From: Burkholderiales bacterium | Lineage (GTDB): Bacteria; Pseudomonadota; Gammaproteobacteria; Burkholderiales; Burkholderiaceae_C | NCBI GenBank assembly: GCA_016213265.1 | Contig: JACRBA010000067.1 | Coordinates: 1 to 45,542, forward strand | Length of the DNA: 45,542 nucleotides | Direction: 5' to 3' | Shown here: positions 1 to 45,542 of the stretch, piece by piece | How positions within the stretch are numbered: position 1 is the stretch's first letter | How the letters are laid out: every line of letters starts with the position of its first letter | The notes under the pieces: model-generated | Database searches by the model: none | Told to the model about the DNA's origin: nothing | What the model saw: only the letters and a program-made list of their open reading frames with translations | Translations under genes and position numbers: made by a program

Positions 1-790
1 AGGCCGCCGCGGTGCCGCTCCAGATGCGCTGGCTGGTGTCGGCGTCCAGCTGCAGCTCGTCGAACAACGCCCGCACCCAGTCCATGCGCTCGCGGATGTG
101 CCCGGCCGAACACGGCAGGAAGCAATCGCTGCCGAATTGCAGCAGACCGGCGCCGATGACCTCCAGCGCGCGCGCCAGCACCTCGCGCCGGTACGGCGGC
201 GGCGGCCCGAAGGAGATGTCGAGCCGGAAGGCACAGCGGTCCTCGGGCACCCCGTGGATGCGGTCGATCAGCGCCACCGCGATCGCCTCGTCCGTCCACG
301 GCCAGCCGCAGTGGGCCAGCGCGACGCGGGCGCCCGGGTGGTCGCGCATCACCTCGAAGTACGCCGGCCGGCAGAAGCGGCCGGACCGTCCGTCGATGAA
401 GATGCCGCTGTGGAACAGCACCGGCAGCTTCAGCTCGCTGGCCACGGCGAACACCGGCTGCACCCGGTCCTCGTGCGGGTACCAGCCGGTGGGCACCATC
501 TTCACGCCGCGCAGCCCGTGCTGCTCCACGGCGCGGCGCAGCATGTCGGGCGCACCCGGCTCGCGCGGGTCCACCACCGCGAAGCCCACCAGCCGGTCGC
601 CGCGGCCCTGGACCAGCTGGCCGAGGAACGCGTTGGCCCGCTCCAGCGATTCCCGGTCGTCGAGCGAATACCCTTCGCTCAGGAACGGCGCCAGCAGCAC
701 GCCCAGGTCGACCTGCGCGCCGTCCAGGCTGGCCAGCACGTCGGCCACGGTCTCGCGCCCCGTCGTGTGCAGGTGGGCATCGATGATCAT
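1..790 (-). CDS. Amidohydrolase family protein (C-terminus off the left edge)
   Basis: The frame begins with ATG at 790 and runs off the window, giving 263 codons without a stop. The N-terminus MIIDAHLHT has the Asp-x-His-x-His metal-binding pattern of the amidohydrolase-2 (TIM-barrel, metal-dependent hydrolase) family. Further on are a His in ALAHCGWPW and an Asp in FGSDCF, the usual positions of later metal ligands. The substrate cannot be read from sequence; relatives hydrolyse or decarboxylate small carboxylated compounds. The ATG overlaps the stop of the upstream glycosyltransferase/mutase gene in an ATGA arrangement, so the two are very likely co-translated. Its role in glycan metabolism is only suggested by that coupling. 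Confidence 0.8.
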   Translation of the reverse strand, partial: MIIDAHLHTTGRETVADVLASLDGAQVDLGVLLAPFLSEGYSLDDRESLERANAFLGQLVQGRGDRLVGFAVVDPREPGAPDMLRRAVEQHGLRGVKMVPTGWYPHEDRVQPVFAVASELKLPVLFHSGIFIDGRSGRFCRPAYFEVMRDHPGARVALAHCGWPWTDEAIAVALIDRIHGVPEDRCAFRLDISFGPPPPYRREVLARALEVIGAGLLQFGSDCFLPCSAGHIRERMDWVRALFDELQLDADTSQRIWSGTAAA

Positions 791-3411
791 GCGTTGGCCT
801 GCGCGGGTTGCACGCCGGGCTGCTGCTCGGCACGCTGCGCCAGCACCTGTTCGGCCGCCTTGCGGCCGGCGATGAACGCGTGGTCGGAGTTGTAGTAGGC
901 CCACTCGCTGTAGCGCCCGGCCAGCACCACGCCGAACTGCGAGAACCACTCGCGGATCAGCGCCACGCGCTCGGCCCGGCCATGGTCGTACACCACGTAC
1001 GCGCAGGGCATGTCCACCTGGCCCGCGCTCACCACCCGGTGCTCGGGGCCGAAGATGCCGACGCGCCGGCAGTCGGCGATGGCGCGCTCGATCAGCGCCG
1101 GGCCGTCGCAGGGCAGCGGCTTGCCCGGGCCGTGGGTGATCTCGCAGGTGAGCGCGAAACCGCCCGGCGCATTGCAGTGCGGGCTGGCGTTGCCCTGCAC
1201 GAAGATGCGGTGGAACACCGTGTCCTCGGGGTAGTAGATCCAATGCTTGTCGGTCAGGCGCTCCTCGCCCGGCAGCAGCTGCACGCCGAGGTTCACGCAG
1301 CGCACCGCCACATGGCGCAGGCCGGCCGCGGCCTCGTGGACCTCGGCCGGTGCCTCGTCGCCGCAGGCCTGCACCAGCTGCGGCAGCGGCATGGTGCTGA
1401 CCAGCGTGTCGAAGCCGATCAACCGGCCGTCCGACAACCGCACCGTGCCCTGGCGCGGACTCACATGCAGCACGCCAGACTTGAGCGACAGCTCGGCATT
1501 GAGCAGCGGGCGGAAGCCGTCCATCAGCGCCTGGAAGCCGCCGCGCAGGGGGTAGCCGAAGCGGGCATTGGGCCCCATCGGCGGCGGCGAGGGCTCCAGC
1601 GCGCCCTGGATCATCTGCTCCAGGTCGGGCAGCGGCACGCGGCCGCCCAGCCAGCTGGTCTCCATCTCGGCCAGCGGCACGGCCCACAGCTTCTCGTTGT
1701 AGGGCACGGCGAAGTGCTTGGCGATGCCCGCGCCCCACACGCGGTGGATGAACTCCTCGAAGTTGGCGGGCGGGGCGCTGGGCGCCGGCGAGCCGGTGCC
1801 CTTGAGCGGGCCGAACCGCGCCTCGATGGCGCCCACCAGGCACTCCTTCAGCACCTGCGGCGGCAGGCCGTACAACGAGCCCTGGAACGGGTAGCGCGTG
1901 TAGACGCCCTGGCTCCAGATCCAGGCCTCGCGGTTCTGCCAGTGCAGGTTGTCGCCCAGCAGCCGCTCGTACAGCGCCAGCACGTAGGGGTCGTCCGAGA
2001 ACATGATGTGCCCGGCGTGGTCGAAGGTGAAGCCGTCCTGCACGATGGAGCGGCACCAGCCGCCCACGCGGTCCTCGCGCTCCACCAGCAGCGTGTCCTG
2101 CGCGCGCGCGCCGGGCTGCTCGCCGAGCGTGAGCGCCGCCGCCAGCCCGGTGGGGCCGGCGCCAATGATGAGCTGGCGCACCTGGCGTGAGGGACGGCTG
2201 GCGCGCACGGGCAGCGGCGTGGCGCGGCTCAGCCCGCCCGGCTGGGCCGACAGGCCGGCCAGCTCGCGCAGCGCCGCCGCCGGCTGAGGCTGCTCGCGCA
2301 GCGCCTCCTGCATCAGCGCATGGATGCACTTGGCGGTGCTGTCCCACGAGGCGCGGAACACGGTCGTGGTCATGGCGTTGAGGCGGTCGGCCCGCTGCTG
2401 CGGCCCTTCCTCGAGCAGCTCGGCACAGGCCTGCACGAACTGGTTGGCGTCACCCGCCACCCGCACCACGTCCCCATAGAGGGCGCGCACGTCGTGCACG
2501 GCCGTGCTCACCACCGGCTTCTCGCCGGCCATGTACTCCAGCGTCTTGGTGGGGCTGATGTAGCGCGTGTGCTCGTTGAGCGCGAAGGGCATCAGGCAGA
2601 GGTCCCACTCGGCCATGAGGTGCGGCAGGCGCTCGTAGGGCTGCATGCCCAGCCAGTGGATGTTCGGCCGCTGCGGCAGGCTCGCGGGGTCGATCTTCAC
2701 CACCGGCCCCACCATCACGATCTGCCAGTCCGGCCGGGCCTCGGCCAGGGTGTCCAGCAGCGACAGGTCCAGCCGCTCGTCGATGACGCCGAAGAAACCC
2801 AGCCGCGGTGGCTGGATGGGCTGCTGCAGCCGGCGGGCCGCTTCCGCCTCGGGGCTGCCCGTGTCACGCAGCGCGGGGGCGAAATGGGCGGCGTCCACTG
2901 CACTGGGCAGGCAGTGCACGCGAGGATGCAGCTGGCGCTTGGCCTCGTACAGCGACGGCCCGCCCGTGAACACCAGGGTGGCCAGCTTGAGCAGCGCCGT
3001 CTCGCGCTGCTGCAGCTGCCGTGGCGCATGCTTGAACGCCGCCAGCTCGTCCATGCAGTCGTACACCACCATGCGCGGCTGCAGCGGCGCCGCCAGCGGC
3101 AGCGCCATGGGTGTGTAGAACCACACGATGGTGTCCGTGATGCCGCGCGCACGCAGGTGTTCGGCCAACAGCGGCGACAGCACGGCGATCTGGTCGTCGT
3201 GGAAGCCCGGCGCGTCGATGGCGGTGTGGGGCACCAGCACGTCGATGTTCGGGCCTTCCGAGCGCTCCACGAGCCGCGCCGGGCCGTCGCCACGCACCGG
3301 CTCCTCCACGAACAGCACGTGGTAGTGCGCGGCCAGGCGGGACATCAGGTGCTGCGGCCGCTGGTAGACGAAATCCCAGCGGAGATGGGACAGCACGATG
3401 AGATGGGGCAT
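787..3411 (-). CDS. Glycosyltransferase - UDP-galactopyranose mutase-like product from an internal start
   Basis: This is the downstream 874 residues of the long frame, read from ATG 3411 (MPHLIVLSHLRWDFVYQRPQ). AGGAG is placed 5 nt upstream, a better ribosome site than that of the full-length start. The first about 380 residues are a GT-B glycosyltransferase; the WDFVYQRPQHL opening is typical of bacterial transferases in this family. The last about 460 residues are an FAD-binding domain with GAGPTGLAAA near the start, followed by DHAGHIMFS. A fused transferase and mutase-like enzyme could make and use a furanose or otherwise rearranged sugar nucleotide; that is inference. Stop TGA overlaps the amidohydrolase ATG. 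Confidence 0.7.
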   Translation of the reverse strand: MPHLIVLSHLRWDFVYQRPQHLMSRLAAHYHVLFVEEPVRGDGPARLVERSEGPNIDVLVPHTAIDAPGFHDDQIAVLSPLLAEHLRARGITDTIVWFYTPMALPLAAPLQPRMVVYDCMDELAAFKHAPRQLQQRETALLKLATLVFTGGPSLYEAKRQLHPRVHCLPSAVDAAHFAPALRDTGSPEAEAARRLQQPIQPPRLGFFGVIDERLDLSLLDTLAEARPDWQIVMVGPVVKIDPASLPQRPNIHWLGMQPYERLPHLMAEWDLCLMPFALNEHTRYISPTKTLEYMAGEKPVVSTAVHDVRALYGDVVRVAGDANQFVQACAELLEEGPQQRADRLNAMTTTVFRASWDSTAKCIHALMQEALREQPQPAAALRELAGLSAQPGGLSRATPLPVRASRPSRQVRQLIIGAGPTGLAAALTLGEQPGARAQDTLLVEREDRVGGWCRSIVQDGFTFDHAGHIMFSDDPYVLALYERLLGDNLHWQNREAWIWSQGVYTRYPFQGSLYGLPPQVLKECLVGAIEARFGPLKGTGSPAPSAPPANFEEFIHRVWGAGIAKHFAVPYNEKLWAVPLAEMETSWLGGRVPLPDLEQMIQGALEPSPPPMGPNARFGYPLRGGFQALMDGFRPLLNAELSLKSGVLHVSPRQGTVRLSDGRLIGFDTLVSTMPLPQLVQACGDEAPAEVHEAAAGLRHVAVRCVNLGVQLLPGEERLTDKHWIYYPEDTVFHRIFVQGNASPHCNAPGGFALTCEITHGPGKPLPCDGPALIERAIADCRRVGIFGPEHRVVSAGQVDMPCAYVVYDHGRAERVALIREWFSQFGVVLAGRYSEWAYYNSDHAFIAGRKAAEQVLAQRAEQQPGVQPAQANA

Positions 3412-4659
3412 GGGAACTCCTGGGGGACAGAGCGGAGGTGTCGGGTCGGGAAACGCACGCTGCCACTGCGACAGCGCGCGGGCGTAGGGCCGGTTGGGAC
3501 GGCGCGGCCGGGTGGCGTCGTGGGCATCCACGTCCCACAGGCCGCTGTGGTGCCAATGGCCGAGGTCGTCCCAGTCCGGCCGGTCGATCAGCGGGTACAG
3601 GCACAGGCCGTGCACGGGCACGCCCATGCCGCGTGCGGCGCGCACCTGGCCCGCCATGTCGCTGAGCCAGCGGGCGCGGCCGATGCCGAGGTGGCTGGTC
3701 TCGGCCACCATGAGCGGGCGGCCATAGCGGCGCCAGGTGTCGGCCAGCAGGTCGGCGGGCCGGCGCCGGCGCGGGTCCATCTCGTGCCAGCGCAGGCGCT
3801 TCTCGGTGAGCACCTCCCACTGGCTGCTGTGGTAGTGGTTCACGCCGATGAGGTCCAGGGCCTCGGGGTGTCCGCCGAGGTCCGCGTCCAGGCGGCCGGC
3901 GAGCATGTCCCACACCTGCCACTGGTAGCCGGCCACCTGCGCCGCCAGGGGCGCCAGCTCGGGCTGCCCGGGTGGCGGCACCGTGTGGATGACCGGCTCC
4001 ACGTGCAGGAAGCGCGCGCGCGGGTCCACGGCGCGCACGGCCTGCATGCCGGCCAGCACCGCGCGCACCAGGCGGCGCTTGACGGCGTAGCCGGACACCT
4101 CGCTGCCCGCGCCGCCTTCCGGCGGGCGGTAGGGGTGGAACTGGTCGCTGCTGGACACCACCCACGAGATGAAGCCGATCTCGTTGATGAGGTTGTAGAC
4201 GGGCGGCTCGGCCTGGGCGTCGTGCCATGGTTTCAGCGCGCGGGCCGCCGCCTCGGCGAAGGCAGCGAAGCGCTCGACGAAGCGGTCGTCGAAGAGGTCC
4301 ACGTCCGGCGGCGTGCCGTAATGCATGAAGGTCCACAGCACCTGCAGGCCGTGGCGCTGCGCGCTGGCCGCCACGGCCTGCAGCCTCGCGAAGTCGAAGC
4401 GCCCGGGAGCCCCCTCCGTGAGGCGCCATCCGATGCTCTCGCGCACGCTGGACACGCCCGCCGCGCGCGCCGCCGCATGGTCCTCGTCGAGGCGCGCCAC
4501 ATGGCCGGTGAACGCCGCCATGTCCAGCGGCACGCCGTGCCGATTGAGGTGGTCGGCCCCTTCGAAGCCACCCATCCAGAAGCCCCGGAAGCAGTCACCC
4601 GTGGAGGGAGGCAGACCAGTGGCAGCAGGTGGGGCGACAGGGGAAACCGGATCGATCAC
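787..4659 (-). CDS. Three-module protein: glycoside hydrolase (clan GH-A type) - glycosyltransferase - UDP-galactopyranose mutase-like flavoprotein
   Basis: One uninterrupted frame of about 1290 residues from GTG 4659. Residues about 30-410 look like a GH1/GH5-type TIM barrel: NE in LINEIGF (acid/base) and E in LMVAETSHLG (nucleophile). Residues 417-800 form a GT-B-like glycosyltransferase with a conserved C-terminal EYMAGEKPVVST segment. Residues 825-1290 start with the dinucleotide-binding motif IIGAGPTGLAAA and resemble UDP-galactopyranose mutase/amine-oxidase flavoproteins. In most genomes I would expect the hydrolase and the transferase-mutase as separate genes. There is no stop between them, but a strong AGGAG lies 5 nt before an internal ATG at 3411, so separate translation is also possible. 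The open frame extends upstream to 4998, but that part overlaps the opposite small gene and has no family-like sequence. Likely role: synthesis or remodelling of an extracellular polysaccharide. Confidence 0.75.
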   Translation of the reverse strand: MIDPVSPVAPPAATGLPPSTGDCFRGFWMGGFEGADHLNRHGVPLDMAAFTGHVARLDEDHAAARAAGVSSVRESIGWRLTEGAPGRFDFARLQAVAASAQRHGLQVLWTFMHYGTPPDVDLFDDRFVERFAAFAEAAARALKPWHDAQAEPPVYNLINEIGFISWVVSSSDQFHPYRPPEGGAGSEVSGYAVKRRLVRAVLAGMQAVRAVDPRARFLHVEPVIHTVPPPGQPELAPLAAQVAGYQWQVWDMLAGRLDADLGGHPEALDLIGVNHYHSSQWEVLTEKRLRWHEMDPRRRRPADLLADTWRRYGRPLMVAETSHLGIGRARWLSDMAGQVRAARGMGVPVHGLCLYPLIDRPDWDDLGHWHHSGLWDVDAHDATRPRRPNRPYARALSQWQRAFPDPTPPLCPPGVPMPHLIVLSHLRWDFVYQRPQHLMSRLAAHYHVLFVEEPVRGDGPARLVERSEGPNIDVLVPHTAIDAPGFHDDQIAVLSPLLAEHLRARGITDTIVWFYTPMALPLAAPLQPRMVVYDCMDELAAFKHAPRQLQQRETALLKLATLVFTGGPSLYEAKRQLHPRVHCLPSAVDAAHFAPALRDTGSPEAEAARRLQQPIQPPRLGFFGVIDERLDLSLLDTLAEARPDWQIVMVGPVVKIDPASLPQRPNIHWLGMQPYERLPHLMAEWDLCLMPFALNEHTRYISPTKTLEYMAGEKPVVSTAVHDVRALYGDVVRVAGDANQFVQACAELLEEGPQQRADRLNAMTTTVFRASWDSTAKCIHALMQEALREQPQPAAALRELAGLSAQPGGLSRATPLPVRASRPSRQVRQLIIGAGPTGLAAALTLGEQPGARAQDTLLVEREDRVGGWCRSIVQDGFTFDHAGHIMFSDDPYVLALYERLLGDNLHWQNREAWIWSQGVYTRYPFQGSLYGLPPQVLKECLVGAIEARFGPLKGTGSPAPSAPPANFEEFIHRVWGAGIAKHFAVPYNEKLWAVPLAEMETSWLGGRVPLPDLEQMIQGALEPSPPPMGPNARFGYPLRGGFQALMDGFRPLLNAELSLKSGVLHVSPRQGTVRLSDGRLIGFDTLVSTMPLPQLVQACGDEAPAEVHEAAAGLRHVAVRCVNLGVQLLPGEERLTDKHWIYYPEDTVFHRIFVQGNASPHCNAPGGFALTCEITHGPGKPLPCDGPALIERAIADCRRVGIFGPEHRVVSAGQVDMPCAYVVYDHGRAERVALIREWFSQFGVVLAGRYSEWAYYNSDHAFIAGRKAAEQVLAQRAEQQPGVQPAQANA

Positions 4660-4761
4660 GGGTCCCTCGGAGGCAATCGGTGTGCCCCTCGCATCCCCAC
4701 TTTGCAGGTCCGGGGCTTGCCATGCTGCGGAGGCGCAAACCTCGCCATCCAGGAGTGCATC

Positions 4762-5130
4762 ATGAAGCAGTACACGTTCGCGATCGCCCTGTTCACCCTG
4801 GTCGCAGGCGGCGCACACGGCGCGGATGAAGGGATGCGCGTCCAGGCACAGCACCTGGGCGCGCCCGAGGTGGCACAGGCCACATCCCCCTCCCCGACGA
4901 TGCGGCCCGTCTCGACGGTCTCCCCGGTGTCGCTCGACACCGCACCGGCATCTCCCGGCACCGGGCCGGCCATGGCACGCCACCTGTCCGTGGCCCACAA
5001 CCCGGTGGGCGGCTTCATCGACCTGTCCGCTGCCTCCAAACCGTCGGCGTGGCTGATGCTGCTCGTGGGTGCCGGCGTGATCGGCTTCGTCATTCGCCGC
5101 CGCGCCGCGCAGGCCGAAGACGGGCTCTGA
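4762..5130 (+). CDS. Small secreted protein with PEP-CTERM-like C-terminal anchor
   Basis: 122 residues. The start at 4762 has AGGAG at 4751-4755. An N-terminal signal peptide (residues 1-20, ending AGGAHGADE) precedes a Ser/Thr/Pro-rich middle. The C-terminus reads SKPSAWLML, then a hydrophobic stretch, then IRRRAAQ. This has the order of exosortase sorting signals (PEP box, membrane span, Arg cluster), but the box is KPS instead of PEPS and the tail after RRR is unusually long. It is divergent from the polysaccharide gene next door, separated by about 100 nt. Exosortase substrates are often linked to exopolysaccharide loci, which fits. No exosortase gene is visible in the window. It could also be a plain single-span anchored protein. 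Confidence 0.65.
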   Translation: MKQYTFAIALFTLVAGGAHGADEGMRVQAQHLGAPEVAQATSPSPTMRPVSTVSPVSLDTAPASPGTGPAMARHLSVAHNPVGGFIDLSAASKPSAWLMLLVGAGVIGFVIRRRAAQAEDGL

Positions 5131-5154
5131 CGGCGGGGCCCTTCCGGGCCGCGT

Positions 5155-6462
5155 TCAGCCTGCGGCTGCGCCGCCGGCCTTGGGGCGCTTGGGCCGCATC
5201 AGCGCGCGCAGGCTGCGCACGGGCCGTCGCGTGCCCTCCAGGTACGCGGTGAGCAGCCGCAGGCGCCTCTGCCGCTTGGTGAGCGCGCGCAGCGCCACCA
5301 GGATGGGCACGGCCATCACCGCGCCCGCGATGCCCCACAGCCAGCCCCAGAACATGACCGACAGGCACATGAACACGGGGCTGAGCGACAGGCGCTTGCC
5401 CACGAAGATGGGGCTCACCAGGTTCGCCTCCACGGCGTGGATGGCCAGCAGCGCGGCCGCCGGCGCCAGCACCTGCGGCAGCGTGTCGAAGGTGAGCACG
5501 CCCGCCATGGTCAGCAGCACCGAGCCGATCACCGGGCCCAGGTAGGGAATGAAGTTGAGGATGCCGCACACAGTGCCCCACAGCACGGGGTTGGGCAGCC
5601 CCAGCAGCCAGGCCGCGCCCGCCATGGCCGCACCCACGCCCAGGTTCACCACCGCCAGTGCGCCCAGGAAGTGCGAGATCTCGCGCTGCACACTGCGCAG
5701 GCCGGCCAGCATCAGCGCGCGTGCACGCTGCCGCGGGATCGCCTCCACGCTGCGCGAGAGCACCCAGTGCTCGGAGGCGAGCAGGAAGTACAGCAGGATC
5801 ACCGTGGCCGAAGCCGAGAGGCAGAAGGCAAGGAACTGCGAGACGAAGGCGCCGGTGAGTGCCACGCCCTGGGTGGCGATGGTCTCGGCGATGGGGTCAT
5901 TGGCCGGCGGCTGGCTGGCGGCGGTGGCGGGCGGGGCGGCTTCAGCGGCTTCAGCGGCCCCTGCGCGCCGCCGCGCGGCCGGCCGAGGCAGGGTCTCGAC
6001 CGGCGCCAGCACCGGCGCGGGATGGGCCGGCGCCAGGATGGGCAGCACGGCGCGCAGCCGGTCCACCCGCGCCATCACGCGCGACAGCGTCTCTGGCGCG
6101 CGCTCCCACCACTCGGTGGCGGGCTCGATGAGCGCGGCCGTGAGCCCACCCGTGGCCAGCAGCAGCCCCGCCACCACGACCCCGGCGCCGATCGTCTCGG
6201 GCACATTGCGGCGCCGCAGCCAGCGCACCATCGGCTGGAACAGAAAGGTGAGCACCAGCGCGGCCGTGATCGGCACGAGCAGCGCCGAAGCCACCTTCAG
6301 CAAGGCCACCACCGCGATGGCGAACAGGCCGATCACCGCCCGCTGGGCCCAGGGCGAAGACGGCGCCAGGGCCGCGCGCGCCCTCGCAGGCTCCACTCCC
6401 TCGGAAGGGGCGGGCGGTGCGCCCGCAGCGCGGGCGGGCTCGGTGGCGGGCGGAAGGGGCAT
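5155..6462 (-). CDS. AI-2E family transporter (PerM/YdiK-like membrane protein)
   Basis: 435 residues with about eight hydrophobic segments. The C-terminal half has family-typical sequence such as LVSPIFVGKRLSLSPV and WGWLWGIAGAVMAVPI. An Ala/Pro/Arg-rich hydrophilic insert at about residues 150-205 lengthens it compared with the usual 350 residues. The family includes the E. coli AI-2 exporter TqsA, but most members have unknown substrates, so quorum-signal export should not be assumed. ATG at 6460-6462 is the first convincing start. It lies downstream of the secreted unknown protein with a gap of about 135 nt, and converges on the small PEP-CTERM-like gene. Confidence 0.85.
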   Translation of the reverse strand: MPLPPATEPARAAGAPPAPSEGVEPARARAALAPSSPWAQRAVIGLFAIAVVALLKVASALLVPITAALVLTFLFQPMVRWLRRRNVPETIGAGVVVAGLLLATGGLTAALIEPATEWWERAPETLSRVMARVDRLRAVLPILAPAHPAPVLAPVETLPRPAARRRAGAAEAAEAAPPATAASQPPANDPIAETIATQGVALTGAFVSQFLAFCLSASATVILLYFLLASEHWVLSRSVEAIPRQRARALMLAGLRSVQREISHFLGALAVVNLGVGAAMAGAAWLLGLPNPVLWGTVCGILNFIPYLGPVIGSVLLTMAGVLTFDTLPQVLAPAAALLAIHAVEANLVSPIFVGKRLSLSPVFMCLSVMFWGWLWGIAGAVMAVPILVALRALTKRQRRLRLLTAYLEGTRRPVRSLRALMRPKRPKAGGAAAG

Positions 6463-6558
6463 CGCTGAGGGGCGAACTGGCAGCTGGCGGCAAAACGGTG
6501 AGCCGCCTTAGCAAGGGGGATGCCCGTGCCCCTGCTCACGGCGCGCCCAAGGCCCCGT

Positions 6559-6587
6559 GTCTGGCACCGCAACGGCGCTGGCCAGAC
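6559..6587 (-). terminator. Stem-loop after the secreted unknown gene
   Basis: GTCTGGC (6559-6565) can pair with GCCAGAC (6581-6587) around a 15-nt loop, just past the stop of the minus-strand gene ending at 6598. There is no T-tract, so this is at best a weak or Rho-assisted terminator. Confidence 0.3.
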
Positions 6588-6597
6588 GCCGACGGCC

Positions 6598-7632
6598 TCA
6601 GTCGTGCGCGGGAACTGCCACCTCGATCCGCTCTTCCCTGGATCGGGGCGGTCCTGCGGCCATCCACGCCATGACCTCGCCGATCAGCTGGGCCTCGTTG
6701 TCCCGAAAGTGCTGCGCGGTGAAGTACCTGCCGGTGTAGAGCCCCGCGACCGCGCTGGCTGCGCAGTACCTCACTCGCTGGTCCATGTCGGTCAGCAGGC
6801 GCGACAACAGCGGCAGGTCGGTGGGTTCGGTCCATGCCCTCAGGCCGCAGGCGCCGTCGCGTCGCAACACGGCGTCCGCGGAGCCCAGCAGCAGGAGGAC
6901 GGCCGGTCGTGCTTCGCGTGGGAGTCCGTCGCGGCACATGGCGCCGCTCAGAGTGTGCAGCGCAGGCAGGGAGGTCGGCGTCGGATGGCTGATGAGCCCG
7001 GAGATGTCCGTCCCCCGGCCGAACACGCCCAGTTGGGCCAGGCCGCCGTGCCCATGCACGGCCACGTCCAATCGGTGGTCGAAGGCCAGGCGTTCGAGGA
7101 CCGCCCGTGAACGCTGCCCCTCGAACTCCACCAGCGCCCTCACGGCCCGCGCCCGGATTTCCGAAGCCTCGGACCCAGCGCACTGGGGATGCCCCGCGGA
7201 CAGGCACAGCGTCCTGTCGTCCTGCTCGATGGCACGACCCAGCAGATCGACCGTGATCGCCGCGTAGTCGCCCGCGCCCACCGGGAGCTCGGCCGGCAGC
7301 ACCACGGCGGGGTTCCGGGCGCCCGCCATCGTGTACCGGCCGCCGGCATGCCGAAGAAGAAAGATGCCCTGTGCCCCGCTGCCGGCGAAGCTTCTAGAAT
7401 CGCCTTCCGAGACCGTGACAGCCCGCGGAATGCCCCGCCCCGGCGGGCTGCGGAGTGTGTGGGTGAGGCGGATCTCCACGCCGTCCGCGCCGATGCGTCG
7501 CGCCGACCCCACGACCACGTGCACGTCGTCCGCCACCTCGGCCAGCCGGTCGTGACCCACCAGCCATGCGCGGCTGGCCATGGGGGGCCCCGCCAGCAGC
7601 AGGGCCAGGAGCAACGTGATGGTGGTCTTCAT
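6598..7632 (-). CDS. Secreted protein of unknown function, HEAT-like C-terminal half
   Basis: 344 residues. ATG 7632 is preceded by GGGAGGGG. The first 22 residues form a signal peptide (MKTTITLLLALLLAGPPMAS). I recognise no family. The N-terminal half (to about residue 140) looks like a beta-rich domain: VHVVVGSARRIGADGVEIRL, then TVSEGDSRSF and GIFLLRH. The C-terminal half has helical pairs such as LPLLSRLLTDMDQRVRYCAASAV, in the style of HEAT repeats. It lies between the ABC fusion gene and the AI-2E permease on the same strand, with gaps of about 95 and 135 nt. Likely periplasmic; the partner is unknown. Confidence 0.6.
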   Translation of the reverse strand: MKTTITLLLALLLAGPPMASRAWLVGHDRLAEVADDVHVVVGSARRIGADGVEIRLTHTLRSPPGRGIPRAVTVSEGDSRSFAGSGAQGIFLLRHAGGRYTMAGARNPAVVLPAELPVGAGDYAAITVDLLGRAIEQDDRTLCLSAGHPQCAGSEASEIRARAVRALVEFEGQRSRAVLERLAFDHRLDVAVHGHGGLAQLGVFGRGTDISGLISHPTPTSLPALHTLSGAMCRDGLPREARPAVLLLLGSADAVLRRDGACGLRAWTEPTDLPLLSRLLTDMDQRVRYCAASAVAGLYTGRYFTAQHFRDNEAQLIGEVMAWMAAGPPRSREERIEVAVPAHD

Positions 7633-7727
7633 GGTCGGCCCCTCCCTTGCCTGCCGGACCCGGGGGAGTCTGCCACGCGACCTGCCGAATTGCCTGGGTC
7701 AGACGCGCCGGGACGCCGTGCCCATGG

Positions 7728-10589
7728 TCAGGCCGCCGCCTGCACCGTCCCCGGCCCCCGCCCCGCCAGGTGCACCAGCGTCGCAATGAGCTCCGGCGGG
7801 TCCACCGGCTTGGCCAGGTGCACCTGGAAGCCGGCCATCAGCGCCATCAGGCGGTGCTCCGGGCGGGCCAGGCCGGTGAGGGCCAGGGCGGGCAGGCGCT
7901 CGGCCAGGGGCACGCCGCGTTCGGCCTCGATCTGGCGGATGCGGCGCACGACGGCGTGGCCGTCCTCGCCGCCGCCGAGCGAGATGTCGCAGGCCAGCAG
8001 CTGGGGCCACTGCGCGGTGGCGTGCTGGTTGAGCCAGCCGATGGCGTCGCGGCCGCTGCTGAAGGCGAGCACGGCGGCGCCTTCTTCCTGGAGCACCTCG
8101 GTGAGCGCGGCCAGCGCATCGCGGTCGTCGTCCACGCACATCACGGCCAGGCCGGCCAGGGGCATGGGCGGCAGCGGTGGCGCCACCGGTGGCACGGGCG
8201 CCACCGGCGGGCCGGGCTCGGCCACGTCGACGCTGCCAGCGTCGGCGCCCGTCGGCGCATCGCCACCCGGCGCGGCGCGGCTCGCCGCCTGGGACGCCGC
8301 CACGAAGGCCGTCGCCTCGGCGGCATGGCCCGGCGCGGGGCGCGCGGCCACGACCAGGGGCAGCAGCGGCAGCTCGAGATGGAAGCGCATGCCGTGCACG
8401 GCCGTGGCCATGTCGGTCTCGAAGCGGCCACCCATGCGTTCCAGGGTGCTGCGCAGGGTCAGCGGGTCCAGCGGCGGGATGTCCGGGTCCAGCTCGGGCA
8501 GCGTGGCCTCGGCCGGCAGCGTGCGGCCCTGTCGGCCGTCGGTGATGCTCACCCGGGCGTTCACGTCGTGGCGCACCAGGCGGATCTCGATGCGGCCGCC
8601 GGCCGGGGTGGCCCGCACGGCCTGCCGCCCGATGGCATAGAGCGCCTGGGCCAGCACGCCGGGGTCACCCGACACGCTGGCGTTGACCAGGTCCACATCG
8701 GTGTACAGCGCGATGCCGCGCGGCTCGGTGAGCGCGCGCAGCGCGTCGACCGTGCCGGCCAGCAGCACGGCCAGGTTCACCGGCTGGCGCGCCATGCGGC
8801 GCTCCAGGCGCTCGAACTCGCGCTGCTGCAGCTGCAGGTTCCACAGCTGGGCGTACAGGCCGTCGCGCTCCAGCAGCGCTTGATGGCGGCCGCTCTCCAC
8901 GATGCGGCCGCGGTCCATCACGACGATCTGGTCGGCATTGACGATGGTGGACAGGCGGTGGGCGATGATGAGCGTGGTGCGCCCCTGTGCGATGCGGTCG
9001 AGCTCGCGCTGGATGGCGCGCTCCGCCCGCGTGTCCAGTGCGGACGTGGCCTCGTCGAAGATCATCAGCGGCGGGTTCTTGAGCAGCGCACGGGCGATGG
9101 CGATGCGCTGCTTCTCGCCGCCCGAGAGCTTCATGCCGCGCTCGCCCACGATGGTGTCGTACTGCTGGGGCAGCGAGACGATGAACTCGTGCACCTGGGC
9201 CGCCTTGGCCGCCTCGATCACCTCGGCCAGGCCCACGCCCATGCGGCCGTAGCCGATGTTGAAGGCGATGGTGTCGTTGAACAGGGCCGTGTCCTGCGAC
9301 ACCACGCCGATGGACTGGTACACCGAGTCCTGTTGCAGGCCGCGCAGGTCCTGCCCGTCGATGAGCACGCGGCCGCCTTGCGGGTCGTACAGGCGCAGCA
9401 GCAGGCGTGCCAGCGTGGACTTGCCCGAGCCGCTGCCGCCCACCACCGCCACCGTCTGCCCCGGCGGCAGGCGCAGGTTGAAGTCGCTGAGGATCGGCCG
9501 GCCGGCCTCGTAGGCGAAGTGCACGTGCTCGAACACCACCTCGCCGCCCTGCAGCGCCAGGGGCTGCGCCCCGGGCGCGTCGGTGATCTCGGGCGCCTGC
9601 TTCAGCAGGCCGAAGAGCTTCTCGGTGTTGACCAGCGCGTCGATGGTCTCGCGGAACACGAAGCCGAGCGTGTTCAGCGGCATGCAGATCTGGATCACGT
9701 AGGAGTTCACCAGCACCAGGTCGCCCACGCTCAGCGTGCCGGCCAGCGTCTGCTGGCCGGCCAGCAGCATCACGGTGGCCACGCCGGCGGCGATGATGGC
9801 GCTCTGGCCGATGTGCAGCACCGACAGCGCCTTCTGGTTGCGCACGCCCGCGTCGATCCAGCGCTGCTGCACCTCCTGGTAGCGGTGCAGCTCGAAGTCG
9901 CGCCTGGCGTAGGTCTTGACCATCTCCACGTTGAGCAGCCCGTCCACCATGCGGCCGGAGGCCAGCGAGTCGATCTCGTTCACCTCGCGCTGGCGCTGCT
10001 CGCGGCGCCGGGTGAGCAGCGTGGTGTAGGTGGCGTAGACGAAGAAGGTGACGCCGATGGTCACGGTGAACCACACGCTGTAGCCCGCGGCGATGAGCAC
10101 CGCGAGCACGAACACGAACTCCACCAGGGTGGGCAACACGGTGAACAGCCCGGCGCCAAGCAGGAAGCCCACCCCGCCAGTGCCACGCTCCACGTCGCGG
10201 ATGAGGCTGCCGGTGTGGCGCGCGGCGTGGAAGCGCGGGCTCAGCGCCAGCAGGTGCGCGAAGGTGCGCTGCGCGAAGGCACCCACGGTGCGCATGGTCA
10301 CGCGGGCGAACATCAGGTCGCGCAGCTCGGTGAACAGCGTGCCGGTGAAGCGCAGCAGTGCATAGCCCAGCAGCAGGAACACCGGCAGGGCGACCACCAG
10401 CTGGCGCGGGTCCGAGGCACCGGCCGCCAGCGCCGCCTCGCGTGCACTGAAGTAGTCGATGATGGCCTTGAAGACCAGCGGCACGCCGACCGCCACGATC
10501 TTGGCGGCCACCAGCAGGCCCAGCGCCGCCAGCGTGCGCCAGCGGTACTGCCAGACGGCGGCCCAGAGGCCGGCGACGACGTCCTTCAT
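7728..10589 (-). CDS. Atm1/HMT1-type ABC exporter fused to a degenerate histidine-kinase ATPase domain and a response-regulator receiver domain
   Basis: 953 residues from ATG 10589, which overlaps the ugd stop (ATGA). Residues 1-320 are a six-span ABC exporter domain with the Atm1-class stretch GRMVDGLLNVEMVKTYARR. Residues 345-580 are a complete ATPase: Walker A GGSGSGKST (Lys390), signature LSGGEKQR, Walker B LMIFDEATSALD. Residues 600-740 resemble a histidine-kinase catalytic domain (GDPGVLAQALYAI, then TPAGGRIEI). There is no phospho-accepting His helix; the N-box Asn is replaced (GRQAVRATP) and the G1 box is altered (DGRQG). After a Pro-rich linker, residues 812-940 are an intact receiver: DDD near 820, Asp868 in CDISL, Thr in ALTGLA, Lys in LAKPVD. 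Atm1-type exporters move glutathione- or metal-linked compounds; the substrate here is unknown. Phosphorylation-gated export is inference. Confidence 0.88.
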   Translation of the reverse strand: MKDVVAGLWAAVWQYRWRTLAALGLLVAAKIVAVGVPLVFKAIIDYFSAREAALAAGASDPRQLVVALPVFLLLGYALLRFTGTLFTELRDLMFARVTMRTVGAFAQRTFAHLLALSPRFHAARHTGSLIRDVERGTGGVGFLLGAGLFTVLPTLVEFVFVLAVLIAAGYSVWFTVTIGVTFFVYATYTTLLTRRREQRQREVNEIDSLASGRMVDGLLNVEMVKTYARRDFELHRYQEVQQRWIDAGVRNQKALSVLHIGQSAIIAAGVATVMLLAGQQTLAGTLSVGDLVLVNSYVIQICMPLNTLGFVFRETIDALVNTEKLFGLLKQAPEITDAPGAQPLALQGGEVVFEHVHFAYEAGRPILSDFNLRLPPGQTVAVVGGSGSGKSTLARLLLRLYDPQGGRVLIDGQDLRGLQQDSVYQSIGVVSQDTALFNDTIAFNIGYGRMGVGLAEVIEAAKAAQVHEFIVSLPQQYDTIVGERGMKLSGGEKQRIAIARALLKNPPLMIFDEATSALDTRAERAIQRELDRIAQGRTTLIIAHRLSTIVNADQIVVMDRGRIVESGRHQALLERDGLYAQLWNLQLQQREFERLERRMARQPVNLAVLLAGTVDALRALTEPRGIALYTDVDLVNASVSGDPGVLAQALYAIGRQAVRATPAGGRIEIRLVRHDVNARVSITDGRQGRTLPAEATLPELDPDIPPLDPLTLRSTLERMGGRFETDMATAVHGMRFHLELPLLPLVVAARPAPGHAAEATAFVAASQAASRAAPGGDAPTGADAGSVDVAEPGPPVAPVPPVAPPLPPMPLAGLAVMCVDDDRDALAALTEVLQEEGAAVLAFSSGRDAIGWLNQHATAQWPQLLACDISLGGGEDGHAVVRRIRQIEAERGVPLAERLPALALTGLARPEHRLMALMAGFQVHLAKPVDPPELIATLVHLAGRGPGTVQAAA

Positions 10590-12037
10590 TTGGCCATCTC
10601 GGCTCCCGGCTGCGGGGCAGGCGCCACGGCCGCCGCGTACACCGTCGCCCGGCCGACCGCCCGCACATGCAGGCCGAGTGCGGCCAGCGCGACGGGCTCG
10701 CACACGCCGCGGCCGTCGAACACCCAGTCGCCCGCCATGCAGCGGCGCACCTTGTGCCAGTCGACGGCGCGGAACTGGGGCCACTCGGTCACGATGACGA
10801 GCGCGTCGGCGCCCGCCACCGCCCCGAACGGGTCGGCGGCGAAGCGCACGCCAGGCAGCCCGGCGTAGCGCTGGCGGGCCGCGGGCATGGCCAGCGGGTC
10901 GTGCGCCACCACTTCTGCGCCCGCGGCCACCAGCGACTGGATCACCGTGTCGCTGGGCGCCTCGCGCAGGTCGTCGGTGCCCGGCTTGAAGGCCAGGCCC
11001 CACAGGGCGATGCGCCGGCCGGCCAGGTGGCCGTCGAAGGCCTCGGCCACCCACTGCGCCAGCAGCGACTTTTGGCGCTCGTTCACGCCTTCGATGGCCT
11101 CGAGCATGGGCAGGGTGAGGCCAGCCTCCGCGGCGCTGCGGCGCAGGGCCCGCAGGTCCTTGGGCAGGCACGAGCCGCCATAGCCGCAGCCGGCATGCAG
11201 CATGTGGGGGCCGATGCGCAGGTCGCTGCCCATGCCGGCACGCACCTCGTCCATGTCCACGCCCAGTTCGGCACCCAGCAGCGCAAAGTCGTTCATCAGG
11301 CTGATGCGCGCGGCGAGCATGACGTTGCTGGCGTACTTGGTGAACTCGGCCGCGCGCACCGACATGGGCATCCAGTGCGCGCCGGCCTCGCGCAGCAGCG
11401 GCTCGTACAGGCGGTGCAGCAGGGCCAGCGCCGGGGGCGCATCGGCCCCGGCCACCACGCGGTCGGGCTGCATGAAGTCGGCCACCGCCGTGCCCTCCTT
11501 GAGGAACTCGGGGTTGGATGCCACGGCGAAGGGCAGGTCGGCCCGGCCGCGCCGCGCCAGCGCGGCGCCGATCACCTCGCGCACACGCTCGGCGGTGCCC
11601 ACCGGCACGGTGCTCTTGTCGACCACCAGCACCTCGCGGGTCATGCGCTCGCCGATGGCGCGCGCCACGGCCAGCACGTGGCGCAGGTCCGCCGATCCGT
11701 CCTCGCCCGCGGGCGTGCCGACGGCGATGAACTGCACGCGGCCATGCGCCACCGCCGCCTCGGCCGACTCGGTGAAACGCAGGCGCCCCGACGCCGCATG
11801 CGTGCGGATCAGCTCGGGCAGGCCCGGCTCGTGAAAGGGCAGCTCGGCGCGAGCCAGCGCCGCGACCCGGGCCGCGTCGGTGTCCATCACCACCACGTCG
11901 TGGCCCAGCTCGGCCAGGCAGGCGCCGGTCACCAGGCCCACGTAGCCGGCGCCGAAGACCGTGACGGCTTCGGCGTCGCGCCGCGGGCGCAGCGGGTGGG
12001 GCGCGGCAGCGGCCGCCGGCAGTTCGTCCTGTCTCAT
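10586..12037 (-). CDS. ugd: UDP-glucose 6-dehydrogenase
   Basis: 483 residues from ATG 12037. It oxidises UDP-glucose to UDP-glucuronate with two NAD+. The NAD-binding motif VFGAGYVGLVTG follows an unusual 25-residue Ala/Pro/Arg-rich extension. The middle domain has KYASNVMLAARISLMND, and the catalytic Cys290 lies in GCGYGGSCLPKD. The third domain has GLAFKPGTDDLREAPS. All key residues are present, so it should be active. Both ends overlap neighbours by ATGA (PLD-like gene upstream, ABC fusion downstream), giving strict translational coupling. UDP-glucuronate usually feeds capsule, exopolysaccharide or lipid A sugar synthesis; the glycosyltransferases nearby are possible users. Confidence 0.95.
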   Translation of the reverse strand: MRQDELPAAAAAPHPLRPRRDAEAVTVFGAGYVGLVTGACLAELGHDVVVMDTDAARVAALARAELPFHEPGLPELIRTHAASGRLRFTESAEAAVAHGRVQFIAVGTPAGEDGSADLRHVLAVARAIGERMTREVLVVDKSTVPVGTAERVREVIGAALARRGRADLPFAVASNPEFLKEGTAVADFMQPDRVVAGADAPPALALLHRLYEPLLREAGAHWMPMSVRAAEFTKYASNVMLAARISLMNDFALLGAELGVDMDEVRAGMGSDLRIGPHMLHAGCGYGGSCLPKDLRALRRSAAEAGLTLPMLEAIEGVNERQKSLLAQWVAEAFDGHLAGRRIALWGLAFKPGTDDLREAPSDTVIQSLVAAGAEVVAHDPLAMPAARQRYAGLPGVRFAADPFGAVAGADALVIVTEWPQFRAVDWHKVRRCMAGDWVFDGRGVCEPVALAALGLHVRAVGRATVYAAAVAPAPQPGAEMAK

Positions 12038-13140
12038 CGTTGCTGTCCTCGCTGGACGGTGCGCTGGCCCCGCAGGGCGGTGGATGGATGGGGGCTGCCG
12101 CTCAGCGGCCGGGCGGCGCCGTGGCGGTCGGCCAGGTGGGGTGCGTCGCCGCAGCGGGCCGCGTCCACGACGTAGCGGGCCTCCAGCTCGGCGGTGAAGT
12201 GGCTGTCGAAGACCACCAGCTCCACGCCGCGCCCGCCCCGGCTGCCGCACCAGCCCAGGTCGGCCGTGCCCAGGCCGCACCACTGGCCGTCGACCAGGGC
12301 CACGCGCGCCGGGGCCTCGCCCGGGGGCAGCGGGTGCAGCCGCACGCCGGCCTGGGCCAGGGGCGCGAGCAGCCAGCGCGCGGCCGAGGCGGGCAGCCAC
12401 GCGGCCACTTCGTGGCGCAGCATCAGGCGCGTGTCCACGCCACGCTGCGCCGCGTCCACCAAGGCCGCGAACACGCCGGGCGAGGGGGCGAAGGCCGCAC
12501 TGCGCAGCCACACCCGGTGCTGCGCCTGGCGCACGGCGCCCTCCAGGGCGCGCACGAACGGGTGGGCACCCAGGTGGCCACGCCGTGGCGGCTGGCCCAC
12601 GGCCACACGCTGCCTGCCCATGGTGGGCGGCAGGGGGCAGGGTGTGGCGGACGTGCCCGGAACCAGGCTCTGCGCCAGCGCCGAGGCCGCAGGCCCCTGC
12701 ACACTCAGCACCGCAGGCAGCTCGGGCTCCTGCGAGGCGGCACGGCGCGGGTGGCGGCGTGCCGGCTCGATGCCTCCGACGAAGGCGTGGCGGGCATCCA
12801 CCACCACCCACCACCCGCCCTCGCCACCGTGCCACCAGCCGCTGGCCTGGGCGGCCAGCACCTGAAGCAGTTGGGTGGGCAGCGGCCACTGATGCACGGC
12901 CACACCACGCGCCGCACAGGCGCGCAGGCGGTCGGTGAGCAGGCCGCGCAGGCGGCGGTCGCGCTGCCAGGCCAGGGCCAGCTGCACCTGGTGGCAGGCG
13001 CCATCGAGCACGGCGCACAGGGCGGCCTCGGCCGACGCGCGGTCACGCCACCAGCGCAGGCGGTTGCCGGCCAGCAGCGGCCCGCCGGCGTGGGTGGTGA
13101 GCAGCCGCGCATGCAGTGCGTCGCCGGGGACAGGGCTCAT
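12034..13140 (-). CDS. Phospholipase D-like protein with both catalytic motifs degenerate
   Basis: 368 residues from ATG 13140, overlapping the isochorismatase-fold stop by ATGA. Two halves each resemble a PLD/cardiolipin synthase repeat. The first has VVVDARHAFVGGIEP where an active enzyme has HxKxxxxD followed by GGxN. The second has VALVDGQWCGLGTADL where HxK...GSxN is expected. In both, the His and Lys are missing while the surrounding strand-Asp-Gly pattern remains. The protein is therefore probably not a phosphodiesterase and may have a structural or binding role. The true cardiolipin-synthase relative in this window is at 27,654. No signal peptide is visible. Confidence 0.7.
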   Translation of the reverse strand: MSPVPGDALHARLLTTHAGGPLLAGNRLRWWRDRASAEAALCAVLDGACHQVQLALAWQRDRRLRGLLTDRLRACAARGVAVHQWPLPTQLLQVLAAQASGWWHGGEGGWWVVVDARHAFVGGIEPARRHPRRAASQEPELPAVLSVQGPAASALAQSLVPGTSATPCPLPPTMGRQRVAVGQPPRRGHLGAHPFVRALEGAVRQAQHRVWLRSAAFAPSPGVFAALVDAAQRGVDTRLMLRHEVAAWLPASAARWLLAPLAQAGVRLHPLPPGEAPARVALVDGQWCGLGTADLGWCGSRGGRGVELVVFDSHFTAELEARYVVDAARCGDAPHLADRHGAARPLSGSPHPSTALRGQRTVQRGQQR

Positions 13141-13754
13141 GCCGGGCCGCGTGGCAATGCCCGTTCCCAGGCCGGCCGAACGTCGGCCTTGAGCACCCGC
13201 TCCATCAGGCCCAGCGCCTGCTCGCGCGCCGCCTCGGTCTCCGCGGCCACGCAGTCGGCCGGGGCCCAGACCGCGTAGCCGCGCAGGTAGGCGTCCATCG
13301 CGGTGAACAGCACGCAGCTGTCGGCCGCCACCCCGGCCAGCACCAGCCGCCGGCAGCGCAGCAGCCGCAACAGCTCGTCGAGGGGCGTGGCGAAGAAGGC
13401 CGAGTGGCGCGGCTTGAGCACGGTGTAGTCGCGCTGGCGGGGCTTCAGCGCGCGTGCCATCTCGCCCGGAGCCCCGGGCATGCGCGCACAGTCGTGCCAC
13501 AGGGTCTGGAAATCCGAGCGCCAGACGCCGTAGTTGTCGTTGGCGTAGATGCAGGTCACCTGCTCGCGGTTGAGCGCGCGGCGCAGCCGCGCCGTGGCGT
13601 GCGCCGCCGCCACCGCGGTGGGCGCGAGCGCGTCGCCGCCGGGGAAGTCGAGCGGGTTCACCACGTCCACGAGCAGCAGCACGGTGGGGCTGGCGGCGAG
13701 CGCGGGCTTGCGGATGCGCCCGCCGCCGGCGCCATGAAGAACGGAGCGGGGCAT
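13137..13754 (-). CDS. Isochorismatase-family cysteine hydrolase
   Basis: 205 residues from ATG 13754, the usual family length. The catalytic triad is visible: Asp in LLLVDVVNPLDF, Lys in VLKPRHSAFF, Cys in GVAADSCVLFTAMD. The family includes isochorismatases, nicotinamidases and other amide or vinyl-ether hydrolases, and the actual substrate cannot be assigned. A TTG at 13826 would add 24 Gly/Arg-rich residues, but ATG 13754 starts just before the domain. It is first in the coupled operon with the PLD-like, ugd and ABC-fusion genes; the operon promoter should lie in the 95-nt gap towards the divergent small gene at 13850. Confidence 0.85.
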   Translation of the reverse strand: MPRSVLHGAGGGRIRKPALAASPTVLLLVDVVNPLDFPGGDALAPTAVAAAHATARLRRALNREQVTCIYANDNYGVWRSDFQTLWHDCARMPGAPGEMARALKPRQRDYTVLKPRHSAFFATPLDELLRLLRCRRLVLAGVAADSCVLFTAMDAYLRGYAVWAPADCVAAETEAAREQALGLMERVLKADVRPAWERALPRGPA

Positions 13755-13849
13755 GGCGCGCCGGACGGCAAGCCCCGTGCCCTCGCCGCGGCTCACCGGG
13801 CACGTGCCCTGCCCTCCCGCCGCCAACCCAACCCCATGCCACGCCCGCC

Positions 13850-14125
13850 ATGAAAGCCCGCCCCCGCGTCATCCGATCCGGCCGCCCCGAACCGCAGCGT
13901 GTCGGCCGCCCGCCCATCGCCCCGGGCTCCGGCGGCAGCGAGCGCAACGACCTGGCCCTGCCGCACGAGCGCGACGAGTCCATGACCGGGCAGACGCATG
14001 GCGAGCCGTTGCCGGTGATGCAGCAGGCCTACGAGGACATCACCTCCGGCCAGGTGGACACCGACATGCGTGCCACGCCGGGGCTGGATGCGCGGCGTCG
14101 CCGTGCGCTCGTGCGGCGAGGCTGA
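13850..14125 (+). CDS. Small hydrophilic protein of unknown function
   Basis: 91 residues. It is rich in Arg, Pro and Gly at the N-terminus (GRPPIAPGSGGSERND), then LALPHERDESMTGQ, and an acidic-to-basic C-terminus ending RRRRALVRRG. I recall small proteins with a similar PHERDES stretch in other Burkholderiales, of unknown function; that is memory, not a search. No signal peptide or membrane span. No good ribosome site before ATG 13850. It is the only plus-strand gene between 5130 and 32138 and is divergent from the coupled operon, so a shared control region is possible. Confidence 0.6.
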   Translation: MKARPRVIRSGRPEPQRVGRPPIAPGSGGSERNDLALPHERDESMTGQTHGEPLPVMQQAYEDITSGQVDTDMRATPGLDARRRRALVRRG

Positions 14126-14142
14126 AGCGCCAGGCCTGGCCC

Positions 14143-15282
14143 TCAGCCCGCCACCGGCGCCCCGATCACCCGGTGCACCAGGTACAGCTTGCGCAGGGCC
14201 GGACGCGACAGCACGAAGGGGTAGAAGTCGTGCAGCCCCATGCTGCGCGACAGCTCGTTGAGCACGCCGGTGAGCTCCATCCAGCCGTTGACGAGCCCGA
14301 GGAAGGCCTCGGCCTGCCCGCGATCGGGCTCGGCCAGCTCGCCCAGCGTGTCGAGCGCAAAGCGCTCGTAGTCGAGCTCGACGCTCTCGCCGTCCACGCC
14401 GAAGCTGCGCGCGGTGTCCAGCGTGTCGCGCAGGTGCAGGTAGTGCGCCCAGGTCTCGGCCCAGTCCTCCCACGGGTGGCTGCTGGCGTAGGCGCTCACG
14501 TGGCGCTGCGCCCAGTCGGGTGGCGCCCCCTGCTGGTAGTGGCGCTGCAGCGCGGCGGCGTAGTCCTCACGCTCGTCGCCGAACACGGCGCGAAAGGGCT
14601 CGATCCACCGGCTGCCGCTGCCGCCGTCCACCAGCCGCATCCAGTAATAGTGCCCGGTCTCGTGGCGCAGGTGGCCCAGCAGCGTGCGGTAGGGCTCGTG
14701 CAGGTCGTGGCGACGCCGCTCGCGGATGCTGTCGTCGGCCTCCTCCACATCGAGGGTGATGACGCCATCGGCATGGCCGGTGACGACCGCCGGGCCGCCC
14801 GGCGGCGCGCGCAGCAGGTCGAAGGCCAGGCCGTGCTGCGGGTCCTCCGCAGTGCGCGACTTCACCGGCAGGCCCAGGCCCAGCAGGGTGGAGACCAGCC
14901 GGCGCTGGGCCGATGAGATGAGCTGCCAGTAGCCGGCGTTCTCAGGCACGGTGAGGTCAGGCAGCGTGCGCGTGAGCCTGCAGCTGCGGCACAGCGGCGG
15001 CTCCCCGGCATGCGCGTCACCCGCTTCCACCAGCCAGTTGCAGCCGCCGGGGCCGTCGAAGTGGCGGCAGCGGCGGTAGCTGCGCGCGCCCGGCCGGCGC
15101 CGGCCCACGGCCACGGCCCGCCAGGCGCCAGGCTCGCCGGCCACGGGCTCGAGCGGCAGCAGGGCCCGCCGCACCGGGTCGTAGCCCAGCGGGGTCTGGC
15201 AAGCCAGGCACTGCGTGTTGCGGAAGAACACCGGCCGGCCGCAGCGGCAGCGGAACGCGCGCGGCGTGAGCGGCCGGTCCAC
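14143..15282 (-). CDS. Zinc-ribbon plus zinc-binding metallopeptidase-like protein
   Basis: 379 residues from GTG 15282. The N-terminal zinc ribbon has CRCGRPVFF and CLACQTPLGY, and a second cluster has RRCRHF, GGCNW and LCRSCRL. Residues about 120-379 contain HETGHYYW, an HExxH zinc protease motif, with a downstream Glu/Asp-rich helix (HPWEDWAETWAHYLH). This matches the putative zinc-binding metallo-peptidase family with an N-terminal ribbon (DUF2248-like). Substrates are unknown, and no signal peptide suggests a cytoplasmic location. The start follows the PAP2 stop as TGAGCGTG, the same junction as between the PAP2 and glycosyltransferase genes. Confidence 0.8.
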   Translation of the reverse strand: MDRPLTPRAFRCRCGRPVFFRNTQCLACQTPLGYDPVRRALLPLEPVAGEPGAWRAVAVGRRRPGARSYRRCRHFDGPGGCNWLVEAGDAHAGEPPLCRSCRLTRTLPDLTVPENAGYWQLISSAQRRLVSTLLGLGLPVKSRTAEDPQHGLAFDLLRAPPGGPAVVTGHADGVITLDVEEADDSIRERRRHDLHEPYRTLLGHLRHETGHYYWMRLVDGGSGSRWIEPFRAVFGDEREDYAAALQRHYQQGAPPDWAQRHVSAYASSHPWEDWAETWAHYLHLRDTLDTARSFGVDGESVELDYERFALDTLGELAEPDRGQAEAFLGLVNGWMELTGVLNELSRSMGLHDFYPFVLSRPALRKLYLVHRVIGAPVAG

Positions 15283-15284
15283 GC

Positions 15285-15836
15285 TCAGACCCAGGCCCGC
15301 GCCAGCGCCGCGGTGCACACGCCGATCAGGCCGCCCACCACCACGTCGCTCGGGTAGTGCAGACCCAGCACGACACGCGCCATCGCCACCAGCAGCGCAT
15401 AGCTCCACAGCACGGGTGCCAGCGCGGGGTAGGCGGCGGTCAGCAGCCAGGCGAACGCGGCCGCGTGCAATGCATGCCCGCTGGGGAAGCTGAAGCGGTC
15501 CGGGATGGGTGCGCAGGCCTGGATGCCCGGGCACTGCTGGCAGGGGCGCGAGCGCCGCGTCCAGCCCTTGATGGTGAAGTAGATCGCCAGGTTCACCACA
15601 CCGGCCGCAGCCAGCTGGCGCGCACACGCGATGCCACGCGGCCCGCCGGCCAGCGGCAGGGCCACCAGCACCGCCGCCCACATGGGCCCGTCGCCCAGGC
15701 GGCTGCACCAGAGCATCAGCTTGAGCCACAGCGGCCGGGCCGAGCGCTGGTGCAGCGCCACGGCCCACCGGCGGTCCAGCTCGGCGCTGTACACCCAGCC
15801 GGAGTCCAGCCAGCGGCGCATCGTGGCCCCGGGCAC
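15285..15836 (-). CDS. PAP2-family membrane phosphatase
   Basis: 183 residues from GTG 15836 (ATG at 15821 is an alternative). All three PAP2 motifs are present: KGWTRRSRP, FPSGHALHAAAF and RVVLGLHYPSDVVVG, with catalytic His residues in the second and third. About five hydrophobic segments surround them. Family members dephosphorylate lipid phosphates such as phosphatidate, undecaprenyl diphosphate or lipid A; the substrate is not readable here. It is coupled to the glycosyltransferase upstream by TGAGCGTG, suggesting work on the same lipid-linked product. Confidence 0.88.
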   Translation of the reverse strand: MPGATMRRWLDSGWVYSAELDRRWAVALHQRSARPLWLKLMLWCSRLGDGPMWAAVLVALPLAGGPRGIACARQLAAAGVVNLAIYFTIKGWTRRSRPCQQCPGIQACAPIPDRFSFPSGHALHAAAFAWLLTAAYPALAPVLWSYALLVAMARVVLGLHYPSDVVVGGLIGVCTAALARAWV

Positions 15837-15838
15837 GC

Positions 15839-17032
15839 TCAGGCCACGGCGGGCCGGCCCGGCGCCTGGCGGCCGGTGACCTCGTCCACCACGTCCGCCA
15901 GCTCCTGCTCGAAGGCGCGCAGCGCCGTCTCCCAGTCGCTCAGCAGGGCCAGGCGGCGGGCCCGCTGGCGCAGCGCGCCCGCCGGATCCGCGTGGGCGAT
16001 GGCACAGCGGGTCGCCTGCATGAAACCCGCGCGGCTGTCGGGCGGCACCAGAAAGCCGTTGTGGCCGGACTCCATCAGCTCACCGGCCGCGGCGCTGTCG
16101 AAGGCCACCACGGCGAGGCCGCTGGCCAGGGCCTCGAGGGTGACGTTGCCGAAGGTGTCGGTGAGGCTCGGGAAGAGGAACACGTCGGCGCTCGCATAAC
16201 AGCGCGCCAGTGCCGCGCCGCGCTGCAGGCCCACGAAGCACACATCCGGGTGCTCGGCCGCCAGGCGCGCGCGCTGCGGGCCTTCCCCCGCCACCACCAT
16301 GCGCAGGCCGGGGTGGTGTGGGCGCAGCACCTCGAAGGTGTCCAGCGCGAGTGCCACGTTCTTCTCCGCCGCCAGCCGGCCCACGTACAGCAGCACGCGG
16401 TCCTGCGGCGCGGCACCCCAGGCCTCGCGCAGCGCCGCGTCCCGCTGCAGCGGCGAGAACTGGCCGGCATCGACGCCCCGGCCCACCACACGCAGGCGCT
16501 CGAACCCGGCCGCGCCGAGTTCGTCGCACAGGGAGGGGGTGGGCACGAAGCTGCGGTCGGCCATGCCATGCAGGCCACGCAGGTAGGCCAGCACGGCCGG
16601 TTGCAGCCAGCCGAGCCGGTAGTGGCGGCTGTAGGCGTGGAAGTTGGTGCGGAAGTCGGCGCTGGTGGGGATGCCTTCGGCGCGGGCGGCGCGCAGGGCC
16701 GAGTGCGCCAACGGACCCGGCGTGGCCACGTGCACGATGTCGGGCCGCGCCGCGCGCCATCGCTCGCGCAGCGCCGAGGCGGTGGCCCAGCCGAAGCGCA
16801 GGCCCGGGTACATGGGGATGGGCGCGCCGGCCGTGCGCCATTCGCCGTTGTCGAAGGTGTGGTCGCCCTCGGCGGGCGCCTGAGAGCCCTCGCTGGTCTC
16901 GTGCGGCTGGCGCGGCCGGATGAGCTGCACCGCGTGCCCCGCCTGACGCAGGTGTTGCACGGTGCGGGCGGTGGTCAGCGCGACACCATTGATCTCGGGC
17001 GGAAAGGTCTCGGTGATGTAGGCGACGCGCAC
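15839..17032 (-). CDS. GT4-family glycosyltransferase
   Basis: 397 residues from GTG 17032, with GAGGA 6 nt upstream. The N-terminus MRVAYITETFPPEINGVA is characteristic of the GT4 group that transfers mannose or glucose to lipids (MgtA/PimB-like). The C-terminal domain has RVLLYVGRLAAEKN and VFLFPSLTDTFGNVTLEAL, the nucleotide-sugar site with its ExxxxxxxE pattern. It probably glycosylates a membrane lipid or lipid carrier. First gene of a run with a PAP2 phosphatase and a metallopeptidase. Confidence 0.88.
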   Translation of the reverse strand: MRVAYITETFPPEINGVALTTARTVQHLRQAGHAVQLIRPRQPHETSEGSQAPAEGDHTFDNGEWRTAGAPIPMYPGLRFGWATASALRERWRAARPDIVHVATPGPLAHSALRAARAEGIPTSADFRTNFHAYSRHYRLGWLQPAVLAYLRGLHGMADRSFVPTPSLCDELGAAGFERLRVVGRGVDAGQFSPLQRDAALREAWGAAPQDRVLLYVGRLAAEKNVALALDTFEVLRPHHPGLRMVVAGEGPQRARLAAEHPDVCFVGLQRGAALARCYASADVFLFPSLTDTFGNVTLEALASGLAVVAFDSAAAGELMESGHNGFLVPPDSRAGFMQATRCAIAHADPAGALRQRARRLALLSDWETALRAFEQELADVVDEVTGRQAPGRPAVA

Positions 17033-17099
17033 GACAGGTCCTCGCGGCAGGGAACGGGGCCGGCCGCAGCGCGGGCCGCCGCCGATGGTGTGCCGCGGT

Positions 17100-18218
17100 T
17101 CAGCAAACGGGGTTCCCGCGCGCGCCTGGCCGGCGGCCGCCGCCGATCAACGCCATCAGCTGGCGCTCCGCCAGGCTGAGCCCGCGCGCCGCCGGCGGCG
17201 CCGCCGCCCAGGGCTGCCGGGACAGCGCCTCGCGCCCCTCGGCCGTGGCCAGCTGGTCCGCCGCGGCGAGCACGGCCGGGTGGATGTAATGCTTGCGGCA
17301 AACGGCTGGGGTATTCCCCAATCGGCGCGCCACCTCGGCGACGATGGCCGCCACCGTCGGCGCCGCCTGCCCGGCGGGGGCCCGGCAGGCGGCGAGCGTG
17401 GCGGCCAGCGCATGCACGCTGCCATGCCAGGTGCGGAAATCCTTGGCAGTGGGGTGCAGTTGGGGCGCCAGCTCGGCCAGCCAGGCGTTCACGTCTGCCG
17501 AGCCGATGCGGCCGACGCTGCCGTCTTCGGCCAGGTACTGGAACAGCTCCTGGCCGGGCAGCTCGCGGCAGCGGCGGACGACGCGGGCCACGCGCCGGTC
17601 GGACAGCCGCGCCTCGTGGCGCACGCCGCTCTTGCCCACGAAGGACAGGCGCAGCTCCGACCCCCGCACCCCGGCATGGTCGTTGCGCAGGGTGGTGAGG
17701 CCGTACGAGCCGTTCTGGCGCGCATATTCGTCGTTGCCGATGCGCAGCCAGGTCGCGTCCAGCAGCCGCACCAGCGTGGCCAGCACGCGCTCGCGTGTGG
17801 GCTCGCTGGCGCTGCCCAGGCGCCGGTCCACCCGCTGGCGCAGCCGCGGCAGCAGGCGGCCGAAGGCGGCCAGGCGGTCGAACTTGGTGGCGCCGCGCTG
17901 GGCCGTCCAGTCGGGGTGGTAGCGGTACTGCTTGCGGCCCCGGGCGTCGCGCCCCGTGGCCTGCAGGTGCCCATCGGCACGCAGGCAGATCCACACGTCC
18001 TGGTAGGCGGGGGGCACCGCGAGCCGCCGGATGCGCTGCAGGGCGTCCTCATCGCGCAGCGGTTCGCCCGAGGGCAGGAGGTAGGCGAAGCCCTGCCCGC
18101 GGCGCACGCGGCGGATGCCGGGGTCGCGGTCGCACACCCAGGCGAGCGCCGTGCCGGCCCCCGGCGCGGCCCGGGCGGGCGCCGACACGGAGGCAGGTGG
18201 GCGGGCAGCGCGCGGCAT
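17100..18218 (-). CDS. DNA topoisomerase IB
   Basis: 372 residues from ATG 18218 (GTG 18254 would add 12 residues). It relaxes supercoils through a 3'-phosphotyrosyl intermediate. Domain features: RLAVPPAYQDVWIC and GRKQYRYHPDW in the N-terminal DNA clamp; LLDATWLRIGNDEYA with the conserved Arg; DFRTWHGSVHALA; the catalytic Tyr311 in CRKHYIHP. Length and motifs match the poxvirus-like bacterial enzymes. Its neighbourhood of Ku and LigD fits a stress or DNA-repair island. No strong ribosome site is seen at either start. Confidence 0.92.
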   Translation of the reverse strand: MPRAARPPASVSAPARAAPGAGTALAWVCDRDPGIRRVRRGQGFAYLLPSGEPLRDEDALQRIRRLAVPPAYQDVWICLRADGHLQATGRDARGRKQYRYHPDWTAQRGATKFDRLAAFGRLLPRLRQRVDRRLGSASEPTRERVLATLVRLLDATWLRIGNDEYARQNGSYGLTTLRNDHAGVRGSELRLSFVGKSGVRHEARLSDRRVARVVRRCRELPGQELFQYLAEDGSVGRIGSADVNAWLAELAPQLHPTAKDFRTWHGSVHALAATLAACRAPAGQAAPTVAAIVAEVARRLGNTPAVCRKHYIHPAVLAAADQLATAEGREALSRQPWAAAPPAARGLSLAERQLMALIGGGRRPGARGNPVC

Positions 18219-18281
18219 GGCACGCGCCCTGCTGCAAGCGCCGTGCCGCGGCACGGCACGCCGGCGCTCAGTTGCCGGCGG

Positions 18282-19775
<1,494 letters not shown>

Positions 19776-19796
19776 GGGCAGTGGAAGCGTTGACGT

Positions 19797-19814
19797 GCCG
19801 GGCCGGGGCCCGGC
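19797..19814 (-). other. GC-rich hairpin in the regulator leader
   Basis: GCCGGGCC and GGCCCGGC form a perfect inverted repeat separated by 2 bases, ending about 21 nt before the regulator ATG. Without a T-tract it is not a standard terminator; it could affect translation of the leader mRNA. Confidence 0.4.
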
Positions 19815-19926
19815 GGCGAACCCGGATCATCCTCCACCCGCCACAGGGGCGCGGATGCGAAGCCGGGTCCAGACAAGGGGTATGCGGCGGTCCCGGCACG
19901 CCGCGTGAAACGTGGCGGCTCCAAGG

Positions 19927-19941
19927 GCAAGCAACGTGCCC
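19927..19941 (-). promoter_or_regulatory. Sigma-54 promoter of the response regulator gene
   Basis: On the minus strand this reads GGGCACGTTGCTTGC. It matches GGCACG-N4-TTGC exactly, with only the leading T of TGGCACG replaced by G. The expected start is near 19,916, leaving a leader of about 140 nt before ATG 19775. The promoter lies just past the stop of the upstream kinase gene. Confidence 0.75.
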
Positions 19942-19952
19942 GCATCGGTAGA

Positions 19953-22700
19953 CTAGCGAAACAACTGGGCCAGCTGGCGCGGGTCGATGGGCTTGGTCAG
20001 GTGGTGGTCGAAGCCCGAGGCCATGGCCCGCTGGCGGTCGGCCTCCTGGCCCCAGCCGGTGATGGCGATCAGCACCGGCCGCTGGCCGCCTGGCTGGGCA
20101 CGGATCTCGCGCGCCAGCTCGTAGCCATTGCGCCCCGGCATGCCGATGTCGAACAGGCAGACATCGGGGTCGAACTCGCGCCACCGCTCCAGCGCCTCGG
20201 CGCCATCGAAGGACAGGCAGGTGTCGTGGCCCTCCAGGCGCAGCAGGGCAGCCAGGCTGTCGGCCGCATCCCGGTTGTCATCGGCGATCAGCACACGCCG
20301 CGGCGGCACCGGGGCGGCCTCGACCGGCGTCACCGGCTGTGCCTGGGCTGCCGGCGACCCCACCGGCAGGCGCACGGTGAAGGTGCTGCCGCGGCCAGGC
20401 CCGGCGCTGTCCACCTGGATCTGGCCGCCATGCAGCTCGACCAGCCCCTTGGACAGCGCCAGGCCGATGCCCAACCCGGCGCTGCCGCGGTCGCCCCCGG
20501 CGTGCAGCTGGGAGAACATGCGGAAGACCTCGGGCAGCGAGCCGGGTGCAATGCCGATGCCGTCGTCGCTCACCTGGAGCACCACCTCGGCCCCCTCCTG
20601 CCGACCGGCCAGGCGGATGTGACCGCCGCGGTCGGTGTACTTGGCGGCGTTGGTGAGCAGGTTGGCCAGCACCTGCGCCACGCGCAGCGGGTCGGCGACG
20701 AAGTGCACGGGCGCCGCGGGCAGGTCCACGGCCAGCTGGTGCCCGGCAGTGTCGATGGCCGGGCGAGCGGTCTCGACGGCCGATGCCACCACCGCCGCCA
20801 GCTCGGTGGGCACCCGGCGCAGCGACAGCACGCCGCGCGTGATGCGCGAGACGTCCAGCAGGTCGTCGAGCAGCAGCGCCATGTGGCGCACCTGGCGCTC
20901 GATGACCTCGTGGCTCCAGCGCTTCTGGGCCTCGGTGGCCTGCGGGGCCGTGGCCAGCAGCGCCGCCTGGCGGATGGGCGCCAGCGGGTTGCGCAGCTCG
21001 TGCGCCAGCGTGGCGAGGAACTCGTCCTTGCGACGGTCGGCCTCGCGCAGCACGCGCTCGTGGCGCTTGCGCTCGGTGATGTCGTTGAACCAGACCGCCA
21101 CCGCCTCGCGCATGGGCGACGCGATGCAGTGCAGCCAGCCGTCCTCGCCACGCACGCGCGACGGCATCTCGAATGCGCGGGGCACGCGCTGCTCGGCCAC
21201 CGCCGCGTACTCGAGGAACGCCTCGTCGCCCTGCCCTGCGCCCGAGCCGGCCTCGCGCAGACGCCGGCCCACCAGGTCCTGAGGGTTGAACTGCAGCGCC
21301 TCGCCAGCCGCCCGGTTGAGATAGTCCCAGCGGAAGTCGATCACCTGCCCGCCCGGCGCACGCACAGGCACCAGCAGCGCGAAGGGCACGGCGGAGCTTT
21401 CCAGCACCGCCAGGAAGCGGCCCTGCGATTCCTCCAGCGCGGCCTGGGCACGCGCCCGCTCGGTGAACACGGCCGCCTTGCGGGCACAGATGTCGGCCAG
21501 CGCGCGTTCGCGCTCAGTGGGCGCGCGTGCCTCGGACAGGTGCACGGTGATCGCGCCCATGACGCGCCCATCCTGGCTGATGAGCGGCGTGGCATGCACG
21601 GCGCGGAAGCCCTGTGCACGCGCGAGATCGCGGAAGGGCTCGCAGCCGGGGTCGGTGTCCATGTCGACGATGACCACCCGCTGGCCGCTGCGGCTGGCCT
21701 GGCCGCAGGCCCCCTCGTCCGCGCCGCGGCGAGCCAGCAGCGCGCGCGTGGCCGCGTCCACCCCGCAGGCGGCTTGCAGCAGCATCGCGCCGCCATCGGG
21801 CTCCACCAGCGACAGCAGGCCCTGCTGCGCCCCATGGAGCTGCACCAGCGTCTCCAGGATCATCTGCAGCTGGTCCGGCAGGGCATGGGCGTCCAGCAGC
21901 CGGCTGCTCAGGTCGTGCAGCCGGTTCAGGTCGGCCACCTGCTGGCTGAGCTCGGCCTGGGCCTGGGCCAGGCGCGACTCCACCGCCTTGCGCTCGGTGA
22001 TGTCGACGCAGGCGCCGCGCAGGCGCACGGCCCTGTCCTCCAGCCACACCACATGCACCCGCAGCAGCAGCCACAGCGGCTGGCCGCCGGCCTGCGTGAG
22101 CTGCACCTCGCGCTCGTAGCCACGCGAGCGGGCCCGGAACTTCTGCACCAGGGTGCGCCGGCTTTCCTCACGCAGCCCGGCCGGCACATGCGAGAGCCAC
22201 TCGTCGAGCGGCATGGCCGTGGTGGACACCGGCAGGTTCACCGCGCGGGCCAGTGCGGGCGACACATAGGCGGTGCGTGCGTCGAGGTCGAGGTCGAACA
22301 CGCCGATGCCCGTGCCCTGGATGGCCATGACCAGGCGCTCCTCCGCCTCGGCCGCGCGCCGCGCCACGCGGCGCACCCAGGTGCCGAACTCGACCAGCAG
22401 CACGGACACACCCAAGAACAACAGCAGCGAGAGCCGGTCGCCGGGGGCCATCACGGCCAGCTGATCCACCGGCGCCAGCCACAGGGCGCCGCTCACCATG
22501 CCGGCCAGCAACGGCAGCCAGCCCGGCCCGCGCCCGGCCAGCGCGGCCGCCAGCGCCACCGCCGGCAGGAAGAAGACGAACGGCACGCGCCCCTGCAGCC
22601 ACGGCTGCAGCAGCCACTGGCACACGACCGCCAGCGCGCTCAGCGCCATGGCAACGGCATAGCGCCGCCACGGTGACGACGCGAAATGGCGACCAGGCAT
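19953..22700 (-). CDS. Hybrid sensor histidine kinase (membrane, PAS-GAF-PAS-HisKA-HATPase-receiver)
   Basis: 915 residues from ATG 22700. The N-terminus has four hydrophobic segments to about residue 115. Then come a PAS-like domain (MAIQGTGIGVFDLDLDARTA), a GAF domain (HDLSSRLLDAHALPDQL onward), a second PAS region (VDITERK and FNDITERK are the C-caps), and HisKA with His567 in LAHELRNPLAPIRQ. The ATPase part has LLTNAAKYTDRGG, SDDGIGI and GLGIGLALSKGLVELHGG. The C-terminal receiver has ADDNRDAA, Asp851 in LFDIGMPGRNG and Lys in LTKPIDP. All catalytic residues are intact. GTG 22826, two bases after the orf71 stop (TGAGCGTG), would add a 42-residue Arg/Pro-rich extension. The signal is unknown; the sigma-54 regulator downstream is the likely target. 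Confidence 0.92.
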   Translation of the reverse strand: MPGRHFASSPWRRYAVAMALSALAVVCQWLLQPWLQGRVPFVFFLPAVALAAALAGRGPGWLPLLAGMVSGALWLAPVDQLAVMAPGDRLSLLLFLGVSVLLVEFGTWVRRVARRAAEAEERLVMAIQGTGIGVFDLDLDARTAYVSPALARAVNLPVSTTAMPLDEWLSHVPAGLREESRRTLVQKFRARSRGYEREVQLTQAGGQPLWLLLRVHVVWLEDRAVRLRGACVDITERKAVESRLAQAQAELSQQVADLNRLHDLSSRLLDAHALPDQLQMILETLVQLHGAQQGLLSLVEPDGGAMLLQAACGVDAATRALLARRGADEGACGQASRSGQRVVIVDMDTDPGCEPFRDLARAQGFRAVHATPLISQDGRVMGAITVHLSEARAPTERERALADICARKAAVFTERARAQAALEESQGRFLAVLESSAVPFALLVPVRAPGGQVIDFRWDYLNRAAGEALQFNPQDLVGRRLREAGSGAGQGDEAFLEYAAVAEQRVPRAFEMPSRVRGEDGWLHCIASPMREAVAVWFNDITERKRHERVLREADRRKDEFLATLAHELRNPLAPIRQAALLATAPQATEAQKRWSHEVIERQVRHMALLLDDLLDVSRITRGVLSLRRVPTELAAVVASAVETARPAIDTAGHQLAVDLPAAPVHFVADPLRVAQVLANLLTNAAKYTDRGGHIRLAGRQEGAEVVLQVSDDGIGIAPGSLPEVFRMFSQLHAGGDRGSAGLGIGLALSKGLVELHGGQIQVDSAGPGRGSTFTVRLPVGSPAAQAQPVTPVEAAPVPPRRVLIADDNRDAADSLAALLRLEGHDTCLSFDGAEALERWREFDPDVCLFDIGMPGRNGYELAREIRAQPGGQRPVLIAITGWGQEADRQRAMASGFDHHLTKPIDPRQLAQLFR

Positions 22701-22828
22701 CAAGGGCCCGCTCCGGGTGCGTGAAAGGAGGCGCAAGGGTAGCGCAGGCCCGCGTGGCCGAGGCATGCCCCTGCCCATGCCCGCTGCCGGCGGCCGCCCC
22801 AGCCGCCGCACGCGCGCCCGGCGCACGC

Positions 22829-23044
22829 TCAGGAGCGGCCTGCCGTCACCGGGCCGCGCAGGCGGTGCAGCGCAGCCGTGGCCCAGGCGCGCGCGATCAG
22901 CGCGTCGGCACCGCCGTCACGCGGCTGGGCGCGCCGCACGGGCGGCAGCGGCGGCTCGTTGGCGGGCGCACTGTCCTCGGGCGGCGTGCCACCATAGAAC
23001 CAGCGGCGCACACCATCGTCGGCTTCCAGGTCGTCGTGGGCCAT
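22829..23044 (-). CDS. Small acidic/proline-rich protein of unknown function (orf71)
   Basis: 71 residues from ATG 23044, with GAGGAGGAGC about 8 nt upstream, one of the better ribosome sites in the region. Sequence: acidic start (MAHDDLEADDGVRRWFYGG), a Pro-rich middle, then a helical LIARAWATAALHRLRG. I recognise no family. It follows ligD by 21 nt and precedes the hybrid kinase, so it is probably part of the ku-ligD transcript. Confidence 0.6.
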   Translation of the reverse strand: MAHDDLEADDGVRRWFYGGTPPEDSAPANEPPLPPVRRAQPRDGGADALIARAWATAALHRLRGPVTAGRS

Positions 23045-23065
23045 GCTGCATGCTCCTCCTCGTCC

Positions 23066-25633
23066 TCAAGAGCGCGGGGCAAGTTTCAAGCCCAGCCCCT
23101 TCAGCGCCGGGCTGAGGCTCTGCCGGGCCTGGGCGTAGCCCTGCCAGGGGTCGTCGCGGCGGAACGAGAGGTGGTCGCGCGCGGTGAGCACCGTCCAGTG
23201 CGCGCCGCTCTTGAGCTCGGCGAGCTGGTCCCACGACACCGGCATGGACACCCCCATGCCGGGCCGGGCGCGGGCCGAGAAGGCCGCCACGGTGGTGGCG
23301 CGCTCGCCGTTGCGCAGGTAGTCGACGAAGATGCGGCCCACTCGGTTGGCGGGGCCGCTCTTGGCCACGAAGCGCTCGGGCAGCGTGCGGGCCAGGTGCT
23401 CGACGATGGCCTTGGACACCTGCTTGGTCTCGTCCAGCGTCCAGCGCAAGGCCAGCGGCACCACCACATGCAGGCCCTTGCCGCCGCTGGTCTTGAGCCA
23501 CGCCTGGAGCGACAGCTCCTGCAGCAGCGCGCGCACCAGTTGGGCTCCCTCGCGCACCTGCGCGAAGTCCACGCCCTCGCCAGGGTCCAGGTCGAACACC
23601 ATGCGGTCGGCCTTGTGCGGGCTGCGCAGGCGTGCATTGCCCGTGTGCAGCTCGATGACGTTGAGCTGAGCCGCCCCGAGCAGCGCCGCACGGCTGCCGA
23701 TGCGCACCGGCGCGTCGGGGTCGTCGTCGGCCGGGTCATGGCGCTGGAAGAACAAGGGCCCGCCGATGCCCTGCGGGCCGCGCACCTGCGCCACCGCACG
23801 GTCCTTGAGATGGGGCAGGATCCAGTCCGCCACGCTCTCGTAGTAGCGCACCAGGTCCAGCTTGGTGGTGCCGGTGCTGGGGTCGATCACCCGCTCGGGG
23901 TGCGACACCTTCACCCCCGGCACGTCGGAAGCGGCGGCACTCGGCCCGCGGCGGCGCGCCGCCGCGGGCGCCGGCGCCACGTCCTGCTCGCGGGTGATGG
24001 CACGCGGCGCCTTGTCGGCGCGCAGGCCGACGAAGGCCGCGTGCCGCACCTGGCCGGCGGGCGTCCAGCTGCCGAAGGCCACCTCGGCCAGCAGCGCGGG
24101 CTTCACCCAGTGCGGGGCGGCGCCGGCCGCGCGCCGCCAGCGGGTGCTGCCCTGTGCCTCGCCGTGGAAGGGTGAGCGCTCCGTCTCCAGCCTGGCCAGG
24201 CGTTCGCGCAGGGCGCGGCCCTGGGCGGCGTCCCAGCCGGTGCCCACGCGGCCGACCGAGGTGAGCCGACCTTGGTCGTCGTGCACACCGAGCAGCAGCG
24301 CCCCCACCTCCCCGGGGTGGCCCTCGCGGTCGGTGAAGCCGCCGATCACGAACTCCTGTCGCTGCTGGCATTTGAGTTTCAGCCAGGCCGTGCCGCGACC
24401 CGAACGGTACGGCGCATCGGCCTGCTTGGCGATCACGCCCTCCAGGCGCAGGCGGCAGGCCGCCGCCAGCACGCTGGCCGCGTCGGCGCCGGCATCCACG
24501 CTGAAGCGCAGGTGCTCGGTTTCGCGCCCCTCCAGCAGGGCGCGCAGGCGCTCGCGGCGCACCCGCAGCGGCTCGCCCCGCAGGTCGCGGCCGCCGTGGT
24601 GCAGCAGGTCGAAGACGTAGTAGGTGAGCTGGCGGGTGGCGCGCCGGTCGAATGCGTTCTGCAGCGCGTTGAAGTCGGGCACGCCGTCGTCGTCCAGCAC
24701 CACCACCTCGCCGTCCAGCCAGGCATCGCCCAGCTTCAGCGCCGCCAGCTCCTGCGCCAGCGCCGCCATGCGCTCGGTCCAGTCGTGGCCCTGGCGGGTG
24801 ATGAGCCGGGGCACATCGCGCTGCACGCGGGTGAGCACGCGGTAGCCGTCGAACTTGATCTCGTAGATCCAGTCGCCCGCGGCCGGCGGTGCGCTGGCCA
24901 GCGTGGCGAGCTGCGGCTCGATGGCGGCCGGCAAGGCGGCCCGGCGGCCGGTGGCCGGCGCGGCGCTCGCGGGCACCGGGGCGGCGGGTGCATCGCCCCC
25001 GGGCGGCGGCTCCAGGCCGCGCACGCTGTCGGGCGCCGCGGTGACCACGTCGTACTCGGTGTGGGCGCGCGCATGCTCGTCACGCCGCTTGATCAGCAGC
25101 CAGCTGGACTTGGGGCCGGCGGCGGCTTGCCGCCCGCCCAGGCGCACCAGCTCCCAGGCGCCGTGCAGCTTGTGCCCCTTGAGCCGGAAGGACAGCTTGC
25201 CTTTGGCCAGCCCCGCGTGGGGGTCGCCCACCGGCTCCCACTCGCCCCGGTCCCAGACGATCACTTCCCCGGCCCCGTAGTGGCCCTGCGGAATGGTGCC
25301 TTCGAAGTCGGCGTAGCCGAGTGGGTGGTCTTCGGTCTGCACGGCCATGCGCTTGTCGGCCGGGTCGAGGCTGGGGCCCTTGGGCACCGCCCACGAGACC
25401 AGAACGCCGTCGAGCTCCAGGCGGAAGTCGTAGTGCAGGCGGCTTGCGTCGTGCTTCTGCACGACGAAGCCCAGCGGGCCTCCGGCCCGCGGCCGGCGCG
25501 CAGCGCGCGGCTCCGGCGTGCCGCGGAAGTCGCGCTTGGCGCGGTAGGTGGCCAGGCGCTCGGACGGTGTGGACACGGAAGCGGCGGACGCAGCCTCGGG
25601 CGACGCACGCTGGGGCGACGATCGGCTCGGCAT
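23066..25633 (-). CDS. ligD: Multifunctional DNA ligase D (end-joining)
   Basis: 855 residues with the order phosphoesterase - ligase - polymerase/primase. Phosphoesterase (about 30-190): FVVQKHDASRLHYDFRLE and DHPLGYADFEG. ATP-dependent ligase (about 235-530): motif I EIKFDGYR with adenylated Lys260, then WLDGEVVVLD, LEGVIAKQ and WLKLKC. Polymerase (about 570-855): MVFDLDPGEG with catalytic Asp residues, KTSGGKGLHVVVPL and VGRIFVDYLRNG. It fills, trims and seals double-strand breaks with Ku, whose gene ends 18 nt upstream. Full length, all motifs intact. Confidence 0.95.
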   Translation of the reverse strand: MPSRSSPQRASPEAASAASVSTPSERLATYRAKRDFRGTPEPRAARRPRAGGPLGFVVQKHDASRLHYDFRLELDGVLVSWAVPKGPSLDPADKRMAVQTEDHPLGYADFEGTIPQGHYGAGEVIVWDRGEWEPVGDPHAGLAKGKLSFRLKGHKLHGAWELVRLGGRQAAAGPKSSWLLIKRRDEHARAHTEYDVVTAAPDSVRGLEPPPGGDAPAAPVPASAAPATGRRAALPAAIEPQLATLASAPPAAGDWIYEIKFDGYRVLTRVQRDVPRLITRQGHDWTERMAALAQELAALKLGDAWLDGEVVVLDDDGVPDFNALQNAFDRRATRQLTYYVFDLLHHGGRDLRGEPLRVRRERLRALLEGRETEHLRFSVDAGADAASVLAAACRLRLEGVIAKQADAPYRSGRGTAWLKLKCQQRQEFVIGGFTDREGHPGEVGALLLGVHDDQGRLTSVGRVGTGWDAAQGRALRERLARLETERSPFHGEAQGSTRWRRAAGAAPHWVKPALLAEVAFGSWTPAGQVRHAAFVGLRADKAPRAITREQDVAPAPAAARRRGPSAAASDVPGVKVSHPERVIDPSTGTTKLDLVRYYESVADWILPHLKDRAVAQVRGPQGIGGPLFFQRHDPADDDPDAPVRIGSRAALLGAAQLNVIELHTGNARLRSPHKADRMVFDLDPGEGVDFAQVREGAQLVRALLQELSLQAWLKTSGGKGLHVVVPLALRWTLDETKQVSKAIVEHLARTLPERFVAKSGPANRVGRIFVDYLRNGERATTVAAFSARARPGMGVSMPVSWDQLAELKSGAHWTVLTARDHLSFRRDDPWQGYAQARQSLSPALKGLGLKLAPRS

Positions 25634-25651
25634 GGTCGGCGGCCTCGTGTG

Positions 25652-26536
25652 TCACGCCCGTTTGCGGCTGCTGCCGCTGGCGGTCCGGCGCGTGGTCCTG
25701 CGCGGTTGCGCGTCGACGCCCTCGTCGGCCGCCGCTGCACCGCCCCGCTTGCCCAGGCTGCGCTTGAGCAGCTCGGTGAGGTCCACCACGTTGCCGGTGC
25801 GTGGCGCGGCGCCCTCCTCCATCGGCTCCACACGGTGCGTCTTGCCCGAGTCGACACGCTGCTCGATCAGCAGCTCGATGGCCTTGGTGAACTGGTCGTC
25901 ATAACGCCCGACCTCGAAGGTCTCGGTCATGTCCTCGATGAGCTGGCGGGCCATCTTCAACTCGGCCTCCTTCAGGCCGGCACCCGCGCGGCCCTCGGCC
26001 GGCAGCTTGAGCTCGTCCCAGGGCCGGATCTCCTCGGCCCAGCGCAGGGTGTTCACGATGAGCGCCGGGCCGGCCGGCACCAGGGCGCACAGGTGTTCGC
26101 GGGTGTGCATCACCACCCGCGCGATGCCGATCACGCCCGCCTCCCGCATGGCCTCACGCAGCAGGCCGTAGGCCTTCTCGCCCTTGGCCTGTGGCTCGAG
26201 GTAGTACGGCGCCTCCAGGTGCACGAAGGGCACCTCGGCCGCCTGGACGAAGCTCTCGATGGCGATCGTCTGCGTGGTCTTGGGGTAGGCCTCCCGGATC
26301 TCGTCCTCGCTGAGCAGGACGTAGTCGCCACCGGGCACCTTCACGCCCTTGACGATGTGCTCCTTGTCGATCTCCTTGCCGGTGCGCTTGTTCACACGCT
26401 TGTAGCCCACCGGGTCCATGCTGCGCTTGTCGAGCCAGTCGAAGTCGATGCCGCTCTGCCGCGAGGCCGGGTAGAGCGCCACGGGGATGTGCACCAGGCC
26501 GAAGCTGATGGCGCCTTTCCAGATCATGCGGGGCAT
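25652..26536 (-). CDS. ku: Ku protein (non-homologous end joining)
   Basis: 294 residues from ATG 26536, preceded by AGGAG with 6 nt spacing. The start MPRMIWKGAISFGLVHIPV is the standard bacterial Ku N-terminus. The core has VNKRTGKEIDKEHIVKG, ILLSEDEI-like VLLSEDEIREAYP and ETFEVGRYDDQF. The C-terminus is a Lys/Arg-rich tail (QPRRTTRRTASGSSRKRA), typical for DNA binding and LigD recruitment. Ku forms a homodimeric ring on broken DNA ends. The reading frame is open upstream into ybhN with no stop, so a fused product is possible, but the ribosome site and family-typical start favour Ku as a separate protein. Confidence 0.93.
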   Translation of the reverse strand: MPRMIWKGAISFGLVHIPVALYPASRQSGIDFDWLDKRSMDPVGYKRVNKRTGKEIDKEHIVKGVKVPGGDYVLLSEDEIREAYPKTTQTIAIESFVQAAEVPFVHLEAPYYLEPQAKGEKAYGLLREAMREAGVIGIARVVMHTREHLCALVPAGPALIVNTLRWAEEIRPWDELKLPAEGRAGAGLKEAELKMARQLIEDMTETFEVGRYDDQFTKAIELLIEQRVDSGKTHRVEPMEEGAAPRTGNVVDLTELLKRSLGKRGGAAAADEGVDAQPRRTTRRTASGSSRKRA

Positions 26537-27697
26537 GGGGGTCTCCTGCGCACGCCGGGTGCGTGCCCTCAGTGTGGGCACGCCCCGTGGCCGCCGGGGT
26601 CGGACGCGCCCGGCGCGCGTTGTAGGACGCGACGACCGGCCGCGCCGGTCCACCCACAGGAACAGGGGCAGCGCGAGGCCCAGCGGCATCACGTAGTACA
26701 TGGCACGGAACGCGAGCAGCGCACCCAGCAGCGGGCCCTGGTCCACCTGGCCGCCCAGCATGGCGATGAACACCGCCTCGATCACGCCCAGGCCGCCTGG
26801 CACGTGGGTGACGGCCCCCGCCACGGCCGACAGCAGCAATGCCCCCAGCACGGCCGCGTAGTCCAGGTGCCCCCCGAGCAACGCCCAGCAGACCCCGGCG
26901 GTGCTGGCCCAGTGCAGGCCCGACAGGGCGAACTGGCCCAGCGCCACCGGCCAGGGCGGCAGCGAGATGGCGTGGTCGCGCCAATGCAGGGTACGCGCGC
27001 GCCCGGGCGGCCGCACACAGGCGGCGAGGTAGGCCGCACACCCGGCCAGCAGCACGCCACCCACGCCCCGCAACACCCCCTGGCCGGCGTCGGCGACCTC
27101 GCCCCAGGCCGGCGGCAGCACCGGGGGCTGCCACAGCAGCAGGCCCCCGAGCAGCGCGACGTAGCCGAGCCAGTTCGTGAGCAGGCTGGCCGCGAGCAGG
27201 CGGGTGGTGGCCGCCAGCGGCAGCCCGAGGCGGCCATAGAGGCGATAGCGGATGGCGACGCCGCCCACCAGCGCGCCCAGGCTGAGCTTCACCGCGAAGG
27301 TGACGAAGCCCACGGCGAGCAGCCAGCGTCGTCCGAGGCGTGCGCCCTCCCCGCCGCCCTCGCGCGGCGGCGTCATGGCCGCGCCGAGCAGCTCGTACGA
27401 CGCAAAGGCGGCGTAGGCGAGCGCCACCCCGGCCGCCGCCACCCCCACCCAGGCGATGGGAAGCGCGCGCAGGGCCTGCACGGCGCCGGCCCAGTCGAGC
27501 CCGCGCCCCAGGTGCACGAGCAGCCCCGCCGTGCCGAGCAGGAACACCGTCCAGGCGATGCGCCGCGCTCGGGGCCACCACGCCGGCGCATGCCAGCGGT
27601 GCGGCCACGCGTGCTGGCGCTGCAGGCGGTGGCGGCGTGCGAGCGCCGAGGCGTCAGCGCCCACGGCCGGCCCCCGCGGCCGGCCCCGCGTGCACAT
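25652..27697 (-). CDS. YbhN-like inner-membrane protein (LPG synthase transmembrane-domain family), in frame with Ku
   Basis: The frame from ATG 27697 (or GTG 27664) codes for about 375 residues of membrane protein and then continues without a stop through a 30-residue Arg/Pro linker into Ku, 681 residues in all. The YbhN part (to about 26,640) has about eight hydrophobic segments and family motifs such as VHLGRGLDWAGAVQAL, LLTNWLGYVALLGGLLL and VTHVPGGLGVIEAVFI. YbhN-family proteins (UPF0104) are membrane proteins of uncertain function, here directly after clsB as in the E. coli ybhP-ybhO-ybhN set. Either the stop codon was lost, a one-base sequence error hides it (a TGA lies one frame over in the linker), or the fusion is real. 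Confidence 0.75.
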   Translation of the reverse strand: MCTRGRPRGPAVGADASALARRHRLQRQHAWPHRWHAPAWWPRARRIAWTVFLLGTAGLLVHLGRGLDWAGAVQALRALPIAWVGVAAAGVALAYAAFASYELLGAAMTPPREGGGEGARLGRRWLLAVGFVTFAVKLSLGALVGGVAIRYRLYGRLGLPLAATTRLLAASLLTNWLGYVALLGGLLLWQPPVLPPAWGEVADAGQGVLRGVGGVLLAGCAAYLAACVRPPGRARTLHWRDHAISLPPWPVALGQFALSGLHWASTAGVCWALLGGHLDYAAVLGALLLSAVAGAVTHVPGGLGVIEAVFIAMLGGQVDQGPLLGALLAFRAMYYVMPLGLALPLFLWVDRRGRSSRPTTRAGRVRPRRPRGVPTLRARTRRAQETPMPRMIWKGAISFGLVHIPVALYPASRQSGIDFDWLDKRSMDPVGYKRVNKRTGKEIDKEHIVKGVKVPGGDYVLLSEDEIREAYPKTTQTIAIESFVQAAEVPFVHLEAPYYLEPQAKGEKAYGLLREAMREAGVIGIARVVMHTREHLCALVPAGPALIVNTLRWAEEIRPWDELKLPAEGRAGAGLKEAELKMARQLIEDMTETFEVGRYDDQFTKAIELLIEQRVDSGKTHRVEPMEEGAAPRTGNVVDLTELLKRSLGKRGGAAAADEGVDAQPRRTTRRTASGSSRKRA

Positions 27698-28904
27698 CGG
27701 CGCCCCGACGCGGCCGCAGCAGCGCCAGCGTGGGCGCGTGCGTGGGCAGCCGGCTGGCCCAGACCGGGAAGCGGCGCAGGAAATGGAAGACCACGAAGCC
27801 GCGCAGCTGCGTCCACCACGACGGCACGGGCGGGAACTCGGGCACAGGCACCTCGCGGCAGGCGCGCTCGATCAGGTGCTCCAGCCGGCCGCGCAACTCC
27901 TGCGCGAAGCCGCGGTCGCGCAGCACGAGGTTGGCCTCCAGGTTCAGCGACAGGCTCAGCGGATCGAGGTTGCTGGAGCCCACGGTGGCCCATTCATCGT
28001 CCACCACCGCCACCTTGCCATGCAGCGGGCGCTCGCAGTATTCGTAGATGCGCACCCCCGCCCGCTGCAGGTGCTCATACAGCAGGCTCGCCGCGGTGCG
28101 CGCCAGCGGCACGTCGGGCTCACCCTGCAGGATCAGCCGCACGTCCACACCACGCTGTGCCGCGCGGCGCAGGTCGCGCAGCAGGCGGTAGCCTGGAAAG
28201 AAATACGCGTTGGCGATGAGCACCTGCTGGCGCGCGCGGCGGATCGCCATGCGGTAGAAGCGCTCGATGTCGCTGCGATGCTGCAGGTTGTCGCGTTGCA
28301 CGAAGGTGGCCTCGGCCGGCCCCACCGCGTCCTGCACCGACTGGCGGCGCCGAGCCCAGGCCGCGCGCGGCCAGCCGGGCAGGTCCACGCAGGCGGGCGT
28401 GGCCAGCGCGGTGCGCGCGAAACGGTGGATGTCGCGCACCACCGGGCCCTGCACCCTCACCGCATAGTCCTGCTTGGCCTCGGGGCCGAAGTCGCCCAGG
28501 TGGTCGGCCGAGAAGTTGATGCCGCCCACGAACGCGAGGGTGCCGTCCACCACCACCAGCTTGCGGTGCATGCGCCGCAGCACGTTGAAGCGCTTTCCCA
28601 GGATACGCACCGACGGATCGAAGGTGCGCACCCGCGCCCCGGCCTCGGTGAGCGCGCCCACGAAGGCGTTGCTGAGGTCCGCCGAGCCGAAGCCATCGAC
28701 CAGCAGGTCCACCTGCACACCGCGCCGCGCCGCCGCGAGCAGCGCCTCGTGCAGCGCCTGGCCCACCTTGTCCTCGAAGAGGATGAAGGTCTCGATGATG
28801 ACCTCGCGGCGCGCCTGGCCGATCGCCTCGAACACCGCCGGGAAATAGGCCTCGCCGTTCTCCAGCAGCTGCACGCGGTTGCCCGCCCACCAACGGCGCT
28901 TCAC
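27654..28904 (-). CDS. clsB: Cardiolipin synthase B-type phospholipase D enzyme
   Basis: 416 residues. It condenses phosphatidylglycerol with another phospholipid to make cardiolipin. Two complete HKD motifs: HRKLVVVDG...GGINF near residue 111 and HGKVAVVDD...GSSNLD near residue 293. No strong N-terminal membrane span, as in ClsB (YbhO). ATG 28904 overlaps the ybhP stop by ATGA. The order endonuclease/phosphatase-like, ClsB, YbhN matches E. coli ybhP-clsB-ybhN, which strengthens the assignment over ClsA or ClsC. Confidence 0.9.
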   Translation of the reverse strand: MKRRWWAGNRVQLLENGEAYFPAVFEAIGQARREVIIETFILFEDKVGQALHEALLAAARRGVQVDLLVDGFGSADLSNAFVGALTEAGARVRTFDPSVRILGKRFNVLRRMHRKLVVVDGTLAFVGGINFSADHLGDFGPEAKQDYAVRVQGPVVRDIHRFARTALATPACVDLPGWPRAAWARRRQSVQDAVGPAEATFVQRDNLQHRSDIERFYRMAIRRARQQVLIANAYFFPGYRLLRDLRRAAQRGVDVRLILQGEPDVPLARTAASLLYEHLQRAGVRIYEYCERPLHGKVAVVDDEWATVGSSNLDPLSLSLNLEANLVLRDRGFAQELRGRLEHLIERACREVPVPEFPPVPSWWTQLRGFVVFHFLRRFPVWASRLPTHAPTLALLRPRRGADVHAGPAAGAGRGR

Positions 28905-29674
28905 AGCATCACCTCCGCCGCCAGAGGCGCGTGGTCAGACAGCTGCGACCACGGCGAGCGTGGCAGCAGCACCGGCCTGTGGCCGCGCACATGCCGCACG
29001 TAGATCCGGTCGAGCCGCAGCACGGGCCAGCGTGCCGGGAACGTGCGCGCCGCGCGGCCCTGGGCCGCCACGAAGACCTCCTCCAGCCCCGCGCAGCCGT
29101 CGAGCACGCGGTGCGCGCGGTCGCGCCAGTCGTTGAAATCCCCCGCCACCACCACCGGCACATCGGGCGGAATCTCGTGGTTCACCACGCGGCACAGCTG
29201 CTGCAGCTGGTGCGTGCGGTGCGATTCCATCAGGCCCAGGTGCGCGCTGATGGCGTGCACGGGCGCGGGCAGGCCAGGCACGCCGATGAGGCAGTGCAGC
29301 AGGCCCCGTGCCTCGTCGCGGTCCAGCGAGACGTCATGGTTGCGCTCGGCCACGATGGGGTACTTCGACAGCACGGCGTTGCCGTGGTGTCCGCCCTGGT
29401 ACACCGCGTTGCGCCCGTAGGCGAACTGCGGCCAGATCTCGTCGGCCAGGAACTCGTAGTGGGGTGCGGCGGCCCAGCCGCTGCCGTGCGCGCGGTGGGG
29501 CAGGTACTCGCCCTGCACCTCCTGCAGGCACACCACGTCGGCGTCCACGCTGCGCACGGCGTCGCGAAGCTCTGGCAGCACAAATCGCCGGTTCATGAAC
29601 GTGAAGCCCTTGTGGATGTTGACCGTGAGGACGCGCAGCTTGATCGGAGAGTCCGGTCGGGTGGCTGTGGCCAT
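28901..29674 (-). CDS. YbhP-like endonuclease/exonuclease/phosphatase family protein
   Basis: 257 residues from ATG 29674 (MATATRPDSPIKLRVLTVNIHKG). Family residues: Asn in TVNIHKG, Glu in VVCLQEVQG, His in AISAHLGLM, Asp-x-Asn in AGDFNDWRD, and SDHAPL at the end, so the metal-dependent phosphodiesterase site is complete. Upstream codons are open in this frame but belong to the overlapping opposite-frame region of the hydrolase gene. Substrate unknown; it could act on phospholipid head groups or nucleic acid. First gene of the ybhP-clsB-ybhN run. Confidence 0.88.
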   Translation of the reverse strand: MATATRPDSPIKLRVLTVNIHKGFTFMNRRFVLPELRDAVRSVDADVVCLQEVQGEYLPHRAHGSGWAAAPHYEFLADEIWPQFAYGRNAVYQGGHHGNAVLSKYPIVAERNHDVSLDRDEARGLLHCLIGVPGLPAPVHAISAHLGLMESHRTHQLQQLCRVVNHEIPPDVPVVVAGDFNDWRDRAHRVLDGCAGLEEVFVAAQGRAARTFPARWPVLRLDRIYVRHVRGHRPVLLPRSPWSQLSDHAPLAAEVML

Positions 29675-29763
29675 GGTTCGTTTGTAGGCCCGCGCCCGGG
29701 CCACCGCTGTAGGAAGGCGCCGGCAGGCCCTGCCGGCCGGTGCCGCGCAAGGAACGCCAGGTC

Positions 29764-30561
29764 TCACCCCGGGGGCGACTCGGGCACGGGCTGGCTCTCC
29801 CGCACGGGTGGCACGCGGGTGCCACGGCGCGCGCCGGCGAGCATCTCCTTGAGCCAGCCCACCAGCACGTCGCTGTAGGCCCGCTGGTCGGCCTCGGCCG
29901 TCAGCCCGTGGTCGGCGCCAGCCAGCACGCGGTAGGTCAGCGAGCGGGCATGGGTGGCCGCCTCGCGGTAGCTGGTGAGCACCGCCCGCGGAATGATGCG
30001 GTCCAGCTCCGACTCGATGAGCAGCACGTCGCCCTCGAAATCCTGCAGTGCGCGCAGCGCACGGTTCTCGCTGGCCAGCACCAGGCGCTGGCGGTAGGTG
30101 CCCAGGTCCTGGTCCTTGTGCAATTGCAGCTTGGGGCTGCCCCAGCCTGAATCGATGTACAGCGCGGGGGCCCGCAGAGCCAGCCAGTTCACCTGGCGCA
30201 GCGTGCTCAGAATGGCCGCGAGGTAGCCGCCATAGCTGCTGCCCACCACCGCGATCGCGCCCGGATCGACGTGCCGGCGGCGCGCCAGGCTGTCGTAGGC
30301 GGCCAGCACGTCCTCCAGGTTGTCCGCGCGGGACACTGTCTCGAACTGGCCGCGGGTCTGCACATGGCCGCGCAGATCGAAGGTGAGGCATACACAGCCG
30401 AGCGCCGCCACGTCGCGTGCGCGGGACAGGTACTGGGCCTGGCTGCCGCCCCAGCCGTGCACGAACAGCACCCCCGGGATGAGGGTGCCCGGGGACACCA
30501 CCGTGGCCGCCAGCTCCACGTCGCCGACGGCTATGCGGGCAGCCTCCTCAAGCGTCGACAT
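29764..30561 (-). CDS. Alpha/beta hydrolase
   Basis: 265 residues from ATG 30561. Oxyanion loop FVHGWGGSQ, nucleophile elbow GSSYGG (Ser), Asp in LLIESELDRIIP and His in GADHGLT complete a Ser-Asp-His triad. Related to dienelactone-hydrolase or dipeptidyl-peptidase-like cytoplasmic hydrolases; substrate unknown. It overlaps the end of the DUF3182-like gene by 14 nt, so the two are translated together. The C-terminus is Pro/Arg-rich. Confidence 0.85.
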   Translation of the reverse strand: MSTLEEAARIAVGDVELAATVVSPGTLIPGVLFVHGWGGSQAQYLSRARDVAALGCVCLTFDLRGHVQTRGQFETVSRADNLEDVLAAYDSLARRRHVDPGAIAVVGSSYGGYLAAILSTLRQVNWLALRAPALYIDSGWGSPKLQLHKDQDLGTYRQRLVLASENRALRALQDFEGDVLLIESELDRIIPRAVLTSYREAATHARSLTYRVLAGADHGLTAEADQRAYSDVLVGWLKEMLAGARRGTRVPPVRESQPVPESPPG

Positions 30562-31729
30562 CCTTGCTCACCATGACGTGCTTCACCAGGCGGCCGCCGT
30601 GCGGGTCGGGCCCGTCGTAGAGCACCCAGGCGCCTAGCGGCAGGGTGACGTCGTCCGCATAGGTCTCGCAGGTGCTGGCGCGCACGCGCCGCGCCGAGGG
30701 GTCGGCGTGCAACGCGTGCAATGCCGCGATCTCCGCGCCGCTGGCCCCACCGATGCGCCACGACTGCTCCAGCACGCCGCACCAGGCGCGCCCGGCATCG
30801 TCCACCCCTTGCGCGATGTCGTAGTTGCAGCGCGAGGCCATCGTACCGGGATAGGCGGCCATCACCGCCTCGTGGAAGGTCATGGCCCGCTCGACCGCCC
30901 GGCGCACCGGGCCGTGCGACACGTCGGCCAGCAGGGCGTCGAAGCCGCCCCGCACCACGCGCAGGGTGGACCCGCCGTACACCTCCACCCCGCGGTGGTT
31001 GTTGGTCAGCACCTGGGTGCCGTGGTAGCTCGCCAGGTGGGTACCGACGCGGGCCTGGCCCACGCTGTGGGTCACGACCTGTCGCAGGTTGCGCTCGAGC
31101 ACCAGCCCGCAGCGCGCGATGCGCGACTCGCCCAACGCCAGCAGGTGCGCATCCAGCTCATCCAGGCTGCGCACCACCCACTGGCCGACGCCGCCCACGC
31201 CGGCCGGGTCCTTCAGGCGCAGCGAGCCGCCCACCAGCAGGCGCCGCGCCGCTTCGCGTGCATCGGCCGGGGTGAACACCGACCAGCCCGGCAGTGTCGC
31301 CGCCTGGATGCGCTCGCGCCAGTCCGCGTCGGTGCACCAGCCGGCCGGCGCGTCGGCCTCCGGCCGCACCAGCGGATGGGACACGAGCTTGGTGGCCACG
31401 AAGGGATGCGGCGCGACGCCACCAAAGAAGTCCTCGGGGGCCCGGATGCCCAGGCGGTGCGCCGCCTCGAGCGAGGTGAGGGTGTCGCTCGGCACGAGAT
31501 ACAGCGGCGGGCCCGAGGGCGCAGGACCGTTGTCGTCCACCAGACCGGCGTAGTCCAGGCCAAGCAGCTCGGCCAGCGACTCGGCCACGCGCGCCTTCGC
31601 GGCCGCGTCGTGGTCCAGCGGGCCGTGCCGGCCGCTGTTGCGCAGGAAGCCGACGCGGGCGCGATCGGTGGGAACAGCCCACGCGCCACCGAGCGGTGGC
31701 AGGGCGGAAAGTGGCAGGGCATTCAGCAT
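30548..31729 (-). CDS. DUF3182-like protein with ATP-grasp-like features
   Basis: 393 residues from ATG 31729, with GGAG about 6 nt before it. From memory it resembles the DUF3182 family of Burkholderiales. The middle part FVATKLVSHPL, then GSLRLKDPAGVGGVGQWVV, then CGLVLERNL has the spacing of an ATP-grasp fold: Lys, Gly-rich loop, then Glu-rich strand. A later CNYDIAQGVDDAG could carry the metal ligands. If right, it would be an ATP-dependent carboxylate ligase; the fold call is inference. Coupled to an alpha/beta hydrolase. Confidence 0.65.
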   Translation of the reverse strand: MLNALPLSALPPLGGAWAVPTDRARVGFLRNSGRHGPLDHDAAAKARVAESLAELLGLDYAGLVDDNGPAPSGPPLYLVPSDTLTSLEAAHRLGIRAPEDFFGGVAPHPFVATKLVSHPLVRPEADAPAGWCTDADWRERIQAATLPGWSVFTPADAREAARRLLVGGSLRLKDPAGVGGVGQWVVRSLDELDAHLLALGESRIARCGLVLERNLRQVVTHSVGQARVGTHLASYHGTQVLTNNHRGVEVYGGSTLRVVRGGFDALLADVSHGPVRRAVERAMTFHEAVMAAYPGTMASRCNYDIAQGVDDAGRAWCGVLEQSWRIGGASGAEIAALHALHADPSARRVRASTCETYADDVTLPLGAWVLYDGPDPHGGRLVKHVMVSKDVDA

Positions 31730-31931
31730 GGAGGGCTCCGTCGGAGACGTTGGGCAATCGGCGGGCCCCGGTCCATCCGGGCGCCGTGGCCATGGGCCCA
31801 GCGTATCGACCCCTCCTGCGGCAGCGCTGTCGGGTCAGGGCCCGGCGGGCTGTAGGAATCCGCCCCTTGGGTCGCCGCGGCCGGCCGCCCGACGGGGCAG
31901 GAACGACTTTTGCGTGGGGGTGGCGGAGGCC

Positions 31932-31945
31932 CTGAAAGCTTTCAG
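31932..31945. promoter_or_regulatory. Perfect palindrome CTGAAAGCTTTCAG, candidate operator
   Basis: Seven-base arms without a spacer, followed by a third partial copy (CAGAAAGC, 31,943-31,950). It lies between two divergent transcription units, upstream of the candidate tonB promoter. The regulator is unknown. Confidence 0.45.
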
Positions 31946-32040
31946 AAAGCCTTGGCAACACTCGGTCACGAGGGCGAATCGGCTCATTCCGTTCGGCGGA
32001 TCGGCCGCTTCCACCGAGAATCATTAGGGTGAAGCCTATG

Positions 32041-32068
32041 TGGAAAGCAAATTACACCGAGCTATAGT
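32041..32068 (+). promoter_or_regulatory. Candidate sigma-70 promoter of the tonB operon
   Basis: TGGAAA (32,041-32,046), a 16-bp spacer, and TATAGT (32,063-32,068). The -10 is good and the -35 weak. It would start transcription near 32,075, about 60 nt before the tonB start. Confidence 0.45.
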
Positions 32069-32137
32069 TCTCGGTTCAACGGCCCATGAGGCCGCGTATG
32101 GACAAGACAGCGCCCTCAAGGCGACTGGAGGATTCGA

Positions 32138-32806
32138 GTGGACTACGCAGAAGCGCAGCGCAACCCCGGCAAGCATCCTGTGGGGCTGGGCGTTGTCATC
32201 GTGCTGCACGTGCTGCTGGGCTATGCGCTGGTCAGCGGTTTGGCTCGCAAGGTGGTCGAGGTGGTGAAGGCCCCGATCGAGACCAAGATCATCGAAGAGA
32301 TCAAGCCGCCGCCGCCGCCGCCGCCAGAGAACCTGCCGCCGCCGCCGAAGAACCTGCCGCCGCCGCCGGCCTTCGTGCCGCCGCCGGAAGTGAACGTGAC
32401 GCCGCCGCCGACGCCGCAGCCAACCATCACCGCCACCAACGTCGTGCCGCCCCCGACTCCCGCAGTGATGGCACCGCCCGCACCGCCAGCGCCGCCGGCG
32501 CCGGCGGTCTCTCGTGCGCGGGCCGCTCAGATCGATGTCGGCTCGTGCGATAAGCCCGAGTACCCGGCGAAGGCTCGCCAGGCAGAGGCCACTGGCGTCA
32601 CGAAGATCCGCTTCTCGATCGACGAGTCGGGTCAGGTGATCAAGGCGGAAGTCGTCAAATCTTCTGGCAATTCGAGTCAGCATCGCCTGCTGGACCGGGC
32701 GGCGGTCGAGGCACTGAGCGCCTGCCGCTTCCGCCCCGGCACCGACGAGAACGGCAAGCCCGTGGGCGCGTTCTCGAACGTCGAGTACGCCTGGAACCTC
32801 GAATAA
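32138..32806 (+). CDS. tonB: TonB-family energy transducer
   Basis: 222 residues from GTG 32138, with GGAGG 7 nt upstream. A single N-terminal span (residues 14-37, GLGVVIVLHVLLGYALVSG) is followed by a long Pro-rich periplasm-spanning part (about 50-125). The C-terminal TonB domain (about 130-222) has CDKPEYPAKARQAEATG, FSIDESGQV and CRFRPGTDENGKPV. It passes proton-motive energy from ExbB-ExbD to outer-membrane receptors. No receptor gene is in the window, so the cargo is unknown. The downstream exbB, two exbD and TPR genes make this a complete transport motor. Confidence 0.93.
   Translation: MDYAEAQRNPGKHPVGLGVVIVLHVLLGYALVSGLARKVVEVVKAPIETKIIEEIKPPPPPPPENLPPPPKNLPPPPAFVPPPEVNVTPPPTPQPTITATNVVPPPTPAVMAPPAPPAPPAPAVSRARAAQIDVGSCDKPEYPAKARQAEATGVTKIRFSIDESGQVIKAEVVKSSGNSSQHRLLDRAAVEALSACRFRPGTDENGKPVGAFSNVEYAWNLE
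32305..32417 (+). repeat. CCG-rich simple repeats coding the TonB proline rod
   Basis: Runs of GCC/CCG triplets encode PPPPPPPENLPPPPKNLPPPP-type repeats. In-frame slippage here could change the length of the periplasmic rod. Confidence 0.7.
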
Positions 32807-32913
32807 GCCGCGCCTGCTTCGGCTCCCCGAGGCCGCTCCCTTTCAACAAACCGGCGCAGCACGCCGAGCACCCTCAACGCTGCGTCGACCGCCCCTTGCC
32901 CCCTGGAGGAACC

Positions 32914-33774
32914 ATGTCCTTTCTGAAACTTGTGCGCGCCCCCTTCCTGGCCGCCAGCATCGCCCTGCTGGGCACCGTCGCCCTGGCCCCTGCCGGTGCC
33001 TACGCCCAGGACACCGCCGCCTCGGCGCCCGCCGCCGATGCGGCACCGGCGGCCGCCCCGGCTGCCGAGCCGGCCGTGCCGGCCGCGGGCATCCAGCCCG
33101 AGGTGAAGAAGGAAGAGATCGACAACCCCTACGGCCTGAAGGCCCTGTGGGAACACGGCGGCTGGGTGGACCGCATCACGCTGGTCATCATGCTGATCAT
33201 GTCGATGGGCAGCTGGTACATCATCTTCACGAAGGTGTGGGAACAGCACAAGCTGCTCAAGAGCGCCTCCGCCGCCTCGCAATCCTTCTGGACGGCCGGT
33301 TCGGTCAAGAAGGGTGCCGAGACGCTGGAAGAAGCCAGCGCCTTCCGCTACATCGCCGAGCAGGGCCTGAAGGCGGCTGACCACCACGAAGGCACGCTGA
33401 CCGAGCAGATCGACCGCCACACCTGGGTGGGCATGAGCGTGCAACGCTCGGTGGACAACATCAACAGCCGCCTGCAGGACGGCCTGGCCTTCCTGGCGAC
33501 CGTCGGCTCCACCGCCCCGTTCGTCGGCCTGTTCGGTACCGTCTGGGGCATCTACAACGCCCTGACCGCCATCGGCGTGTCGGGCCAGGCCTCGATCGAC
33601 AAGGTGGCCGGCCCCGTCGGCGCCGCCCTGATCATGACCGCCGTCGGCCTGGCCGTCGCGGTGCCCGCGGTGATGGGCTACAACTGGCTGATCCGCCGCA
33701 ACAAGGTGGCCATGGAGCGCGTGCGCGCCTTCTCCGCCGACCTGCACAACGTGCTGCTGGCGGGCAAGCGCTGA
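32914..33774 (+). CDS. exbB: ExbB/TolQ/MotA-family proton channel subunit
   Basis: 286 residues from ATG 32914, with GGAGGA 5 nt upstream (the frame is open from 32,896 but that start lacks support). Signal peptide 1-32, then an Ala/Pro-rich periplasmic segment to about 63, and three membrane spans near residues 87-110, 190-213 and 237-262. The second and third contain GSTAPFVGLFGTVWGIY and KVAGPVGAALIMTAVGLAVA, the channel-forming motifs. The cleaved N-terminal extension is common in proteobacterial ExbB. It drives TonB with ExbD. Confidence 0.95.
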   Translation: MSFLKLVRAPFLAASIALLGTVALAPAGAYAQDTAASAPAADAAPAAAPAAEPAVPAAGIQPEVKKEEIDNPYGLKALWEHGGWVDRITLVIMLIMSMGSWYIIFTKVWEQHKLLKSASAASQSFWTAGSVKKGAETLEEASAFRYIAEQGLKAADHHEGTLTEQIDRHTWVGMSVQRSVDNINSRLQDGLAFLATVGSTAPFVGLFGTVWGIYNALTAIGVSGQASIDKVAGPVGAALIMTAVGLAVAVPAVMGYNWLIRRNKVAMERVRAFSADLHNVLLAGKR

Positions 33775-33870
33775 GAGCCTGACCTGGTGCCGGGCCGGCC
33801 CACGAGGCCGCCCGCCCGGCACCCGAGCGCCGCCTGAGCGGCGCCCCAGCGAACGAGCGAAGGAACAGCC

Positions 33871-34299
33871 ATGGCCATGAGCGTTGGCACGCCGGACGAC
33901 GGCGACGAACAGATGAACTCCTCCATCAACACCACGCCCCTGGTGGACGTGATGCTGGTGCTGCTGATCATCTTCCTGATCACGGTCCCCGTGGTCACCC
34001 AGTCGGTGCAGCTGAGTCTGCCCAAGGAGATCAACGTCCCCACGCAGACCAAGCCGGAGAACATCCTGCTGGCCGTGACCAAGGACGGTGACGTCTACTG
34101 GAACACCAAGCGCATGCCGGACAACGAGGCCCTGGTCGAGGCGCTGAAGAAGGAAGCGGTCAAGGAGCCGCAGCCCGAGGTGCACATCCGCGGCGACGAG
34201 AACGTTCGCTATGAGTCGGTCGGCCGCCTGATCGTGGCCTGCCAGCGTGCTGGCATCGCCAAGGTCGGTTTCATCACCGAGCCGCCCGCGAAGAACTGA
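33871..34299 (+). CDS. exbD: ExbD biopolymer transport protein, first copy
   Basis: 142 residues with AAGGAA before ATG 33871. One membrane span near residues 25-45 with the proton-carrying Asp26 in TTPLVDVMLVLLIIF. The periplasmic domain has SVQLSLPKE and VHIRGDENVRYESVGRLIVA. It pairs with the second ExbD 15 nt downstream; the two are clearly paralogous but differ throughout the periplasmic domain. Confidence 0.94.
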   Translation: MAMSVGTPDDGDEQMNSSINTTPLVDVMLVLLIIFLITVPVVTQSVQLSLPKEINVPTQTKPENILLAVTKDGDVYWNTKRMPDNEALVEALKKEAVKEPQPEVHIRGDENVRYESVGRLIVACQRAGIAKVGFITEPPAKN

Positions 34300-34314
34300 G
34301 AAAGGAAACCGACC

Positions 34315-34740
34315 ATGGGAATGAGCGTTGGCTCCGCCGCCGAAGACGACGTGATGGTCGAGATGAACACCACGCCGCTCATCGACGTGATGCTGGTGCT
34401 GCTGATCATGTTCATCATCACCATTCCGGTGCAGACGCACGCGGTGAAGATGAACATGCCGGTGAACTCGAACAACCCGCCACCACCCACCCCGCCGGAG
34501 ATCGTGCGCATCGACGTCGACTTCGACGGTGCGATCACCTGGAACGGCGAGCTGGTCACCAGCCGTGGCGACCTGCAGGCCCGCCTGTACCGCACCGGCC
34601 TGATGCCCGACCAGCCCGAGGTGCACCTGCGCCCGAACAAGCTGGTCACGTACAAGCACGTGGCCATGGTGATGGCCGAGGCCCAGCGACTGGGCGTCAC
34701 CAAGATCGGCATCGTCGGCAACGAGCAGTTCATGAACTGA
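34315..34740 (+). CDS. exbD: ExbD biopolymer transport protein, second copy
   Basis: 141 residues, with GAAAGGAAAC before ATG 34315. The span has Asp24 in TTPLIDVMLVLLIMF. The periplasmic part carries NSNNPPPPTPPEIVRIDVD, a Pro-rich insert absent from the first copy, and VHLRPNKLVTYKHVAMVMAEA. Two ExbDs with one ExbB suggest a mixed ExbB-ExbD-ExbD motor, or alternative motors for different receptors. Same operon as tonB and exbB. Confidence 0.94.
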   Translation: MGMSVGSAAEDDVMVEMNTTPLIDVMLVLLIMFIITIPVQTHAVKMNMPVNSNNPPPPTPPEIVRIDVDFDGAITWNGELVTSRGDLQARLYRTGLMPDQPEVHLRPNKLVTYKHVAMVMAEAQRLGVTKIGIVGNEQFMN

Positions 34741-34854
34741 CACCACGCCGCACGCGTCTTGCCGGGGATCGGCCGTCATATCGGTGCGATCCCCGTTGCG
34801 TTTAGGGGCTTCGCGGCCCAGCCTTCCTGTCCAGATTCCTTGGAACCCCCACCC

Positions 34855-36063
34855 ATGAAACACCTGCGTGCCCTCACCGTCGCCCTCGTCGCCGCCGGCT
34901 GCCTGAGCCTCGCCCAGGCGCAGAGCGTCCGCCCCGAAATCGGCAAGCCGCTGCAGCAGGCCGGCGAGCTGCTGCGCGCCGGCAAGGGCCGCGAGGCGCT
35001 GGCCAAGGTGCGCGAGGCCGAGGCCGTGGGCGGCAAGTCGGCCCATGAGCAGTTCCTGGTCGACCGCATGAAGGGCTCGGCGGCCCAGCGCGCCGGCGAC
35101 AACGCCACCGCGGCCCAGGCCTTCGAGGCCGCCTTCGCCAGCGGCAAGCTCAGCGGCGCCGAGCAGGCCCAGGTGGCCGAATCGCTGGCCTTCGCCTACT
35201 CGCAGACCGGCAACAACGCGAAGGCCCAGCAATGGGTGAGCAAGGCGCAATCGCTGGGCGCCAACAGCGCCTCGCTCAAGCAGCTGCAGAGCTACCTGCA
35301 GTCGCAGAGCGGCGACTATGGCGCCATCGCCAAGGACGCGGCCGCCGCCGTCTCCGCCGCCGAGCAGGCCGGCCGCCGCCCCGATGAAGGCGACCTGCTG
35401 CGCCTGGCCGACGCCTACCAGCGCCTGAACAACGGCGGCGCGCAGATCGCGACGCTCGAAAAGCTGGTGGCCCACTACCCCAAGAGGGACTACTGGGCCG
35501 CGCTGCTGGGCCGCCTGCCGCGCAAGGCCGGCTTCTCGGACCGCTTCGCGCTGGACGTGATGCGCCTGAAGCTGGCCACCGGCAACCTCAGCAAGACCGA
35601 CGAGTACATGGAGATGGCGCAGCTGGCGCTGCAGGCCGGTTACCCCGCCGAAGGCAAGGCCATCGTGGACAAGGGCTTTGCCGCCGGCGCCCTGGGCACA
35701 GGCGCCGAGGCGGAACGCCACAAGCGCCTGCAGGCCCTGGCCGTCAAGCAGGACGGCGAAGTGCGCGCGGGCCTCGACAAAGAGATCGCCGCGGCCAAGG
35801 CCGAGCGCACCGGCGACGCGCTGGTGCAGGTGGGCACCGTGGCGGTGAGCCTGGGCCAGGCCGAGCAGGGGGCGGATCTCATCCAGCAAGGCATCACCAA
35901 GGGCGGCCTGAAACGCCCCGAGGACGCCAAGCTGCGCCTCGGCCAGGCCCTGATGCAATCGCCCAAGACGCGCGCCAAGGGCGTGCAGGTGCTGCGCACC
36001 GTGCAGGGTACCGACGGCGCCGCCGACGTGGCGCGCCTGAGCGCGGTCGCCCTCGGCCAGTGA
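34855..36063 (+). CDS. Periplasmic tetratricopeptide-repeat protein of the TonB cluster
   Basis: 402 residues from ATG 34855. Signal peptide 1-22 ending in AQA. The rest is almost entirely helical Ala-rich repeats in TPR style (EALAKVREAEAVGG, LAFAYSQTGNNAKAQQWV, LADAYQRLNNGGAQIATLEKL). In Burkholderiales such proteins often follow exbD genes and may scaffold or tune the TonB machine; that is inference. It is 114 nt after exbD2. The stop overlaps the next start (GTGA). Confidence 0.8.
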   Translation: MKHLRALTVALVAAGCLSLAQAQSVRPEIGKPLQQAGELLRAGKGREALAKVREAEAVGGKSAHEQFLVDRMKGSAAQRAGDNATAAQAFEAAFASGKLSGAEQAQVAESLAFAYSQTGNNAKAQQWVSKAQSLGANSASLKQLQSYLQSQSGDYGAIAKDAAAAVSAAEQAGRRPDEGDLLRLADAYQRLNNGGAQIATLEKLVAHYPKRDYWAALLGRLPRKAGFSDRFALDVMRLKLATGNLSKTDEYMEMAQLALQAGYPAEGKAIVDKGFAAGALGTGAEAERHKRLQALAVKQDGEVRAGLDKEIAAAKAERTGDALVQVGTVAVSLGQAEQGADLIQQGITKGGLKRPEDAKLRLGQALMQSPKTRAKGVQVLRTVQGTDGAADVARLSAVALGQ

Positions 36064-37031
36064 GCGTGGCCCGCCCCGGGTGGCTGGAGCCGCTGGGCGA
36101 CGGCATCCACGCCATCGACACCGGCTTCCAGCGCGACCGCTTCGACGCCGCCTATCTGGTGGTGGACGGCGGCCGCGCCGCCTTCATCGACACGGGCACG
36201 CGCCACGCCCTCCCCCGCCTGCTCGGTGCGCTTTCGTGCCTCGGCCTCGGGGTGGATACCGTCGATTGGGTGATCCCCACGCACGTGCACCTCGACCACG
36301 CGGGCGGCGTGGGCCCACTCATGCAGGCCCTGCCTGCGGCCACCTTGCTGGTGCACCCGCGCGGTGCCCGGCACATGATCGACCCGAGCGCGCTCTACCA
36401 GGGCGCGATGGCCGTCTATGGCCAGGCCGAGATGGACCGGGCCTATGGCGAGCTGGTCGGCGTGGACGCGTCGCGCGTGCGCACCAGCGAGGACGGCATG
36501 TCGGTCCCGCTCGGGCAGCGCCATCTCGAACTTATCGACACACCCGGCCACGCGCTGCACCACCACTGCATCTGGGACCCGGTGTCGCGCGGCTGGTTCA
36601 CGGGCGACACCTTCGGGCTGTCGTACCGCGAGTTCGACACCGCCGATGGCCGCGCGTGGATCCAGCCCACCACCACACCGGTGCAGTTCCAGCCGGGCCC
36701 CTTGCGCCAGTCCATCGAGCGGCTGCTGGCGCGCTCGCCCGCCTGCATGTACCTCACCCATTACGGCCGTGTGCAGGACGTGCCCGCGCTGGGCGCCCAG
36801 CTGCTGAGCCTGCTGGACGAGGTGGTCACCCTCGGCCGTTGCCTGGCGCCGATGGCCGACCCGGCGGCGCGCCACGCGGCCCTGAGCGAGGGCCTGCGCC
36901 AGCTCTACCGCCGCAGCCTGCGCGCCCACGGCTGCACGCTCCCCGAGGCGCGCATCGACGAGCTGCTGGCGCTCGATGTGGAACTCAACGCCCAGGGCAT
37001 GGGCGTGTGGCTGGACCGCGAGGCGCGGTGA
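36060..37031 (+). CDS. MBL-fold metallohydrolase
   Basis: 323 residues from GTG 36060, overlapping the TPR stop as GTGA. Metal-binding motif THVHLDHAGG, then DTPGHALHHHC, FTGDTFG and YLTHYGR give the complete set of His/Asp ligands. Length and layout match glyoxalase-II-like or quinolone/lactone hydrolase relatives; the substrate cannot be named. It is the last gene of the plus-strand run and converges on eda, with only about 20 nt between stops and no terminator visible. Confidence 0.88.
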   Translation: MSVARPGWLEPLGDGIHAIDTGFQRDRFDAAYLVVDGGRAAFIDTGTRHALPRLLGALSCLGLGVDTVDWVIPTHVHLDHAGGVGPLMQALPAATLLVHPRGARHMIDPSALYQGAMAVYGQAEMDRAYGELVGVDASRVRTSEDGMSVPLGQRHLELIDTPGHALHHHCIWDPVSRGWFTGDTFGLSYREFDTADGRAWIQPTTTPVQFQPGPLRQSIERLLARSPACMYLTHYGRVQDVPALGAQLLSLLDEVVTLGRCLAPMADPAARHAALSEGLRQLYRRSLRAHGCTLPEARIDELLALDVELNAQGMGVWLDREAR

Positions 37032-37052
37032 ACGCCCGCGGCGCCGCCGCCC

Positions 37053-37685
37053 TCAGGCCGCCGCCCCGCGCAGCGCGGCCGCCTCGGCGGCCAGCCGACG
37101 CACGCGGTCCCAGTCACCGCTCCGCACGGCGTCGGCCGGCGTAAGCCAGGAGCCGCCACAGACGGCCACGTTGGCCAGCCCCAGGAACTGCGGCGCACTG
37201 TCGAGGGTGATGCCACCCGTGGGGCAGAACACCACGTCGGGGAACGGGCCGGCGAGCGACTTCAGCATCGGCACGCCGCCGGCGGCCACGGCCGGGAAGA
37301 ATTTCAGGAACGACAGCCCGTCGTCCTGGGCGGCCATCACTTCGCTCGCCGTGGCCACGCCCGGCAGCAGGGGCAGGCCGATGTCGCGGCATGCCGCACC
37401 CAACGCCGGCGTGTAACCGGGGCTCACTGCGAAAGCCGCCCCGGCATCACGGGCTGCGCGCGCATCCGCCGCGGTGCGCACCGTGCCCGCGCCCACGATG
37501 GCTTCGGGCACCTCGCGCACCATGGACGAAATCGCCGCCAGCGCCGCAGGCGTACGCAGTGTCACCTCGCGCTCCTTCACGCCACCGGCCACGAGGGCCC
37601 GGGCGAGCGGCACCGCGTCCTCCACGCGCTCGACGACGATGACGGGAATGACGGGGCCGTGCGTGGCCAGTTCGCGGGTGTCCAT
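37053..37685 (-). CDS. eda: 2-keto-3-deoxy-6-phosphogluconate aldolase
   Basis: 210 residues from ATG 37685 (GAGGA 5 nt upstream; GTG 37697 is possible but lies inside the edd stop). It splits KDPG into pyruvate and glyceraldehyde 3-phosphate, the last step of the Entner-Doudoroff pathway. Catalytic Glu40 in REVTLRTP and Schiff-base Lys128 in LKFFPA are present, as are GAGTV and CPTGGI. It follows edd by 8 nt and shares its promoter. Confidence 0.95.
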
Positions 37686-37693
37686 GGGGTTCC

Positions 37694-39517
<1,824 letters not shown>

Positions 39518-39563
39518 GGGCACAGGCACGGGCGCCGGGCGCCCGGAAGTAACTCAGGGTTCG

Positions 39564-39592
39564 ATTATCAGGTAACCTGGTTACATGGTCAA
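39564..39592 (-). promoter_or_regulatory. Sigma-70 promoter of edd-eda
   Basis: On the minus strand: TTGACC (39,592-39,587), exactly 17 bp, GATAAT (39,569-39,564). Each hexamer matches consensus at five of six positions. Start expected near 39,557, about 40 nt before the edd ATG. Confidence 0.85.
39569..39584. promoter_or_regulatory. Overlapping palindromic operator inside the edd promoter spacer
   Basis: Two perfect palindromes overlap: CAGGTAACCTG (39,569-39,579) and GTAACCTGGTTAC (39,572-39,584). They fill the spacer between -35 and -10, where a bound repressor would block RNA polymerase. The GGT-ACC arms resemble GntR- or LacI-family sites; the regulator gene is not in the window. Confidence 0.75.
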
Positions 39593-39626
39593 ACCGCGGC
39601 CACCTAGACCTGCCCCCACCGGCAAT

Positions 39627-40247
39627 TCACGCGCGCAGCCCGGCGCTGGGCGGTGACGGGCGAAGACGTGCCAGGCCCGCCAGCCCGGCCGCGGTGTCGG
39701 TGTCCAGCAGCACGCCAGCGTCCTCCACCTCCACCGCCTGGCCCGGAAAGCGGGCCAGCAGGCGGCGGGGGCCCTGGTCGGCAGGCAGGCGCACCAGCTC
39801 GGAAAACAGCTCCGCGCCGAAGCCGATCGGGTGGCCCTGCCGGCCCCGGTGCTGGGCATAGACCACAGACTGCGTGGCCAGCGCCTCGGCCACGCGCAGC
39901 AGCGTGGACGGCTGCACCATGGGCATGTGGGCGGGCAGCAGCAGCCACCCCCCCGGCCCTGGGCGCGCCGCCACGCCCGCGGCCACCGCCTCGCCCAGGC
40001 GCGGCATGCCGGCGCACGCGTCGGCCAACTCGACGATGTCCCGCCGCGCCACCTGGTCGGCCACGTCCGGCGAGAAGCGGGCGGTGGTCACCACCACCAG
40101 CGGCAGGCCACTGGCCAGCACGTTGCGCACGGTGGCCGACAGCACGCTGCCTCCCTCCCAGGGCTCGGCCAGCGGGTGGCGGGTGCCGGTGGCGCCGGTG
40201 CCGCGCGCGACACCCAACAGGATCAAGGTGGGCGGGGTGAGTGTCAT
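39627..40247 (-). CDS. MobA-like nucleotidyltransferase
   Basis: 206 residues from ATG 40247. The fold-typical second half is clear: GGWLLLPAHMPMVQPSTL (the LxDxPxV-type motif with His for Asp), GRQGHPIGFGAELF, and VLLDTDTAAGLAGL. The N-terminal nucleotide loop, normally LAAGxGxRMG, is degenerate here (LGVARGTGATGTRH). Relatives transfer CMP or GMP to molybdopterin. The altered loop and the PAHMP motif raise doubt about activity. Divergent from pdxH. Confidence 0.7.
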   Translation of the reverse strand: MTLTPPTLILLGVARGTGATGTRHPLAEPWEGGSVLSATVRNVLASGLPLVVVTTARFSPDVADQVARRDIVELADACAGMPRLGEAVAAGVAARPGPGGWLLLPAHMPMVQPSTLLRVAEALATQSVVYAQHRGRQGHPIGFGAELFSELVRLPADQGPRRLLARFPGQAVEVEDAGVLLDTDTAAGLAGLARLRPSPPSAGLRA

Positions 40248-40380
40248 TCGCTCTGGGTGCAGGCCGGTCCCCGAAGCGAGGGCGTGCCGCGGAAACGCAC
40301 GCCTAGGATGGGTGCGAAGGCCGATGGCCGACAGTCGGACGATCACCTAAGGCCTTGCCCGGGGGACCGCCCTCGCCGCC

Positions 40381-40386
40381 TACACT
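40381..40386 (+). promoter_or_regulatory. -10 element TACACT directly before pdxH
   Basis: TACACT ends 6 nt before ATG 40393, which would put the transcription start at or next to the start codon (leaderless mRNA). A possible -35 TTGCCC is 20 bp upstream, longer than ideal. Confidence 0.5.
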
Positions 40387-40392
40387 TCGGGG

Positions 40393-41028
40393 ATGGACGA
40401 CCTCGCAGCCCTGCGCAAGAGCTATGAACGGGCCGAGTTGGATGAATCCGCCTCGGCCGACGATCCCCTGCAGCAGTTCTCGCGCTGGCTGCACGAGGCG
40501 ATGGATGCACGCATCCCCGAGCCGAACGCCATGACGGTGGCCACCGTCGGGCCGGACGGCCGCCCCTCCACGCGCATCGTGCTCATCAAGGGCTTCGACG
40601 AGAGGGGCATCGTCTGGTACACCAACTACGGCAGCCGCAAGGGGCGCGAGCTCGCGGCCCATCCGTTCGCCGCCCTGCAGTTCCACTGGGTCGAGCTGGA
40701 GCGCGTGGTGCGCATCGAAGGTGCCGTGGCGCGCACCAGCGACGAGGAATCCGACGCCTACTTCCACTCGCGCCCGCTCGACTCCCGGCTGGGCGCGTGG
40801 GCGTCGCCGCAGAGCGAGGTGATCAGCTCACGCGCGGTGCTGGTGGCCAACGCCGCGAAGGCCGCTGCGCAACACGGCCTGAAGCCACCCCGCCCGCCGC
40901 ACTGGGGCGGCTTCCGGCTGTCGCCCGACCGCTGGGAGTTCTGGCAGGGCCGCAAGTCGCGCCTGCACGACCGGCTGCGTTACCGGCTGGACGGCGGCCG
41001 GTGGCTGCGCGAGCGCCTCGCCCCGTGA
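40393..41028 (+). CDS. pdxH: Pyridoxamine 5'-phosphate oxidase
   Basis: 211 residues. It uses FMN to oxidise pyridoxine/pyridoxamine 5'-phosphate to pyridoxal 5'-phosphate, the cofactor needed by GlyA at the other end of the region. Motifs: [30 protein letters not shown]-like [53 protein letters not shown], ending with the usual Arg-rich tail. Full length. It may be translated from a leaderless mRNA. It converges on msrA with 17 nt between stops. Confidence 0.95.
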
Positions 41029-41045
41029 AGAGGCCCTGAGGCAGG

Positions 41046-41600
41046 TCAGGCGCGCTGCAAGGCCGCGAAGGTGCGGCGGAACTTGTCGACCTTGGGCGCG
41101 ACCACGTAGGCGCAGTAGCCCTGCTCAGGGTGGTTGGCGAAGTAGTGGCGGTGGTACGCCTCCGCCGGCCAGTAGTTGCGTTCGGGTGCCAGCTCCGTCA
41201 CCACACGCCCGCCCGTGGCGGCATTCACCTCGGCCAGCACCTCACGCGCGACGGCGGCCTGGCGATCGTCGTGCACATAGATGCCCGAGCGGTACTGCGG
41301 CCCCACGTCGTTGCCCTGGCGGTTCAGCGTGGTGGGGTCGTGCACCGCGAAGAACACCTCCAGCAGCTGGCGCAGGCTCACCTGTTCGGGGTCGAACACC
41401 ACGCGCACCACTTCCGCATGGCCGGTGTCGCCCCGGCACACCTGCTCGTAGCTCGGCTGCGGCACCTGCCCGTTGCTGTAGCCCGGCTCGACCTGCTGCA
41501 CCCCTCGGACCTGCTCGTAGACCGCCTCCAGGCACCAGAAGCAGCCGCCGGCGAGCGTGATCGTCTGCGAGGCAGGGGTCGGCGGGTGGTCGGCGGACAT
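41046..41600 (-). CDS. msrA: Peptide methionine (S)-S-oxide reductase
   Basis: 184 residues from ATG 41600, with AAGGAA upstream. It repairs oxidised methionine in proteins. Catalytic Cys20 in GGCFWC; the family stretch EQVRGVQQVEPGYSNG and CRGDTGHAEVVRVVFDP follow, then YRSGIYVHDDRQ. No signal peptide, so cytoplasmic. Usual length. Fits the oxidative-stress theme of the window. Confidence 0.95.
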   Translation of the reverse strand: MSADHPPTPASQTITLAGGCFWCLEAVYEQVRGVQQVEPGYSNGQVPQPSYEQVCRGDTGHAEVVRVVFDPEQVSLRQLLEVFFAVHDPTTLNRQGNDVGPQYRSGIYVHDDRQAAVAREVLAEVNAATGGRVVTELAPERNYWPAEAYHRHYFANHPEQGYCAYVVAPKVDKFRRTFAALQRA

Positions 41601-41722
41601 GGCGTTCCTTGGGGTTTCTTGCGTCGGAGGCGGGGCGGGCGAACCGGCTGGGGCCGGGTGCGCCCGTGCCTGGATTCTCCGGGCCGCCGCCTCGGCATGC
41701 CCGCGCAGGGCCTATAACGACG

Positions 41723-41756
41723 AAGCCCCTCCGGTCCCGCGAGGGTGGAGGGGCTT
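41723..41756 (-). terminator. Strong stem-loop, probable terminator after ubiD
   Basis: AAGCCCCTCC (41,723-41,732) pairs with GGAGGGGCTT (41,747-41,756), and the loop can form an inner CCC/GGG pairing. Read on the minus strand it is followed by CGTCGTTAT, a poor T-tract. It lies about 180 nt past the ubiD stop and could also stop read-through into msrA. Confidence 0.55.
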
Positions 41757-41839
41757 GTGAGCGGCGTGGCCGCTCAACATGGCGCTCTGGCGGAAAGTGG
41801 GCCGGGGCGCCGTTGGCGCTGGAATTGCGCCTTGGGTGG

Positions 41840-41856
41840 TTGCCTCATCGAGGCAA
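41840..41856 (-). terminator. Short stem-loop downstream of ubiD
   Basis: TTGCCTC and GAGGCAA form a perfect 7-bp stem with a 3-nt loop, 76 nt past the ubiD stop. No T-tract. Confidence 0.35.
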
Positions 41857-41931
41857 GACCAGTGTGCGCCGCCGGGCCCCCGCGATCAAGTGGCTTTACA
41901 CAGGTATCCAGTGGGCTGGACGGCGCGACGC

Positions 41932-43482
41932 TCAGCGAAGCAGCGCCTCGACGAGGCCCGCCATGCGGGAGGACACGGCAGGGTCCATCTGGATGGTGCG
42001 GCCCCATTCGCGCGAGGTCTCGCCCGGCCACTTGTTCGTGGCGTCGAGCCCCATCTTGCCGCCCAGGCCGCTGACCGGCGAGGCGAAGTCCAGGTAGTCG
42101 ATCGGCGTGTCACCCACCAGCGTGGTGTCGCGCACTGGGTCCATCCGCGTGGTGATGGCCCACACCACCTCCTTCCAGTCGCGGATGTCCACGTCGTCGT
42201 CGGTCACCACGATGAACTTGGTGTACATGAACTGGCGCAGGAAGCTCCACAGGCCGAACATCAATCGCTTGGCATGCCCGGGGTAGCTCTTGCGGATGGA
42301 GATCACCGCCATGCGGTAGCTGCAGCCCTCGGGCGGGAGATAGAAGTCGGTGATCTCGGGAAACTGCTTCTGCAGGATCGGCACGAACACCTCGTTCAGC
42401 GCCACGCCCAGCACGGCCGGCTCGTCCGGCGGCTTGCCGGTGTAGGTGGAGTGGTAGATGGGATCGCGCCGGTGGGTGAGGCGGCTCACCTCGAACACCG
42501 GGAACCAGTCCTGTTCGTTGTAGTAGCCGGTGTGGTCGCCGAAGGGGCCCTCCAGGGCGTGCAGGTAGCCACCCACCTCCTTGAGCGGCACGCCCAGCTC
42601 GCTGCGCCCCTCGAACCCCGGGGGGGCTGGGGGGATGTGGCCTTCGAGGACCAGCTCGGCGGTCGCGGGCACCTGCAGCTTCAGGTCACCCTCCCCCACG
42701 GCACTGTCGGCCAGTTCGGTGCGGCCCCCGCGCAGCAGGCCGGCGAACTGGTACTCGGACAAGGTGTCCGGCACGGGGGTCACGGCGCCAAGGGTCGTCG
42801 CCGGGTCGGCCCCCACCGCGACCGCAATGGGAAACGGCACGCCGGGGTTCAGCCTCGCGAAATCGCGGAAGTCGAGCGCGCCGCCGCGGTGGGCCAGCCA
42901 CCGCATGATGAGCTGGCGCCGTCCGATCACCTGCTGGCGGTAGATGCCGAGGTTCTGTCGCGTGCGCGGCCGTGGCGCCGTGCGCGGCCCCCGGGTGATC
43001 ACGAGCCCCCAGGTGAGCAGCGGGCCGGCGTCGCCCGGCCAGCAGTGCTGGATGGGCCAGCGCGACAGGTCGACCTCCGGCCCCGGCACCACCACCTCCT
43101 GGCACGCCGGATGCCCCACGCGCGCCGGCTTCATGTCCCACACCGCCTTGGCCATGTCCCACAGCTTGCCCGCCTCGCGCAGCGACGCCGGGGGCTCCGG
43201 TTCCTTCAGCGCCGCGAGCAGCCGGCCCACGTCCCGCAACTGCGACACGTCCTCGGCCCCCATGCCCAGCGCCACGCGCCGTGGCGTGCCGAACAGGTTG
43301 ACCAGCGCGGTCTGGGTGAAACCTGGCACGTTCTCCAGCAGGAGGGCCGGCCCACCGGCGCGCAGCACCTGGTCGGCGAGTGCCGTCATCTCAAGCCGGG
43401 GCGCGACGGGCGCCGACAGGCGACGCAGTTCTCCCCGGCCTTCCAGGCCGTGGATGAAATCACGGAGGTCGCGATACTTCAT
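41932..43482 (-). CDS. ubiD: UbiD-family 4-hydroxy-3-polyprenylbenzoate decarboxylase
   Basis: 516 residues from ATG 43482. It decarboxylates the quinone-ring precursor in ubiquinone synthesis, using prenylated FMN. Family motifs: [19 protein letters not shown] start, [45 protein letters not shown], and the active-site [12 protein letters not shown], followed by [13 protein letters not shown]. Typical UbiD has about 490-520 residues, so it is full length. Head-to-head with the lytic transglycosylase gene. Confidence 0.95.
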
Positions 43483-43515
43483 AATCTATGGTTATTAGAG
43501 CGGCAACCCTTATCC

Positions 43516-43545
43516 TTGACCGGTTATTTCCAGCCTTCCTACAAT
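43516..43545 (+). promoter_or_regulatory. Sigma-70 promoter facing the lytic transglycosylase gene
   Basis: TTGACC (43,516-43,521), 18-bp spacer, TACAAT (43,540-43,545). Start expected near 43,552, giving a leader of about 210 nt. Its -10 overlaps a TCCTACA element. Confidence 0.75.
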
Positions 43546-43760
43546 GCGCCGCGATTGAGATCCGGGTTTACCCCCGCCGCCCTGGAGAGGCACTTCTGAA
43601 CGGGTAAACGCCCCGCCCTGCCGCCGGCCCGCCGACCCTGCTTCGGTGCGTCTTTGCGAGGTGGCAGCCGATTATCGCCAGCCCCGGGCGTGGGGCCGGG
43701 CCCCCTCGACGGGCCCGCCACGCCAACCACGGCGCTGGCGCGAACGATGAAAGGATGGAC

Positions 43761-44672
43761 ATGACCGAGCCCCATTGGTGGCTGCGCATGGCCCAGGCCG
43801 CCCGCCGCTCCGGCGGGATCTTCCTGCGTGACGTGGGCCACGGCCTGCTGGACGTCAGCCACAACATGCTGGCCCTGCTCGGCCTGCTGGTCGTCGCCGC
43901 CGTGGTCTTCGCAGGTGGCCGCGCCGACCTGCGCCACGCGGTGGAGCAGCGCGCCCTGGACTGGCTGCAGCAGCGCCACGCCCCCCGCGTCGAGGAACTG
44001 GCCTTCGTGGCCGAGCCCGACGGGCCCGAATCGGCCGCGCTGGCCCAGGCGCTGGCGGCCGACCCGGCCGACCTCAACCGCCAGCAGGCGGCCGTGGCCA
44101 AGTGGCTGTCGCGCCGCTACCGCGTCGCGCCCGAGCCCGTGGCCCGTCTGGTGCAGGAAGCCTGGGCCGTCGGCCAGCGGGCCAAGCTGGAGCCCACGCT
44201 GATCCTGGCCGTGATGGCCATCGAATCGCGTTTCAACCCCTTCGCGCAGAGCTCCGTGGGTGCCCAGGGCCTGATGCAGGTGATGACACGCGTGCACGAC
44301 GACAAGTACGAGGTCTTCGGGGGCCGCCTGGCCGCCTTCGACCCGGTGACCAACCTGCGCGTCGGCGTGCAGGTGCTCAAGGAGTGCATCGCGCGCGCCG
44401 GCAGTCTCGAAGCCGGCCTCAAGTACTACGTGGGCAGCGCCAACGCGGCCGACGACGGCGGCTACGCGGCCAAGGTGCTGGCCGAGCACCGCCACCTGGC
44501 CCGCGTGGCCGCGGGTGAGACCGTGCCAGTGTCCGCCCCCCTGGTGGTGAGCGAGCCCGCCGTGGCCGAGCGCAGCACGCCGGCCGTGCCGGTCGGCGCC
44601 GGCAGTGCGGCCGCCGGGCGGGACACCGCCCCGCTGGCACCGGCGGCCGACAAGGTGGCGCTGGCCGGCTGA
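43761..44672 (+). CDS. Lytic transglycosylase (Slt-type, membrane-anchored)
   Basis: 303 residues from ATG 43761 (AAGGA 5 nt upstream; ATG 43755 would add two). One N-terminal span near residues 31-50 (MLALLGLLVVAAVVFAGG) follows a basic cytoplasmic stretch. The catalytic domain at about 130-240 has Glu155 in AIESRFNPFA, then GAQGLMQVM and LKYYVGSANA. It cuts peptidoglycan glycan strands, forming 1,6-anhydromuropeptides. The C-terminal 60 residues are Ala/Val/Pro-rich and probably disordered. The long leader from 43,552 may carry control; a GTTTACCC/GGGTAAAC inverted repeat lies there. Confidence 0.92.
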   Translation: MTEPHWWLRMAQAARRSGGIFLRDVGHGLLDVSHNMLALLGLLVVAAVVFAGGRADLRHAVEQRALDWLQQRHAPRVEELAFVAEPDGPESAALAQALAADPADLNRQQAAVAKWLSRRYRVAPEPVARLVQEAWAVGQRAKLEPTLILAVMAIESRFNPFAQSSVGAQGLMQVMTRVHDDKYEVFGGRLAAFDPVTNLRVGVQVLKECIARAGSLEAGLKYYVGSANAADDGGYAAKVLAEHRHLARVAAGETVPVSAPLVVSEPAVAERSTPAVPVGAGSAAAGRDTAPLAPAADKVALAG

Positions 44673-44686
44673 GCCGACGGGGCCGG

Positions 44687-44692
44687 CTACAC
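44687..44692 (+). promoter_or_regulatory. -10 element TACACT upstream of the glyA riboswitch
   Basis: TACACT places the transcription start near 44,699, exactly where the riboswitch begins. The extended context CTACACT is close to the RpoS-type CTATACT. No convincing -35 is seen. Confidence 0.5.
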
Positions 44693-44699
44693 TAGCGCC

Positions 44700-44811
44700 A
44701 CGCGCAACTGGCGATAAGGGCCCCTCTCTCCGAGGCGGCCGCGAGGTGGATCACCACCGGGAAGCGCGAGGGCGGCCGCGGCCGCCTGCCTCACGCCGTT
44801 CGCCTGGGCTG
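44700..44811 (+). promoter_or_regulatory. ZTP (pfl-motif) riboswitch in the glyA leader
   Basis: Three conserved blocks occur in order: AACTGGCG (44,706-44,713), a GGTG-GAT-CACC hairpin followed by CCGGGAAGCG (44,757-44,766), and GCCGTTCGCCTGGGC (44,795-44,809). GGCG (44,710-44,713) can pair with CGCC (44,801-44,804) as the pseudoknot. A GC-rich hairpin (44,771-44,786) fills the variable linker. ZTP riboswitches sense the purine intermediate ZTP/ZMP, which accumulates when 10-formyl-tetrahydrofolate is short, and commonly control glyA, a one-carbon gene. No classical terminator follows, so control is probably at translation of the AAGGAA site; that part is inference. Confidence 0.87.
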
Positions 44812-44873
44812 CCCGCCGCCGGTTCCGTTGCCGGCCGGCGCGGGCCCGACCGCCCCGTCCTGAAGGAAACCTC

Positions 44874-45542
44874 ATGTTCGACCGCTCGCAATCGACGATC
44901 GCCCACGTCGACCCCGACCTCTGGGCCGCCATCCAGGCCGAAAACCGCCGCCAGGAAGAACACATCGAGCTCATCGCCTCGGAGAACTACACCTCCCCGG
45001 CCGTGATGGCCGCACAAGGCTCCCAACTCACCAACAAGTACGCCGAGGGCTACCCCGGCAAGCGCTACTACGGCGGCTGCGAGTACGTGGACATCGTCGA
45101 GCAGCTCGCCATCGACCGCCTGAAGCAGCTGTACGGCGCCGGCTTCGCCAACGTGCAGCCGAACTCGGGCTCGCAGGCCAACCAGGCCGTGTTCTTCGGC
45201 CTGCTGCAGCCCGGCGACACCATCATGGGCATGAGCCTGGCCGAAGGCGGCCACCTCACCCACGGCATGGCGCTCAACATGAGCGGCAAGTGGTTCAAGG
45301 TGGTCAGCTACGGGCTGGACGCCAACGAGGCCATCGACTACGACCAGATGGAGCGCCTGGCACACGAGCACAAGCCGAAGCTCATCATCGCCGGCGCCTC
45401 GGCCTACAGCCTGCGCATCGACTTCGAGCGCTTCGCCAAGGTGGCCAAGGCGGTCGGCGCCTACTTCATGGTGGACATGGCGCACTACGCCGGCCTGATC
45501 GCCGCCGGGGTCTACCCCAACCCGGTGCCGCATGCCGACGTG
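44874..45542 (+). CDS. glyA: Serine hydroxymethyltransferase (C-terminus off the right edge)
   Basis: The first 223 residues of about 415. It converts serine and tetrahydrofolate to glycine and 5,10-methylene-tetrahydrofolate using pyridoxal phosphate. Motifs: [59 protein letters not shown] and [16 protein letters not shown]. The cofactor-binding Lys should lie just past the window. AAGGAA is 7 nt before ATG 44874. Controlled by the ZTP riboswitch. Confidence 0.97.

Follow-up and report, generated by a model that had tools for sequence, protein, structure and literature searches.

Two-component systems usually affect transporters through gene expression or through sensing by separate proteins. 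BceAB-BceRS pairs two-component signalling with an ABC transporter as separate proteins, the transporter sensing flux and the regulator acting on DNA. In CbrA-type proteins, an SLC5 transporter is joined to an active histidine kinase, presumably as a sensor. Rv1747 is described in the available text of its reports as an ABC transporter with FHA domains that shares an operon with the PknF kinase (PMC3908365, PMC5549992).

The gene studied here combines an ABC exporter, an ATPase-like domain and a two-component receiver. The sequence-only reading from which we started had named no described family with the receiver in the exporter polypeptide, and the open-licence literature agrees as far as titles and the beginnings of abstracts reveal, with no description of an ABC-receiver fusion among the matches listed. 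Beyond that reading, the present analysis revealed an order-wide family, a hybrid-kinase-like C-terminal half, an altered glutathione pocket and one genus with a Glu-containing pseudo-receiver. We propose, with a probability of about 0.6, that this is a family of Atm1-derived exporters carrying the C-terminal half of a hybrid histidine kinase, in which the receiver gates transport through a kinase acting in trans.

Domain organization of the fusion protein

The gene lies in a 45,542-nucleotide stretch of Burkholderiales DNA (the window; Table 1). It forms a single unbroken frame from an ATG at 10589 to a stop codon ending at 7728, and its start overlaps the stop of the upstream dehydrogenase gene by four bases (ATGA). 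Pfam recovered ABC_membrane, ABC_tran and Response_reg above cut-off and, between exporter and receiver, a weak HATPase_c match (14.6 bits versus a cut-off of 26.4), in keeping with the earlier description of all three parts in one 953-residue polypeptide. The proposed Atm1-type exporter with Lys390, signature and Walker B was likewise borne out, Asp512 and Glu513 forming the Walker B pair; the H-loop His544 lies beyond the C-terminal edge of the ABC_tran domain. For the exporter core, the best PDB match was AtAtm3 (ABCB25; E 3.9e-153), and NaAtm1 matched at E 2.8e-135. The fusion thus has an ABCB-type transmembrane domain and an intact nucleotide-binding domain (NBD), and the ATPase residues of the exporter (Walker A Lys, Q-loop Gln, signature Ser, Walker B Asp and Glu, H-loop His) were present in all 31 fusions from genome loci.

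Table 1 Features of the window discussed in the text (residue numbers refer to the fusion protein)
Feature	Coordinates	Strand	Details
ABC exporter–pseudo-HATPase–receiver fusion gene	7728..10589	(-)	Whole gene, 953 aa
ABC_membrane domain, Atm1-type	9675..10526	(-)	Residues 22-305; Pfam E 3.1e-29
ABC_tran domain	9042..9491	(-)	Residues 367-516; Walker A K390, signature LSGGE, Walker B D512/E513; Pfam E 7.7e-34
Continuous helix from NBD to pseudo-HATPase domain	8790..8858	(-)	Residues 578-600; predicted in the full-length model
Degenerate HATPase_c-like domain	8364..8786	(-)	Residues ~602-742; Gln656 at N-box, no G2 box
Linker rich in Ala/Pro	8154..8363	(-)	Residues 743-812; largely low-confidence
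Receiver domain	7779..8144	(-)	Residues 816-937; Response_reg, Pfam E 4.4e-15
GAC codon	7986..7988	(-)	Putative phospho-acceptor Asp868
UDP-glucose/GDP-mannose dehydrogenase gene	10586..12037	(-)	
Hybrid histidine kinase	19953..22649	(-)	DUF4118, GAF, PAS, HisKA, HATPase, receiver
NtrC-type response regulator	18282..19775	(-)	Receiver, sigma-54 AAA, HTH_8; adjoins hybrid kinase

A full-length AlphaFold model of the fusion (mean pLDDT 82.6) links the NBD to the ATPase-like domain through a single helix, residues 578-600. The structure models represent monomers; by analogy with Atm1, we infer that the protein would act as a homodimer.

Distribution of the fusion

An architecture search across genomes, suggested in the sequence-only reading, identified the fusion in 31 Burkholderiales genomes and six Burkholderiaceae replicons. 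Of the genomes, 25 belong to the 399 sampled in the window's family and six others come from the order. The family was searched with a profile of the fusion's middle region (four rows), which matched the 25 genomes with E values of at most 8.1e-34. Next among the matches listed came those with E values of 1.3e-20 and weaker, which started at profile position 6 or later; within the family sample, the exporter core was absent from the genomes of these weaker matches, apart from the 25. The order sample also comprised 399 genomes, a few of them from the window's own family, and the six additional fusions lie outside it. Counts outside the family are lower bounds, G750, G714 and G686 being fusions despite weak E values (1.3e-26, 1.1e-19 and 6.0e-17, respectively).

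Plasmid records were searched using tblastn, and 32 matched. The first six of the best 12 among these 32 were all fusions, in Cupriavidus sp. EM10, Caballeronia sp. M1242, Paraburkholderia sp. D15, Caballeronia zhejiangensis, Burkholderia multivorans and Paraburkholderia sprentiae. Each was encoded in one frame of 887-915 aa, and Pfam found exporter and receiver in all three members scanned. Products were annotated for four of the six, as 'ATP-binding cassette domain-containing protein' or 'ABC transporter transmembrane domain-containing protein', and the other two records had no features in the stretch. With these four public-record proteins annotated as ABC proteins only, automatic annotation can conceal the architecture.

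All 31 genome loci likewise contained a single continuous fusion gene (886-1026 aa, script-called). Since 36 loci besides that of the window, from 30 genomes and six replicons, share the continuous frame, a frameshift or assembly error, which the earlier reading had named as a concern, was rejected, confirming the fusion as a real single protein. Residue statistics below refer to 37 members, the 31 genome loci plus the six plasmid-record loci, in which a species could stand in both sets.

The distribution was patchy, covering 16 of the 141 genera in the family sample. Presence throughout the window's genus was rejected, as a search with the C-terminal region gave no strong match in any of 15 other genomes of that genus (best E 2.5e-6); an exporter-core search was likewise negative in five of these 15. 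To look for the fusion outside Burkholderiales, a profile was run against 369 genomes of the class, and only the window's match, among those listed, covered the first ten profile positions. The best of the other matches listed, L111, is an ordinary hybrid kinase that reads receiver-PAS-HisKA-HATPase-receiver.

The C-terminal half and its receiver

The C-terminal half of the fusion resembles the end of such a kinase. When a profile of the 31 C-terminal regions was compared with L111 by hhalign, it aligned to the kinase's ATPase domain and receiver at E 3.3e-54 and 34% identity, and the window's C-terminal region alone matched L111 at E 1e-39 (BLASTP). An AlphaFold model of this region, built with the 31 sequences, reached a mean pLDDT of 87.7. 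In a Foldseek comparison with the PDB, the model's best match was the hybrid kinase ShkA (E 1.2e-12), followed by catalytic domains of kinases and by the GacS receiver. Sensor domains of the hybrid-kinase kind were not found in the fusion. The HisKA helix pair was also not found in the window protein by Pfam at E up to 1, upholding the previous view that it has no phospho-accepting His helix, and it had no match in the 31 C-terminal regions, one of which gave a weak HPTransfase hit (E 0.0067). Compared with a histidine kinase, the window protein lacks the DHp/His helix as well as the ATP-binding N and G2 boxes.

Loss of the N-box Asn, claimed from the window sequence, applies to the window (Gln656) and to 33 of the 37 members overall, while L104, L147, L148 and L149 retain Asn in this column. 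The G2 motif (GxGLG) was detected in one member of 37, L083, where it sits in a linker insert and is thus probably a chance occurrence. The G1-box Asp is retained in 23/37. Twenty of the 31 C-terminal regions gave an HATPase_c match with E no worse than 0.01, and all 31 gave a Response_reg match. With its ATP-site motifs lost, the ATPase domain appears to be a retained relic fold that probably does not bind nucleotide in most members. A relay function, as first suggested for this domain, is unsupported because it has no phospho-accepting His helix; a role as structural linker or binding module fits better.

The receiver fold is supported by the Response_reg matches and, in Foldseek, by the similarity of the window model to GacS D1 (E 6.5e-9). 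In the window, the phospho-site is complete, consisting of Asp820, Asp821, Asp868, Thr905 and Lys927. Across the 37 members, the acidic pair is Asp-Asp in 33, the acceptor is Asp in 33, and Thr/Ser and Lys are present in all, giving 33 complete sites. The description of the receiver as live, with Asp868, Thr and Lys intact, consequently stands for the window and 32 others and fails for four (L082-L085), which have Glu at the acceptor position and Glu-Pro at the acidic pair. These four belong to one genus (g93, Azohydromonas) and form one clade in the tree. In most lineages, then, the receiver is apparently able to take phosphate, judging from its residues.

Phylogeny and substrate pocket of the exporter core

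A maximum-likelihood tree was calculated from 31 fused cores, 12 Atm1 paralogues and one very long outgroup. A single branch with support of 98/95, recovered in 99% of bootstrap trees, sets all fused cores apart from the rest; the root serves for drawing only, and the unfused group has poor support (66/0). All 12 paralogues stop within 25 residues of where the aligned exporter core ends and are therefore unfused at the C-terminus. Searching 13 genomes with the exporter core yielded a separate, unfused Atm1 paralogue with 49-53% identity in 12, eight of which also hold the fusion; in the thirteenth, G724, nothing but the fusion passed the threshold. With the exporter core alone as query (E 1e-184), 25 of the 399 family genomes were positive, identical to the 25 with the fusion, and all their matches lay within open frames that were 906 aa or longer. 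An exporter core of the fusion type without the C-terminal module was thus found in none of the 399 family genomes. The fusion was apparently gained once, joining an Atm1-derived exporter to the C-terminal half of a hybrid histidine kinase.

Comparison of 37 fused with 12 unfused cores identified nine positions that are near-fixed for differing residues. Two of these changes, Arg to Gln at position 200 and Asn to His at position 259, occur in all 37 fused cores, versus Arg and Asn in all 12 unfused paralogues. In an HMMER alignment to AtAtm3, Gln200 corresponds to R328 and His259 to N387. Both are among the eight conserved glutathione-pocket residues given in the available text of the AtAtm3 structure paper (T317, R324, R328, N387, Q390, L433, G437 and R441; PMC9000953). 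The window protein retains six of these eight and, by this test, would be an Atm1-derived protein other than a standard glutathione exporter. With six pocket residues kept, the cargo may yet be related to glutathione.

Genomic neighbourhood

Neighbouring genes, from stretches of mostly ~8 kb per side, were clustered by single linkage, by which broad families may merge. Thirty-two clusters occurred in at least three loci, and ten of them were scanned, each through a single representative. Among the 31 loci, recurrent neighbours included SDR proteins (20), carbamoyltransferases (15), HAD hydrolases (6) and glycosyltransferases of family 4 (13), family 2 (10) and family 9 (10). At least one of the four glycan-synthesis clusters (carbamoyltransferase and glycosyltransferases) was near the fusion in 19/31 loci; the 12 without them in the stretch seen include the four Azohydromonas loci as well as some short contigs. 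A similar gene cluster is present in the four Burkholderiaceae loci with annotation, where genes bear the labels glycosyltransferase family 9 or heptosyltransferase, HAD hydrolase and carbamoyltransferase, joined in two of the four by PIG-L deacetylase. From the altered pocket and this neighbourhood, the cargo is probably not a standard glutathione compound and would instead be tied to the envelope-glycan genes nearby; we infer a link with an envelope glycan or with the lipid carrier of such a glycan.

An uncharacterized protein of ~170 aa is encoded in 14 of the 31 loci, immediately downstream of the fusion in 11; none of the four members scanned had a Pfam match above cut-off. The B. multivorans locus has BON and alcohol-dehydrogenase neighbours, whose resemblance to a low-oxygen-activated locus of B. 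cenocepacia hints at a possible link. The fusion does not appear in that B. cenocepacia locus in the available text of PMC9104464, PMC6127331 and PMC3759415.

The hybrid kinase and NtrC-type regulator of the window lie ~8-12 kb from the fusion. A kinase-like cluster was near the fusion in 8/31 loci, an NtrC-type regulator cluster in 8/31 and either in 12/31; an H-box-like motif, sought with a narrow pattern, was found in four. A conserved partner kinase was not found beside the fusion. The hybrid kinase of the window is a possible candidate for the phosphodonor. No phosphotransfer family was detected in the ten representatives scanned.

Proposed mechanism and alternatives

The same three-part protein in dozens of related bacteria suggests that a pump may be directly tuned by a signalling kinase. 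In our proposal, Asp868 would be phosphorylated in trans by a histidine kinase, perhaps by way of a phosphotransfer protein. The pseudo-ATPase domain and the continuous helix would then convey the changed receiver state to the NBD dimer and so alter the transport rate. In the model, helix 578-600 appears to end where kinase dimerization helices would end, and this helix leaving the NBD may replace the missing dimerization/His helices of the kinase. In Azohydromonas, with Glu replacing Asp, export may be fixed in one state. Residues of the phospho-site are conserved across deep divergence, which supports a possible switching of export by phosphorylation of Asp868, as initially postulated. We consider the chances about even for the more specific version, an exporter-output response regulator in which a phosphorelay gates the pump, the retired ATPase domain transmits and one lineage is locked by the Asp-to-Glu change.

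Information might instead flow in the opposite direction, with the transporter as sensor: the working exporter would alter phosphorylation or availability of the receiver, which would hand phosphate to a phosphotransfer protein or serve as a sink. Receivers of hybrid kinases, which the receiver of the fusion resembles, usually pass phosphate on, and flux-sensing transporter-kinase pairs exist, for example BceAB-BceRS. However, with kinase helices absent and the ATP site broken, the fusion protein cannot itself start a phosphorelay, and the lack of a phosphotransfer family in the ten representatives also speaks against this arrangement, which we regard as unlikely.

More doubtful still is that the receiver serves only as a docking or dimerization module for which phosphorylation is irrelevant. 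Pseudo-receivers are common according to the available text of PMC12632262, and the Azohydromonas members keep the domain despite both substitutions. Yet 33 of 37 phospho-sites are complete, and the losses are confined to one clade having both changes. Nei-Gojobori dN/dS of the receiver, 0.37-0.56 in three Azohydromonas pairs versus 0.07-0.43 in the other six pairs, provides weak support against a docking role because the ranges overlap. That the fusion is vestigial, with no regulatory role, is very improbable: catalytic motifs are gone from the ATPase domain, but the exporter core never occurs without the module in the 399 family genomes, and in all nine pairs examined every one of the four domains had dN/dS below 0.6.

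Comparison with known systems

If receiver-gated transport is correct, an exporter-embedded receiver would provide fast phosphorylation control of transport. The fusion offers a one-protein system for directly measuring phosphorylation together with ATPase activity or transport, and the 33 members with complete phospho-sites and four Glu pseudo-receivers form a natural comparison. The family also represents a bacterial Atm1 branch with a rewritten glutathione pocket.

With Atm1/ABCB7-type exporters (NaAtm1, AtAtm3, ABCB7), the fusion shares the whole exporter core and six of the eight reported pocket residues; it differs by a 365-residue signalling module and by the Arg-to-Gln and Asn-to-His exchanges common to all members. 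With hybrid histidine kinases, such as L111 and ShkA, it shares the ATPase-like domain and receiver in order and sequence, but it has an ABC exporter in place of detectable sensor domains and His helices, and its ATP site is broken. The nearest analogue found, as far as the available sources describe it, is Rv1747, in which phospho-signalling domains are also fused to an ABC transporter; there, the unrelated domains are of the Ser/Thr-kinase and FHA type, whereas the fusion has a two-component receiver. BceAB-BceRS differs in consisting of separate proteins rather than a single polypeptide. CbrA-type proteins also unite a transporter with two-component domains in a single chain, but their kinase is active, whereas in the fusion the kinase part appears dead and the receiver would be the live part. 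Overall, the fusion would most resemble, in its working, a response regulator whose output is an enzyme, here a pump.

Receiver variants and neighbors of the exporter fusion

In all four Azohydromonas loci carrying the exporter–receiver fusion (L082–L085), the acceptor aspartate of the receiver (Asp868 in the window protein) is replaced by glutamate and the acidic pair by Glu-Pro, while the Ser and Lys of the phospho-site are kept. This combination suggests these receivers as candidates for a natural locked switch.

The same four loci encode a second ABC exporter (578–726 aa as called) 7–8 genes upstream of the fusion, adjoined by a 158–163-aa protein that we take to be of the DUF1854 cyanophycin-associated type.

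L096 and 13 other loci encode a conserved ~170-aa protein, a candidate partner; in 11 of the 31 loci, its gene is the next one downstream of the fusion gene. Pfam searches of four members gave nothing above the cut-off; one member had a subthreshold HbpS-like match (13.6 bits versus a cut-off of 25).

Composite frames in the window

Positions of the neighbor and of two composite frames
Feature	Location	Strand
~170-aa protein	L096, 9003–9521	
1,262-aa frame	window, 787–4575	−
glycosyltransferase group 1 domain	residues 606–722	
flavin amine oxidoreductase domain	residues 809–1244	
LigD gene, adjoining 670-aa frame	window, 23066–25576	
670-aa LPG_synthase_TM–Ku frame	window, 25652–27664	−
LPG_synthase_TM region	residues 43–328	
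Ku domain	residues 387–553	

Searching 40 genomes, including its own, with the LPG_synthase_TM–Ku frame returned matches in seven others, all confined to the Ku part and lying in shorter frames (301–376 aa, one with two internal stops). The frame is, therefore, either a rare fusion or the product of a stop lost between neighbors.
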